From NCBI GenBank assembly GCA_948567375.1, contig OX419756.1, positions 67,001 to 131,000 on the forward strand: a stretch of 64,000 nucleotides of DNA, given 5' to 3'. The translations under genes were made by a program, and so were the position numbers. Position 1 is the first letter of the stretch; every line of letters begins with the position of its first letter. Origin of the DNA: Lunularia cruciata. Lineage: Eukaryota > Streptophyta > Marchantiopsida > Lunulariales > Lunulariaceae. The notes beneath the pieces were generated by a model. It was not told the DNA's origin. It searched no databases and worked only from the letters and a program-made list of their open reading frames with translations. Below, piece by piece: positions 1-64,000 of this stretch.

Positions 1-1054
1 TACATGAAGGCATTTTTTAATCACAAACCAAATTAGAAGTAATCATGTACAAACCCAAGTTGGGAGAAAATTTGTAACAAGAAATTTTAGAGAGTAGTGG
101 AAATTTGAATCTTACTATGTGATGAGTAGAAATTATTCATCAATTTGGTCAAAATAAGCATGCATAGAAATTGATGCTAAAATTCATGTGATTTGGCCAA
201 AATTTACCCAGATTACATCCAACAAAGACCACTTAATACAATAGATCAAGAACAATTGCAACAAAATGATGGTTGTTTTTTTTGTTGTTGAATAAGATAT
301 TATATTATTGAATGTCCAAGTATGAGTGGATGACCTCAACCAATTGACCAAATAGAGTTCTTGGAGCATGATGATCAAAGAAACAAAGAATCCTAAAAGA
401 AGATATGAAGCCATGTATGAGAACTTGATTAATTACAAAGCGATTGAAGGCTCAACCTGTGAAGGTTCAATTCACGTGCAAATTATGATATCCAATCATG
501 GTTGTAGGAATTTTGTTGATTATGGAAGTTTTGAGAATTACATATCTATACAATTAGCAATACAAGTGCACTTCAAAAGTATACTACCCTGCTCAACTTG
601 GGTCTCTAGCCCTAATAGTGCCACTAATGGTACGCATAATGGTGCAAATGATGCAAGTGATTAAGAGAACTAACATGAAATTTGACCACTAACAAGTAGT
701 CCATGAGTAACTACCAAAATAGCTATGATTGCCAACACTACCACTCCAACATCTAAGCAAACTAGCTTTAGTGCTACAAATGTCATGATAGTTGTTGTAT
801 GTATATCCATTGCTACACAACATACATTACTATCAACATCATACACTACAAAAGTTGAACTTAAACAAATTATACATGAACTTTAAAGTGCCATAATTGC
901 CCTAGTTGGTGGTTAGGTACCTCTAGCTCTAGATATCCCTCTACTCCAAGTATGTGATATACCTATGATAGGCAAAGATCAGGAGGTTAGGTGCTATCAA
1001 GCCCCATCATTAGTTGCTTATCGGCAATCCTTACCACATAGAACAAGCTATAGG
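1..1054. other. Unresolved AT-rich DNA, 3' part of the PHD-gypsy element
   Basis: This stretch lies downstream (minus-strand sense) of the stop after the PHD finger, so it should hold the 3' untranslated part and perhaps the 3' LTR of element F2. I find no LTR end or polypurine tract. A plus-strand reading frame at 368-664 contains the string NFVDYGSFENYIS, which resembles a retropepsin active site (D-S/T-G-S) with the second residue changed to Tyr. It could be a protease remnant of another element on the plus strand, or chance. Nothing else is recognisable. Confidence 0.3.
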
Positions 1055-1205
1055 TCAAGTACATCTAGGACACAACCATTGTCCTTGAAGAACCATCATG
1101 AGGGGAGGAGTAAAACATGCCATATGCCATCCTCTTGAACAACTATCACACACCAACATAGTAGTAAATCCACTAGAAGAACCACATAACATACACCACA
1201 AGCCT
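1055..1205 (-). pseudogene. PHD finger at the C-terminus of gypsy pol (F2)
   Basis: Translation from about 1205 to the stop at 1055-1057 gives all eight zinc ligands of a PHD finger in order: CMLC, eleven residues, CDSC, four residues, His, two residues, Cys, fourteen residues, CPRC, then one residue and the stop. The core reads CSRGWHMACFTPP, with the conserved Trp before His and the Pro-Pro after the third Cys pair. PHD fingers read histone H3 tails, so in a retrotransposon it could steer integration to chromatin, as a chromodomain does in chromoviruses; that role is inference. It follows the integrase in a different frame, so at least one frameshift lies between them. The match to the Cys4-His-Cys3 pattern is complete. 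Confidence 0.75.
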
Positions 1206-3071
1206 ACACACGTATAAGTGCTAAGCTTGGGTCCATAGTGCCATCAATGTTTAGGAGGGAGCATGGTGTAATTATGCACATGATCCTTCTAAGAAACACA
1301 ATCACATCCTTCCAACACAAGGACTCTAGAAGGCAAAACCTCGTGCACACTCAAGATAGTGCAGCCTATAGTAATATCAAGTGTTATTGGTGTTGTTTGC
1401 TATATATACATAGGCATTTGGATGAAATCAATGGATTGAGGGCCTATAATGTCCTTCTCAAGTAGTAGCATAACATAAGGTATCCTTATGTTGAGCAATT
1501 ACTAAGTTCTCAAAAGCCATCAGCATCACTCTCCAAAATATCTCTATTGGTTAAGAACATACGCTCACCTATACATGTGAATCATCCAAGTCCAATAGCA
1601 TCACAATGAATAGCTATAGGTAAATTTGGATCTCATCCATAGAGTAGAAAATAAGGAGAGAAAGATGCTAAGGAGACTTGTTGGTTGAACCAATAGCTCA
1701 TAGCTAACCAAGATATCCAATCTCCCAAGTGGCCTCTATGAAAACCACACTTAACTACTCTCTTCACCATTTGAACCACTCTTGTTGCTAAGCCATCTAC
1801 GTTAGGGTGATCTTGGGATTTAATATGATGATAAATCAAGGCCTTGTCACACAAGACCTAAAACTTCCCCAAGAACTTTGTATCTTGATCTATCAAAACC
1901 TCAATTAGTGCACCAAAATGACTAAGAACAAGTAAGCCGTGTCTTCACTAGACTTGTCAAGAAGTATCACCAAGTCAATCCACTTGGAAAAGTGCTCCAC
2001 CATTACCAAAACATACCAATGATGTCTCATAGTCAACAAGGTCTAGCAAAGTCCAAACTCCAACAACAATCCAATCGCATGATAGGTAATAAAGGTAATT
2101 GTGGCATAAGAGCATTAAATGATACTCTAACTTGATCATAAAGCACATATCTAGCAACAAACTACTATACATTGGTTTATATAACATACCACCAATAATG
2201 ATTCTAGAGTAAAATATATGTATACTTTACTCCAAAATGTCCTAGCTTCTCATGAGCATGATGTACCAACTATGATCTCTAAGATAGAAGTGGTACTACT
2301 CATAGTCTACCATCATCCCATACATGAAGAGGGTGTTTGCCTTCCAATCTGAACTGCCTAACTTGTTGAGGAACATGCTCTTTCTCCTTAGCACCAATTA
2401 TGCTACCCACAATACTCAAGATAATCCATCACTAAACATCATCATGAATATCTTATTGACATATACCAATATCTTCATCCTTTGGATCTATGACCTCAAA
2501 AACTCCTCCTATATGTGATGAGAGAGATATCACCAAGGCCTTAGAAAATATATATATAAAGGTAGATGGATACCAACCTAACACCATCTCCTCATCTATG
2601 CCAATGTGCTCTAGTTTGATCCTACTAGTTAGGACATGCATTTCTATTCAACCCATCTGCATCATGGTTCACCATTCCAAGTTTGTGAATAACCACAAAA
2701 TTATAAACCCTTAAAATCAAAGTCTATCATGCAAGCTTCCTTGAAAGCTTATCGGAATCCATCAACCACTTGAGTGGTTGATGATCAATGATGAAAGTGA
2801 AGGGATTACAAATATAGGTAATATCATAAATGTGCTACTACCCATATTGTTGCCAAGCACTCTCTCTCATATGAAATATACTTCACATCCATTGAATTCT
2901 TGGAGTGACTAGTATAGGCCACCACAAACTCCTTCCCCTCATCATCCTATTGGGTGAGCAATGCTCCAAGCTATAACCTACTCCAATCAATATGAATCTA
3001 GAATGGTCATCCTTTGATTGGTCTCCTAAGAATAGGGGCAAATGTCAACCTTTCCTTGAGATTTAAAAAGC
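1206..3071 (-). pseudogene. RNase H and integrase remnant (F2 pol)
   Basis: Minus-strand fragments in several frames give gypsy pol. RNase H lies at about 2700-3070, with TFAPILRRP, an IDWS segment, LGALLTQ, VAYTSHSKNSMDVKYISYE and DHQPLKWLMD. Integrase lies at about 1600-2300, with a zinc-binding start (HHAHEKLGHFG), then HHWYVLVMVEHFSKWIDLV and the open stretch at 1633-1854 containing KSQDHPNVDGLATRVVQMVK and QQVSLASFSPYFLLYG. About 1206-1600 is a degraded integrase C-terminal region ending in NIDGTMDPSLAL, which leads into the PHD finger. Many stops make it non-functional. RT is missing on its upstream side, where LTR A abuts at 3072. Confidence 0.75.
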
Positions 3072-4944
3072 TATGACAACCCGGCAAATATCACTTTTAC
3101 GGTAATCGGGTAAGTAAAGTTTGTTCCCGTAGAGATATGAGTCAAAATTGTCCAAATACAAAGTCAAACAGTAACATGTAGTTCTTCTTGGTTGCATCTT
3201 TAATCTCTCAGGTAGAAACCACACCCAGAAGAGAGTAATAAGCATTGATTTGCAGTCTTGTCACAAATTAACACTCCATAATCACAACTCCTTCAATTCT
3301 TTCCAAAAAATCTTGATTGTGATGATTCAGGCTCTCCCAAAAACGGCACTTCACTGCAAAACGACTTCGCCTCAGAATTGTGTTCCACCCCTCCACTGAA
3401 GGCACAACTTCCTTGATCAAAATTGCTTCACATCAACCTCGCACTGCACTCACAAATGCAAAATACTACCGACACTACAATTCCTCTCAGATCTGTTAAG
3501 ACATTGCTTCGATTGCACTTCACTCAAGATCAAACACACAGAATAAAGAACAAGGCTACTGAATCCAACATCCAACAAACACACCGACTTGCACTTCGAA
3601 TATCTTCATACACTCACAACTACAAGTACAACATTGATACTCGGAATCAAGCTCAAGTGACAAGCACTGCTTCACCGCACTTTGCTTTATCTATTCTCAG
3701 AAATTATGAGCACTGAACAACATTTGACTGCAAATGTCACTCTTAAATAGTGAACAAATTGACAATTCTAACAACTATACCGTTCTACAACAACTTTTCT
3801 AACCTGTAGATCCAAAATGACAATGCACCTCTTCATATCTGCCTCTTCATATCTCAAAATTGTTACTACTCCAAGCCAATGTCTACTTCGTCTTCGGCTT
3901 TCAAACCCGAACCCGAAGTAATCTTACTTCCTACCACACTATCTTCGGGTTTCATATCTTCTACTTCTTCTACCAAATCCAGCAATTCTCTTTCCTGATC
4001 TGAAATTCCACTAGTGGGTAACCCTTCTAAACCTTCATCTCTTGACCCATTTTTCTCTAAAGTATCAAATGTCAAATCCGAAGACACATGCACTCCTATC
4101 TCTCTTACTTTGGGTTTAACTACTATCAATTCTTTTGCTAATTCTATTGTGTCATCATCAACAATTATAATTGAAAGCATGAATACACTATCTACACCTT
4201 CAATTTGCAACCCACTTTCCACTAATCACTCATGTAATCACTTAGGTTTATTCACTACTGCTACTTCTCCTTCAATTCATGTTCCATCTTCAATCAGAAC
4301 TGAAATTGAAGTCATGGATATCCTAACTATCTTCTTTCCCTACTCTAACTTCCTCTTATGCTTCCCGTAAGATTCCCGAAGTCACCTTCACTGCACTCTG
4401 AGGTCCAATTTCCTCAGATTTAGTCGGTCATCTTAGTCTTGAGGCGAAGTCTTTAGACCCAAAGTCATGTAAACCCAAAGTCCAAAGTACGAAGTCCCAT
4501 TGACCGAAGATAGTAACCCGAAGTACATCTACTCCATAAACTTCAAATGCTTGTAACTTCTTCTACAAAAGTCCAAACTTTGCAATTTTGGTGGCAACGG
4601 AAAGCCTTGAACGAGACGCTTCCAACTAGATACAGCACGCTTGATTTGAACTTGTGTGTATTGAGATATAGCCCCCGCAAGAATCCTAACCTGCAACTTC
4701 TATTTCTTCTTTGGGTTTGTCCTCCTTCAACGTTTGATCCGAGTTTTTGCCTCCTCTAACAAGAAGTAAAATTCTTTGGGTTTGATCCAGTCCAAGTCCT
4801 TCTTCCTCTTACACAAAGTAGACTCCCTGGGGTCTGATCAAAACACAAGTTTGCACTCATTTCTTCTCCATTTGGTTTCAATTTGGTTTCATCAAGGCAC
4901 TTTTTCTTCAAAACTCGTCCAAAATGAAAAATGTGGGTACCACA
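3072..4944 (-). repeat. LTR A, type 3 (short), 3' LTR of E1
   Basis: In element sense the LTR starts TGTGGTACCC and ends GGGTTGTCATA, where the normal terminal TGTCACA has one transition. A purine-rich tract precedes it, as expected for a 3' LTR. It is ~1.87 kb, about half the length of the ORF0-bearing LTRs. It shares their U5 end closely but has a different U3 side, and keeps only the ORF0 tail. A cluster of ACCCRAAGT-like motifs sits at about 4430-4545. Confidence 0.88.
3866..4222 (-). pseudogene. ORF0 C-terminal tail in LTR A
   Basis: An open stretch of 118 codons inside the LTR matches the last ~110 residues of the large ORF0 proteins. The motifs are VSSDLTFDTLEKNGS, SDQERELLDLVEEVED, a GSKITSGSGLKAE segment and the end DEVDIGLE followed by a stop. 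The N-terminal domain and coiled coil of full ORF0 are absent. Upstream, the frame continues with stops through a segment with TSISVLIED and VVNKP that is shared with LTR I but not with type 1 or 2 ORF0, so type 3 may encode its own shorter protein. Function is unknown. Confidence 0.6.
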
Positions 4945-4960
4945 TACCCCCTCCCTCAAA
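4945..4960 (-). other. Polypurine tract of E1
   Basis: On the minus strand the bases just before the LTR start read TTTGAGGGAGGGGGTA. A purine run directly 5' of the TGTGG terminus is the plus-strand primer of an LTR retrotransposon. It fixes the orientation and shows that A is the 3' LTR. Confidence 0.85.
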
Positions 4961-6240
4961 TGTGAGCATCCTTGCAAACATAGACCTTGGGTGTCTTAGA
5001 GACTTCCGAGTCTATGGTCCAATATCTCCGAACTCTCCACCCATTTACGCAAGTGGCAAAAGGATTACCTTCCAAGTCTACAAGCTGCATGGACCCATTT
5101 TTGTAAAGATGAAGAACTTGATAGGGACACATCCATCTCAAATGCAACTTGCCTAGAAAAAATATTTGGCGATTGTCATATAACAAAACCAAATCTCCTT
5201 CACGTATAGCTACAGGCTTGATTCTCTTATCGTGCCTGACTTTCCTCTGTGCTTGTACTTCTTTCGTGGTTTGCATTGCATTGTCTCTTTTCTCTTCTTA
5301 CCACATCAGTTGATGAATCCAAAGATCTTGACTTTCTTCTTCTGACATTTGTTCTTCGCAAAGAATCCGATATGTCGGTACTTCAAATTCAATTGGCAGT
5401 ATGGGATGCAAGCCATATGTCAAGAAGTATGGAGTTTGTTTGGCTGTAATCTTTTCTGTCGTTTGATATGCCCATAATGTGGCTGGTAATTTAGTATCCT
5501 AGTCATAGGCATAATTGACAATCACCTTATTCAAAATTTTGCAAAGTAACCCATTTGCTTTTTCCGTTAAGCCATTTGCTTTTGGGTTATAAAGAGTCGC
5601 CTTCCAATGTTTAATCTGCAAGTACTTGGTTAATGCCTCCATTACAAAGTTCAAAAAATGTGTTCCTTGGTCACTGACCAATTCCAGAGGACACCCATAT
5701 CGAGAGATGATGTTTCAAAAGAAAAATTCCGCCACAATTTCAGCATCATCTCTATGATTTGCTTCAGCTTCAACCATCTTGGTAGCATAGTCAGTGTAAA
5801 CCAAAATGTATCACTTTCTTGTGACTTGGGTCACTGGTTGAATGGGACCCACAAAATCAATCCCCCATTTCTCAAATGGGGCCAAAGGCAAAATTGGTCT
5901 CAAAGGCCATTGAGAAGTAGCCATTGGCTTCCCCGTTCTTTGACAAGCATCACAGCTTCGGATATGAGCATGCACGTCTTTGTACATTATAGGCCACCAA
6001 TACCCCACCGAAAGAATTTTCTTTACAATATTCTTCAAAGCATAGTGTCCTCCCGATGCTTTGGAGTGTAAAGATTCAATCACTCCTCCTACTTTGTATG
6101 ACTCCAAGCATCACCGAAGTACTTCGTCTTTGCCCATCTTAAATAAAATGTTGTGTTTGAGTTGGTATGGCCCCATTTTCCTGAGAAAGACTGCCCTCTG
6201 CTCCGGATCCATCCTTCAGGACAATGGAGAGTATGCAGAT
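4956..6240 (-). pseudogene. Integrase of E1
   Basis: The N-terminal zinc-binding part has LHSKASGGHYALKN and SCDACQRTG (HHCC). The catalytic core has WGIDFVGPI (first Asp), LVSDQGTHF (second Asp) and NPKANGLTEKANGLL (the Glu). The C-terminal part has TPYFLTYGLHPILP, DLVLLYDNRQIFF and a GPY/F-like WMCPYQVLHLY, ending close to the polypurine tract. There is no chromodomain after it. The frame is broken at several points (for example near 5500 and 5680-5810) into pieces at 5811-6107, 5499-5681 and 4956-5276. It would join element cDNA to the genome; this copy is dead. Confidence 0.88.
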
Positions 6241-7284
6241 AATGATATTAAGCTGCATACCTTGTACTTTGTATTGCTGATAAGTGATCCAACTCTTTGT
6301 CAGAGAACCGATCGTCAATTTCCCACTCCTGGTCTTGAGTTTCTAACTTGGACAGGAAGTCCGCATTCGAATGCAAAGCTCCCTTCCTTACTTGTATAGT
6401 ATACGTGAATTCTTGTAACAACAAGATCCATCTTGCAATTCGCCCGGATAAATCTGCCTTCTTGACCAAATGTTGCAATGCGTAATGGTCAACATAGAAG
6501 ACAAACTCGTACCCCAATAGATAATGGTGAAATTTCTTGCAAGCATACACCATTCCGAGTGCTTCTCTTTCAATCATCGAATAGTTCTTTTCAGAAATTG
6601 AAAGTTGTCAGCTGGCATAATACACCGGGTAGTCCTTCTTCTTTTTGTCCTTCTGACTTAAGATGACTCTGATGGCCATGGACAAAGTGTCCACATATAC
6701 ATGAAAAGGGACGTCCCAATTTGGGGCCCTCATGATTGGTGCTTCAACCAGTTACCTCTTCAACAACTAGAAAGCTTCTTCTTGATTTGCTTCCCACAAA
6801 TAGTCTTTGGATTTCTTCAGAAGCTTGGTAAGTGGTGCAGCAAGCACTGCATAATTTGCACAAAGCGTTTGTAGTATCTGACATGTCCCAAGAAGGCTCT
6901 CAGCTCCCGGATGTTCTTTGGGGATTCCAAAGCTGCAATTATCTTAACCTTCTCAACATTGACTTCAATACCTCGGCTTGACACCCAATGCCCCAGAAGA
7001 ATTCCCTCCTTCATTGCAAAGAAGCATTTCTCCGGGTGTAATGACAAGCCGGCAAAACGACACCTTTCAAAAGTTTGGCAAAGGTAATCTAAATGTACAT
7101 CTCTTTGCCCAAACACACAAAAGTCATCAATGAAAACTTCCACAAATTTGTGCAAGAAATCTTTAAAGATTGAATTCATCATCCACTGGAAAGTAGCGAG
7201 AGCATTACACAACCCAAAGGGCATTTGATTGTAAGCAAAAGTGCCCCAATTGGTCGTGAAGGTAGTTTTATCCTTGTCCTCTTC
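6241..7284 (-). pseudogene. RT C-terminal half and RNase H of E1
   Basis: The open piece at 6817-7224 starts at MPFGLCNALATFQ and carries the RT active site as FIDDFCVFG (the YxDD box with Phe first), then LGHWVSSRGIEV and the connection LRAFLGHVRYYKRF. RNase H follows, with FHVYVDTLSMAI, IEREALGMVYACKKF, FYVDHYALQHL and HSNADFLSKLE, which hold the four acidic residues. RWILLLQEF between them is typical of Athila/Tat-type plant gypsy elements. A stop and a frame change separate RT from RNase H near 6800. Confidence 0.88.
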
Positions 7285-8709
7285 TCAAATGGATACTTGA
7301 TTGTACCCTAAAAATCCATCAAGAAAGCTAGAACAAGGATGACCCGCTACTTGATCTAAAATTGTATTGGTAAAAGGCAAGGGATGATGATCTTTCCTTG
7401 TGACTACATTCATTTTCCGGAAGTCTTGGCACACTCGGATCTTCCCTGTTTTCTTCTTTGGGACAATGACAATGGGGGAAACCCATTCACTGCTTAAGAC
7501 AGGGAAGATGATTCTGGCCCTTAAGTACTTATCGATTTCATCTTTCACCAAAAGCAAGTACTTCGGGTTTAGACGGTATTGTCGCTGACAAACCGGAACT
7601 GCACCTTCAACCAGATCAATCCAGTGTTCTCCAAATTCTTGTGGAATACTCGGCATTTGATCAATAGACCAGGTGAATACATCTTGGAATTCTATGAACA
7701 GGGTAGTGTATCCTACCAACTCCTCCAAAGTGACTGTCTTCAAAATTTTCAAAATTTTTCCTTCAGTCAATAAAACATCTTGACAGTCATCGGGGTTGAT
7801 GACTCCTTCAACGTGGCTTACTTGGCTTAACCCGAGGCGAGCTGCCATCAAATCCCCTTCCTCCAAGTCAGGTTCACCTGAGGTGAGGTCATATGGATCT
7901 TCGTCTTCAACATCCACCTCGTAGCATTCCAAATAGTGAACTTGGACTTCGTCTTCGGATTTATCTTCCTCTTCCGACAAACTTGTTTCCCTGAGGTGGA
8001 GACCCTTTGTCCAACTCACAGTCACTAGCTTCTGATCTTTGGACAAAATATCCTTGAATCTTAACTTCTGCTGATGCCAATCCACCACAACTTGGGCACT
8101 GTACAACCAGGGTCTTCCAATCAATAGAGGGTAACCAGTCTTTGTCACTGGTCGTACCACGATGTAGTTCAACTTGAAGGGAACCCCTCCAATGATCGTG
8201 GTTATGTTTGACAGCATTCCCAAGGGCCATCTCCTGGTTTGGTTTGCAAACTTCAACACTCGGGGTGTTGGTTCAAACGTGTGATACCTGAGTCGATTTG
8301 CAGTATCTTTGGTCATGACATTCACATGGGACCCCAAATCAATGGGTATCGATGTGATCATGCACCTTGCAATCTCCATGTCTACCTCGGGAGATCCCAA
8401 ATCTTCTTGTTCAATACGATAGATAGCAAGAAGGTCCTTCTTTGACATCAACCTCACCTTCTTGAGTGCCGAATTCAGCTGCTTTTTGTACAGCTTGTTA
8501 TCTTCCCACAATTGCTTGAATGTAACATTGGCATTTGTGGTTGCTAGATCTGCTACAATATTGTATTGGGGTACTCCTCCCAATTTGACCATCTTCGCCT
8601 TTGGCTTTGGGTCCGAAGTCTCTCCATGTTCCCTCTTGATTTTGGGACGCTTCAAAATGGTAACGGGCTTGCTAATGGCCTTAACCCGAGGTTCCTTGGG
8701 TTGGCCCAC
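7285..8709 (-). pseudogene. Protease, linker and RT N-terminal half of E1
   Basis: This is the longest open stretch in the window (474 codons). Residues ~115-210 are an aspartic protease: IPIDLGSHVNVMT (catalytic Asp in a D-L-G-S context instead of D-S/T-G), then GMLSNITTIIGGVPF and YPLLIGRPWL. An acidic linker rich in Glu, Asp and Ser follows (~230-360). From ~375 RT begins with LNPKYLLLVKDEIDKYL, KIRVCQDFRKMN and SFLDGFLGYNQ, and the frame ends at a stop just before the MPFGL motif. The first ~110 residues are the gag-protease spacer. D-L-G-S is shared by other copies here, so it looks like a family trait. Confidence 0.88.
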
Positions 8710-10988
8710 CTCGGCTTGGATTAGACCCTTTACTTTGGATCGGATGTCTGCCGGAAAACTAGAGACTTCGTCTTTGTCTCCTCTTCCAAACTCAGTTCCC
8801 GAGTCTTGAGTAGTGCCTCCTTTAGTTCTTTCTACAAGGCTTTAGCTTTGGCTTTTGCGAGGATCTTTTCCTCCTTGGCAAAAAGAATTGCCTTTGGGCG
8901 CAGTCTCTTCACCTTTCTGGAAGACGACGAGGTCGTACTCAATTCTTTGGGATCACGCTTCTTCTTGCAGAAGCGTGTCTCAACTTTCAAAATTTCAAGG
9001 TCCGGCCATTCTCCTTCCGAGGCCGGACTCCCTTCTTGAGGTCTCTCTTCCTCAAGAGTGATACAATTTACATTAGTAACCCCCTTTGGCTAAATTGTTG
9101 CACGCTCAGCGGAGGTCTGTACATACTTTACAGGCGGCTTTGGGTTCGGTGGGTTCGGACATTGGTTGCACGTATGCCCCAATCTATTACAATTTCCGCA
9201 CAAGGGAACATACCTGATTTGCCTTCTTGGCTCCGGACAGTTTGGAGACCAATGTCCCATCGAGCCACAATTATAACAGGCTCCGGGTGCAACATTCTGA
9301 GGGCGATTCTGGTTGCTCATTGGTGGTCTTTGTGGAGGAGCATTGGGGTTATACTCCCTTGGTCCAAACCTCAGACCTTGGTACGATAAGCTAGCTTGAG
9401 GCTGTACTTCTTGTGTTTGGTACACAACCTCCTCGTCCTCGTCTTGGTTCCATCCCGGAACCCAATCAATTTGCTACACCGAGAATGCATTACAAGTATT
9501 GCATTTTGTGTTTGCGTGGCCTGATTTGCCACATGCGGTGCACCATACATTCGATCTCCCAAATGTTGGGGCCTTCCTTCTGTCCTTAGCCCCAATCATC
9601 TGGATCTTGAAATCCAAAAACTCCTTGATGAGGACATCCAGCTTGGTATCCACCTTATGTACACTCTTTGCTGGAGGAGTCACTGGTTTCTTACCCCCAC
9701 GTCTTCTGACTTGTCTTGGCTTTGATTCTTCTTTGGATTCCAAAGAAGAGCTCAAAGATGTGGAGGACTTGTCCGAAGAAGGGGATGTGCTACGTGAAGC
9801 TCTCCTTCTGGGCTTCTTGCCTTTCTTCTCCCAATTTCTCCGGTTGCCGGTAGAGTGAGAGTGGGCCGCCTCATAACGAGCGACATGTTTGAGTACTTTG
9901 TCAAGGGAAGTTACATTCCTCTCCCTTGCAAAGATTCGTATCTCTGGTGAAAGTCCCCCGAGGAACCAAGTAATGGCTTGGGCATCGGAGTAGCCTACCA
10001 CCCTCGATTGCTTGGGAAATCAGTTTAAAAGTGCCATAAACCGCTCAGAGTAGTCTCTCAACTTCTCCTTCTTGCCCCGGTCTAAATCATTGAGTGCCGT
10101 GAAGACACTCGTATTGTAATCAACCTCCCGGAATTGTTCCAGGAAGTTGTTTCTCAAGTCCGCCCAGTCCGCAGGTACAAACCCCTTCTAGGTCACATGG
10201 GTGTACTAGCTCTGAGCTTTCTTTTGGAGCAGACTTGGGAAAATTCTCAGGCAATCCGCCGAGTCATGCTTCTTGTTAGCAAAGGGGATGACTTCAAAAT
10301 CTTCAATGAACTCATTGGGGTCTTTGTCTTGTTCTGTCCCCTTGTACTTCCGATAGGCGTGTCGGGTGACAGGCAACAAAGTCATCATTTGATGCACTCG
10401 GATTGGCTGAGGTAGTGTTGAACTTGACGGAACTGAAGGATTGGTTGGTATTGACGCCGTGTTGTCAGCCTAGGGGTTCCAATTCGTCGAATTCAAGGTA
10501 GGGTCTTCTTTGACAATTTCTGCTATGAGGGTGTGAGCTTCAACCCAAGTGGAAAATTCAGGATCAACACCTTTGATTGGTTCTTCAAAATTCCTTTGGG
10601 ACAACCGAGGAATCGTTTGTAGAAGATGTTGACACTCGTCTTCCGTAAGTGTTTGTGCTATCTTTTCTCAAACAAAGTTCTTCAAGGACAGAACTTCCTT
10701 TACAACTCTAGGGGAAGTCAGTGTACTGGGCCGCAATGCATATGTTTGGCCACTCAATTCTTTCTTCTTCTTGGACGAAGAAGGAGATGCGAAGTAGCCT
10801 TGCCAACCGCCTTCGTGTTTCTTGTGGTCAAGTTCTCGCAGGGCTTCTTGCACTTCATGAAGGAGTTGAAAGTCCAACGCCTCTCGTTTGGTTTCATCCA
10901 TAGTGGATGGGACATTCAGACGTTTGTCTTCTTCACGCTGCAGTGCTTGTCTTTGAGCTCTCTCTCTTCTCTTGATGTAGACATTCAT
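8710..10988 (-). pseudogene. Gag of E1 with three CCHC zinc knuckles
   Basis: Gag begins near 10988, just inside the primer-binding site. An N-terminal segment with ETKREALDFQLLHEVQEAL and GGWQGYFASPS leads to a central gag domain with ARSWYTHVT-like, DYSEQFM-like and YSDAQAITWFLGGLSPEIR motifs, then an Arg/Ser-rich stretch at about 9700-9850. Three CX2CX4HX4C knuckles follow: CTACGKSGHANTKC (9501-9542), CYNCGSMGHWSPNC (9237-9278) and CGNCNRLGHTCNQC (9159-9200). Gag packages element RNA in virus-like particles. At least four frame breaks are visible. The start is uncertain because two overlapping ATGs occur at 10984-10988. Confidence 0.82.
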
Positions 10989-11045
10989 ATTGCATTGATA
11001 CCCAGTTTCAAATTTGGCTTTGTATTCTGCCACTTCCGAGATTTG

Positions 11046-11065
11046 TATCCCTGGCAGTGGTGCCA
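11046..11065 (-). other. Primer-binding site of E1
   Basis: In element sense the sequence after LTR B and a short TATCATTTT spacer is TGGCACCACTGCCAGGGATA. It is a decayed form of the TGGCGCCGCTGCCGGGGATA seen intact in E3 at 33726-33745, which is complementary, with few mismatches, to the 3' end of plant tRNA-Asp. Athila elements use the same primer type. Confidence 0.8.
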
Positions 11066-11072
11066 AAAATGA

Positions 11073-12962
11073 TATGACAACCCGACAAATATCACTTTTG
11101 CGGTAATTGGGTAAGTAAAGTTTGTTCCCGCAAAGATACAAGTCAGAAATGTCCAAATACAAAGTCAAACAGTAACAATGTAGTTCTTCTTGGTTGTGTC
11201 TTTAATCTCTCAGGTAGAAACCACACCCAGAAGAGAGTAATAAGCATTGATTTGCAGTCTTGTCACAAATTAACACTCCATAATCACAACTCCTTCAATT
11301 CTTTCCAAAAAATCTTGATTGTGATGATTCAGGCTCTCCTAAAAATGGCACTTCACTGCAAAACAACTGCACCTCATAATTGTGTTCCACCCCTCCATTG
11401 AAGGCACAACTTCCTTGATCAAAATTGCTTCACATCAACCTCACATTGCACTCACAAATACAAAATACTACCAACACCACAATTCCTCTCAGATCTGTTA
11501 AGGCATTGCTTTGATTGCACCTCACTCAAGATCAAACACACAAAATGAAGAACAAGGCTACGGAATCCAACATCCAACAAACACACTGACTTGCACTTCG
11601 AATTTCTTCATACACTCACAACTACAAGTACAATGTTGATACTCGGAATCAAGCTCAAGCGACGAGCACTGCTTCATAGCACTTTGCTTTATCTAGTCTC
11701 AGAAATTATGAGCACTGAACAACATTTGACTGCGAATGCCACTCTTAAATAGTGAACAAATCGATAGTTCTAACAACTATACCGTTCTACAACAACTTTT
11801 CTAACCTATAGATCCAAAATGACAATGCACCTCTTCATATCTGCCTCTTCATATCTCAAAATTGTTACTACTCCAATCCGATGTCTACTTCGTCTTCGGC
11901 TTTCAAACCCGAACCCAAAGTAATCTTACTTCCTACCACATTGTCTTCGGGTTTCATATCTTCTACTTCTTCTATCAGATCCAGCAATTATCTTTCCTAA
12001 TCTAAAATTCCACTAGTGGGCAACCCTTCTAAACCTTCATCTCTTGACCCACTCTTCTCTAAAGTATCAAATGTCAAATCCAAAGACACTTGCACTCCTA
12101 TCTCTCTTACTTCGGGTTTAACTACTATCAATTCTTTTGCTAATTCTATTGTGTCATCATCAACAATTATAATTGAAAGTATGAATACACTATCTACACC
12201 TTCAATTTGCAACCCACTCTCCCCTTATCACTCATGTAACTGACCCAAAGACACTTATTGTTTGATCTTGCACTTCAGGTTTATTCACTACTGCTACTTC
12301 TCCTTCAATTCATGTTCCATCTTCAATCATAATTGAAATTGAAGTCATGGGTATCCTAACTATCTTCTTTCCCTACTTTAACTTCCTCTGATGCTTCCCG
12401 CAAGATTCCCAAAGTCACCTTCACTGCACTCCAAGGTTGGACTTCCTCAAATTTAGTTGGTCATCTTAATCTTGAGGTGAAGTCTTTAAACCTGAAGTCC
12501 AAAGTACGAAGTCTCATTGACCCGAATACAGTAACCCAAAGTACATCTACTCTAGAAACTTCAAATGCTTGTAACTTCTTCTACAAAAGTTCAAACTTTG
12601 CAATTTTGGTGGCAACGGAAAGCCTTGAACGAGACGCTTCCAACTAGATATAGCACGCTTGATTTGAACTTGTGTGTATTGAGATATAGCCCACGCAAGA
12701 ATCCTAACCTGCAACTTCAATTTCTTCTTCGGGTTTGTCCTCCTTCAACGTTTGATCCGAGTTTTTGCCTCCTCTAACAAGAAGTAAAATTCTTTGGGTT
12801 TGATCCAGTCCAAGTCCTTCTTCCTCTTACACAAAGTAGACTCCCTGGGGTCTGATCAAAACACAAGTTTGCACTCATTTCTTCTCCATTTGGTTTCAAT
12901 TTGGTTTTAGTAAGGCACTTTTTCTTCAAAACTCGTCTAAAATGAAAAATGTGGGTACCACA
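11073..12962 (-). repeat. LTR B, type 3, shared by E1 and E2
   Basis: It is ~1.89 kb and nearly colinear with LTR A. On its left lies the primer-binding site of E1, so it is the 5' LTR of E1. On its right a purine tract (element sense GAGGGAGGGGGTA) and integrase tail follow at once, so it also serves as the 3' LTR of E2. The ORF0 tail (11890-12212) is interrupted by stops near residue SGILD. One LTR serving two bodies implies recombination between neighbouring elements. Confidence 0.88.
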
Positions 12963-12973
12963 TACCCCCTCCC

Positions 12974-14877
12974 TCAAATGTGAGCGTCCCTACAAACATA
13001 GACCTTGGGTGTCTTAGAGACTTCCGAGTGTATGGTCCAATATCTCCGAACTCTCCACCTGTTTACTTGAGTGGCAAAAGGATTACCTTCCAAGTCTACA
13101 AGCTGCATGGACCCATTTTCGTAAAGATGAAGAACTTGATAGGGACCCATCCATCTCAAATGCAACTTGCTTGGAAAAAATATTTGGCGATTGTCATATA
13201 ACAAAACCAAATCTCCTTCACGTACAGCTACTGAAAAATCTCGGAAAAATCTGCCTTCTTGACCAAATGTTGCAATGCGTAATGGTCAACATAGAAGACA
13301 AACTCATATCCTAGTAGGTAGTCGTGAAATTTCTTGCAGGCATACACCATTCCGAGTACTTCTCTCTTAGTTGTGAAATAGTTCTTTTTTGAAATTGAAA
13401 GTTGTTGGTTGGCATAATAGATGGGGTAATCCTTCTTGTTGTCCTTTTGACTTAAGACTACTCCAATTGCCATGGATGAAGTATCCACATATACATGAAA
13501 AGGGACATTGCAATTTGGGGTCCTCATGACTGGTGCTTCAACTTGTTTCTTCTTTAATACTTGGAAAGCTTCTTCTTGACTTGCTTCCCATAGGTAGTCT
13601 TTGGATTTCTTCAGAAGCTTTGTAAGGTGTGCAACAAGCACCACATAGTTTGAAACGAAGTGTTTGTAGTATCCTACATGTCCCAAGAAGGCTCTCAACT
13701 CCCAAATTTTCTTTGGAGATTCCAAAGCTTAGATTAGTTTAACCTTCTCGACATCAACCTTCAATACCTTGGCTTGACACCCGATGCCCGAGAAGAATTC
13801 CCTCCTTCATTGCAAAGAAGCATTTCTCTGGGTGTAATGACAGACCAAAAAAATGACACCTTTCAAAAGTTTAGCAAAAGTAATCCAAATGTACATCTCT
13901 TTGCCCAAACACACAAAAATCATCAATGAAGACTTCCACAAATTTGCACAGGAAATCCTTAAAGATCAAATTCATCATCTGCTAGAAAGTAACGGGAGCA
14001 TTACACAACCCAAAGGGCATTTGATTGTAAGCAAAAGTGCCCCAATCAATAGTGAATGTGGTTTTGTCTTTGTCCTCATCTTGGATGGATACTTGATTGT
14101 ACTCTGAAAATCCATCAAGAAAACTATAACAAGGGTGACAAGCTACTTGATCCAAAATTGCATCGGTAAAAAGCAAGGGATGATGATCCTTCCTTGTGAC
14201 TACATTTAACTTGCCAAAATCTTGGCACACTTGAATCTTCCCCATTTTCTTCTTTGGAACAATGACAATGGGTGAAACCCATTCACTACATAAGATAGGA
14301 AAGATTATTCCGGCCCCCAAGTACTTGTCAATTTCATCTTTCACCAGAAGTGAGTACTTTGGGTTTAGGTGGTATTGTCTCTGCCAAACTAGAACTATGC
14401 CTTCAACCAAATCAATCCGGTGTTATCCAAATTCTTGTGGAATACCCGGCATTTGATCAATAGACCAGACAAATAAATATTGGAATTCTATAAACAGGGC
14501 AATGTATCTTGCCAACTCCTCCAAAGTGACTATATTTGAAAATTTGAAAATTTTTTCCTTTAGTCAAGACAATATCTTGATAGGCATTGGAGTTGATGAT
14601 TCCTTCGACATGACTCACTCAGCTTAATCCAAGTCAAGCTGCCATCAAACCTCATCCCTCCAAGTCATGTTCACCCGAGGCAAGGTCATATGGGTCTTCA
14701 TCTTCTACATCCACCTCATAACATCCCAATTGACTTGGACTTTGTCTTCGGAATCTTCTGAGGACAAAGACAACGTATCTTCAGATTTGTCCTTGTCTTC
14801 TGACAAACTTGTTTCCCCAAGATGGGGAACCTTCATCCAACTCACAATCACCAGCTTTTGATCTTTGGACAAAATGT
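12974..14877 (-). pseudogene. E2 segment a: integrase tail, RNase H, RT and linker
   Basis: The order departs from a normal body. The integrase C-terminus (12974-13235, with WMGPYQVLHLYENGS) passes directly into RNase H at about 13240, skipping the rest of integrase. RNase H and the RT connection (13228-13725) carry FHVYVDTSSMAIGVVLSQ and FYVDHYALQHL. RT (13982-14410) has YNQMPFGLCNAPVTF, CQDFGKLNVVTRKDHHP and KYSLLVKDEIDKYLGAG. The protease-RT linker reaches about 14877, where the sequence jumps back to integrase. Stops are frequent. Junctions like these point to deletion and illegitimate recombination. Confidence 0.8.
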
Positions 14878-16085
14878 CTTCCAACAATTGTTCCTCACAA
14901 AGAATTCGATATGTTGGGACTTCAAATTCAACTGGTAGTATGGGGTGCAAGCCGTATGTCAAGAAGTATGGAGTTTGCTTGGTTGTGAGCTTTTCTATCA
15001 TTTGATATGCCCACAACATGGCTGGTAACTTTGTGTCCCAGTCATAGGCATAATTGACAATCACCTTATTCAGAATTTTGCAGAGTAACCCATTTGCCTT
15101 TTCTGTTAAGCCATTTGCTTTTGGATTATAAGGAGTTGTCTTTCAATGTTTCATATGAAAGTATTTGGTTAATGCCTCCATCATAGAGTTCAGAAAATGT
15201 GTCCCTCTGTCACTGACCAATTCCAAAGGACATCCATATTGGGAGATGATATTCCAAAAGAGAAATTCTGCCACTATTTCTGCATCATCTCTACGAGTTG
15301 CTTCAACTTCAACCATCTTGGTAGCATAGTTAGTGCAAACCAAAATGTAGCATTTTCTTGTGACTTGGGTTACCAGTTGTATTGGTCCCACAAAATCAAT
15401 TCCCCATTTCTTGAATGGAGCCAATGGTAAAATTGGTCTCAAAGGCCATTGGGAAGTAGCTATTGGCTTTCCCATTCTCTAACAAGCACCACAGCTTTGG
15501 ATATGGGCATACATATCTTTGTACATCATAGGCCACCAATACCCCAAAGAAAGAATCTTCTATATAGTATTCTTTAGGGCATAGTGTCCTCCTGATGCTT
15601 TGGAATGTAAAGACTCAATTACGCCTCTGACTTTGTATAACTCCAAGCATTGCCAAAGTACTTCATCTTCACCCATCTTGAATAAAATGTTGTGTTTTAG
15701 CTAATACGGCCCCATTTTCTTGAAGAAGACTGCCCTTTGCTCTGGGTCCAGCCCTTCAAGACATTAGAGAGTATGCAGATAAGATATTTGGCTGCATACC
15801 TTGTACTTTGCATTGCTACTAATTGATATAACTCTTTGTCAAGGAACCAATTGTCAATCTCCCATTCATGGTCTTGAGTTTCCAACCTGGACATGAAGTC
15901 TGCATTAGAATGCAAAGCTCTCTTCCTTACTTGTACAATATATATAAATTCTTGTAACAACAAGATCCATCTTGCTAGTTTCCCGGACAAATCTGCCTTA
16001 TAATAAGATGTTGCAATGCGTAATGGTCAACATAGAAGACAAACTCGTATCCTAGCAGCTAATGGAAAAATTTCTTGCAAGCATA
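14878..16085 (-). pseudogene. E2 segment b: integrase and partial RNase H
   Basis: At 14878 the linker motif DILSKDQKLV is fused in frame to the integrase sequence YRILCEEQLLE. Integrase then runs rightward with TPYFLTYGLHPILPVEF, NYAYDWDTKLPAMLWAY, LVSDRGTHFLN and WGIDFVGPIQ, up to a degraded zinc-binding region near 15500-15650. RNase H C-terminal sequence (15697-15990) has LARWILLLQEF and LHSNADFMSRLE. At about 16085 the frame jumps to the RT connection, deleting most of RNase H. Confidence 0.8.
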
Positions 16086-17350
16086 GCTCCCAAATGTTCT
16101 TTGGAGATTCCAAAGCTGAGATTTCTTTAACCTTCTTGACATCAACTTTGATACCTTGGCTTGACACCCAATGCCCCATAAGAATTCCCTCCTTCATTGC
16201 AAAGAAGCATTTCTCCGGGTGTAATAATAGACCAGCAAAATGACATCTTTTCAAAAGTTTGGCAAAGGTAATCCAAATGTACATCTCTTCGCCCAAACAC
16301 ACAAAAATCATCAATGAAGACTTCCACAAATTTGCACATGAAATCCTTGAAGATCAAATTTATCATCTGCTGGAAAGTAGCGGGAGCATTACACAACCCA
16401 AAGGGCATTTGATTGTAAGCAAAAGTGACCCAATTGGTAGTAAATGTGGTTTTGTCTTTGTCCTCTTCTTGGATGGATACTTGATTGTACCCTAAAAATC
16501 CATCAAGAAAACTATAACAAGGGTGACAAGCTACTTGATCCAAAATTGCATCGGTAAAAGGCAAGGGATGATGATCCTTCCTTGTGACTGCATTTAACTT
16601 GCGGAAATCTTGGCACACTCAAATCTTTCCCGTTTTCTTCTTTGAGATAGTGAAAATGGATGAGACCCATTCATTACTTAAGATAGGAAAGATTATTCCG
16701 GCTACCAAGTACTTGTCAATTTCAACTTTCACCAAAAGCAAGTACTTTGGGTTCAGGCGGTATTGTCTTTGCCAAACCGGAACCGCACCTTCAACCAGAT
16801 CAATCTGATGTTATCCAAATTCTTGTGGAATACCCGACATTTGATCAATAAACTAGGCAAATACATCCAAGAATTCTATTAATAGGGCTGTGTATCTTGC
16901 CAACTCCTCCATAGTGATTGTCTTTGAAATTCTCAAAATATTTCCTTCAATCAAAACAACATCTTGACAGTCATCAAGGTTGATGACACCTTTAACGTGG
17001 CTTACTTGGCTTAATCCAAGCCGAGCTGCCATCAAACCCCCTTCCTCCAAGTCATGTTCATCCAAGGCAAGGTCATATGGGTCTTTGTCTTCTATATCCA
17101 CCTTGTAACATTCCAAGTAATTGACTTGGACTTTGTCTTTGGAGTCTTCTGAGGACAAAGACGAGGTGTCTTCAAATTCATCCTCATCTTCTAACAAACT
17201 TGTTTCTCCAAGACGGAGAACCTTTGTCCAACTCATAGTCACCAACTTCTGATCTTTGGAAAAAATGTCCTTGAACCGTAGCTTATGCTGGTGCCAATCC
17301 ACCACAACTTGGGCATTGTACAACCAAGGTAACCAGTTTTGGTCACTCAT
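16086..17350 (-). pseudogene. E2 segment b: RT and acidic linker
   Basis: RT motifs are CQDFRKLNAVTRKDHHPLPF, SFLDGFLGYNQVSI, YNQMPFGLCNAPATFQQM and FIDDFCVFGRRD (active-site Asp pair). The 16142-16618 stretch is open for 158 codons. The linker at 16853-17350 is rich in Asp, Glu and Ser and has GLSQVSHVKGVINLDDCQD and the KDIFSKDQKLV motif that borders the protease. The protease end is shortened: GYPLLIGRPWL is reduced near 17325-17340. Confidence 0.82.
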
Positions 17351-18862
17351 TGCAACACAATGTAATTCAACTTGAAGGGCACCCCTCCAATGATCATGGT
17401 AATGTTTGACAGCATGCCCAATGGCCCTCTCTTGGTTTGGTCTACAAATTTCAAGACTTGAGGTGTTGGCTCAAACGTATGATACCCCAATCAATTTGTA
17501 GTATCTTTGGTCATGACATTCAATCATGAATCAATGGGTATCAATATGATTTTGCACCCTGCAATCTTTGCATCAACCTTGGGAGATCCCAGATCCTCTT
17601 GTTCAATATGATATATGGCGGGCAGGTCTGTCTTAGACATCGCCCTTATTTTCTTGAGGGCAAAATTCAACTGCCTCTTGTACAGCTTATTATCTTCCCA
17701 CAACTGCTTAAATGTGATGTTTGTAGTTATGGCTCCCAAATATGCCACAATATTGTATTGGAGTAATCCTCTCAATTTCACCATCTTCACCTTCTGCTTT
17801 GTATTCAAAGTCTCTCCACATTCAAAGTTGACTTTGGGATGCTTCATGATGGTGATGAGGGTACTAGTGGTCTTAACCCAAGGTTCTTCGGGTAAGCCCA
17901 CCTTGGCTTGTATCAGATTCTTTACTTTGGATCTGATGTCTGCCTGAAAAACTAGAGGCTTTGTCTTCATCTCCTCCTCCAAACTCAGTTCCCGGGTTTT
18001 GAGTACCACTTCCTTGAGCTCTTTTTGCAAGGCTTTAGCTTTGCCTTTTGCAAGGATCTTTTTCTCCTTGGTAGAAAGGATTGACTTTGGGTACCTCTTT
18101 GCTTTTTGTGAGGATGATGAGGTCATACTCAGTTCCTTGGAATCACGCTTCTTCTTGCCGGCACGTGTCTCAACCTTCAAAATTTTGAGATCCGGCCATT
18201 CTCCTTTTGAGGCTAGGCTCCCTTCTTGAGGTCTCTCCTCCTCAAGTGTTATACAATTTACATGAGTATCACCCTTTTCTTGAAGCTCAACATGCTCAGC
18301 CGGGGTCTATACATATTTTATATGTATAGACCCCGGCTTTGTGTTTGGCGGCTTTGTGTTTGGTGGATGCGGGCATTGGTTGCGTGTATGACCCAATCCT
18401 TTGCAATTTCCACATAGGGGAACATACCTTATTTGTTGTCTTGGCTCCGGACAATTGGGTGACTAATGTCCCATCGAGCCACAATTGTAACATGCTCCAG
18501 GTGCAACATTCTGAGGTCGATTTTGGTTGCTCATTGGTGGTCTTTGTGGGAGAGCATTGGGGTTATACTCCCTTGGTCCGTCGGTCGGACCTTGATATGA
18601 TATGCTTGTCTGAGGAAGTACCTCTTGGGTTTGGTTTCCACTTCCTCTTCCTCTTCCTGATTCCATCCCAGAACTCAATCAATTTGCTACACCGGAAATG
18701 CATTATGAGTATTGCATTCTGTATTTGCATGGCCGGACTTGCCACATGTGGTGCACCACACATTGGATCTGCCAATTGATGGAGGCTTCCTTTGGTCCTT
18801 CGCCCCAATCATCTGGATCTTAAAATCCAAAAAATCCTTTATGAGGGCATCTTGCTTGGTAT
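17351..18862 (-). pseudogene. E2: protease remnant, gag-protease spacer and zinc knuckles
   Basis: The spacer (17524-18180, 218 open codons) has FKQLWEDNKLYKRQLNFALK and ends at IPIDS where the protease active site should be, so the catalytic D-L-G-S is lost. Knuckles follow upstream: CYNCGSMGH is visible at about 18463-18510, the knuckle nearest the spacer is degraded near 18360-18420, and a third, with a CGKSGHA-like core, lies near 18720-18760. An 18-base direct repeat of TATGTATAGACCCCGG type near 18305-18350 marks a small local duplication. Confidence 0.72.
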
Positions 18863-18867
18863 TAGCC

Positions 18868-19549
18868 TTATGCTGGGGGTGTCAATGGTTTCTTACCCCC
18901 ACATCTTTGTATTCTTCTTGGCTTTGATTCTTCTTCAGACTCCAAAGAAGAACTTGAAGACGTAGAGGATTCCTCCGAAGAAGGGGATGTACTGCGAGAA
19001 GCTTTCCTTTTGGACTTCTTGCCTTTCTTCTCCCGATTTCTTTCATTGCTGGTAGAGTGAGAGTGAGCCACCTCATAACGGGCGACATATTTGAGTACCT
19101 TGTCCAGGGAAGTTACATTCCTCTCCCTGGAAAAGATCCAAATCTCTGGGGAAAGTCCTCCCAGGAACCATGTAATGGCTTGGGCATCGGAGTAACCCTC
19201 CACACCCAATTGCTTTGGGACTTGGTTCAAAGGTGCCATGAACCGCTCAGAGTAGGCTCTCAACTTCTCCTTCTTGCCTCTATCCAAATCGTTGAGCACC
19301 GCAAAGACGCTTGTATCATAGTCAACTTCCCGACAGTGTTCCAGGAAATTGTTTCACCCAGTCTGCCGGTACAGACCCTTCTAGGTTACATGGGTGTACC
19401 AGCTCTGAGCTTTCTTGGGGAGCAGACTTGGGAAAATTATAATTCAATCTGCCGAGTCATGTTCCTTGTTAGCAAAGGAGATGACTTCAAATTCTTTGAT
19501 GAATTCATCAGGGTCTTTGTCTTGTTCTGTCCCCTTATATTTTTGATAG
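18868..19549 (-). pseudogene. E2 gag central domain, left part
   Basis: The frame has LNDLDRGKKEKLRAYSERF, LNQVPKQLGVEGYSDAQAIT, WFLGGLSPEIWIFSRERNV and the Ser/Arg-rich tail with SRSTSPSSEESSTS. It matches E1 gag in order and spacing, with a deletion near 19355-19370. At 19549 gag is cut by an unrelated LTR that starts TGTCATGCC. The remaining N-terminus of the same gag is at 34219-34854. Confidence 0.8.
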
Positions 19550-20799
19550 TGTCATGCCATTTGTAGTTTCACATCTAGATGCCCGGACACTAGAGTTCTA
19601 GTGATAGTAGTTAGAGGCATTTTGGCCATTACTCATAGACTACTTTCCAACGGTCAGATTTCAAGTTTAGGGTACTGACTTCATGGTGGGGCCCACCATC
19701 ACTTGCACCGTCCGCACCGTCGGGTGTGCCATTAGTGGGACCGTTGGGAGGAGACCTAGGTCAAAATTAGGGGTATACCTTGGGAGTGCAGCTCTAGAGA
19801 GCTCACTTCTCTGATGTTGAGCCTTCGGGTTCCTAGCTAGAGTGGACAGAAAGCCGGCAAGCGTCACCTGGAGTCTCTATGCTATAGTGGGTGTGGCTTG
19901 ACTGTAATCAGTGCCTTATTGTTGGAAAGTTGTTGAGGATCAGATCAAGTATTGATCTGAGTTTGATTGATTCAAGTGGTAAATGATCTGATTATTGTGG
20001 CATGTGACAACCCGGCAAATATCACTTTTGTGGTAATTGGGTTAGTAAAGTTTGTTCCCGCAGAGATACGAGTCTGAATTGGTCAAATGCAAAGTCAAAC
20101 AGTAACAATGTAGTTCTTTGTGGTTGCATCTTTAATCTCTTAGGTAGAAACCACACCCAGAAGAGAGTAACAAACACTGATTCGCAGTCTTGTCACAAAT
20201 TAACACTCCATAATCACAACTCCATCAATTCTTTCCAAACAATCTTGATTGTGATGATTTAGGCTCTCCCAAAAATGGCACTTCAATGCAAAACAACTTT
20301 GCTTCAGAATTGTGTTCCACCTCTCCACTGAAGGCACAACTTCCTTGATCAAAATTGCTTCACATCAACTTCGCACTGCACTCACAAATGTAGAATACTA
20401 CCAACACTACAATTCCTCTCAAATCTGTCAAGGCATTGCTTTGATTGCACTTCACTCAGGATCAAACACACAGACTGAAGATCAAGGCTGCTGAATCTAA
20501 CATCCAACAAGCACACTAACTTGCACTTTGAATTTCTCCACACACTCACAAACACAATTACAAAGCTGATATTCGGAATCAAGCTTAAGCAACGAGCACT
20601 GCTTCACAACACTTCACTTTATCTATTCTTAGAAATAATGAGCAGTGAACAACATTTGACTACAAATGCCACTCTTAAATAGTGAAGCAATTGATAGTTA
20701 TCTTCCTACTGCACCTCTTGCTAATGACTCTACAAACCTGCAGATCCAAAATGACAATGCACTTCTTCATATCTGCCTATTCAAATCTCAAATCGGTTA

Positions 20800-23350
20800 C
20801 TAATCCGATCCGATGTCTACTTCTTCTTTGGCTTTCAAACCCAAACCCAAAGTAACTTTACTTCCTACTACTCTGTCCTCGGGTTTCACATCTCCTACAT
20901 TTTCTACCAGATCGAGCAATTCTCTTTCCTGATCTGAAATATCACTAGTGGGTAATCTATCTAACTCTTTTCTCCCGACCCACTCTTCTCTATTGTCTCC
21001 ACTGGCAACTCCGAAGACATCTGCACTCCTACTTCATCGACTTTGGGTTTGGCTCTAAAGTCTTTCCAAAGTCTATCTATCTCCAATTTCACTAAGTCTA
21101 GTCTAATCTCAATACTATCTTCTACTTCTAATGTCTTCCTATCTACACGCGTCTTGAGACTTATCAACAGCGCGTTCAAATCTGTGTCTTTCGCCTATCT
21201 CCTCCTCAACTCCTGCACCAACAACTTCAACTCGTGCAGCCTCGTCTCTTCAATCCGAATGCTAGCCTCTGTACTTAGCATTGCGTTCATTCTGAGGACA
21301 ATCTCCTTCAATGGCTCCAATCTCATCTTCCTTTCACATTCCCGATCTGCAAGCCAATCCTCTCTGTACATCGCCAATTCTGCCTCAAACTTGGCTTTCA
21401 CCGTTTCTTTCTCCTTCTCCTTCTGCTCAATCTTCTCCTCTTGATTACGAAGTAACACTCGTAACCTCTCCTCTTCTCTATATCTTACTGCCAACTCCCT
21501 TTGCCAAAGTTTCTTCTTCTCTTCTACACTCTCCATCACTCTATCGAGTTCTTGTTCCTTCACTACTACCTTCGCCATAGCATGGATAATTTATAATCTA
21601 GAATCAGCAAACTGCTGCTTCAAGATTTCATACTCTACTACTTGTCTCTCCCTTGCTATGTCACTCTTCTTAACAAGTTCCTCTCAATACATCACTTCTC
21701 TCTTCAATCACTTGATTCTGCACTTCTGCCTCCCCTTGCAGTACTTCCCTTTCCTCCTTGCCTCGGGTTATACTCTTCTTCAAATCTCGATAATACTTGC
21801 AAGACAGCCTTCACGTCTGGACATGTCAACTGCATCTCCTTCTTCTTGTGCTCCAACTTCACCAACAACAGCCACACAATCTTCCGCAGGTACTCCACTC
21901 CATTGCTTGCAACTACTTCCTCTTGCGTAGCAATCTCCTTCCTTACTTCTTGTTCACCCGATACTCGCCTCCTCCTCTGCAGTCTTTGTATCGGAATCGA
22001 TGCCTCACTTCTTGAGCTAGCATTTGCTTCTTCCTTCTTCACCTTACTTAGACCTGCTTCACACTTCGCCTTGCGTCTTGAGCAAACTCCCCTCTAAATT
22101 GCAAACTTCTTCTCCTCGGGCTCAGGTATCTCGTCCTCCAACTTTGCATTATCTTCTTCTTCGAGCTCTTCCCAAACTTCTTCTTCTTCTTCCGTAGCAG
22201 CCGGTACCGACATCATTTCTCCACCTTCATCACTGTTGCTACTCGTATCTCCACCTTGCAGCGTGAGCTCCAGTTCTTCCTTGCATTCTGAGTCTTTGGA
22301 ATTGCACTCAGCTTCGCCTTCTGAGTCTTCGTCTTCTGACATGATCACCACCATGCCTCTCCTCGGGTTTCCTGTCTTGGTCTTCCGAGGTCTTGTCTTG
22401 TCTTCGGCTTCTCCTTGCCGACTCCGCTTCTTTGACTTCGGAGTACTTGCTTCTATCTCTACGCTCTTACCCGTCGTTGTGTAGTACTCATCTGTGCTCC
22501 GGATTTGAAGAATGTACTGCTACTCCTCCACATCAACTTCTGTTCTCAAGTCGGGATGGAAGTGAGACACCATTCGATTTTGCTCCACCGAGTTGAGCAA
22601 CTTCAACCCGAGATAGAAGTGTGTTGCAAATGGCACGATGTAGTGTGGAGGCAACTTATCCCGCAAATTCCACACCATCTGTCTTGTCCTTCCATGGAAG
22701 CACCTTGCTCAATTAATCGGTCCTCCTGCAAACAGTTTATGGAAGAACACCGCTTGGTGTCTCATCACATAAGTAGTTCTCTCCGGCTTCAAGATTGTCA
22801 TGAGAGCACTCACAATCCCTCTCTTCACTGGATCCTTGTAACTCTCAACCTTATACCCATTCTTTGTTCTCTTCGAAGAGAAAGCATCTCTCACTTCTTT
22901 AGTCTCTTCTACTATTTCTCCCTTACCCAAGAATGTGGCACCCTGCTCTGCACTTGCTTCTCTCCCGAGCACTAATCTCCAATCCGACTCTGTCCAGCAA
23001 GCCGGATTTCCTCTCTTCCCCTCTTCCTCGGGGCCATCTAGACACTTACTCTTGATAATCTCAGTCATGAAACCTGGAAAATTGACATTCTAGTTCCATG
23101 CCAAGAACGTAATCCAAAGTCGGCTCAAGACTTTGATTCTTGCAATCACATCTAGCCTCCAAATCGCATGATTCCTCACTACAAATTTGGAGTTCTTCTT
23201 TCCTCCTCCCATCTCTCCTGCTTTCTCAATGTCTCTCGGTTTCACTCTCTTGACTTCTCCGCTACACACTAGCGCATCTTCAACTCTATTTCCCTTCCCA
23301 TGATCACTTGCAGGACGACTTCTCAACGGCAAAGGAAAATTGCTCAACAT
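20800..23350 (-). pseudogene. ORF0, type 1, in LTR C
   Basis: The frame starts MLSNFPLPLRSRP, 27 bases after the first T of TATAAAA. The N-terminal domain has RLDVIARIKVLSRLWITFLA, WTESDWRLVLGREA, NGYKVESYKDPVKRGIV, RHQAVFFHKLFAG and an LNLLNLAE-like end. A Glu/Asp/Ser-rich linker (22094-22354) and a Glu/Lys/Arg-rich coiled coil (about 21180-22040) follow. The tail has SDQERELLDL and ends VDIGSD, stop. At least five stops or frameshifts interrupt it, including one after FLAWN and one after FAGGPIN. Length would be ~850 residues. I recognise no known family. Confidence 0.75.
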
Positions 23351-23370
23351 TGCTTCATTGTTAGCCTGAT

Positions 23371-23377
23371 TTTTATA
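23371..23377 (-). promoter_or_regulatory. TATA box of LTR C
   Basis: Element-sense TATAAAA in the context CTCTATAAAAATCAGGC. Its first base is 27 bases before the A of the ORF0 ATG. The same motif and spacing occur in D (28605-28611), H (46492-46498) and K (54921-54927). It is the likely RNA polymerase II promoter of the element. Confidence 0.7.
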
Positions 23378-23764
23378 GAGTTGCGCTTTCTTTGTCTCTC
23401 TTCAATTTGAGCTTCTACCAAGAAATCACACCTCTTGCATGCGCTTGTCACTGTCAATCGTACTTCACGTGTATGGGCTGCTGGTTTTGAACAGTCCCTT
23501 CTTGAATTTCTCGTCCCAAAAAAAGGTTGTTACACTGTCTTTGCCTCAGGTTGAGCTCTCCCCGATACAAAGATTCCTTACTTCAGGTTGTATGCTGACA
23601 CGGCATTTCCGAGTACTTTGCCTTAGGACCCAAAGTCACTTTACTTTGGGTTTCATCTCGAAGACTCTTCTCTTTGCCTTCTTCGGCCATACAGGCGCAA
23701 TCCAACTTCTCTATACACTTCTTCTTCTCTATTTTGAGAAAAAACAACAAATGTGGGCACCACA

Positions 23765-25060
23765 TACCCCCTCCTTCAAATGTGAGCATCCCCGCAAACA
23801 TAGACCTCGGGTGTCTTAGAGACTTCCAAGTCTATGGTCCCATATCTCCAAACTCTCCACCCGTTTACTCGAGTGGCAAAAGGATTGCCCTCCAGGTCTA
23901 CAAGCTGCATGGACCCATTTTCATAAAGATGAAGAACTTGATAGGGACCCATCTATCTCAAATGCAACTTGCTTGGAAAAAATATTTGGCGATTGTCATA
24001 CAACAAAACCAAATCTTCTTCACGTATAGCCACAGGCTTGATATGCTTATTGTGCCTGACTTTCCTCTGTGCTTGTACTTCCTTCGTGGTTTGCATTGCA
24101 TCGTCTCTTTTCTCTTCTAACCACATTAGTTGATAGATCCGAAGATCTTGACTTTCTTCCTCCGACAGTCGTTCTTTGCAAAAAATCCAATATGTCGGTA
24201 CTTCAAATTGAACTGGCAGTATGGGATGCAAGCCATATGTCAAGAAGTATGGAGTTTGTTTAGTTGTAATCTTTTCTGTCGTTTGATATGCCCACAACAT
24301 GGCTGGTAATTTTGTATCCCAGTCATAGGCATAATTGATAGTCACCTTATTCAAAAAATTTCAAAGTAACCCATTCGCCTTTTCCGTTAAGCCATTTGGT
24401 TTTGGGTTATAAGGAGTCGTCTTCCGATGTTTAATCTGAAAGTACTTGGTTAATGCCTCCATTACAAAGTTCAAAAAGTGTGTTCCTTGGTCACTGACCA
24501 ACTCCAGAGGACACCCATATCGGGAGATGATGTTTCAAAAGAAAAATTCCACCACAATTTCAGCATCATCTCTACGAGTTGCTTCAGCTTTGACCATATT
24601 GGTAGCATAGTCAATGCAAACCAAAATGTATCGCTTTCTTGTGACTCAGGTCACTGGTTGAATGGGACCCACGAAATCAATCCCCCATTTCTCAAATGGG
24701 GCCAAAGGGAAAATTGGTCTCAAAGGCCATTGAGAAGTAGCCGTCGGCTTCCCCGTTCTTTGGCAAGCATCACAGCTTCAGATATGAGCATGCACGTCTT
24801 TGTACATTGTAGGCCACCAATACCCTGCCAAAAGTATTCTTCAGAGCATAGTGTCCTCTCCATGCTTCGGAGTGTAAAGATTCAATTACTCCTCCTACTT
24901 CGTATGACTCCAAGCATCGCCAAAGTATTTTGTCTTTGCCCATCTTGAATAAAATGATGTGTTTGAGCTGGTACGGCCCCAATTTCCTGAGAAAGACTGC
25001 CTTTTGCTTTGGGTCCATCCCATCAGGACAATGAAGAGTATGCAGATAATGATATTCTAT
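23765..25060 (-). pseudogene. Polypurine tract and integrase of E3
   Basis: The purine tract occupies 23765-23780. Integrase follows with WMGPYQVLHL-like and VRHNKHIKPVAIREEDLVLL motifs, TPYFLTYGLHPILPVQF, NYAYDWDTKLPAMLWAYQTT, the DFVGPIQ-type core and the zinc-binding start ESYEVGGVIESLHSEAWRGH. Frame breaks occur near 23950, 24355 and 24770. A small deletion near 24830-24840 removes part of the HHCC region. No chromodomain is present. Confidence 0.83.
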
Positions 25061-25188
25061 TGCATACTCCGTACTTTGCATTGCTGATAATTGATACAAC
25101 TCTTTGTCAGGGAAGAGATCATCAATTTCCCACTCCTAATCTTGAGTTTTTAACCTGGACAGGAAGTCCGCATTCAAATGCAAATGTC

Positions 25189-28100
25189 TATGACAACCCG
25201 GCAAATATCACTTTTGCGGTAATCAAGTAAGTAAAGTTTGTTCCCATAGAGATACAAGTCAGAATTGGTCAAATACAAAGCAAATTATTAAATTCAGTTC
25301 TTCTTGAGTTCTTCTTTAGTCTCTCAGGTAGAATCCACACCCAAAAGAGAGTAACAAGCACTCATTTGTAGTCTTGTCACAAATTAACACTTCTTAATCA
25401 CAACTCCTTCAATTCTTTCCAAACAATCTTGATTGTGATGATTCAAGCTCTCCCAAAAATGGCACTTCACTGCAAAACGACTTTGCCTCAGAATTGTGTT
25501 CTACCTCTCCACTGAAGGCACAACTTCCTCCATCGAAATTGCTTCAAATCAACTGCGCACTGCACTCACAAATGCAAAATACTACCAACACTACAATTCC
25601 TCTAAGATTTGTCAAGGCATTGCTTTGATTGCACGTCACTCAGGATCAAACACACAAAATGAAGAACAAGGTTGCGGAATCCAACATCCAACAAGCACAC
25701 TGACTTGCACTTCAAATTTCTTCACATACTCACAAACACAATTGCAACATTGATACTCGGAATCAAGCTTAAGTGACAAGCACTACTTCATAGCACTTTG
25801 CTTTATCTATTCTCAGAATTATGAGCATTGAACAACATCTGACTGTGAATGCCACTCTTAAATAGTGAAGCAATCGACAATTATCTTCCTACTGCACCTC
25901 TTCCTAACAACTCTACAAACCTGCAGATCCGAAATGACAATGCACCTCTTCATATCTGCCTATTCAAATCTCAAATCGGTTTCTAATCCAATCCGATGTC
26001 TACTTCTTCCTCGGCTTTCAAACCCAAACCCAAAGTAATTTTACTTCCTACTACTCTGTCCTCGGGTTTCACATCTTCTACTTCTTCAACCAGATCCAAC
26101 AATTCTCTTTCTTGATCTGAAATTGCACTAGTGGGTAATCTATCCAACTCCCTATCTCCCGACCCACTCTTCTCTAAAGTCTCCATTGGTAACTCCGAAG
26201 ACATCTGTACTCCTACTTCATCTACTTTGGGTTTTGCTCTTATATCCTTCCGAAGTCTATCTATATCCAACTTCACTAAGTCTAATCTAATCGTGATATT
26301 ATCTTCTACCTCTAGTATTTTCCTATCTATACGACTTATTAATAGAGCATTCAAATCTGTCTCCTTTGCCTATCTCCTCCTCGTCTCTTGCACCAACAAC
26401 TTCAATTCGTGCAGCCTCGTCTCTTCAATCCGAATGCTGGCCTCTGTACTTAACATCGCGTTCATTCTGAGGACAATCTCCTTCAATGGCTCCAATCTTA
26501 TCTTCCTTTCATGCTCCCGATCTGCAAGCCAATCCTCTCTGTACATCACCAATCCCGCTTCAAATTTGGCTTTCACAGTTTCCTTCTCCTTCTCCTTCTG
26601 TACAATCTTCTCTTCTTGATTACAAAGTAACTCTCGCAATCTCTCTTCCTCCCTATATTGTACTGTCAACTCCCTTTGCCAGAGTTGCTTCTTCTCTTCT
26701 ATGCTCTCCATCACTCTATTGAGCTCTTGTTCCTTTGCTGCTACCCTTGCCATAGCATGGATAAGTTCTAATCTTGAATCAACAAACTATTGCTTCAAGA
26801 TTTCATACTCTGCTACTTGTCTTTCCCTCTCTATGTCACTCTTCTTAACAAGATTCTCTTGATACATCACTTCTCTCTTCAAGTCTTCAATTACTTGATT
26901 CTTCACTACTGCCTCTCCTTGTAGTACTTCCTTTTCCTCCTCACCTTGGGTTATAATCTTCTTCAACTCTGAGTTCTCTTCTTCTAATCTCGATAACACC
27001 TGCAAGACAGTCTTCACCTTTGGACAAGTCGACTAGATCTCCTTCTTCCTGTGCTCCAATTTCACCAACAATGGACACACGAATTCATACACGGGTGCCA
27101 AATTTGCTTGCAGGGTTACCCATTCGTGTGCCAAATTTGCTTGCAACTACTTCCTCCTGCGTAGCAATCTCCCTTCTTACTTCTTGTTCTCTTGATACTT
27201 GCCTTCATCTTTGTAGTCTTCGTATCGGAATCTACTCCTCACTTCCCGAGCTAGTGGTCGCTTCTTCCCTTGCCTTACTCGGACCTGCTTCACACTTTGC
27301 CTTGCGTCTTGAACAAACTCCCCTCTAGATCGCAAACTTCTTCTCCTCGGGCTCAGGTATCTCGTCCTCCAACTTCCCATTATCTTCTGGCTCGAGCTCC
27401 ACCCAAACTTCTTCTTCTTCTTTCATAGCAGCTACGAGTACCGATGTCATTTCTCCACCTTCATCGCTGTCGCTACTCGTATCTCCACTTTGCTGTGTTA
27501 GCTTTGGTTCTTCCTCACATTTTGAGTCTTCGGACTTGCACTTGGCTTTGCCTTCCAAGTCTTTGTCTCCTGACGCGATCACCACCATGCCTCTCCTTGG
27601 GTTTCCTCTCCTGGTCTTCCGAGGTCTTGTCTTGTCTTCGGCTTCTCCTTGCCAACTCTGCTTCTTCAACTTCAGAGTACTTACTTCTATCTCTATGCTC
27701 TTCCCCATGTTTGCGTAGTACTCATCGGTGCTCTGGATTTGAAGAATGTATTGTTGCTCTTCCACATCGACTTCTCTTCGCAAATCGGGATGGAAGTGAG
27801 ACGCTATTTGATTTCACTCCGCCAAGTTGAGTAGATTCAACCTGAGGTAAAAATGTGCTGCAAATGGCATGACGTAGTGTGGAGGTGACTTATCCCGCAA
27901 ATTCCACACCATTTGTCTTGTCCTTCCATGGAAGCACCTCGCCCAATTAATTGGTTCTCCTGCAAATAGCTTATGGAAGAACACCGCTTGGTGTTTCATC
28001 ACATAAGTCGTTCTCTCCGGCTTTAGGATTGCCATGAGAGCCCTCACAATCCCTCTTTTCATTGGATCCTTGTAACTCTCAACCTTATACCCATTCTTTG

Positions 28101-28994
28101 TTCTCTTCAAAGAGAAAGCATCTCTCACTTCCTGAGTTTCTTCTGCTACTTCTCCCTTACCCAAGAAGGTGGCACCTTGCTCCGTGCCTGCTTCTCTCCC
28201 GAGCACTAATCTCCAATCTGACTCTGTCCAGCAAGCCGGATTTCCTCTCTTCCCCTCTTCCTCGGGGCCATTGAGACACTTACTCTTGATAATCTCAATC
28301 ATGAACCTTGGAAAATTGACATTCCAGTTCCATGCCAAGAACGTTATCCAAAGTCGGCTCAAGACTTTGATTCTTGCAATTACGTCTAGTCTCCAAATCG
28401 CATGATTTCTCATTGCAAATTCGGAATTCTTTTTTCCTCCTCCCATCTCTCCTCCTTTCTCAATGTCTCTTGGTTTCACTCTCTTGACTTCTCCTCTACA
28501 CACTAGCGCATCTTCAACTCTATTTCCCTTCCCATGATCACCTACAGGACTACTTCTCAACGGCAAAGGAAAATTGCTTGACATTGCTTTGTCATGAGCC
28601 CGATTTTTATAGAGTTACACTTTCTTTGTCTCTTTTCAATTCAAGTTTCTACCGAGAAATCACACCTCTTGCATGCACCTATCACTGTCAATCATACTTC
28701 ACGCGTATGGGCCGCTGGTTTTGAACGGTCCCTTCTTGAATTTCTCGCCCCAACGAAAGGTTGTTAGACTATCTTTGCCTCCGGTTGAGCTCCCCCGATA
28801 CGAAGACTCCTTACTTCGGGTTGTATGCAGATAGGGCATTTCCAAGTGCTTTGCCTTAGGACCCAAATTCACTTCACTTTGGGTTTCCCCAAAGACTCTT
28901 CTCTTTGCCTTCTTCGGCCATACAGGCGCAATCCGACTTCTCTATACACTTCTTCTTCTTTATTTTGAAAAAAACAAAAAATCTGGGCACCACA
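25189..28994 (-). repeat. LTR D, type 1, nested in E3 RNase H
   Basis: It runs TGTGGTGCCCAG...GTTGTCATA in element sense, 3.8 kb. Flanks are RNase H of E3 on both sides: ...CATTCAAATGCAAA on the left and AGCTCCCTTCC on the right, which are contiguous in E1 (6361-6390). No polypurine tract or primer-binding site adjoins it, so it is a solo LTR. I see no clean 5-base duplication; four extra bases (TGTC) sit at the left edge. Confidence 0.85.
25983..28584 (-). pseudogene. ORF0, type 1, in LTR D
   Basis: This copy has the best N-terminal domain: 256 open codons (27814-28584), starting MSSNFPLPLRSSP and holding GEMGGGKKNSEFAMRNHAI, RIKVLSRLWITFLAWNWNVN, CWTESDWRLVLGREA, NGYKVESYKDPMKRGI, KHQAVFFHKLFAGEPINWA, CFHGRTRQMVWNL and FAAHFYLRLNLLNLAE. 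After a stop the frame resumes with EEQQYILQIQSTDEYY and an acidic linker with a DTSSDSDEGGEM motif (27325-27783). The coiled coil lies at about 26370-27017, and the tail (25983-26354) has SDQERELLDLVEEVED and ends VDIGLD. No membrane segment or signal peptide is visible. The role is unknown. Confidence 0.78.
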
Positions 28995-30286
28995 AGCTCC
29001 CTTCCTTACTTGTACAGTATATGTGAATGCTTGTAACAACAAGATCCATCTTGCAATTCACCCGGACAAATCTGCCTTCTTGACCAAATGTTGCAATGCG
29101 TAATGGTCAACATAGAAGACAAACTTGTATCTCAACAAGTAGTGGCAAAATTTCTTGCAGGCATACACCCTTCCGAGTGCTTCTCTTTCAATCATCGAAT
29201 AGTTCTTTTTAGAAACTAAAAGTTGTCGGCTAGCATAATACACCGGGTAGTCTTTCTTCTTTTTGTCCTTCTGACTTAAGACAACACCAATGGCCATGGA
29301 CGAAGTGTCCACATATACATGAAAAGGGACGTCCCAATTTGGGGCCCTCATAACTGATGCTTCAACCAGCTTCTTCTTCAACACCTAGAAAGCTTCTTCT
29401 TGATTTGCTTCCTACAAATAGTCTTCGGATTTTTTCAGAAGCTTTGTAAGGGGTGCAGCAAGCACCGCATAATTTGACACAAAGCGTCTATAGTATCCGA
29501 CATGTCCCAAACAGGCTCTCAGCTCCCGGATGTTCTTTGGGGATTCCAAAGCTGCAATTACTTTAACCTTCTTGACATCGACTTCAATACCTCGGCTTGA
29601 CACCCGATGCTCTAGAAGAATTCCTTCCTTCATTGCAAAGAAGCATTTCTCCAGGTGTAATGACAAGCCAGCAAAATGACACCTTTCAAAAGTTTGGCAA
29701 AGGTAATCTAAATGTACATCTCTTTGCCCAAACACACAAAAATCATCAATGAAGACTTCCAAAAATTTTCATAGGAAATCTTTGAAGATTGAATTCATCA
29801 TCCGTTGGAGAGTGGCGGGAGCATTACACAACCCAAAGGGCATTTGATTGTAAGTGAAAGTGCCCCAATCGGTTTTGAATGTGGTTTTATCCTTGTCCTC
29901 TTCTCGAATGGATACTTGATTGTACCTTGAAAATCCATTGAGAAAGCTATAACAAGGATGACCAGCTACTTGATCTAAAATTGTACCAGTAAAAGGGAAG
30001 GGATGATGATCCTTCCTTGTGACTATGTTCAACTTACGGAAGTCTTGCACACTTGGATCTTCCCTATTTTCTTCTTCGGGACAATGACAATGGGGGAAAC
30101 CCATTCACTGCTTAAGACAAGGAAGATGATTCCGGCCCCTAAGTACTTGTCAATTTCATCTTTCACCAAAAGCGAGTACTTCGGGTTCAAGCAGTATTGT
30201 CTCTGCCGAACCGGAACCGCACCTTCAACTAGATCAATCCGGTGTTCTCCAAATTCTTGTGGAATACTTGGCATTTTATCAATAGA
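28995..30286 (-). pseudogene. RNase H and RT of E3
   Basis: RNase H (29058-29384) has FHVYVDTSSMAIGVVLSQKD, YYASRQLLVSKKNYSMIERE and FYVDHYALQHLVKKADLSG. RT (29412-30274) has IDDFCVFGQRDVHLDYLCQT (active-site Asp pair), FTYNQMPFGLCNAPATLQRM, KLNIVTRKDHHPFPF and KYSLLVKDEIDKYLGAGIIF. A one-base deletion at about 30049 shifts the frame inside the VCQDFRK motif. A further stop precedes the linker at 30287. Confidence 0.87.
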
Positions 30287-31050
30287 CTAGGCAAATACAT
30301 CTTGGAATTCTATGAACAGGGCAGTGTATCCTACCGACTCCTCCAAAGTGACTGTCTTCAAAAATTTTAAAATTTTTCCTTCGGTCAATACAACATCTTG
30401 ACAGTCATTGGGGTTGATGACTCCTTCAACGTGGCTTACTTGGCTTAACCTGAGGCGAGCTGCCATCAAACCCCCTTCCTCCAAGTCAGGTTCACCCGAG
30501 GTGAGGTCATATGGATCTTTGTCTTCGACATCCACCTCATAGCATTCCAAATAGTTCACTTGGACTTCATCTTTGGATTTGTCTGAGGACGAAGACGATA
30601 AGTCTTTGGATTTGTCCTCCTCTTCCGACGAACTTGTTTCCCCGAGGTGGGGAACTTTTGTCCAACTCACAGTCACCAGCTTCTAATCTTCGGACAAAAT
30701 GTCCTTGAATTTTAACTTTTGCTAATGCCAATCCACCACAACTTGGGCATTGTACAACCAGGGTCTTCCGATCAACAAAGGGTAACCAGTCTTTGTCACT
30801 GGTCGCAACACAATGTAGTTCAACTTGAAGGGCACCCCTCCAATGATCGTGGTTATGTTTGACAGCATGCCCAAAGGCCGTCTCTTGGTTTGGTCTAAAA
30901 ACTTCAAAACTCAAGGTGTTGGCTCAAACGTATGGTACCCAAGTTGATTTGCAATATCTTTGGTCATGACATTCACACCGGACACCAAATCAATGGGTAT
31001 CAATGTGATCATGCGCCCTGCAATCTCCGCATCCACCTTGTGAGATCCCA
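30287..31050 (-). pseudogene. Linker and protease of E3
   Basis: The linker (30287-30676) is acidic and Ser-rich, with SSSSDKSKDEVQVNYLECYE and GLMAARLRLSQVSHVEGVIN. The protease upstream has LGMLSNITTIIGGVPFKLN, YPLLIGRPWLYNAQVVVDWH and, at the end of the gag-side frame, IPIDLVSGVNVMT. Here the active-site D-L-G-S has become D-L-V-S, which should abolish activity. Confidence 0.82.
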
Positions 31051-33668
31051 AATCTTCTTGTTCAATACGATAGATAGCGGGCAGGTCCTTCTTTGACATT
31101 GACCTCGCCTTCTTGAGTGCCGAATTCAACTGCTTCTTGTACAGCTTGTTATCTTCCCACAATTGCTTAAATGTAACGTTGGCATTTGTGGCTGCCAAAT
31201 CTGCTACAATATTGTATTGGGGTACTCCTCCCAATTTGACTGTCTTTGCCTTTGGCTTTGGGTTTGAAGTCTCTCCATGTTCCATCTTGACTTCGGGACG
31301 CTTCAAAATGGTGACGGGATTGCTAGTGGCCTTAACCCGGGGTTCCTTGGGTTGGCCCACCTCGGCTTGGATCAGACCCTTTACTTTGGATCGGATGTCC
31401 GCTGGAAAAATTGGAGACTTTGTCTTTGTCTCCTCCTCCAAACTCATTTCCCGAGTTTTGAGTAGTGCCTCCTTAAGTTCTTTTTGCAAGGCTTTAGCTT
31501 TGGCTTTTGAGAGGATCTTTACCTCCTTGGCAGAAAGAATTGCCTTTGGGTGCAGTGTCTTTGCCTTTCTAGAAGACGACGAGGTCGTACTCAGTTCTTT
31601 GGGATCACACTTCTTCTTAATAGTGCGTGTCTCAACCTTCAAAATTTCAAGCTCCGACCATTCCCCTTCCGAGGCCGGACTCCCTTCCTGAGGTCCCTCC
31701 TCCTCAAGCGTGATACAATTTACATTTGTATCCCCCTTTGCTTGAATTGCTGCACGCTCAGCGGGGGTCTGTACATATTTTACAGGCGGCTTTGGGTTCG
31801 GTGGGTGAGGACATTGGTTGCCCGTATGCCCCGATCCTTTACAATTTCCGCATAGGGGAACATACCCAATTTGCCTTCTTGGCTCCGGACAATTTGGAGA
31901 CCAATGTCCCATCGAGCCACAATTGTAACAAGCTCCGGGTGCAACATTCTGAGGATGATTCTGGTTGCTCATTGGTGGTCTTTGGGGAGGAGCATTGGGA
32001 TTATACTCCCTTGGTCCAAACCTTGGACCTTGGTACAATGTGCTAGCCTGAGGCTGTACCTTGCATTTGGTACACAACCTCTTTGTCCTTGTCTTGGCTC
32101 CATCCTGGAACCCAATCAATTTGCTGCACTAGGAATGCATTACGAGTATTGCATTCCTTGTTTGCGTGGCCTGACTTGCCACATGCGGTGCACCATACAT
32201 TTGATCTGCCAAATGTTGGGGCCTTCCTTTTATCTTTGGTCCCAATCATCTGGATCTTGAAATCCGAAAACTCATTGATGAGGGCATCCAGCTTGGTATC
32301 CGCCTTATTTACACTCTTTGCTAGAGGAGTCACTGGTTTCTTACCCCCACGTCTTCTTACTCATCTTGGCTTTGATTCTTCTTTGGATTCCAAAGAAGAA
32401 CTCAAAGACGTGGAGGATTCTTCCGAAGAAGGGGATGTGTTGTGTGAAGCTCTCCTTCTGGGCTTCTTGCCTTTCTTCTCCCGATTTCTCCAGTTGCCAG
32501 CAGAGTGAGAGTGGGCCGCTTCATAACGAGCAACATGTTTGAGTACTTTGTCAAGGGAAGTTACATTCCTCTCCCTTGCAAAGATTCAGATCTCTGATGA
32601 AAGTCCACCGAGGAACCAGGTAATAGCTTGGGCATCGGAGTAACCCACCACCCCCGATTGCTTGGGAACTCGGTTCAAGAGTACCATGAACTGCTCAGAG
32701 TAGTCCCTCAACTTCTCCTTCTTGCCTTGCTCTAAATCATTGAGTGCCACAAAGACACTCGTGTCATAGTCAACCTCCCGGAATCGTTCCAAGAAGTTGT
32801 TTCTCAAGTCTGCCCTGTCTACCGGTACAAACCCCTTCTAGGTCACATGGGTGTACCAACTCCGAGCTTTCTTTTGGAGCAAACTTGGGAAAATTCTCAG
32901 TCGATCCGCCGAGTCATGCTCCTTGTTAGCAAAGGAGATGACTTTGAATTCTTTGATGAATTCATCAAGGTCTTTGTCTTGTTCCGTCCCCTTATATTTT
33001 TTATAGGCATGTCGGGTGACGGGCAACAAAGTCATCATTTGATGCACTGGGATTGTCTGAGGTAGTGTTGAATTTGACAGAATTAAGGGATTGGCTGGAG
33101 TTGACGCCGTATTGTCAGCCCAAGGATTCCAATTTGTCAAATTTAGGGTTTAGGGTTTAGGATTCCAATTCAAGGTGGGGTCGTCTTCAACAATTTCTGA
33201 TATGAGGGTGTCGACTTCAACCCGGGTAGAAGGTTTAGGATCAACACCTCCGATGTGTTCTTCAAAATTCCTTCGGGACAACCGAGGAATCGTTTGAGAA
33301 GATGTTGACTCTTCTTCCGTAAGTGTTTGTGCTGTCTTTTCTTGAACAAAGTTCTTTAAGGACACGAATTCCTTTACAGCTCTAGGGGAAGTCGGTGTAC
33401 TTGGCCACATGCATATGTTTGGCCACTTGAGTCTTTCTTCTTCTTGGACTAAGAGGGAGATGCAAAGTAGCCTTGCCAACCGCCTTCGCATTTCTTATGG
33501 TCAAGCTCTCGTAGGGCTTCTTGCACTTCATGAAGGAGTTGAAAGTCCAACTCCTCTCGTTTGGTTTCATCAATAGTGGAGGGGACGTTCAAATGTTTGT
33601 CTTCTTCAAGCTGCAATGCTCGTCTTTGAGCTCTCTCTTCTCGTTGTTCTCTCGATGCAAACATTCAT
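30911..33668 (-). pseudogene. Gag of E3
   Basis: The 402-codon stretch 30911-32119 holds two knuckles, CYNCGSMGHWSPNC (31889-31930) and CGNCKGSGHTGNQC (31811-31852), the gag-protease spacer and the protease start. A third knuckle, CTACGKSGHANKEC, lies upstream in 32043-32333. The central gag domain has ARSWYTHVT (32838-33140), NNFLERFREVDYDTSVFVAL and YSDAQAITWFLGGL. The N-terminus (33449-33664) starts MFASREQREERAQRRALQ and has LDFQLLHEVQEALRELDHKK. A telomere-type insert at 33142-33162 lies between the N-terminal and central parts. Confidence 0.85.
33142..33162 (+). repeat. Telomere-type repeat (TTTAGGG)2 TTTAGGA
   Basis: Three 7-base units sit inside the gag leader of E3 together with a short repeat of GGATTCCAATT on both sides. 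E1 has no such insert at the matching point near 10490. A second telomere-type insert occurs at 56031-56058. Confidence 0.8.
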
Positions 33669-33725
33669 ATTGTGTTGATACCCTGTTTCGAATTTGGCTT
33701 CATATTCTTCCACTTCCAAGATTTG

Positions 33726-33745
33726 TATCCCCGGCAGCGGCGCCA
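33726..33745 (-). other. Primer-binding site of E3 (tRNA-Asp type)
   Basis: Element sense TGGCGCCGCTGCCGGGGATA, lying seven bases inside the 5' LTR end. From my knowledge of plant tRNA-Asp, whose 3' end is close to CCCGGCAACGGCGCCA, the match is near perfect, with a C/T difference in the middle. It is the least decayed primer site here. Confidence 0.85.
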
Positions 33746-33752
33746 AAAATCA

Positions 33753-34115
33753 TGTGACAACCCGGCAAATATCACTTTTGCGGTAATTGGGTAAGTAAAG
33801 TTTGTTCCCATAGAGATACGAGTCAGGGCCGCTAGTTTTGAAAGGTCCCTTTTTGAATTTCTTGCCCCGATGAAAGGTTGTTGGACTGTCTTCGCCTTGG
33901 GTTGAGCTCCCCCCAATACAAAGATTCCTTACTTTGGGTTGTATGCTGACAGGGCATTTCTGAGTACTTTGCCTTATGACCCAAAGTCACTTTACTTTGG
34001 GTTTCATCCCAAAGTCTCTTTCTTTCACCTTCTTCGGCCATACAGGCACAATCCGACCTCTCTATACACTTCTTCTTCTCTATTTTGAAAAAAAACAACA
34101 AATGTGTGCACCACA
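33753..34115 (-). repeat. Deleted type 1 LTR, 5' LTR of E3
   Basis: Only 363 bases remain. The U5 end (TGTGACAACCC through GAGATACGAGTCAG) is joined near 33829 to the U3 side (GGCCGCTAGTTTTGAAAGG through GTGCACCACA). The whole ORF0 frame, the TATA box and most of U5 are gone compared with partner LTR C. The primer-binding site on its left and the TGGCA duplication on its right prove it is the 5' LTR. Confidence 0.87.
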
Positions 34116-34218
34116 TGGCACTTTAGAGTCTATGTATGACTTATGTGTGAGTTGTGCTTCTATTGTGTATGATGTTGACAGCAATGTATGTTGTGTAGCG
34201 ATGTATATATGCACGACA

Positions 34219-34941
34219 ATAGGCATGTTGGGTGCCAGGTAATGAAGTCATCATTTGACTTGGTGGAATTGTTTGGAGTAAATTTGAACTTGATGGAACC
34301 AAGGGGTTGGTTGGTATCGACACCGTGTTGTCAGCCCAAGGGTTCCAATTAGTCAAGTACAAAGTAGGGTCTTCCTTGAAAAAATTTTCTCTGAGTATGT
34401 TGACTTCAACCCAAGTGGAAGACTCCGGCTCAACACCTTCAGAGTGTTCTTCAAAATTCCTTCAAGACAATTGAAGAATCATGCATAGAAAGTGATGACA
34501 CTCTTCTTTTGTTAGTGTCCATGATGTCTTTTCTTGAACAAAGTTATTTAGAAATGTCAATTCCTTTACAGCTTAAGAGGAAGTCGGTGTACTAGGTCCT
34601 AGCAAATATGTCTACCCGCTTGATTCTTTCTTCTTCTTGGAAGATGGAGATGCAAAGTAGCCTTGCCAACCGCCTTCAAGTTTCTTTTGGTCAAGTTCTT
34701 GCAGGGCTTCTTGCACTTTGTGAAGAAGTTGAAAGTCCAATGCCTTGCGTTTGGTTTTGTCAAAAGTGGAATGGATTTTTAAGTGTTCTTCTTCTTCATG
34801 TTGGAATGTTTGTCTTTGAACTCTTTTGTCCCATTGTTCTCTCAATGCAAACATTCATATTGTTTTACACCCCAGTTCAAAATTGGCTTTGTATTCTTCC
34901 ACTTCTGAGATTTGTATCCCTAGCAGCTGCACCAAAAATCA
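34219..34941 (-). pseudogene. E2 gag N-terminus and primer-binding site
   Basis: The gag start is MFALREQWDKRVQRQ at 34854, followed by DFQLLHKVQEALQELDQKK and GGWQGYFASPSSKKKK. It continues left to the point where the TGTCATG LTR cut gag. The primer site (about 34915-34934) reads TGGTGCAGCTGCTAGGGATA in element sense, with several transitions from the tRNA-Asp form. It adjoins LTR F. Confidence 0.8.
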
Positions 34942-36804
34942 TGTGACAACTTGGAAAATATCACTTTTGCTGTAATCAGGTAAGTAAAGTTCATTCCCGT
35001 AGAGATACAATTTAGAATTGGTCAAATACAAAGCAAAGTAACAACTTTAGTTCTTCTTGGTTGCATCTTTAGTCTCTTAGGTAGAAACCACATCTAGAAG
35101 AGATTAACAAGCATTGACTTGTAGTCTCATTACGAATTAACACTCCTTGATAGCAAATCTTTCCAAACAATCTTGATTGTGATGATTCCGGCCCTCCCAA
35201 AAATGGCACTTCATTGCAAAATGACTTTGCCTCAGAATTGTGTTCCACCCCTCCACTAAAGACACAACTCCTTCAATCAAAATTGCTTCACATCAACATT
35301 ACATTGCACTCACAAATGCAAAATACTACCAACACTACAATTCCTCTCAGATTTGTCAAGGTATTGCTCTTATTGCACTTCACTTAGGATCAAACACATA
35401 GAATGAAGATTGAGGCTACGGAATCCAACATCCAACAAACACACTGGCTTGCACTTCAAAATTCTCCACACTCACAAATATAGACACAAAATTGATACTC
35501 AGAATTAAACTCAAATGACAAGCACTGCTTCACAACACTTCGCTTTACCTATTCTCAGAAATTATGAGCACTAAACAACACATGACTGCAAATACCTCCT
35601 TTTAATAGGCAAAGCATTTGACAATTACTAACAACTATATTTAACAACTTTTCTAACCTGCAGATCCAAAATGACAATGCACCTCTTCATATCTACCTCT
35701 TCAAATCTCAAAATTGTTACTTCTCCGATCCAATGTCTACTTCTTCCTCAGCTTCCAATCCTGATCCCAAAATAATCTCACACACTACTCTATCCTTAGG
35801 TCTATCTGATTCTTCTAAATCCTTCACTATTTCTACTACTTCTTCACTCATATCTGCAATTACACTAGTAAGTATTCTATTTAACTCGTTATCTTCCAAG
35901 CCACTCTTCTCTAAAGTGTCAAATGTCAACTCTGAAGACACTTGCACTCCTATCTCTGTTACTTTGGGTCTTACTCCTATAAATTTCTTTGTTAATTCTA
36001 CTATGTCTTCATCAAGAATTGTAATTGAAAGCATAGGTACACTATCTACGCCTTCAGTTTGTAACCCACTTTCCCCTAATCACTCATGTTACTAACCCGA
36101 AGACACTAACTGTTTGATCTTGCACTTTGGGTTTGTTCACTTCTGCTATTTCTCTTCTAATTCTATACTATCTTCAATAAGAACTGAAATTGAAGTTGTT
36201 GGTATCCTAAATATATTCTTTCCCTACTCTAACTTCCTCTAATGCCTTTTGCAAGATTCTTGAAGTCACCGTCACTACACTTTGAGGTCCGACTAACTCA
36301 CGTTGAATCACATTTGTCTTGAGGCAAAGTCTTTAGACCCAAAGTCTTTAGTCCAAAGTCCAAAGTTCAAAGTCCTGAAGACACCAACCTGAAGAACCTC
36401 AACCCAAAGTCCTTCAACTACTTTGTACATCTACTCCCAAAACTTGAAATGCTTGCAACTTCCCGTACAAACCTCCAAACTCCACAATTTTGGTAGCAAT
36501 GGAAAGCCATGAACAAGACGCTTCTAACAAAATATAACACATATGATTTGGAATTTCTTTAATGAGATACAGCCTCCGCAGTAATCCTGACTTGTAACCT
36601 CCATTCTGATGCAAAGAAACTCTCCTTTAGTGTCTGATCCAAGTTTTTTCCTCCTCTTACACAAAGTAAGCTTCTTCGGGTCTAATCACATCCAAGTCCT
36701 TCTTCCTCCAATACAAAGTCGACTTCCTTAGGCTTGATCAAAACACAAGTTTCCCTTCATTTCTTCTTTAAAACTCATCCAAAATGAAAAATATGGGTAC
36801 CACA
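34942..36804 (-). repeat. LTR F, type 3, 5' LTR of E2
   Basis: It runs TGTGGTACCC...GTTGTCACA in element sense, 1.86 kb. It is clearly more diverged than A, B and I. The ORF0 tail (35717-36034) has MLSITILDEDIVELTKKFIG, VSSELTFDTLEKSG and the end EEEVDIGSEK. A row of CCAAAGTC-like motifs lies at about 36330-36420. On the right it abuts F2 just upstream of where RT should begin. Confidence 0.86.
35717..36034 (-). pseudogene. ORF0 tail in LTR F
   Basis: 105 open codons. It matches tails in A, B and I, and the C-termini of full ORF0 proteins. The middle SDQERELLDL motif is replaced by MSEEVVEIVKDLEES, which resembles the type 2 tail (IEVVELVKELVES in LTR L). F is therefore intermediate between the subtypes in this stretch. 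Function is unknown. Confidence 0.6.
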
Positions 36805-37868
36805 ACTTCCTTCAAATCATTGTTATTGAAAGCAAACACACGGATGAACTTGCAAAAAAAATCCTCACATCTCACCTTCTCCTCCTTGGTAACATTTGGG
36901 CCATACTTGAGGGTAGCTAACCTTCTCTCTACCTCATCAAGTGTCAATGGTGATTTATTTGGGTCCTTCAAAACCTCTGGCTTAGGTGCAAAATCCATAG
37001 CACACAAGGGATACACATCTGAATCTAATTCAGATTCATCCTCCTCCATGGAAGTCTCCTCTTCCATGTTTGTGTCTACACTTGAAGCTCTTTCTTCAGA
37101 ATCTGATTTCCAATAATCAAAAGATGGTGTATCTGAATGTGAAGTGTTGGTGGTGTTAGTCACAGGAACTGTGACTCTATGGTTTGATGGCCCAATCCTC
37201 AAGTACCATTTGTGCCATCTATCAGTTGTGCATGTTGCTCTCAACCATGGCGTCTTAAGAAGTAAGTCATAGCTTGAATCCTTCAAGACTTGGAAAGTCA
37301 TGAGATTTTGAACTCCCATAACTGAAACTACTACCTTATCCATCGCCCCTACTGGTCAAACTTGTTGCTTGTTTGCCATGCTCACCATAAATGTTGAAGG
37401 TCTTGAGTGTATCATACCCAACTTCTTCATCAACCTTTCTGACATGGCATTCACTCCTGATCCTCCATTAACAAGTGCATCCATGATGTTGTGACCATTC
37501 ACTCTCACATTAATCTTGGAGGCATATCCACAAGCCTCCCGTGGTGTTGGCTTGGCATCTACCACCCCCATTGATATTGGAGCTTTTACCTTATTCTTCC
37601 TCTTGCTCCTTGTAGAACTCAAACCACCTCTAAGCTCCTTTCTCAAGGTAGGGTTCAAAGCAATCAATATGCCCACTATGATATTGGCCTTGTGACTACC
37701 AATATCCTCTAACACATTGTAGTTCCATTGTTGCTTTGGGATCAAGAAGTCCTCCATCCCCAACTTCTTCCTTGGAATCTTTTTTGTTGATGGTGTTGAT
37801 GTGTGAGTGCTCCTGGTAGACAAAGGAGTATCCTTGCTTGGAGTAAATCCTTGAGAAGAGTGAACATC
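36805..37868 (-). pseudogene. F2 protease and linker
   Basis: The protease (37356-37823) has INVRVNGHNIMDALVNGGSG followed by VNAMSERLMKKLGM, where the usual catalytic Asp appears as Asn (N-G-G-S). It then has RPSTFMVSMANKQ and, after one stop, VVSVMGVQNLMTFQVLKDSS and YDLLLKTPWLRA. The linker (36768-37343) is acidic with MEEETSMEEDESELDSDV, then SPLTLDEVERRLATLKYG and FIRVFAFNNNDLKEVVV. The last of these normally leads into RT, but LTR F intervenes and RT is lost. Confidence 0.75.
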
Positions 37869-38228
37869 CTATGCAAAACGAGCTCTCTTCTTCTCTTGTG
37901 CCAAAAGTTCCAAATTAAGACCCTTGGAGTTTGAGCATTCTCCCTTCTCATACTTGATCTCAATCACATCTATGGATGCTATCCCCTTCTTACCTTTTTT
38001 TAGAGTAGGAGCCACTTGGGTTTCACTACCACCCTCTTCTCCTCTTTTGGCTCCCTCATAACCCCTTCCTCCATGGTAAGTGGAATTTGGGCAATTCTTT
38101 TGGATATGGCCTCTTCCTCCACAACCAAAATAATTTCTATCATTGAAATTGTTGGCTGGTTGGCCTCCTCTATATGGATAGTTTCCATAACTCCTAGGCC
38201 CTCTTGCTACATTTGAATTAACCTCTCT
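37869..38228 (-). pseudogene. F2 gag C-terminus with zinc knuckle
   Basis: A Gly/Asn/Arg-rich stretch (YGNYPYRGGQPANNFNDRN) precedes YFGCGGRGHIQKNC. This is a CX2CX4HX4C knuckle whose first Cys is Tyr (TAT, one transition from TGT). A basic and acidic spacer follows. The frame joins the gag piece at 41978-42729 once LTR G and one TCTCT copy are removed, giving ...QLWEKREVNSNV... across the site. Confidence 0.78.
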
Positions 38229-41200
38229 TGTGACTACCCGGCAAATATCACTTTTGCGGTAATTGGGTAAGTAAAGTTTGTTCCCGTAGAGATACAATTC
38301 AGAATTGGTCAAATACGAAGTCAAACAGTAACTTGTAGTTCTTCTTGATTGCTTCTTTAATCTCTCAGGTAGAAACTACACCCAAAAGAGAGTAATAAGC
38401 TCACAATCTTGACAACTTGTCACAAATACACACACATAATCACAACATAGCAAATTCTGTCCAAACAACTCTTGATTGTGATGATTCAGATTCTCCCGAA
38501 GATGGCATTTCACTGCAAAGAACGATTTTGCCTCAAAATTGTGTTCCACCCCTCCACTGAAGGCACAACTTCCTCAATCAAAATTGCTTCACATCAACTT
38601 CGTGCTGCACTCACAAATGCAGAATACTACCAACACTACAATTCTTTTAAGACCTATCAAGGCATTGCTCTGATGCACTTCACTCAGGATCAAACACACA
38701 GAATGAAAATCAAGGCTGCAGAATCCAACATCCATAGACACATTGGCTTGCACTTCGGAATTCTCCACACACTCACAAACACAAACACATAATTGACAAT
38801 CAGAACCAAGCTCAAGTGACGAGCACTGAAAATAGCACTTTGCTTTATCTATCTTTAGAAATTTGAATACTAAACAACATGAAACTGTGAATGCTCCCCT
38901 TAAATACTGAAGCAAACGGCAGTTCTTCCTACCTATGCACCGCTTCCTAACATCTCTTCCTACCTACAGATCCAAACTGACAATCCATCTCTTCATATCT
39001 ATCTCTTCCTATCTCAAAATTGTTACTTATCCCGATCCGATGTCTACCTCCTCATCGGCTTTCAAACCCGATGATCTTCCTACTACTTCTCCTTCTTCGG
39101 GTCTAGCTAATTCTACTTATTCTTTCACTAGTTCTACCACTTCTACACTAGGAACTACAATTGCACTAAAGAGTGACTTATCTAAATCTTTATCTCCTAA
39201 CCCACTCCTCTCTAATGTGTCAAATAACAAGTCCAATGACACCTAAATTCCTACTTCTGCAACATCGGGTTTCCTCTCCGCCGTCACACTATTCCAAATT
39301 TTCTCTAACTCCAAATTGACTAAATCTAATCTAAGACTAACATTGTCTTCTACTTCTAACATCTTCCGGTCTACACGCCCTCTCAATCAAATCAGCAACG
39401 TGTTCATGTCCACATCCTTGGCTTTTCTCTTCCAAGTTTCCTGCACAAGCAACTTCAACTCATGTAGGCAGGCTTCTTACAATCTCCCTTCAGCCTCCGT
39501 GCTTAAGATTGTTCTCAACTTCCCCACAACTTCTCCCACTGATTCCAACGCATATCCTCAAGAGCGCTCTACCTTCAGTTCTTCAAGATATATCTTCAGC
39601 TTGTCTTCGTACTCTGCAGCGAGCATCTTCTTCTCCTCCGCATACTGTGTACTCTGAAACTCATCACTTCTGACTAGCTCTCGTAATCGTTCCTCTTCTT
39701 CTTGCCTGGCTGCTAACTCCCTTTGCCATGCTTGATCCTTCCCTGCTGCACTCTTCTTCAAGCTGTTCAACTCCTGCTCCATTACGATTGTCATCGCCTT
39801 CAAATGAACATTCTTGATGCGCACATCACTCACTTCCTCCTTCATTTTGCTCAGCCACATTGCCTGCTCCTTTAATTCTTCGGCTTGCCTCTGTAGTTCT
39901 TTCTCTTTAACCTCGTAGCTTTCTTGTAACATTTTGAAGGTCTTCTTCTTCAAGACTTCCTCCCTCCAAATTTCTTCCATTTCTTCATTTCTTTGGACTT
40001 GTTGCTCTTACAACCCCTTCACTTCACTCAGCAAATGCATCACCACCTGCAACTCATTCATCCCCTTCCAACGATCTTGGGGAATTTCTTTCCGATGCTC
40101 CTTCAGTAGCTCCAGCACTAGGGTGACCACTTTTGTCAGATAGGATATCTCACCAAAGCTTTCTTCATCTTCGTTGCCGTCTTCATCTTGAGTCTTCACC
40201 TCCTTCATTGGCTCCTTCATCAGAAGTTGCAATCTTTGTATCTTCAAAGACCCCGTATCTTTACTTTCTTCTTCTTTACCTATTGAACTCGGCTCCGCTG
40301 GATACTCCTCCTTCTCCTCTGGTCTCGGCTTATTCACCACCATAGCTATGCAATGCCTTGTTGTACCAGGTTCTCTGTCCACCATCACCTAACAAGCTTC
40401 ACTGACTGCCACCGATTGCTGAACTTCAGGTTCCCTCTCGCTATCACTTCTAGACTCCCCACTTTTTAAGGTGAGCTCCTCTTCTTTGGATTCCTCCTCT
40501 TGCAACTTGGTTTCTTCTTCAGACTCTGATTCCGATGATGCTTCTCTCACCACCTTTGTATTCTGTATAACCAGTCTTTGAGTCTTCCTTTGAGCGGGAG
40601 GTGACTTTGCTTCTTTGGGTTCACCACATTTCTTCATCTTTGGGCTGGTGACTTCTTTGACCTTCCACTGTCCGGTCTTCAAGAAATGGTCATCGTTGGC
40701 TCGCAGGTGTATCATATATTGTCACTCTTCTTCGTCTACTTCCTGTCTTAAGTTAGGGTGGAAATGAGACGCCATGCAATGACGCTCCTCTACTGTCAGC
40801 AGGTTCAACCCAAAGTAGAAGTGCACTGCAAACAGTGCAAAATAATGCAACGGAGAACCTGCTTGCCAATTGATCACCATCTGCCTCGTTTGGTGGTGAA
40901 AACACTTTGCCCAATTTACCGGAATCCCTGCAAACATTTGGTGGAAGAAGACTGCTTGCTGCATGTTCACAAACATTGTTCATTCTGGCTTGAACATGGC
41001 CATCATTGCCCCCACAATACTTCTCCTAATTGGGTCCCGATAGGACTCCACCTTGTAGCCATTCATAGTTCTCAGAGCAAAGAATGAGTTGCAAATTTCT
41101 GCCGTTTCTTCTGCACCATCACACTTCCGATAGAAGGTGATCCCCGTCGGCTCTCATGCTTCCTTCCCCAATACTAACCTCCAATCCTACTCAATCCATC

Positions 41201-41982
41201 AAGCTGGATTTCCTATCTTCCTTTCAACCCCGAGACCCTCCTCACAATTACTGGCAGCTATTTCTGCCATCACTCTCGAGAAACTGAAATTCCAGTTCCA
41301 CGCTAAGAAGGTAATACAAAGTCTTGTCAAGACTCAATTCTGGCTACTACATATAACCTACAAATTGTGAAACTTTGCACCGCCTGCGCATTGGCCACCT
41401 TCTTTGCCATAATCTGCTCTTGTGTTCTATGACGCTGAAAGATGATGCCTTCTCTTGGACAAGACACTCTAACCCCTTTGAGATTTTGGAAAATTTCACT
41501 CTCAATTGGCTTTTGGACACGCATTACTACATGACGACTACTCAAAGGAATTGGGAATTTACTTGGCATATTCAACTTGTCCCTGCACAATTTCAATCTT
41601 ATATTACCCCAAATTGCAGTCATTCTTCAATCGATTTCAATTTTGACCTCCTCTCTTCCGCGTGTTGATGTCCGGTCACTATCAAGACATGCTTCTTTTG
41701 CCTCTGCCGTTTCTTGAAGTGTACTTTCTTGCCACATACAAAGGTTGTTAAATGATCTTTGTATCTCTTGTACCTTCCAACCCAAAGACGGTGCTCTTCG
41801 GACTTTTTCCGTCGTATCCCTCTTCTGAGTACCTCCATCATTGGATCCGATGTCATCTTCTTCGGATGTCCTCCGAAGTTACTTCTGTCCATTCTTTGTC
41901 CGCAATTTGGCTTCCAGTGCTTACTTCTTCTCTTAAACACTAATAAACAAAGAAAAACAAAAAACATGGGTACCACATCTCT
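38224..41982 (-). mobile_element. LTR G, type 2, solo, TSD TCTCT
   Basis: The LTR is 38229-41977 (3.75 kb) between TCTCT copies at 38224-38228 and 41978-41982. No polypurine tract or primer-binding site adjoins it. The U5 end is like that of the other subtypes (TGTGACTACCCGG, with one change). The U3 side differs from type 1 except at the terminus TGTGGTACCC. A TATA-like TAATATAAGA (near 41603 on the minus strand) is 34 bases before the ORF0 ATG. Confidence 0.9.
39027..41569 (-). pseudogene. ORF0, type 2, in LTR G
   Basis: The frame starts MPSKFPIPLSSRH. N-terminal domain motifs are parallel to type 1: RTQEQIMAKKVANAQAVQSF, CITFLAWNWNFNFS, NGYKVESYRDPIRRSIVGA, NMQQAVFFHQMFAGIPVNWA, CFHHQTRQMV and an LNLLTVEERHCMASHFHPN-like end (40722-40976). 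Acidic Ser/Glu linkers lie at 40389-40715 and 40008-40388. The coiled coil (39558-39980) has MLQESYEVKEKELQRQAEEL and EEERLRELVRSDEF, and the tail ends GLKADEEVDIGSG. Several stops and at least two frameshifts are present. Predicted length is ~845 residues. Confidence 0.75.
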
Positions 41983-42729
41983 CTTCTCCCATAGTTGCAC
42001 CACATTGATCTTGAGATCTGCAAGTTGTTCTGTGATGGTTTGAGGTGGATCCTTTTGTGGAGGTGCAAGAACTAGAGCAACTCCTACTTGTGATGCAACC
42101 CTTGCCACCAAAGTATCAGAAGTTCCACCATACTTGTAACCTTGAGGAGGATGCACAACCTCCTTCACCACCAAATCACTCTCATCCCCTTCCAAACTCT
42201 CCTCCATATGAATCGCAATCTTGATATCTTCAACCTTGGAAGAAGGTTTCTTATATCTCACCTTGCTTCTAACTTGTGGTCTCAACCCTCCCACAAAATT
42301 CTTGGTGAGCATGGCTCCTATGCCAATCAAAGTAGTCTCCATATCATCCCCACCCTTCCTCAACACTATGTGAAATTTGGACTCTAACTTTTCCACTCTT
42401 TCCACATAGACTCTTACTTTCTCTCCATCTCCTTGTTTGGGAAAGGTAACCTCACTCATCAATCTCTCATCACTCTCATCTAGGAAAAGTTTCTCAATGA
42501 GTGCTGAAGTCAAACTCTCCCAAGACTCTTCTTCCCTATCTCTCCTCTCTCTCTTTTGGTATTTTGACTCATACCATGTAAGTGCTGCATCCTCAAAGAA
42601 ATCTGGTAATAATGAAGCCCACTCATTCTTCCTCCTCTCATTGTTTCCTATGCAAGCTCTCTTTAAGTCTCTCACAAAGGTGTCCACATCTTCTCCATCC
42701 TTGCCAAAGAAAACCTAAAGTTTCCCCAT
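41978..42729 (-). pseudogene. F2 gag N-terminal and central domain
   Basis: From the ATG at 42729 the frame reads MGKL, a stop, VFFGKDGEDVDTFVRDLKRA, then LLPDFFEDAALTWYESKYQK, SLTSALIEKLFLDESDERL, VRVYVERVEKLESKFHIVL and MLTKNFVGGLRPQVRSKV. This is the retrotransposon gag fold (an ALTWYES box and an FVGGLRP box). It differs from the gag of E1-E3. The end QLWEKR continues in the knuckle segment beyond LTR G. Apart from the early stop (TAG for Gln or Trp) the frame is clean for ~240 codons. Confidence 0.82.
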
Positions 42730-42960
42730 CTTAACCTCCCACTATCTTTCTTTTCTCTCAATTTTTTTTTCTTTTCTTTCTCACTCTCTATAACTTATAG
42801 AGTATGTACATGGCTAACACCATTTGAGAATAATCCACCCTAGGGAACACAAAAGGTTCAGGTTGCTCCAAGATTTCTATAACAACATCAAATCCTAGAG
42901 TGTATATTAATCAAACTCTCATGGATAGTTTATCCATAAGTTGAAAGATTATCTCCATCA
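42730..42960 (-). other. Leader between F2 upstream ORF and gag
   Basis: AT-rich spacer without a reading frame. It contains a purine-rich run in element sense (GAGAAAGAAAAGAAAAAAAA) at about 42750-42790, just upstream of gag. I see no known element in it. Confidence 0.4.
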
Positions 42961-43103
42961 CTAATCTTGAGAATTAGCTGATAAAAGTGATAGTATTTTT
43001 GTAGCTATACTAAGACTCTCAAAAAGATCATTCACCCAAGTTTCCAAAAGTGCTTTAACTCCATTATACTCATGTTCTTTTGGAAGTCCTTCCACTCCAC
43101 AAA
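42961..43103 (-). pseudogene. F2 upstream ORF, C-terminal piece
   Basis: The piece reads CGVEGLPKEHEYNGVKALLE, TWVNDLFESLSIATKILSLL and SANSQD, stop. Joined across LTR H (with one ACAAA copy removed) it continues the piece at 46886-47218 in frame (...KTKELCEVCGVEG...). The stop lies ~230 bases upstream of gag, so this is a separate frame before gag. Confidence 0.6.
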
Positions 43104-46100
43104 TGTGACAACCGGGTAAACCCGACAAATATCACTTTTGTGGTAATTGAGTAAGTAAAGTTTATTCCCGCATAGATATGAGTTAGAATTGGTCAAATAT
43201 GAAGTCAAATAGTAACATGTAGTTCTTCTTGGTTGCATCTTTAATCTCCCAGGTAGAAACCACACCCAGAAGAGAGTAACAAGCACTGACTCGCAGTCTT
43301 GTTACAAATTCACACTCCTTAATCACAACTCCATCAATTCCTTCCAAACAATCTTGATTGTGATGATTCAGGCTCTCCCAAAAATGGCACTTCACTGCAA
43401 AATGACTTTGCCTCAGAATTGTGTTCCACTCTTCCACTGAAGGTACAATTTCCTTGATCAAAATTGCTTCACATCAACTTCACACTACACTCGCAAATGC
43501 AGAATACTACCAACACTACAATTCCTCTCAGATTTGTCAAGGCATTGCTTTGATTGCACTTCACTCAAGATCAAACACATAGAATGAAGATCAAGGTTGC
43601 GGAATCCAACATCCAACAAGCACACTGACTTGCACTTTGAATTTCTCCACACACTCACAATTACAAACACAAAGTTGATACTCGGAATCAAGCTCAAGCG
43701 ATGAGCACTACTTCACAACACTTTGCTTTATCTATTCTCAAAATTATGAGCACTGAACAACATAAGATTGCAAATGCCACTCTTAAATAGTGAAGCAATC
43801 TACATTTATCTTCCTAATGTACCTCTTCCCTATGACTCTACAAACCTGCAGATCTGAAATGATAATGCACCTCTTCATATCTGCCTATTCAAATCTCAAA
43901 TTAGTTACTAATCTGATCCAATATCTACTTCTTCCTTGGCTTTCAAACCTGAACCCAAAGTAATTTTACTTCCTACTACTCTATCCTTGGGTTTCACAAC
44001 TCCTACATCTTCTACCAGATCTAACAGTTCTCTTTCCTGATCTGAAATCTCACTAGTGGGTAATCTATCTAACTCCTTATCTACCAACCCACTCTTCTCT
44101 AATGTCTCTAATGGTAACTCCAAAGACATATGCACTCCTACTTCATCAACTTTGGGTTTGGCTCTACCGTCTTTCCAAAGTTTATCTATCTCCAATTTCA
44201 CTAGATCTAATCTAATTGCAATATTGTCTTTGACTTCCAATATCTTCCTATCTACATGAGTTTTGAGACTAATCAACAACATGTTTAAATTTATATCCTT
44301 TGCCTGTCTCCTCCTCGTCTCTTGCACCAACAACTTCAACTCGTGCAGCCTCGTCTCTTCAATCCGAATATTGGCCTTTGTACTCAGCATCGCATTCATC
44401 TTGATTACGATCTCCTTCAATGGCTCCAATCTCATCTTCCTTTCATGCTCTCGATCTGCAAGCCAATTTTCTCTGTACATTGCCAACTCTGCTTTGAACT
44501 CAGCTTTCACAGCTTCTTTTCCTTCTCCTTCTACACAATCTTCTCTTCCTGATTACGAAGTAACTCTCATAATCTCTCTTCTTCCCTATATCTTACTATC
44601 AACTCCCGCTGCCACAGTTGCTGCTTTTCTTCTACACTCTCCATCACTCTATCGAGTTCTTGTTCCTTTGCTGCTACCCTCACCATAGCATGGATGATTT
44701 CTAGTCTTGAATCATTGAACTGCTGCTTCAAGATTTTGTACTCTACTACTTGTCTTTCCCTTGCTAGGTCACTCTTCTTCACAAGTTCTTCTCAATACCT
44801 TGCTTCTCTCTTCAAGTCCTCAATAACTTGATTCTGTACTACTACCTCCCCTCACAATACTTCTCTTTCCTCCTCACCTCGGGTTATACTCTTCTTCAAC
44901 TCCGAGTTCTCTTCTTCCAATCTTGCCAAAACCTGCAACACCGTCTTCACCTCCGGACACATCGACTGCACCTCCTTCTTCCTGTGCTCCAACTTCACCA
45001 ACAACAGGCACACAATTTCTCACAAGTACTCCACTCCATTACTCACAACTACTTCCCTCTACGTAGAAATCTCCTCTCTTACCTCTTCTTCTCCCGATAC
45101 TTGCCTTCTCTGCAGTCGTCGTATCGGAATAGACGCTTCACTCCCCAAGCTAGCATTCACTTCTTCCTTTGCCTTACTTGGACCCACTTCACACTTTGCC
45201 TTGCATCTCGACCAAACTCCTCTCTGAATTGTGAACCTTTTCTGCTTTGGCTCACATATCTTGTCCTCCAACTTTGCATTATGTTCTTCTTCTTCGAGCT
45301 CCACCCAAACTTCTTCTTCTGCTTCTTCTTCTGCAACAGGCACCAATGTCATCTCCCCACCTTCATCACTCTTGCTACTCGTATCTCCGCTTTGCAGCAT
45401 GAGCTCCGGTTCCTCCTCGTGTTCCAAGTCTTCAGACTTGCACTCGGCTTTGCCTTTCAAGTCTTCATCTTCTGACATGATCACCACCATGCCCCTCCTC
45501 GGGTGTCCTCTTCTGGTTTTCCGAGGTCTTGTCTTATCTTCAGCTTCTCCTTGCCAACTCCACTTCTTTCACTTTGGAGTACTTACCTCTATTGCCATGC
45601 TTTTTCCCGTCTTTGCATAGTACTCATCCGTGCTTCGGATTTGAAGAATGTACTGCTGCTCCTCTGCATTGACCTCTCTTCTCAAGTCGGGATGGAAGTG
45701 AGACACCATTCTATTGCACTCCGCCAAATTGAGCAAATTCAACCTGAGGTAAAAATGTGCTGCAAACGACACAATGTAGTGTGGAGGCGACTTATCCCGC
45801 AAATTCCACACCATTTGTCTCGTCCTCCCGTGGAAGCACCTTGCCCAATTGATAGGTTCTCCTGCAAACATTTTATGGAAGAACACCACTTGGTGTTTCA
45901 TCACATAAGTTGTTCTCTACGGCGTCAGGATTGCCATGAGGGCGCTCACAATCCCTCTTTTCACTGGATCTTTGTAACTCTCAACCTTATAACCATTATT
46001 CGTTCTCTTCGAAGAGAAAGCATCCCTCACTTCTTAGGTTTCTTCTGCTACTTCTCCCTTCCCCAAGAATGTGACACCCTGCTCCGCGCCTGCCTCTCTC

Positions 46101-46890
46101 CCAAGCACTAATCTCCAATCCAACTATGTTCCTCTCTTCCCCACTTCCTTGGGGCCATCAAGACACTTACTCTTGATTATCTCGGTCATGAAACCTGGAA
46201 AACTCACATTCCAGTTCCACGCTAAGAATGTGATCCAAAGTCGGCTCAAGACTTTGATTCTTGTGATCACATCTAACCTTTGAATTGCATGATTTCTCAC
46301 TGTGAATTCTGAGTTCTTCTTTCCTCCTCCTATCTCTCCTACTTTCTCACTGTCTCTCGGTTTCACTCTCTTGAATTCCCCTCTGCACACTAACGTGTCT
46401 TCAACTCTACTTCCCTTCCCCTGATCACCTACAGGACGACTTCTCAACAGCAAAGGAAAATTGCTCAACATTGCTTTGTCATTAGCCTGATTTTTATAGA
46501 GTCGCGCCTTCTTTGTCTCTCTTCAATTTGAGTTTCTACCAAGAAATCACACCTCTTGCATGTGCTTGTCACTGTCAATTGTACTTCACGCATATGGGCC
46601 ACCGGTTTTGAATGGTCCCTTCTTGAATTTCTTGCTCCGAAGAAAGATTATTACACTGTCTTCACCTTGGGTTGAGCTCCTCCTGATACAAAGACTCCTT
46701 ACTTTGGGTTGTATGCTGACAAGGCAAATCTGAGTACTTTGCCTTATGACCCGAAGCCACTTTACCTTGGGTTTCATCCCAAGGACTCTTTTCTTTGCCT
46801 TCTTTGGCCATACAGGCACAATCCGACTTCTCTATACACTTCTTCTTCTCCATTTTGAAAAAAAACAAAAAATGTAGGTACTACAACAAA
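43099..46890 (-). mobile_element. LTR H, type 1, solo, TSD ACAAA
   Basis: The LTR is 43104-46885 (3.78 kb), flanked by ACAAA at 43099-43103 and 46886-46890. It lacks adjoining internal sequence. The left end has a 10-base local expansion (TGTGACAACCGGGTAAACCCGAC). The TATA box is at 46492-46498, 27 bases before the ORF0 ATG. The insertion splits the F2 upstream ORF. Confidence 0.9.
43908..46471 (-). pseudogene. ORF0, type 1, in LTR H
   Basis: It starts MLSNFPLLLRSRPVGDQG. The N-terminal domain (to about 45570) has LWITFLAWNWNVSFPGF, NGYKVESYKDPVKRGIV, KHQVVFFHKMFAGEPINWA, CFHGRTRQMVWNL and SHFHPDLRREVNAEEQQY. The linker (45059-45490) has SEDEDLKGKAECKSEDLEHE and a Glu-rich run. The coiled coil spans about 44300-45050 with RQVVEYKILKQQFNDSRLE and MESVEEKQQLWQREL. 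The last 200 codons (43908-44510) are open and end VDIGSD. About eight stops or frameshifts, plus a small deletion near 46115-46135, disable it. Confidence 0.77.
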
Positions 46891-47218
46891 CCTCACACAA
46901 CTCCTTGGTCTTAGATCTTCTCCCTCCTAATCTTGGTGAAGAAGGTCCAACATGCAAACCCAAGTCAAGTAATCCTCTCTTTTCTCTCAATCTTTGGCTC
47001 TCAAAGATCAATGGACATGAACTTGCCTTATGTCTCTTCTCTCCACATAGAAAGCACTTCGACTCACCCTTTCCTTCAAGTGGTGTAGGTTTCTGGATCC
47101 TCTCAACACTCTCTTCAAATTCTATTGTAAACTCTCTTTTCCTCAAATCCACCCCTACAATCACCTCAAACCCTTGTGGAACCTTGCATAGTCTTAGTTT
47201 CCACTCTTGATGACCCTT
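46886..47218 (-). pseudogene. F2 upstream ORF, zinc-knuckle piece
   Basis: The frame reads HQEWKLRLCKVPQGFEVIVG, VDLRKREFTIEFEESVERIQ, then KCFLCGEKRHKASSCPL, which fits CX2CX4HX4C, followed by a basic stretch (RRSKTKELCEVC). A CCHC knuckle in a frame lying before gag suggests an accessory RNA-binding protein. I do not know its function. The frame is open across the whole piece, bounded by LTR H on the left and LTR I on the right. Confidence 0.65.
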
Positions 47219-48013
47219 TGTGACAACCCGGCAAATATCACTTTTGCAGTAATCGGGTAAGTAAAGTTCGTTCCCGCAGAGATACGAGTCAGAAATGTCC
47301 AGATACAAAGCAAATTAACAATTTAGTTCTTCTTGAGTTCTTCTTTAGTCTCTCAAGTAGAAACCACACCCAGAAGAGAGTAACAAGCACTGACTCGTAG
47401 TCTTGTCACAAATTCACACTCCTTAATCACAAATCCTTCAATTCTTTCCAAACAATCTTGATTGTGATGATTCAGGCTCTCCCAAAAACGGCACTTCATT
47501 GCAAAATGACTTTGCCTCAGAATTGTGTTCCACCCCTCCACTAAAGGCACAACTTCCTCAATCGAAATTGCTTCACATCAACTTCGCACTGCACTCACAA
47601 ATGCAAAATACTACCAACACTACAATTCCTCTCAGATCTGTCAAGGCATTGCTTCAATTGCACTTCACTCAGGATCAAACACACAGAATGAAGATCAAGG
47701 CTGTGGAATCCAACATCCAACAAGCACTCTGATTTGCACTTCAAATTTCTCCAAACACTCACAAACACAATTGCAAAATTGATACTCGGAATCAAGCTCA
47801 AGCGACGAGCACTACTTCACAGCACTTTGCTTTATCTATTCTCAGAAATAATGAGCACTAAACAACAATTTCCTGTGAATGCCACTCTTAAATAGTGAAG
47901 CAATCGACAGTTCTAACAACTATACCATTCTACAAAAACTGTTCTAACCTGCAGATCCGAAATGACAATGCAACCTTTCATATCTGCACCTTCAAATCTC
48001 AAATCTATTACCA

Positions 48014-48325
48014 CTACGATCCGATGTCTACATTGTCATAGGCTTTCAAACCCGAACTCGAAGTAACCTTACTTCCTACTATCTTTTCCTCGGGTTTCAA
48101 ATCTTCTACTTCTTCTACCAGATCTAGCAATTCTCTTTCCTGATCTGAAATTTCACTAGTGGATAATCTATCTAATTCCTTATCTCCTGACCCACTCTTC
48201 TCTAAAGTGTCAAATGTCAAATCCGAAGACACCTGCACTCCTATCTCTCCTACTTCGGGTCTAACTATTATCAATTCTTTTACTAATTCTGTTATGTCAT
48301 CATCAAGAATTGTAATTGAAAGCAT
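48014..48325 (-). pseudogene. ORF0 tail in LTR I
   Basis: 103 open codons starting MLSITILDDDITELVKELII, then VSSDLTFDTLEKSGSGDKEL, SDQERELLDLVEEVEDLK and an end close to NVDIGS. Upstream the same strand has TSISVLIEDMIEIEGEVTVV and a plausible ATG near 48600 (MTKSEVAGPRSAMKVTWGVL), but a stop and frame changes separate them. It may be the remnant of a ~200-residue type 3 protein. Confidence 0.6.
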
Positions 48326-48722
48326 GAATACACTATCTACACATTCAATTTGTAACCCACTTTCCCCTAATCACTCATGTTACTAACCCAAAGACACTTA
48401 CTGTCAGATCCTGCACTTCAGGTTTATTCACTACTGTTACTTCTCCTTCAATTTCTATCATATCTTCAATCAGAACTGAAATTGAAGTCATAGGTATCCT
48501 AACTATCTTCTTTCTCTACTCTAACTTCCTCTAATCCCTTTGGCAAAACTCCCCAAGTCACCTTCATTGCACTCCGAGGTCCGGCTACCTCTGATTTAGT
48601 CATCTTCATCTTGAGGCAAAGTCATGTGAACCCAAAGTCATGTAAACCCGAAGTCCGAAGTATGAAGTCACATTGACCCGAGGCACATCTACTCCAGAAA
48701 CTTTAAATGCTTGTAACTTCTT

Positions 48723-49040
48723 TTACAGACCTTCAAACTTTGCAATTTTGGTGGCAATGGAAAGCCTCAAACGAGACGCTTCCAACGAGATATAGCACAA
48801 TTGATTTGGAATTGTTATCACTGAGATATGGTCCCCGCAAGAATCCTGACCTGCAACTTCTATTTCTCCTTCGGGTTTGCACTCCTTAACGTCTGATCCA
48901 AGTTTTTCACTCCTCTGACACGAAGTAAATTTCTTCGGGTCTGATCCAAACCGAGCCTTTCTTCCTCTTACACGAAATTGACTTCCTCGGGTCTGATCAA
49001 AACACAAGTTTGCACTCATTTCTTCTCCATTTGGTTTCAA
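48723..49040 (-). other. Open frame in U3 of LTR I
   Basis: 105 open codons with MKPNGEEMSANLCFDQTRGS and CYISLEASRLRLSIATKIAK. The second motif recurs in LTR F (36414-36614) as CYILLEASCSWLSIATKIVE. In A and B the same DNA is present but shifted by frame breaks. It could be a decayed small protein, or DNA conserved for another reason such as the promoter. Confidence 0.3.
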
Positions 49041-49103
49041 TTTGGTTTCAGCAAGGCATTTATTCTTCTAAACTCGTCCAAAATGAAAAATGTGGGTACC
49101 ACA

Positions 49104-49262
49104 CCCTCCATGTTCCCAAGATGAAACTAAACACTCAAACATGCTTTTTGTTGCTCTCAAACTCCTCATGCATGAGATCTCAACTCTGCAGAATTGACCC
49201 TTCCTCACAATTTCACTCAAATCTCTCAACTTGTGTGTGACATCCTCTAAAATTTTGCACAC
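49104..49262 (-). pseudogene. F2 upstream ORF, N-terminal piece
   Basis: The frame MCKILEDVTHKLRDLSEIVR, then CMRSLRATKSMFECLVSSWE, is open up to LTR I. Joining it across I gives a one-frame mismatch with the HQEWKLRL piece, so either the frame was already broken or the two are separate. The start is uncertain because stops occur just upstream. Confidence 0.4.
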
Positions 49263-49925
49263 TTGATCACAACTCTAAGGCATCCCTCCATACTAAATTT
49301 CAGATCTTTACGGCAAGCCATTTGGCCTAGAAACCTTTCTATTCAACACACATATTTCAGATTTGGCCTGAAAACCACCCCCTCATTTTAAAAACTCATA
49401 CCCTCTTGCTCCTACAATGATCTCTCTCTAATTTTTGTGTCCAAAGATAGAATACAAAATACTGAATTTTCTTGGAAAGTTTCAAATTAATCCACTAACA
49501 ATTGAAGAAATGGAAGACTCTATACAATTTTCTAGAGAGCATGTAGTTGCCAAGTTTACCCTATCAACTTCCAAAAATTCAGAGCCAAGTTTACCTAATC
49601 AACTTCCAAAAAATTCTAGCCCAATGGTCATAATAGCTCTCACAATAATTTTAAGTGTGCTAACTGAAGGACAACCCAAGGTATCATGTGTAGAAATTTC
49701 AAGTCTAGATCTCAAACTTGAGATTTCACCCAAAATCACCTTAATCTCCAAAATCTGCAATCCACCTTACACAATCTCTCCAAATCCTCTCATGTGTACA
49801 AGCTGTACAAAATCACTTCAAAGACATCATTGTGAACTAAAGGGTATACAAATGGATCTTGGTTCTTTAACTTGGATCTTGGTTCTTTAATTCAGCCCTT
49901 TCCTCATGCACAAATGGGTGTTACA
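49263..49925 (-). other. Non-coding; possible 5' LTR of F2
   Basis: In minus sense this begins TGTAACACCCATTTGTGCATG at 49925. That is a typical LTR start, and these 21 bases match the start of the LTR at 55058. Beyond them the two sequences are unrelated. I see no clear LTR end or primer-binding site. Two tandem duplications occur: CTTGGATCTTGGTTCTTTAA (about 49853-49891) and a ~36-base unit containing CAACTTCCAAAAA (about 49548-49620). The plus-strand frame at 49435-49890 has no recognisable protein. Confidence 0.4.
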
Positions 49926-51570
49926 ACACGCAGAAGCCAAAGAAAACAAGAAACCTCGGAAGATGCAGAAACATAACCCGAGGCAAGGGATGGTGGTGAT
50001 TGACTCGGAAGATGGAGACTCAGAAGGCGAAGCCGAGCTCAAGACGGAGGACTCAGAACGTGAGGAGGAACCTGAGCTGACACTACAGAGCCGAGATACT
50101 ACTAGTGATAGTGAAGACGGTGGAGAAATGACCTCGGCACCCGCGGCTGAAGAATACAAAGAAGAAGTGCAAGCCGAAGTCAAAGCCAAAGACAATGCGG
50201 TGCTGGAAGATGAAGTACCAATGCTCGAGGAGAAGAAGATCGCAGTACAGCAAGGAGTTCGCTTGAGACGTAAGGTGAAGTGTGAGGCGGGGCTGAGTAA
50301 AGTGAAGGAAGATGCAGAAGATAGCACAAGTAGTGAGGCATCAATTCCGATACGAAGACTTCAGCAAAGACGGCACGTATCAGGAGAACATGAGGAGAAA
50401 CAAGAAATTACTCCGGGGGAGGATGAAGTTGCCAATGAGGGAGTAGAGTACTTGCGAGAGGTAGTATGCCCGCTGTTGGTGAAGTTGGAGAAGAAGAAGA
50501 AGGAGATGCAGTCGACTTGTCCAGAGGTAAAGACTGTATTGCAGGTGGTAGCAAGATTAGAAGAGGAGACCTTGGAGTTGAAGAGGAGTATAACCCAAGG
50601 TGAGAAGGAGAGAGAAGTATTGCAAGTGGAAGCAGTAGAGAGAAGTCAGGTAATCAAAGACCTGAAGAGAGAAGTGAGCTATCAAGAGGATCTTGCGAGG
50701 AAGAGTGACATCGCAAGGGAGAGACATGTAGCGGAGCACGAAATCTTGAAGCAGCAGTTTGCTGATTCAAGAGTAGAGCTTATCCATGCTATGGCGAGGG
50801 TAGCATCAAAGGAACAAAAGCTTGATCGAGTGATGGAGAGTATGGAGGAGAAGAAGCAACTCTGGCAAAGAGAGTTGTCTGTGCGGTATAGAGAAGAAGA
50901 GAGATTACGAGAGTTACTTCGTAATCAGGAAGAGAAAATCGTACAGAAGGAGAAAGAGAAGGAAGCGGTGAAGGCCGAGTTCAAAGAAGAGTTGGCGATG
51001 TATAGAGAGGAATGGCTTGCAGATCGGGAACGAGAACGAAAGACAAGATTGGAGCCATTGAAGGAGATAGTCCTCAGAGTGAACGCAATGTTAAGTACAG
51101 AAGCTAGCGTTCGAATTGAAGAAGCGCGACTGCACGAGTTGAAGTTGTTGGTGTAGGAGACGAGGCGAAGACAAGCAAAAGACACTGATTTGAATGCCTT
51201 GTTAATTAGTCTCAGAACTTGTGTAGACAAAAAGATTTTAGAGGTAGAGGATAACATCTCAATTAGATTAGACTTAGTGAAAATAGAGTTAGAAAAGCTT
51301 CGGCAAGATGTTAAGGCAAAACCCAAAGTAGATAACATAGGAATCCAAATGTCTTCGGAGTTACCGATGGAGACATTAGAGAAGAGTGGGTTGGGAGATA
51401 AGGAGTTAGATAGATTACCCACTAGTGCAATTTCAGATCAGGAAAGAGAATTACTGGATCTGGTCAAAGAAGAAGGAAATGTGAAACCCAAGGAAAATGT
51501 AGTAGGAAGTAAGATTACTTCGGGTTCGGGTTTGAAGGCCGAGGAAGAAGTAGACAACGGATCGGATTAG
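49926..51570 (+). pseudogene. ORF0, type 1, linker, coiled coil and tail in LTR J
   Basis: This is the best preserved ORF0 copy: one frame runs the whole length with a single TAG (51154-51156) between LHELKLLV and ETRRRQAKD. The linker has NPRQGMVVIDSEDGDSEGEA and DTTSDSEDGGEM. The coiled coil (about 50450-51150) has heptad-rich LLVKLEKKKKEMQSTCPEVK, KREVSYQEDLARKSDIARER, HEILKQQFADSRVELIHAMA and REEERLRELLRNQEEKIVQK. The tail has RLPTSAISDQERELLDLVKE and ends EEVDNGSD. The 5' end is truncated. Long coiled coils suggest oligomerisation; the actual role is unknown. Confidence 0.82.
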
Positions 51571-52364
51571 TAACCAATTTGATATTTGAAGGGGCAGATA
51601 TGAAGAGGTGCATTGTCATTTTGGATCTGCAAGTTAGAACAGTTGTTGTAGAACGGTATAGTTGTTAGAACTGTCGATTGCTTCACTATTTAAGAGTGAC
51701 ATTTGCAGGAAATTGTTGTTCAGTGCTCATTATTTCTGAGAATAGATAAAGCGAAGTGCTGTGAAGCAGTGCTCGTCGCTTGAGCTTGATTCCGAGTATC
51801 AATTTTGCAATTGTGTTTGTGAGTGTTTGGAGAAATTCAAAGTGCAAGTCAGTGTGCTTGTTGGATGTTGGATTCCACAGCCTTGATCTTCATTCTGTGT
51901 GTTTGATCCTGAGTGAAGTGCAATCGAAGCAATGCCTTGACAGATCTGAGAGGAATTGTAGTGTTGGTAGTATTCTGCATTTGTGAGTGCAGTGCAAAGT
52001 TGATGTGAAGCAATTTTGATCGAGGAAGTTGTGCCTTCAGTGGAAGGGTGGAACACAATTCTGAGGCAAAGTCATTTTGCAGTGAAGTGCCGTTTTTGGG
52101 AGAGCCTGAATCATCACAATCAAGATTGTTTGGAAAGATTTGATGGAGTTGTGATTATGGAGTGTTAATTTGTGACAAGACTGCGAGTCAGTGCTTGTTA
52201 CTCTCTTCTGGGTGTGGTTTCTACCTGAGAGATTAAAGACGCAACCAAGAAGAACTACATGTTACTGTTTGACTTCGTATTTGGACATTTCTGACTCGTA
52301 TCTCTATGGGAACGAACTTTACTTACCCGATTACCGCAAAAGTGATATTTGCTGGGTTGTCACA
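49926..52364 (+). repeat. LTR J, type 1, plus strand, left part missing
   Basis: The right end ...GGGTTGTCACA at 52364 is the normal LTR end. The left part (U3, TATA box and the N-terminal ORF0 domain) is absent and the sequence begins in the acidic linker, directly beside the possible F2 terminus. I infer that F2 inserted into J and that the rest of J lies left of the window, but this cannot be seen. The right flank is RT of E0. Confidence 0.75.
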
Positions 52365-52988
52365 ATTGCATTCATCATTTGCTGGAAAGTAGCAAGAGCA
52401 TTACACAACCCAAAGGGCATTATATTGTAATTGAAAGTGCTCCAATTGGTAGTGAATGTGGTCTTGTCCTTGTCCTCATCTCGGATTGATACTTGATTAT
52501 ATCTTGAAAATCCTCAAGAAAATTTTAGCAAGGATGACTAGCTACTTGGTCCAAAATAGTATCCATGAAAAGCAAGGGATGATTCTTTATGACTGCATTC
52601 AACTCGCAAAAATCTTAGCACACTCAAATCTTCCCAGTCTCATTCTTCAAAACAATGATAATAGGGAAACCCACTCACTGTTCAAGATAGGAAATATTAT
52701 TTTGGTCCTTAAGTACTTGTTGATTTCATCTTTCACCAAAAGTGAGTACTTTGGGTTCAGGCAACACTTTCTTTTGTCAAACCGGAACTGCACCTTTGAC
52801 AAGATCAATCTAATGTTCTCTAAATTGGCATGGAATACACAACATTTGATCAATAGACCAGGCAAATACATCCTTGTATTCTATAAATAGGGTAGTGTAT
52901 CCTGCCAACTCCTCCAAAGTGATTGTCTTTGAAATCTTCAAAGCTTTTCCTTTAGACAAGAGAATGTCTTGCCAATCATAGAGGTTGA
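52365..52988 (-). pseudogene. E0 gypsy: RT start and linker, left part
   Basis: The minus strand shows a degraded RT of the same family (a PFGLCNALATFQQMMN-like piece at 52365-52440 and an NPKYSLLVKDEINKYLRTKI piece at 52647-52871), then the linker ending near 52980. The frame is badly broken, with small deletions near 52515 and 52590. It continues at 63471 beyond LTR M. It is the host of J and M and so among the oldest layers. Confidence 0.78.
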
Positions 52989-53789
52989 TGTGACAACCCG
53001 GAAAATATCACTTTTGCGGTAATTGGGTAAGTAAAGTTTGTTCCCGCAGAGATATGAATCAGAATTGGTCAAATACAAAGTCAAACAATAACAATGTAAT
53101 TCTTCTTGATTTCTTCTTTAATCTCTTAGGTAGAAAATACACCCAAAAGAGAGTAACAAGCTCACAATCTTGACAACTTGTCATGAATACACACACACAT
53201 AATCACAACATAGCAAATTCTATCCAAACAACTCTTGATTGTGATGATTCAGATTCTCCCAAAGACGGCACTTCACTTCAAAGAATGATTTCTCCTCACA
53301 ATTGTGTTCCACCCCTCCACTGAAAACACAACTTCCTTGATTGAAAGTGCTTCACATCAACTTTGTGCTGCACTCACAAATGCAGAATACTACCAACACT
53401 ACAATTCTTCTCAAATCTGTCAAGGCATTGCTCCGATGCACTTCACTCAAGATCAAACACAAAGAATGAAGATCAAGGCTACAAAATCCAACATCCACAG
53501 ACACACTGACTTGCACTTTGAAATTATCTACACACTCACAAACACACACACAAAATTGACAATTGGAATTAAGCTTAAGCAATGAGCACTAAAAACTAGC
53601 ACTTTGCTTTATCTATCTTCAGAAATTTGAATACTGAACAACATAGTACTACGAATGCTCCCCTTAAATACAGAAGCAAATGGCAGTTCTTCCTACCTAT
53701 GCACCACTTCCTAACATCTCTTCCTACTTGTAAATCCAAATTGACAATCCATCTCTTCATATCTACCTCTTCCTATCTGAAAATTGGTA

Positions 53790-54534
53790 CTACCCCGATC
53801 CGATGTCTACCTCATCATCGGCTTCCAAACTGGATGATCTTCCTACCATTTCTCCTTCTTTGGGTATATCTACAACTACTTATTCCTTCACTACTTCTAC
53901 TACTTCTACACTAGGAACTACAATTGAGCTCAAGGTTACTCCATCTACTTCTTTATCTCTTGACCCACTCTTCTCTAATGTGTCAAATAACAAGTCCGAT
54001 GACACCTGTACTCCGATATCTGCAACATCGGACTTCATATCCCTATCACACTACTCCTAATTTTCTCTAACTCTGAATTGACTATATCTAATTTGAGACT
54101 AAGATTGTCCTCTACTTCTAACATCTTCTGATCTACTCTCTTCTCAATTGGATCAACAAAATATTCATATCTACATCTTTAACTCTCCTCTTCCGAGTTT
54201 CATGTGCAAGCAACTTGAGCTCATGCAAATGTGCCTCTTCTAATCTCCCTTCCACCTCAATGCACAACATAGCTCTCAATTTTCCTGCTACATCTCCCAC
54301 CAATTCTGACTCATACCCTCACAATTGCTCTACCTTCAGCTCTTCACGATACATCTTCAGCTCGTCTTCTTACTCAGCAGCAAGCATCTTCTTCTCCTCC
54401 ACATATTGTGAACTTTGTAGCTCCACACTTTGCACCAGCTCACACAATCATTCTTCTTCTTCCTGCTTGACTGCTAACTCTCTCTACCATGCTTGATCCT
54501 TCCTAACTACACTCTTCTTCAAGCTATCCAACTC
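53790..54534 (-). pseudogene. ORF0, type 2, in LTR M: tail and coiled-coil end
   Basis: The tail reads toward VDIGSG, stop at 53790-53792. It is preceded by degraded coiled coil whose plus-strand complement closely follows LTR G. Frameshifts and stops are dense (for example near 54060, 54300 and 54370), more than in G or L. The frame resumes at 61216 after the K...N insertion, matching the G segment MEQELNSLKKSAAGKDQAW on both sides. Confidence 0.7.
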
Positions 54535-55057
54535 TGTGGTGCCCACATTTTTTATTTTTTTCAAAATAGAGAAGAAGAAGTGTATAGAGAAGTCGGATTG
54601 CGCCTATATGGCCAAAGAAGGTGAAGAAAAGAGTCTTCGGGGTGAAACCCGAGGTAAAGTGGCTTCGGGTCATAAGGCAAAGTACTCGAATATGCCCTGT
54701 CAGCATCCAACCCAAAGTAAGGAGTCTTCATATCGGGGGGAGCTCAACCCAAGGCAAAGACAGTGTAACAACCTTTCGTCGGGGCAAGAAATTCAAGAAG
54801 GGACTGTTCAAAACCGGCGGCCTATACGCATGAAGTACAATTGACAATGACAGGCACATGCAAGAGGTGTGATTTCTTGGAAGAAACTCAAATTGAAGAG
54901 AGACAAAGAAAGCGTGACTCTATAAAAATTGGGCTTACGACAAAGTAATGTCGAGCAATTTTCCTTTGCCATTGAGAAGTCGTCCTATAGGTGATTGTGG
55001 GAAGGCAAAGCCGAGTGCAAGTCCGAAGACTTGGGATGCAAGGAAGAACAGGAGCTC

Positions 55058-55748
55058 TGTAACACCCATTTGTGCATGTGTGTGGTATTGTGATATTTAG
55101 CTTGGTATTACAAGTACTTAAGAGATATTATTTATATAGAGATAAAGGATGGTTCTATATTAGTGATGGTTAGCTAAAGTTAGTCATAGCTAAGATAGAT
55201 GGGACCTTACTTTAGAGGAAGTAGAAAAGATGAGCACCACTATTTTGGATTTTAGTGTGTTGACTTGGTATTATTCCTAGGTGTTTGGCTTTGAGGAAAG
55301 AGTTGAGAACTCTTGGGCCCGCAAGCCTTTTTGTTTTGGATTCTTCTTTAGTCCAAGGATAGCCCATGTGAAGGAATCCTTGACTTAGTGGTTGGGTCAA
55401 GATAAGACCACATGCTTAGGGGAATATGCCCATGTGAATGGATATTCCTTTCTACTTTTTGACTTGACTTGACTTTTAGTCTAGTAACTTGAGTTACTCC
55501 GGTAATTAGTAACTTTGGTACATAACTATTTCACAAGTATATAAACAAGGGGTGAGGAGGTACTCATCATCCTTTCATTTGCAACTATCTCTCTCTCATT
55601 GAGTTCTCTAGTGAGCAATGTCTTGAGTCTTGGAGTGTTAGCCTTGGAGGAGTATGATGGAGTTGGGGTTCCTTGCCTTCTTAGTCCATGGTGCGCGACC
55701 ATAATAGCCATCAGAGGTTCATCCTGAGTGAGAGACAGGCCGGCTCAC
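55058..55748 (+). mobile_element. Fourth-family solo LTR in K, flanked by AGCTC
   Basis: It begins TGTAACACCCATTTGTGCATG and ends near GGCCGGCTCAC, 691 bases, with AGCTC at 55053-55057 and 55749-55753. The AGCTC repeat fits the ORF0 sequence of J and H at this place, so the target is clear. It carries no gene. A related copy in the opposite orientation starts at 63858. The exact right end could be shifted by one or two bases, because the terminal CA is not at the inferred edge. Confidence 0.78.
55538..55545 (+). promoter_or_regulatory. TATA box of the 55058 LTR
   Basis: TATATAAA in the context AAGTATATAAACAAGGGG, about 480 bases into the LTR, where the U3/R border of a ~0.7 kb LTR would be expected. 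It is the probable element promoter. Confidence 0.55.
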
Positions 55749-56030
55749 AGCTCACACTACAAAGTGGAGATACAAGTAGCGATAGTGATAAAGGTGGAGA
55801 GATGATGTCGGTACCTGCTGCGGTTGAAGAAGAAGAAGAAGAAGAAGTTCGGGTGGAGCTCGAGCAAGAAAATAATGAGAAGTTGGAGGACAAAGTACTT
55901 GAGCCCGAGGAGAAGAAGTCTACGATTCAAAGAGGATTTTGTTCCAGACGCAAGGCAAAGTGTGAAGCGGGTCCAAGTAAGGTGTGTCAACCCAAAAAAT
56001 ATCACTTTTGCGGTAATCGGGTAATTAAAG

Positions 56031-56058
56031 TTTAGGGTTTAGGGTTTAGGGTTTAAGG
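56031..56058 (+). repeat. Telomere-type repeat (TTTAGGG)3 TTTAAGG
   Basis: Four 7-base units are inserted in U5 of LTR L, between GTAATTAAAG and TTTGTTCCC. All other LTRs here read GTAAGTAAAGTTTGTTCCC at this point, so the insert is private to this copy and younger than the LTR family. Confidence 0.85.
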
Positions 56059-56804
56059 TTTGTTCCCACAGAGATACTATCCAAAATTGGTCAAATACAA
56101 AGTCAAAAGTCACAATTGCAGTTCTTCTTGATGGCTTCTTTAATCTCTCACGTAGAAACTACACCTAGAGAGTAACAAGCTCACAATCTTGACAACTTGT
56201 CACTAATACACACATAATCACATCATAGCAAATTCTGTCCAAACAACTCTTGAGTGTGATGATTCAGATTCTCCCAAAGACGGCACTTCACTGTGAAGAA
56301 CGATTTTGCCTCAAAATTGTGTTCCACCCCTCTACTGAAGGCACAACTTCCTCGATTGAAATTGCTTCACATCAACTTCATGCTACACTCACAAATGCAA
56401 AATACTACCAACACTACAATTCCTCTCGGATCTGTCAAGGCATTGCTCAGATGCACTTCACTTAGGATCAAACACACAAAATGAAGATCAAGGCTACAGA
56501 TTCCAACATCCACAAACACACTGACTTGCTCTTTGGAATTCTCCTCACACTCACAAACACAAACACAAAATTGACAATCGGAATTAAGCTTAAGCGACAA
56601 GTACTGAGAACAGCACTTCGCTTTATCTATCTTCAGAAATATGAATACTAAATAACATGAGACTGCGGATGCTCCCCTTAAATACTGAAACAAACAATAG
56701 GCTTGCCTACCTAGACACCGCTTTCTAACATCTCTTCCTACCTGCAGATTCTAATTGACAATCTATCTCTTCATATCTGCCTCTTCCTATCTCAAAATTG
56801 ATAC

Positions 56805-59301
56805 TTAGCCCGATCCGATGTCTACCTCATCATCGGCTTCCAAACCCGATGATCTTCTTAATACTTTGCCTCCTTTGGGTATAGCTGATTCTACCAATTC
56901 CTTCACTAATTCTACGACTTCTATACTAGGAACTACAATTGAGCTCAGAAGTGACTTATCTAACTTTCTATTTCCTGACCCACTCTTCTCTATTGTGTCA
57001 ATTATCAAGTCCGATGACACCTGAATTCCTACTTCTATGACATTGGGTTTCTTCTCCACTGTCACACTATTCTGAATCTTCTCTTACTCCGAATTGACTA
57101 AATCTAGTCTAAGACTAACATTGTTCTCTATATCTAACATTTTCCTAGCTATGCGTTCCCTCAATCGAATCAATAAGGTGTTCATGTCCACATCCTTGGC
57201 TTTTCTCTTCCAAGTTTCCTGCACAAGTAACTTCAACTCATGTAGGCGAGCTTCCTCCAATCTCCCTTCAGCCTCTGTGCTTCAGATTGCTCTTAACTTC
57301 CCTGCAACTTCTCCTACTGATTCCGATGCATATCCTCGAGAGCGCTCTACCTTCAACTCCTCATGATACATCGTCAACTTGTCTTTGTATTCTGCAGCAA
57401 GCATCTTCTTCTCCTCTGCATATTGCATGCTCTGCCTTTCTGCACTCCTGACAAGTTCTCGTAATCGTTCTTATTCTTCTTGCTTGGCTGCCAACTCTCT
57501 CTACCATGCTTGATCTTTTGCTGCTGCACTTTTCTTCAAACTGTCCAACTCCTGCTCCATTACGATGGTCATTGCCTTCAAATGAACATTCTCGATGCGC
57601 ACATCACTCACTTCCTCCTTCATCTTGCTGAGCCACATCGCCTGTTCCGTGAATTCTCCGGCTCGCCTCTGCAGTTCTTTTTCTTTTTCTTTGCAGCTTT
57701 CTTGTAGCATGGTCAAAGTTTTCTTCATCAAGCCTTCCTCCCTCTGAAGTCCTTCCACTTCCTCACTTCTTCGGATTTGCTGCTCCTGCAACACCTTCAC
57801 TTCACTCAATAGATGCTTCACCACCTGCAACTCATTCATCCCCTTCCTACAATCTTGGGGAATTACCCTCCAATACTCCTTCAACAGGTCCAGCAATGGT
57901 GTGACCACCTTCGTAAAATATGATATCCCACCAAAGTTTTCTTCCTCTTCATTGCCATCTTTGTCTGGAGTCTTCCCCTCCGTCATTGGCTCCTTCATCC
58001 GAAGTCACGATCTTCATATCTTCAGCATTTTGGTATTTTCTTCGTCTTGGCCTCTTGAACTCGGCCCCGTGGGAACTCTCCCCTTTCTCTTCTGGTCTCA
58101 ACTTGTTCACCACCATCACCTGACAAGCCTCACTTACTGCCACCGATTGCTGAACTTCTGGCTCCCCATTGCTATTGCTCCCAGACTCCTCACTTTTTAA
58201 GGTGAGCTCCTCTTCTTCAGACTCCTCCTCTTGTGACTCCGTTTCTTCCCCAGACTCCGATCCCGATGATGCCTCTTTTATGATCTTTGTAGTCTTTAAA
58301 ATCAGCCATTGAGTCTTCCTTTGCGTGGGAGGCGACCTCGCTTCTTTAGGTTTGCCACGTTTCTTCATCTTTGGACTGGTAATTTCTTTGACTTTCGACA
58401 ATCCAGTCTTTGAGAAGTATTCATCATTTGCTCAAAGATGCAGCATATATTGGCGCTCTTCCTTGTTTGCTTCCCGTTGCAAATCTGGATGCATGTGAGA
58501 CACCATACGATGACGCTCTTCTTTGGTCAGCAAGTTCAGTCCGAAGTAGAAGTGTGTTGCAAATGGTGCAAAGTAATGTGATGGCAAGCCCGTTCACCAA
58601 TAACCACCATCTGCCTTGTTTGGTGGTGAAAGCACTTCGCCCATTTCACGGGAGCTCTTGCAAACATTTGATGGAAGAAGACGGCTTGCTGCATGTTCAC
58701 GTAGGTAGTTCATTTTGGCTTGAACATGGCCATCATTGCCCCCACAATGCTTCTTTGGATTGGATCCCGATAGGACTCCACCTTGTAGCCACTAGTAGTT
58801 CTCGGAGCAAAAAACAAGTTGCGGATCTCCGCCGTCTCCTCTGCAACATCACACTTCCGATAGAAGGTGATTCCCGTTGGCTCTCTTGCTTCTCTCCCCA
58901 ATATTAACTTCCAATCTGACTTAGTCCATCGAGCCAGATTGCCTCTCTTCCCTTCCACCTCGGGACCCTCCTCACAATTACTGGCAGCAATCTCTACCAT
59001 CACTCCCGAGAAATTGAAATTCCAATTCCATGCTAAAAATGTAATACGAAGTCTAATCAAGACTTTGATTCTAGCTACTACATCTACTCTTTGGATTGTG
59101 AAACCTTGCACCGCCAGCACATTGGCCACCTTCTTTGCCATGATTTGTTCTCTCGTTTTATGATGTTGGAAGATGAGACCCTCTCCTAGACGAGACACTC
59201 TAACTCCCTCAGGGTTTCAAAAAATCTCACTCTTGATGGGTCTTCCGGACATGCATTACTACAGGATGACTACTCAAAGGGATTGGAAATTTACTCAGAA
59301 C
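56805..59301 (-). pseudogene. ORF0, type 2, in LTR L
   Basis: The start codon position is GTT (Val) in place of ATG. The N-terminal domain (58710-59198, 162 open codons) has TREQIMAKKVANVLAVQGFT, ITFLAWNWNFNFSGVM, CEEGPEVEGKRGNLARWTKS, DWKLILGREA and NGYKVESY in the form SGYKVESYRDPIQRSIVGAM. The acidic linker (57949-58401) has ESGEETESQEEESEEEELT. The coiled coil (57501-57998 and further left) has VVTPLLDLLKEYWRVIPQDC and ELQRRAGEFTEQAMWLSKMK. The tail (56805-57065) ends DDEVDIGSG. About five breaks. It parallels LTR G throughout. Confidence 0.77.
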
Positions 59302-60577
59302 ATTCAACTTTTCCCTGCACAGTCGCAATTTTATATTACCCCAAATTGTAGTCATTCTTCAGTCAATTTCAACTTCAAATTTCTCTCTTCTACGTGCAAC
59401 TCCCGGTCACTGTCAAGACATGCTTCTTCTGGACCCGCCATTTCTTGAAATGTACTTTCTTGCCATGTTCCAAGGGTGTTAAACGGTCTTTGTCTCTCTT
59501 GCACCTTCCAACCCAAAGACAGTGATCTTTGGACTTTTTCTGTTGTACTCCTCTTCCGAGTACCTCCATCATCGGATCCAATGTCATCTTCTTTGGATGT
59601 CCTCCAAAGTTAGTTTTGTCCATTCTTTATCTGCAATTTGACTTTCAGTGCTTGCTTCTTCTCTTAAACACTACTAAACATAGAAAAAAATGTGGGTACC
59701 ACATAAGGCAAAGGAAGAAGCAAATTCTAGCTTGGGAAGTGAGGCGTCTATTTTGATACGAAGACTGCAGCAAAGGAGGCAAGTATTGGGTGAAGAAGAA
59801 GTAAGGAAGGAAATTGCTATGCAGGAGGAAGTAGTTGCAAGTGATGGAGTGGAGTACCTGCAAGAAATTGTGTGTCCATTGTTGGTGAAGTTGGAGCACA
59901 AGAAGAAGGAGATGCAGTCGACATGTCCGGAGGTGAAGATTGTGTTGCAGGTTTTGGCGAGATTGGAAGAAGAGAACTCGGAGTTGAAGAAGAGTATAAC
60001 CCAAGGCAAGGAGGAAAGGGAAGTATTGCAAGGGGACGCAATAGTACAGAATCAAGTTATTGAGGACTTGAAGAGAGAAGCGAGGTATCGAGAAGAACTT
60101 GTGCAGAAGAGTGACATAGCGAGGGAAAGACAAGTAGCAGAGTATGAAATCTTGAAGCAACAGTTCGCTGATTCAAGACTAGAAATCATCCATGTTATGG
60201 CGAGGGTAGCAACAAAGGAAGAAGAACTCGATAGAGTGATGGAGAGTGTAGAAGAGAAGAAGCAACTGTGGCAGCGGGAGTTGACAATAAGATATAGGGA
60301 AGAAGAGAGATTACGAGAGTTACTTTGTAATCAAGAGGAGAAGATTGAGCAGAAGGAGAAGGAGAAAGAAACTATGAAAGCCGAGTTTGAAGCAGAGTTG
60401 GCAATGTATAGAGAAGATTGGCTTGCAGATTGGGAGCATGAAAGGAAGATGAGATTGGAGCCATTGAAAGAGATTGTAATCAAGATGAATGCCATGTTAA
60501 GTACAGAGGCAAGTATTCGGATTGAGGAGGTGAGGCTACACAAGTTGAAGTTGTTGGTGTAGGAGACAAGGAGGAGA

Positions 60578-60623
60578 CAATCGCCGCTGCCGGGGAATTT
60601 AGGGCCCCACTGCTGGAGAATCA
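60578..60623 (+). other. Primer-site-like spacer between K and N
   Basis: It includes CGCCGCTGCCGGGGAA, which matches the core of the E3 primer-binding site (GGCGCCGCTGCCGGGGAT) in K orientation, followed by AATTTAGGGCCCCACTGCTGG. The primer site is on the correct strand for K but K lacks its U5 before it, and the inverted LTR N follows at once. Confidence 0.5.
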
Positions 60624-61210
60624 TGTAACAACCCGGTAAATATCACTTTTGCGGTAATTGGGTAAGTAAAGTTTGTTCCCGCAGAGATACAAGTCAGAAT
60701 TGGTCAAATACAAAGCAAAGTAACAATTTAGTTCTTCTTGGTTTCTTCTTTAATCTCTCAGGTAGAAACCACACCCAGAAGAGAGTAATAAGCACTGATT
60801 CATAGTCTTGTTACAAATTAGCACTCCATAATCACAACTCCATTAGATCTATCCAAACAATCTTGATTGTGATGATTCTGGCTCTCCCAAAAATGGCACT
60901 TCACTGCAAAACAACTTTGCCTCAGAATTGTGTTCCACCCCTCCATTGAAGGCACAACTTCCTTGATCAAAATTGCTTCACATCAACTTCACACTGCACT
61001 CACAAATGCAGAATACTACCAACACTACAATTCCTCTCAAATCTGTCAAGGTATTGCTTCGATTGCATTTCACTCAAGATCAAACACACAGAATGAAGAT
61101 CAAGGCTACAGAATCAATCTTTGCCTTCTTTGGCCATATAGGCGCAATCCGACTTCTCTATACACTTCTTCTTCTCTATTTTGAAAAAAATAAAAAATGT
61201 GGGCACCACA
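60624..61210 (-). repeat. LTR N, deleted type 1, minus strand
   Basis: It runs TGTGGTGCCC...GGGTTGTTACA in element sense, 587 bases. The first ~90 bases of U3 are joined near 61118 to U5 sequence (GATTCTGTAGCCTTGATC...), removing the TATA box and all of ORF0. U5 is well preserved. Confidence 0.82.
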
Positions 61211-61215
61211 AACTC

Positions 61216-63058
61216 CTGCTCCATTATTGTTGCCGTTGCATGCAAAAACATATTCTCAATCCACACATCACTCACTTCCTCCTTTATTTTGCTTAGCCAC
61301 ATTGCCTACTCCTTCAATTCCTCCGCTTGCTTCTGCAGTTCTCTCCATCTTGACTTGCAGCTCTCTTGTAACATCTTGAAAGTCTTCTTCTTCAAGACTT
61401 CATCCCTCTGAAGTTCTTCAATTTCTTCATTTCTTCAGACTTCTTGCTCCTGCAACCTCTTTATTTCACTCAACAGATGCTTCACCACCTACAACTCATT
61501 CATCACCTTTCTACGATCTTGGGGAATTACTTTTTGATGCTCTTTTAGTAGCTTTAGCAATGGTGTGACAACCTTTGTTAGATATAGTATCCCACCAAAG
61601 TTATCTTAATCTTCGTCACAGTCTTTGTCTTTGTACTTTGGCTCCTCCATCGGCTTCTTCTGCCAAAGTCATGATCTTTGTATCTTTAAAGACATTACTT
61701 CTAAACTCTCTTCTCCTTTACCAATTGAACTCGGCCCCGTAGGATACTCCTTCTTTTCCTCTAGTCTCTACTTGTCTACCACCAGGGCTATGCAATGACT
61801 CATTGCTCCAGGTACTCTGTCAATCATCGCATGACAAGCTTCATTGACTCCAACCGCTTGCTAAACCTTAGGTTCCCCCTCACTCTTACTTCCAAACTCC
61901 TCACTTTGTAAGGTGAGTTCCTCCTCTTCTGATTCCTCTCCTTGAGACTCTGATTGCAATGATGCTTCTCTCACCATCTTCTTACTCTGTACAACCAGTC
62001 TTTGAGTCTTCCTTTGAGCTAGAGGTGACTTTGCTTCTTTGGGTTTATTGCACTTCTTCTTCTTTGGACTTGTGACTTCTTCCATCTTCCATTGTCCCAT
62101 CTTCAAGAAGTGATTATCATTGGCTTGCAGGTGTGTCATATATTGTTGCTCTTCTTCATCTGCTTCCTATCTTAAATTAGGATGGAAATATCACACAATG
62201 CAATATATTGTTGCTCTTCTTCATCTGCTTCCTATCTTAAATTAGGATGGAAATATCACACAATGCGATGCCTCTCCTCCATTGTTAAAAAATTCAAACC
62301 AAAGTAGAAATGTACTGCAAATAGTGAAAAATAATGTGGAGGAAAACCTATCCTTCAATTGATCACCATCTGCCTTGTTTGGTGGTGAAAACACTTTGCC
62401 CAATTCACCTTTACCCCTGCAAACATCTGGTGGAAGAAGACCGCTTGTTGCATGTTCACGTAAGTTGTTTGTTTCGGCTTGGACATGGCCATAATCGCCC
62501 CCACAATACTTCTTCTGATTGGATCCCGATAGGACTCCACCTTGTAGCCATTTGTGGTTCTCGAAGCAAAGAAAGACTTTTGGATTTCCACCGTCTCTTC
62601 TACAGCATCATAGTTCCAATAGAAGGTGATCCTTGTTGGTTCTCTTGCTTCCTTCCCCAACACTAACCTCCAATCCGACTCAGTCCATCAAGCCGGATTT
62701 CCTCTCTTCCCTTCGACTTCCGGGCCCTCCTCACAATTATTGGCAGCTATCTCTGCCATCACTCTTGAGAAATTGAAATTCCAATTCCATGCTAAAAACA
62801 TAATACAAAGTCTATTCAAGACCTCAATTCTGGCTACCACATCTAACCTACAAATTGCAGAACTTTGCACTGCCAGAGCATTGGTGACCTTCTTTGCCAT
62901 GATCTGCTCTCTTGTTCTTTGGCACTGAAAGACGATGCTTTCTCTGGACAAGGCACTCTAACCCCTTTTGGATTTTGGAAAATTGCACTCTCAATTGGCT
63001 TCAGGACAAGCATTAATGCAAGATGACTACTCAAAGGAATTGGAAATTTACTTGGCAT
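61216..63058 (-). pseudogene. ORF0, type 2, in LTR M: N-terminal domain, linker, coiled-coil start
   Basis: From the ATG at 63058 the start is MPSKFPIPLSSHLALM. Then come TREQIMAKKVTNALAVQSSA, RLCIMFLAWNWNFNFSRVM, CEEGPEVEGKRGNPA, DWRLVLGKEAREPTRITFY, NGYKVESYRDPIRRSIVGA, NMQQAVFFHQMFAGVKVNWA and CFHHQTRQMVIN. A 65-base tandem duplication at 62138-62267 disrupts the region after FHPNLR. The acidic linker (61861-62139) has SESQGEESEEEELTLQSEE. Coiled-coil sequence follows to 61216. Stops and shifts are frequent. Confidence 0.76.
62138..62267. repeat. 65-base tandem duplication in LTR M
   Basis: Two adjacent copies (62138-62202 and 62203-62267) of a unit beginning ATATTGTTGCTCTTCTTCAT and ending in CACACAATGC are nearly identical. 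It is absent at the matching place in G and L, so it arose in this copy after insertion. Confidence 0.85.
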
Positions 63059-63470
63059 ATTCAACTTGTCCCTATGCAATCACAATTTTATATTACCCCA
63101 AATTGCAGTCATTCTTTAGTCGATTTCAAATTTGACTTCCACTCTTCTGCGTGTTGATGTCCTGTCACTGTCAAGACATGCTTCTTTTGCCTCTGCCATT
63201 TCTTGAAGTGTACTTTCTTGCCACGTACCAAGGTTGTTAGATGGTCTTTGTATCACCTATGCTTTCTGACCCGAAGATGATGCTCTTTGGACTTTTTTCC
63301 ATCATACCTCTCTTCCGAGCACCTCCATCATTGGATCCGATCTTGCCTTCTTTGGATTTCCTCCAAAGTCACTTCCGTACATTCTTCTTTTGAAATTAGG
63401 CTTTCCGTGCTTACTTTTCCCTCAAAGGCTAATAAACAAAAAAAATTAAAAATTTGGGCACCACAGTTGA

Positions 63471-63857
63471 TACCTTCCTTAATGTGATTGACTCGGCTTA
63501 ACCCGAGTCAAACTACATTCAAACCTCCTCCCTCCAAATGTTTTTCACCCAAGGTGATGTCGTATGATCTTTGTCTTTCACCTCTACCTTGTAGCACTTG
63601 AAGTAATTGACTTGGACTTCATCTTGGGAGTTTTCCAAAGATGAAGACAATGAATCTTCATATTCATCCTCACCTTTTGATGAAGTAGTCTCCCTGAGAT
63701 GAGGAATCTTTGTCCAACTCACATTCACCAACTTTTGGTCTTGAGACAAGATGTCCTTGAACCTCAACTTTTGTTAGTGCCAATCCACAACCACTTGGGC
63801 AATATACAACCAAGGCCTCTGATCAACAGAGGGTAACCAATTTTGGTTACTGGTCTA
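63471..63857 (-). pseudogene. E0 gypsy: linker and protease, right part
   Basis: The minus strand has MRFKDILSQDQKLVNVSWTK, an acidic Ser-rich linker (SSSLENSQDEVQVNYFKCYK) and, to the right, the protease end matching GYPLL..RPWL (complement of GATCAACAGAGGGTAACC). It continues the linker at 52365-52988 across LTR M. It is cut at 63858 by a fourth-family LTR. Confidence 0.8.
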
Positions 63858-64000
63858 TGAGCCAACCTGTCTCTCACTCAGGGTGAATCTTTGATGGCTA
63901 TTATGGTAGCGCACCATGGACTTAGAAAGGAAGGAACTCCAACTCCATCATACTCCTCCAAGGCTAACACTCCAAGACTCAAGACATTGCTCATTAGAGA
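63858..64000 (-). mobile_element. Fourth-family LTR, minus strand, runs off the window
   Basis: In minus sense this is the last ~143 bases of the LTR family seen at 55058-55748: GAGCAATGTCTTGAGTCTTGG, then GGAGGAGTATGATGGAGTTGG, ending GAGAGACAGGTTGGCTCATA. It sits in the protease of E0. Whether it is a solo LTR or the 3' LTR of a larger element cannot be seen. Confidence 0.8.

What the first reader, a model, noticed from the sequence alone, without database searches (positions are those of the whole stretch)
20003..34115. A gypsy retrotransposon whose LTR encodes a ~850-residue protein (ORF0)
LTR C has everything that defines an LTR (TG...CA ends, polypurine tract beside it, a matched TGGCA duplication around the element, a primer site next to its partner LTR), yet most of its 3.76 kb is a reading frame: N-terminal domain, acidic linker, long coiled coil, tail. 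The same arrangement recurs in D, G, H, J, K, L and M. Plant LTRs normally carry only control sequence, and LTR-encoded proteins are rare (mouse mammary tumour virus sag is the familiar case). I know of no described plant gypsy family with this layout, though I cannot search.
Basis: partly seen in the sequence, partly recalled or inferred. Interest (0 to 1): 0.87.

Follow-up and report, generated by a model that had tools for sequence, protein, structure and literature searches.

The report
Retrotransposon LTR encodes selected protein
In what is probably a liverwort genome, a family of jumping genes carries a protein-coding gene of about 810-860 codons inside its end repeats, which normally hold only control signals, and that gene shows past selection about as strong as that on the element's own polymerase.

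Summary
The finding holds. LTR C (20003-23764, minus strand) is a real 3.76-kb LTR with PPT, TGGCA duplication and a primer site at the partner LTR. Its ORF0 is broken, and its partner LTR is a 363-bp remnant without it. The window's own genome settles the main question: 4 of 4 tested complete elements carry ORF0 in both LTRs (3778-3796 bp) with matched 5-bp duplications; 11 of 11 solo LTRs have perfect duplications. One of those eight paired LTRs has an uninterrupted 878-codon frame. Over 21 LTR copies ORF0 has median dN/dS 0.18 (shifted frames 0.89, 1.07), near that of pol (0.22). Nothing suggests a nested transposon. ORF0 matched nothing in Pfam (above cut-off), PDB or 5.8 billion proteins. 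Pol ends 11 bases before the 3' LTR, so ORF0 sits where plant elements often carry an extra gene, but inside the LTR, probably U3, as MMTV sag does. Host: probably the liverwort Lunularia cruciata (inference). Expression and function are untested.

The parts
20003..34115 (-). Ty3/gypsy element (minus strand) with a nested D-type LTR inside
   Evidence: TSD TGGCA on both sides, PBS, PPT, two LTR ends
19998..20002 (.). target-site duplication TGGCA (left copy)
34116..34120 (.). target-site duplication TGGCA (right copy)
20003..23764 (-). 3' LTR (LTR C), 3,762 bp, TGTGG...TGTCACA in element orientation
20800..23350 (-). ORF0, decayed copy (stops and frameshifts), from the conserved first Met to the conserved tail ...VDIGSD
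23765..23780 (-). polypurine tract next to the 3' LTR
   Evidence: same kind of tract before the 3' LTRs L030, L032, L034, L037
33753..34115 (-). 5' LTR, internally deleted remnant of 363 bp, without ORF0; 7-base overlap at the deletion join
33728..33745 (-). primer binding site (TGGCGCCGCTGCCGGGGA on the minus strand)
   Evidence: same site, some with one or two changed bases, after the 5' LTRs L031, L033, L035, L036
30911..32119 (-). gag/pro part of the internal region (zinc knuckle PF00098)
25191..28994 (-). second long ORF0-bearing LTR (D); 27817-28614 is a 266-codon open stretch of the N-terminal part; no matching TSD found
43119..46885 (-). third long ORF0-bearing LTR
38229..41977 (-). 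solo LTR of a diverged lineage, with TSD TCTCT and a diverged, broken ORF0
56054..59704 (-). second LTR of the diverged lineage, with ORF0 pieces (e.g. 58713-59216); ends approximate
3074..4946 (-). short-LTR type (1.87 kb) with only the C-terminal part of ORF0 (open stretch of 119 codons at 3869-4225)
47219..49103 (-). short-LTR type; open stretch of 118 codons with the ORF0 C-terminus at 48017-48370; imperfect TSD CCCTT/CCCTC

Best explanation
This is a Ty3/gypsy retrotransposon family (gag-pro-RT-RH-INT, complete elements about 13.7 kb) whose accessory gene ORF0 lies inside the 3.78-kb LTR, most likely in U3. Shown here: pol ends 11 bases before the 3' LTR; ORF0 is in both LTRs of complete elements; it has been under protein-level purifying selection about as strong as on pol. 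Inferred: the element's RNA starts downstream of ORF0, at a conserved TATTTAAG box about 678 bases before the LTR end. ORF0 is then present once, near the 3' end of the RNA, and is copied into both LTRs at each reverse transcription. In anatomy this is the arrangement of MMTV sag. It most likely arose when the start of U3, set by the PPT, moved upstream of an extra 3' gene of the kind common in plant gypsy elements. The product is probably an oligomeric accessory protein (helical N-terminal domain, acidic linker, coiled coil) that helps the element spread, for example against silencing or in trafficking. The function step is a guess.
For: Four of four tested complete elements: ORF0 in both LTRs (3778-3796 bp), TSDs CTTGG, GCAAG, AGTGC and GGGAT, PBS after the 5' LTR, PPT before the 3' LTR. 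L026 with L029 has two long LTRs, 94% identical; L013/L012 share TSD ATCAC. Eleven of 11 solo LTRs have perfect 5-bp TSDs (read by eye). Six pairs of ORF0 hits, 12 of 70 rows, lie 9,930-9,951 bp apart on one strand; four of the six were read. Median dN/dS 0.177, 210 of 210 pairs with dN below dS; shifted frames 0.886 (185 of 210) and 1.068 (65 of 210); mismatch by codon position 0.126, 0.106, 0.258. Pol median 0.222 over 19 pairs. Between the two ORF0 lineages, three open pieces give dN 0.26-0.34 and dS 1.44-2.30. TATTTAAG (26) or TACTTAAG (3) box in 29 of 29 long LTRs; in 11 LTR tails, including ORF0-poor short types, 8 TATTTAAG, 2 TACTTAAG, 1 TATTAAAA. The last ~580 bp of the LTR is its best conserved part (mismatch 0.06-0.08 against 0.12-0.21 elsewhere). 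Gag, RT, RH and INT domains. Coiled-coil heptad signal.
Against: No transcript or protein was seen. The downstream box is a consensus match only. A second conserved TATA-like box (28 of 29 copies) stands 27 bases before the first ORF0 Met, so the element RNA or a separate ORF0 mRNA might start there. Most copies of ORF0 looked at are broken (7 of 8 LTRs; each of the 21 has at least one in-frame stop). Short-LTR relatives multiplied without most of ORF0, so some elements could do without it in cis. No relative of ORF0 outside this genome was found, so the proposed origin from a 3' extra gene is untested. In a random sample only 50 of 24,000 bases matched the LTR library, so the family's LTRs may be less common than the hit counts suggest.
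Confidence: 0.62

Rival explanations
1. Stand-alone cassette: ORF0 has its own promoter inside the LTR (the TATAAAA-like box) and uses the LTR's own polyadenylation site, so every LTR, solo LTRs included, is an independent gene for ORF0.
For: TATAAAA-like box in 28 of 29 long LTRs; in 25 of the 26 copies where both the box and the second Met could be read, an ATG (the first Met) starts 27 bases after the box. In the diverged lineage a TATAA stands 34 bases before the matching Met in two LTRs and 32 before an ATG in a third. The stretch between the first and second Met is little constrained (ratio 0.59, control frames 0.75 and 0.56), as a leader would be. In 21 of those 26 copies no ATG lies between box+31 and the second Met.
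Against: The first Met with its MxSxFPxPL motif recurs in both lineages, which suggests translation starts there; a TATA 27 bases before the start would leave almost no leader. In the three diverged LTRs ATGs do lie between TATAA+31 and the second Met.
Confidence: 0.3
2. ORF0 as first cistron: the element RNA starts upstream of ORF0, so ORF0 lies in R/U5, before gag, and is simply a leader gene held in both ends by a very long R.
For: Conserved TATA-like box before ORF0; extra genes before gag are known in plant elements (recalled; eORF-5' classes in PMC6317226, passage).
Against: The part shared with ORF0-poor short LTRs, and the best conserved part, lies downstream of ORF0 with its own TATA-like box; the two short LTRs scanned have no TATAWA box. 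R would be about 3 kb.
Confidence: 0.12
3. Nested foreign insertion: ORF0 is the gene of another transposon that landed in the LTR.
For: Extra genes of plant elements are thought to have been acquired independently from several sources (PMC6317226, section 13 read, section 6 passage).
Against: Same position in 21 long LTRs and in a lineage 53-60% identical in the N-terminal part; both LTRs of 4 of 4 elements; the short LTRs are not empty sites, since they retain the ORF0 C-terminus. No transposase model matched.
Confidence: 0.03
4. Non-coding artefact: long open frames by chance or composition in a decayed repeat.
For: Most copies looked at are broken; the protein is rich in E, K and R.
Against: dN/dS 0.177 against 0.89-1.07 in shifted frames; 14-fold and 8-fold fewer stops than in the other frames; between lineages the protein is kept while dS exceeds 1.4.
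Confidence: 0.01

Closest known systems
MMTV sag (mouse betaretrovirus, gene in U3 of the 3' LTR)
   Different: About 320 residues against ~810-860; no Pfam match of ORF0 above cut-off; Ty3/gypsy element of a plant, not a retrovirus; gene follows pol, not env.
Extra ORFs (eORFs) of plant Ty3/gypsy elements: plant mobile domain in Ogre, Transposase_28 in Retand, Athila ORF-1
   Same: Long accessory ORF of at least 250 codons outside the polyprotein, often without known domains (PMC6317226, section 13 read whole, other passages seen).
   [quoted passage not shown] here inside the LTR. None of those models was reported for ORF0 in 21 pieces at E up to 10, though HMMER's filters drop most matches above about 0.1.
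AlkB-type m6A demethylase ORF in Phalaenopsis gypsy elements (PMC9289625, start of abstract and passages seen)
   Same: Plant gypsy lineage with an added protein gene.
   Different: AlkB domain with tested activity; the passages seen do not place it in the LTR; ORF0 has no such domain match.
ORFs overlapping LTRs in bat betaretroviruses (PMC3621094, passages seen)
   Same: Long LTRs host ORFs; one 123-codon ORF lies within a 3' LTR.
   Different: Short; no selection test in the passages seen; one U3-overlapping ORF was judged not legitimate by the authors.

Membership tests
Ty3/gypsy LTR retrotransposon | TG...CA LTRs, 5-bp TSD, PBS and PPT in the right places | tested here: met
   4 of 4 complete elements (one 3' LTR start is altered); window element
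Ty3/gypsy LTR retrotransposon | gag, protease, RT, RNase H, integrase in gypsy order | tested here: met
   L026 pieces in order: Retrotrans_gag, RVT_1, RT_RNaseH, Integrase_H2C2, rve. Protease only weak (PF13650 E 0.2) and both rve matches below their cut-offs
Chromovirus (gypsy) | chromodomain after integrase | tested here: not met
   No chromodomain match in L026:9075-9854, which runs to the pol end
OTA/Tat gypsy | additional RNase H domain (aRH) | tested here: inconclusive
   Only one RNase H region matched in the L026 pol pieces scanned; a broken copy, and no aRH-specific model known to be in the library
OTA/Athila gypsy | RT/INT phylogeny with Athila | not tested
   No lineage-labelled reference set at hand; nearest pol proteins are from a liverwort
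Plant eORF with known domain (PMD, Transposase_28, Athila ORF-1) | match to PF10536, PF04195 or PF03078 | tested here: not met
   None reported in 21 N-terminal pieces at E up to 10 or in the 631-aa piece at E up to 1; remote relation not excluded
U3-encoded accessory gene (MMTV sag-like layout) | gene lies between PPT and promoter/R, inside U3 | tested here: inconclusive
   Position after the PPT and inside the LTR: met. Promoter downstream of ORF0: only a conserved TATTTAAG box
MMTV superantigen | sequence homology to Sag | tested here: not met
   No superantigen model among the Pfam matches; no direct comparison was made

The most novel reading that the evidence does not exclude
Each LTR, solo LTRs included, is a complete stand-alone gene: an upstream TATA box, an ~811-codon ORF0 from the second Met, and the LTR's own poly(A) site. 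When recombination deletes the body of an element, the accessory gene stays behind. The host genome would then hold a dispersed pool of ORF0 genes that serve relatives in trans, a parasite-encoded trans-acting factor that survives the usual purging route.
Probability: 0.25. Interest if true: 0.88.

Novelty: new variant of a known kind. Interest (0 to 1): 0.74.

Why it matters
LTRs are treated as control sequence, and genes are looked for between them. Here an LTR is about two thirds protein-coding and that gene was selected about like pol. This changes what a solo LTR is (it can retain a gene), gives plants a layout best known from MMTV sag, and suggests a general route, a shift of the polypurine tract past an extra 3' gene, by which genes enter LTRs. 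It makes a direct test possible: look for LTR-internal selected ORFs across plant genomes.

Tried and rejected
Homology of ORF0: 266-aa piece and 631-aa piece against 5.8 billion proteins, no hit at 0.001 and 0.01. The same database returned 5,234 pol relatives at 1e-10 among 7,966 scored, so plants are in it, but the search depends on shared 5-residue words and a fast-evolving relative could be missed. PDB: none up to E 1. Pfam: only weak hits below their cut-offs, among them ELL E 0.0025 and DUF7784 E 0.03; rejected as composition.

Structure: first AlphaFold model pLDDT 35.6, second 49.0 with pTM 0.50, both helical; fold searches of the second gave no match at E 0.001. The fold is not known.

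Idea that this family alone doubled the host genome: not supported by sampling; 4 of 60 random 400-bp windows match, 1,169 of 24,000 bases, only 50 of them LTR, and one of the four is a 41-base match.

Idea that short LTRs are the state before ORF0 entered: rejected, they retain its C-terminal codons.

Literature: searches were answered. PMC3726317 and PMC12371157 looked promising for an ORF in an LTR; the passages seen are not about that.

Left out of the 21-copy comparison: L014 (middle missing), L027, the second copies in L010 and L020 and other partial LTRs, and the short types L011, L020, L024. Left open: genome-wide count of the diverged ORF0 lineage (the search did not complete).
Full report
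WHAT IS THERE. The window is G000:C2:67001-131000 of a 566-Mb genome. LTR C at 20003-23764 is the 3' LTR of a minus-strand element ending at 34115, with the target duplication TGGCA on both sides, a polypurine tract beside LTR C and a primer site at 33728-33745 beside the other LTR. The other LTR is only 363 bp: it matches the two ends of LTR C and shows a 7-base overlap where the middle is missing, so I read it as a deletion product. In LTR C itself ORF0 (20800-23350) is in pieces. The window alone therefore could not prove the claim.

COMPLETE ELEMENTS ELSEWHERE. The LTR's 3' end was searched in the genome (5,637 first-look candidates, 40 scored), and 20 neighbourhoods were read. One search shows the ends of 19 LTR copies from them. 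Eleven have no PBS or PPT beside them and are solo LTRs; all 11 have perfect 5-bp duplications outside TGTGG...TGTCACA, read by eye: L009 CAGTT, L010 GACAT (second base of the LTR changed), L015 TTATG, L016 CCGAG and, second copy, CGGGC, L017 CATTT, L019 ACTCA, L021 GTTGA, L022 GTCTA, L023 GTCCT, L028 second copy AATAC. Seven are 5' or 3' LTRs; one (L020) matches only the tail. L013 and L012 share ATCAC and are the two LTRs of one interrupted element (K2P 0.045). L026 with L029 has two long LTRs, 94% identical (K2P 0.060), with 5.86 kb between them; no duplication was established for it. Three loci (L011, L020, L024) match only the last ~1.03 kb of the LTR in that place. A search with a natural 631-codon ORF0 stretch (29,277 first-look candidates, 70 scored) gave six pairs 9,930-9,951 bp apart. 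I read the LTRs of four of those six: all four have ORF0 in both LTRs, LTR lengths 3778-3796, duplications CTTGG, GCAAG, AGTGC and GGGAT, the PBS (some with changed bases) after the 5' LTR, the PPT before the 3' LTR, and LTR divergence (K2P) 0.026-0.041. One of these eight LTRs has an uninterrupted 878-codon frame (stop to stop); the other seven are broken. In one search, 5 of 70 rows, the query itself included, had no stop in the matched stretch.

ORF0 IS A SELECTED GENE. In 21 long LTR copies (two element pairs included; partial copies left out), Nei-Gojobori counts in the ORF0 frame give mean dN 0.106 and dS 0.595, median ratio 0.177, and 210 of 210 pairs with dN below dS; the shifted frames give medians 0.886 and 1.068, with 185 and 65 of 210 pairs. 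In-frame stops number 119 in 17,836 codons against 1,630 and 980 in the other frames. Pairs are not independent, and since many copies are decayed the true constraint should be stronger. Pol in the same family gives 0.222 over 19 pairs, shifted frames 0.694 and 0.870. By part: N-terminal domain 0.19, acidic linker 0.31, coiled coil 0.21, tail 0.32; the stretch between the first and second Met 0.59, no better than its control frames (0.75, 0.56). So the protein is 857 codons from the first Met or about 811 from the second. The first Met with its MxSxFPxPL motif recurs in the diverged lineage, which favours the first; the weak constraint after it favours the second. Open.

TWO LINEAGES AND A SHORT FORM. 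A diverged LTR lineage in the window (38229-41977 with duplication TCTCT, about 56054-59704, parts of 60624-63465) has ORF0 at the same place, 53-60% identical in the N-terminal part and about 38-39% in the longer C-terminal matches, with dN 0.26-0.34 against dS 1.44-2.30 in three open pieces, a fourth being saturated. A short LTR type (3074-4946, from 11075, from 34942, 47219-49103) shares the last ~1.05 kb and ORF0's last ~90-120 codons but not the rest. It is a reduced or recombined form, not an empty site.

LAYOUT. In L026 the pol frame ends 11 bases before the 3' LTR, its stop codon lying at the start of the PPT. Pfam finds gag, RT, RNase H and integrase. There is no room there for an internal extra gene; the extra gene is past the PPT, so in U3 if the promoter lies downstream of ORF0. 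The LTR's last 580 bp is its most conserved part. About 678 bases before the LTR end there is a TATTTAAG or TACTTAAG box in 29 of 29 long LTRs; in 11 tails of several types it reads TATTTAAG in 8, TACTTAAG in 2, TATTAAAA in 1. That the ORF0-poor short LTRs share this tail and little else supports it as promoter plus R-U5. Against this, a TATAAAA-like box is found in 28 of 29 long LTRs, with the first Met 27 bases after it in 25 of the 26 copies that could be read for both box and second Met, and a TATAA stands 32-34 bases before an ATG in three LTRs of the diverged lineage. Which box starts which RNA cannot be settled from sequence.

WHAT ORF0 IS. No match in PDB or 5.8 billion proteins, and only sub-cut-off matches in Pfam. 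Composition: mixed-charge N-terminal part, an acidic stretch (21 of 50 D or E) at residues 329-379, and a heptad signal at or above the 99% shuffle level in windows starting at 490 and 525 of the L022 piece and 35 and 70 of the L019 piece. Two low-confidence models are helical; the second matches no known fold. I infer an oligomeric accessory protein; its job is unknown.

HOST. The nearest pol proteins are from the liverwort Riccia sorocarpa (first four hits 67-71% identity). The genome is 565.77 Mb, and the eight large contigs met here make up 558 Mb. Lunularia cruciata, a complex thalloid liverwort, is quoted at 565.6 Mb (PMC12885004, passage), with a genome enlarged by Ty3/Gypsy bursts (PMC9985172, abstract and passages). 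Host = L. cruciata is my inference. By sampling the family makes up about 5% of bases (4 of 60 windows), but only 50 of the 24,000 sampled bases matched its LTRs, so it is one contributor at most; the passages of that paper I saw do not describe LTR-encoded ORFs.

NOVELTY. [quoted passage not shown] MMTV sag is the known U3 gene (PMC3621094, passages). My searches for ORFs in plant LTRs found no case (open-licence papers only). I rate it a new variant of a known kind: a known class of element, a known position relative to pol, but the gene inside the LTR, long, and selected.

Noticed in passing
3074-19549: Looks like LTR - internal - LTR - internal in tandem (short-LTR type), as left by unequal recombination.
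   Followed up: partly
60624-61210: LTR reduced to its two ends (492 + 93 bases), like the deleted 5' LTR of the element studied; repeated loss of the LTR middle.
   Followed up: no
49932-60577: Pieces of an ORF0-type LTR on the plus strand, apparently cut apart by later insertions of other LTRs of the family.
   Followed up: partly
G000:C15:711514 and 731491: Two ORF0 hits 19,977 bp apart on one strand, about twice the LTR-plus-internal spacing; perhaps a tandem element.
   Followed up: no
L026 1-227 and L029 3840-4251: The L026/L029 element sits inside the ORF0 region of another copy's LTR.
   Followed up: partly
LTR about 3400 in element orientation (L022): A conserved GTGAGT downstream of the TATTTAAG box could be a splice donor for a sag-like spliced RNA; not tested.
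   Followed up: no
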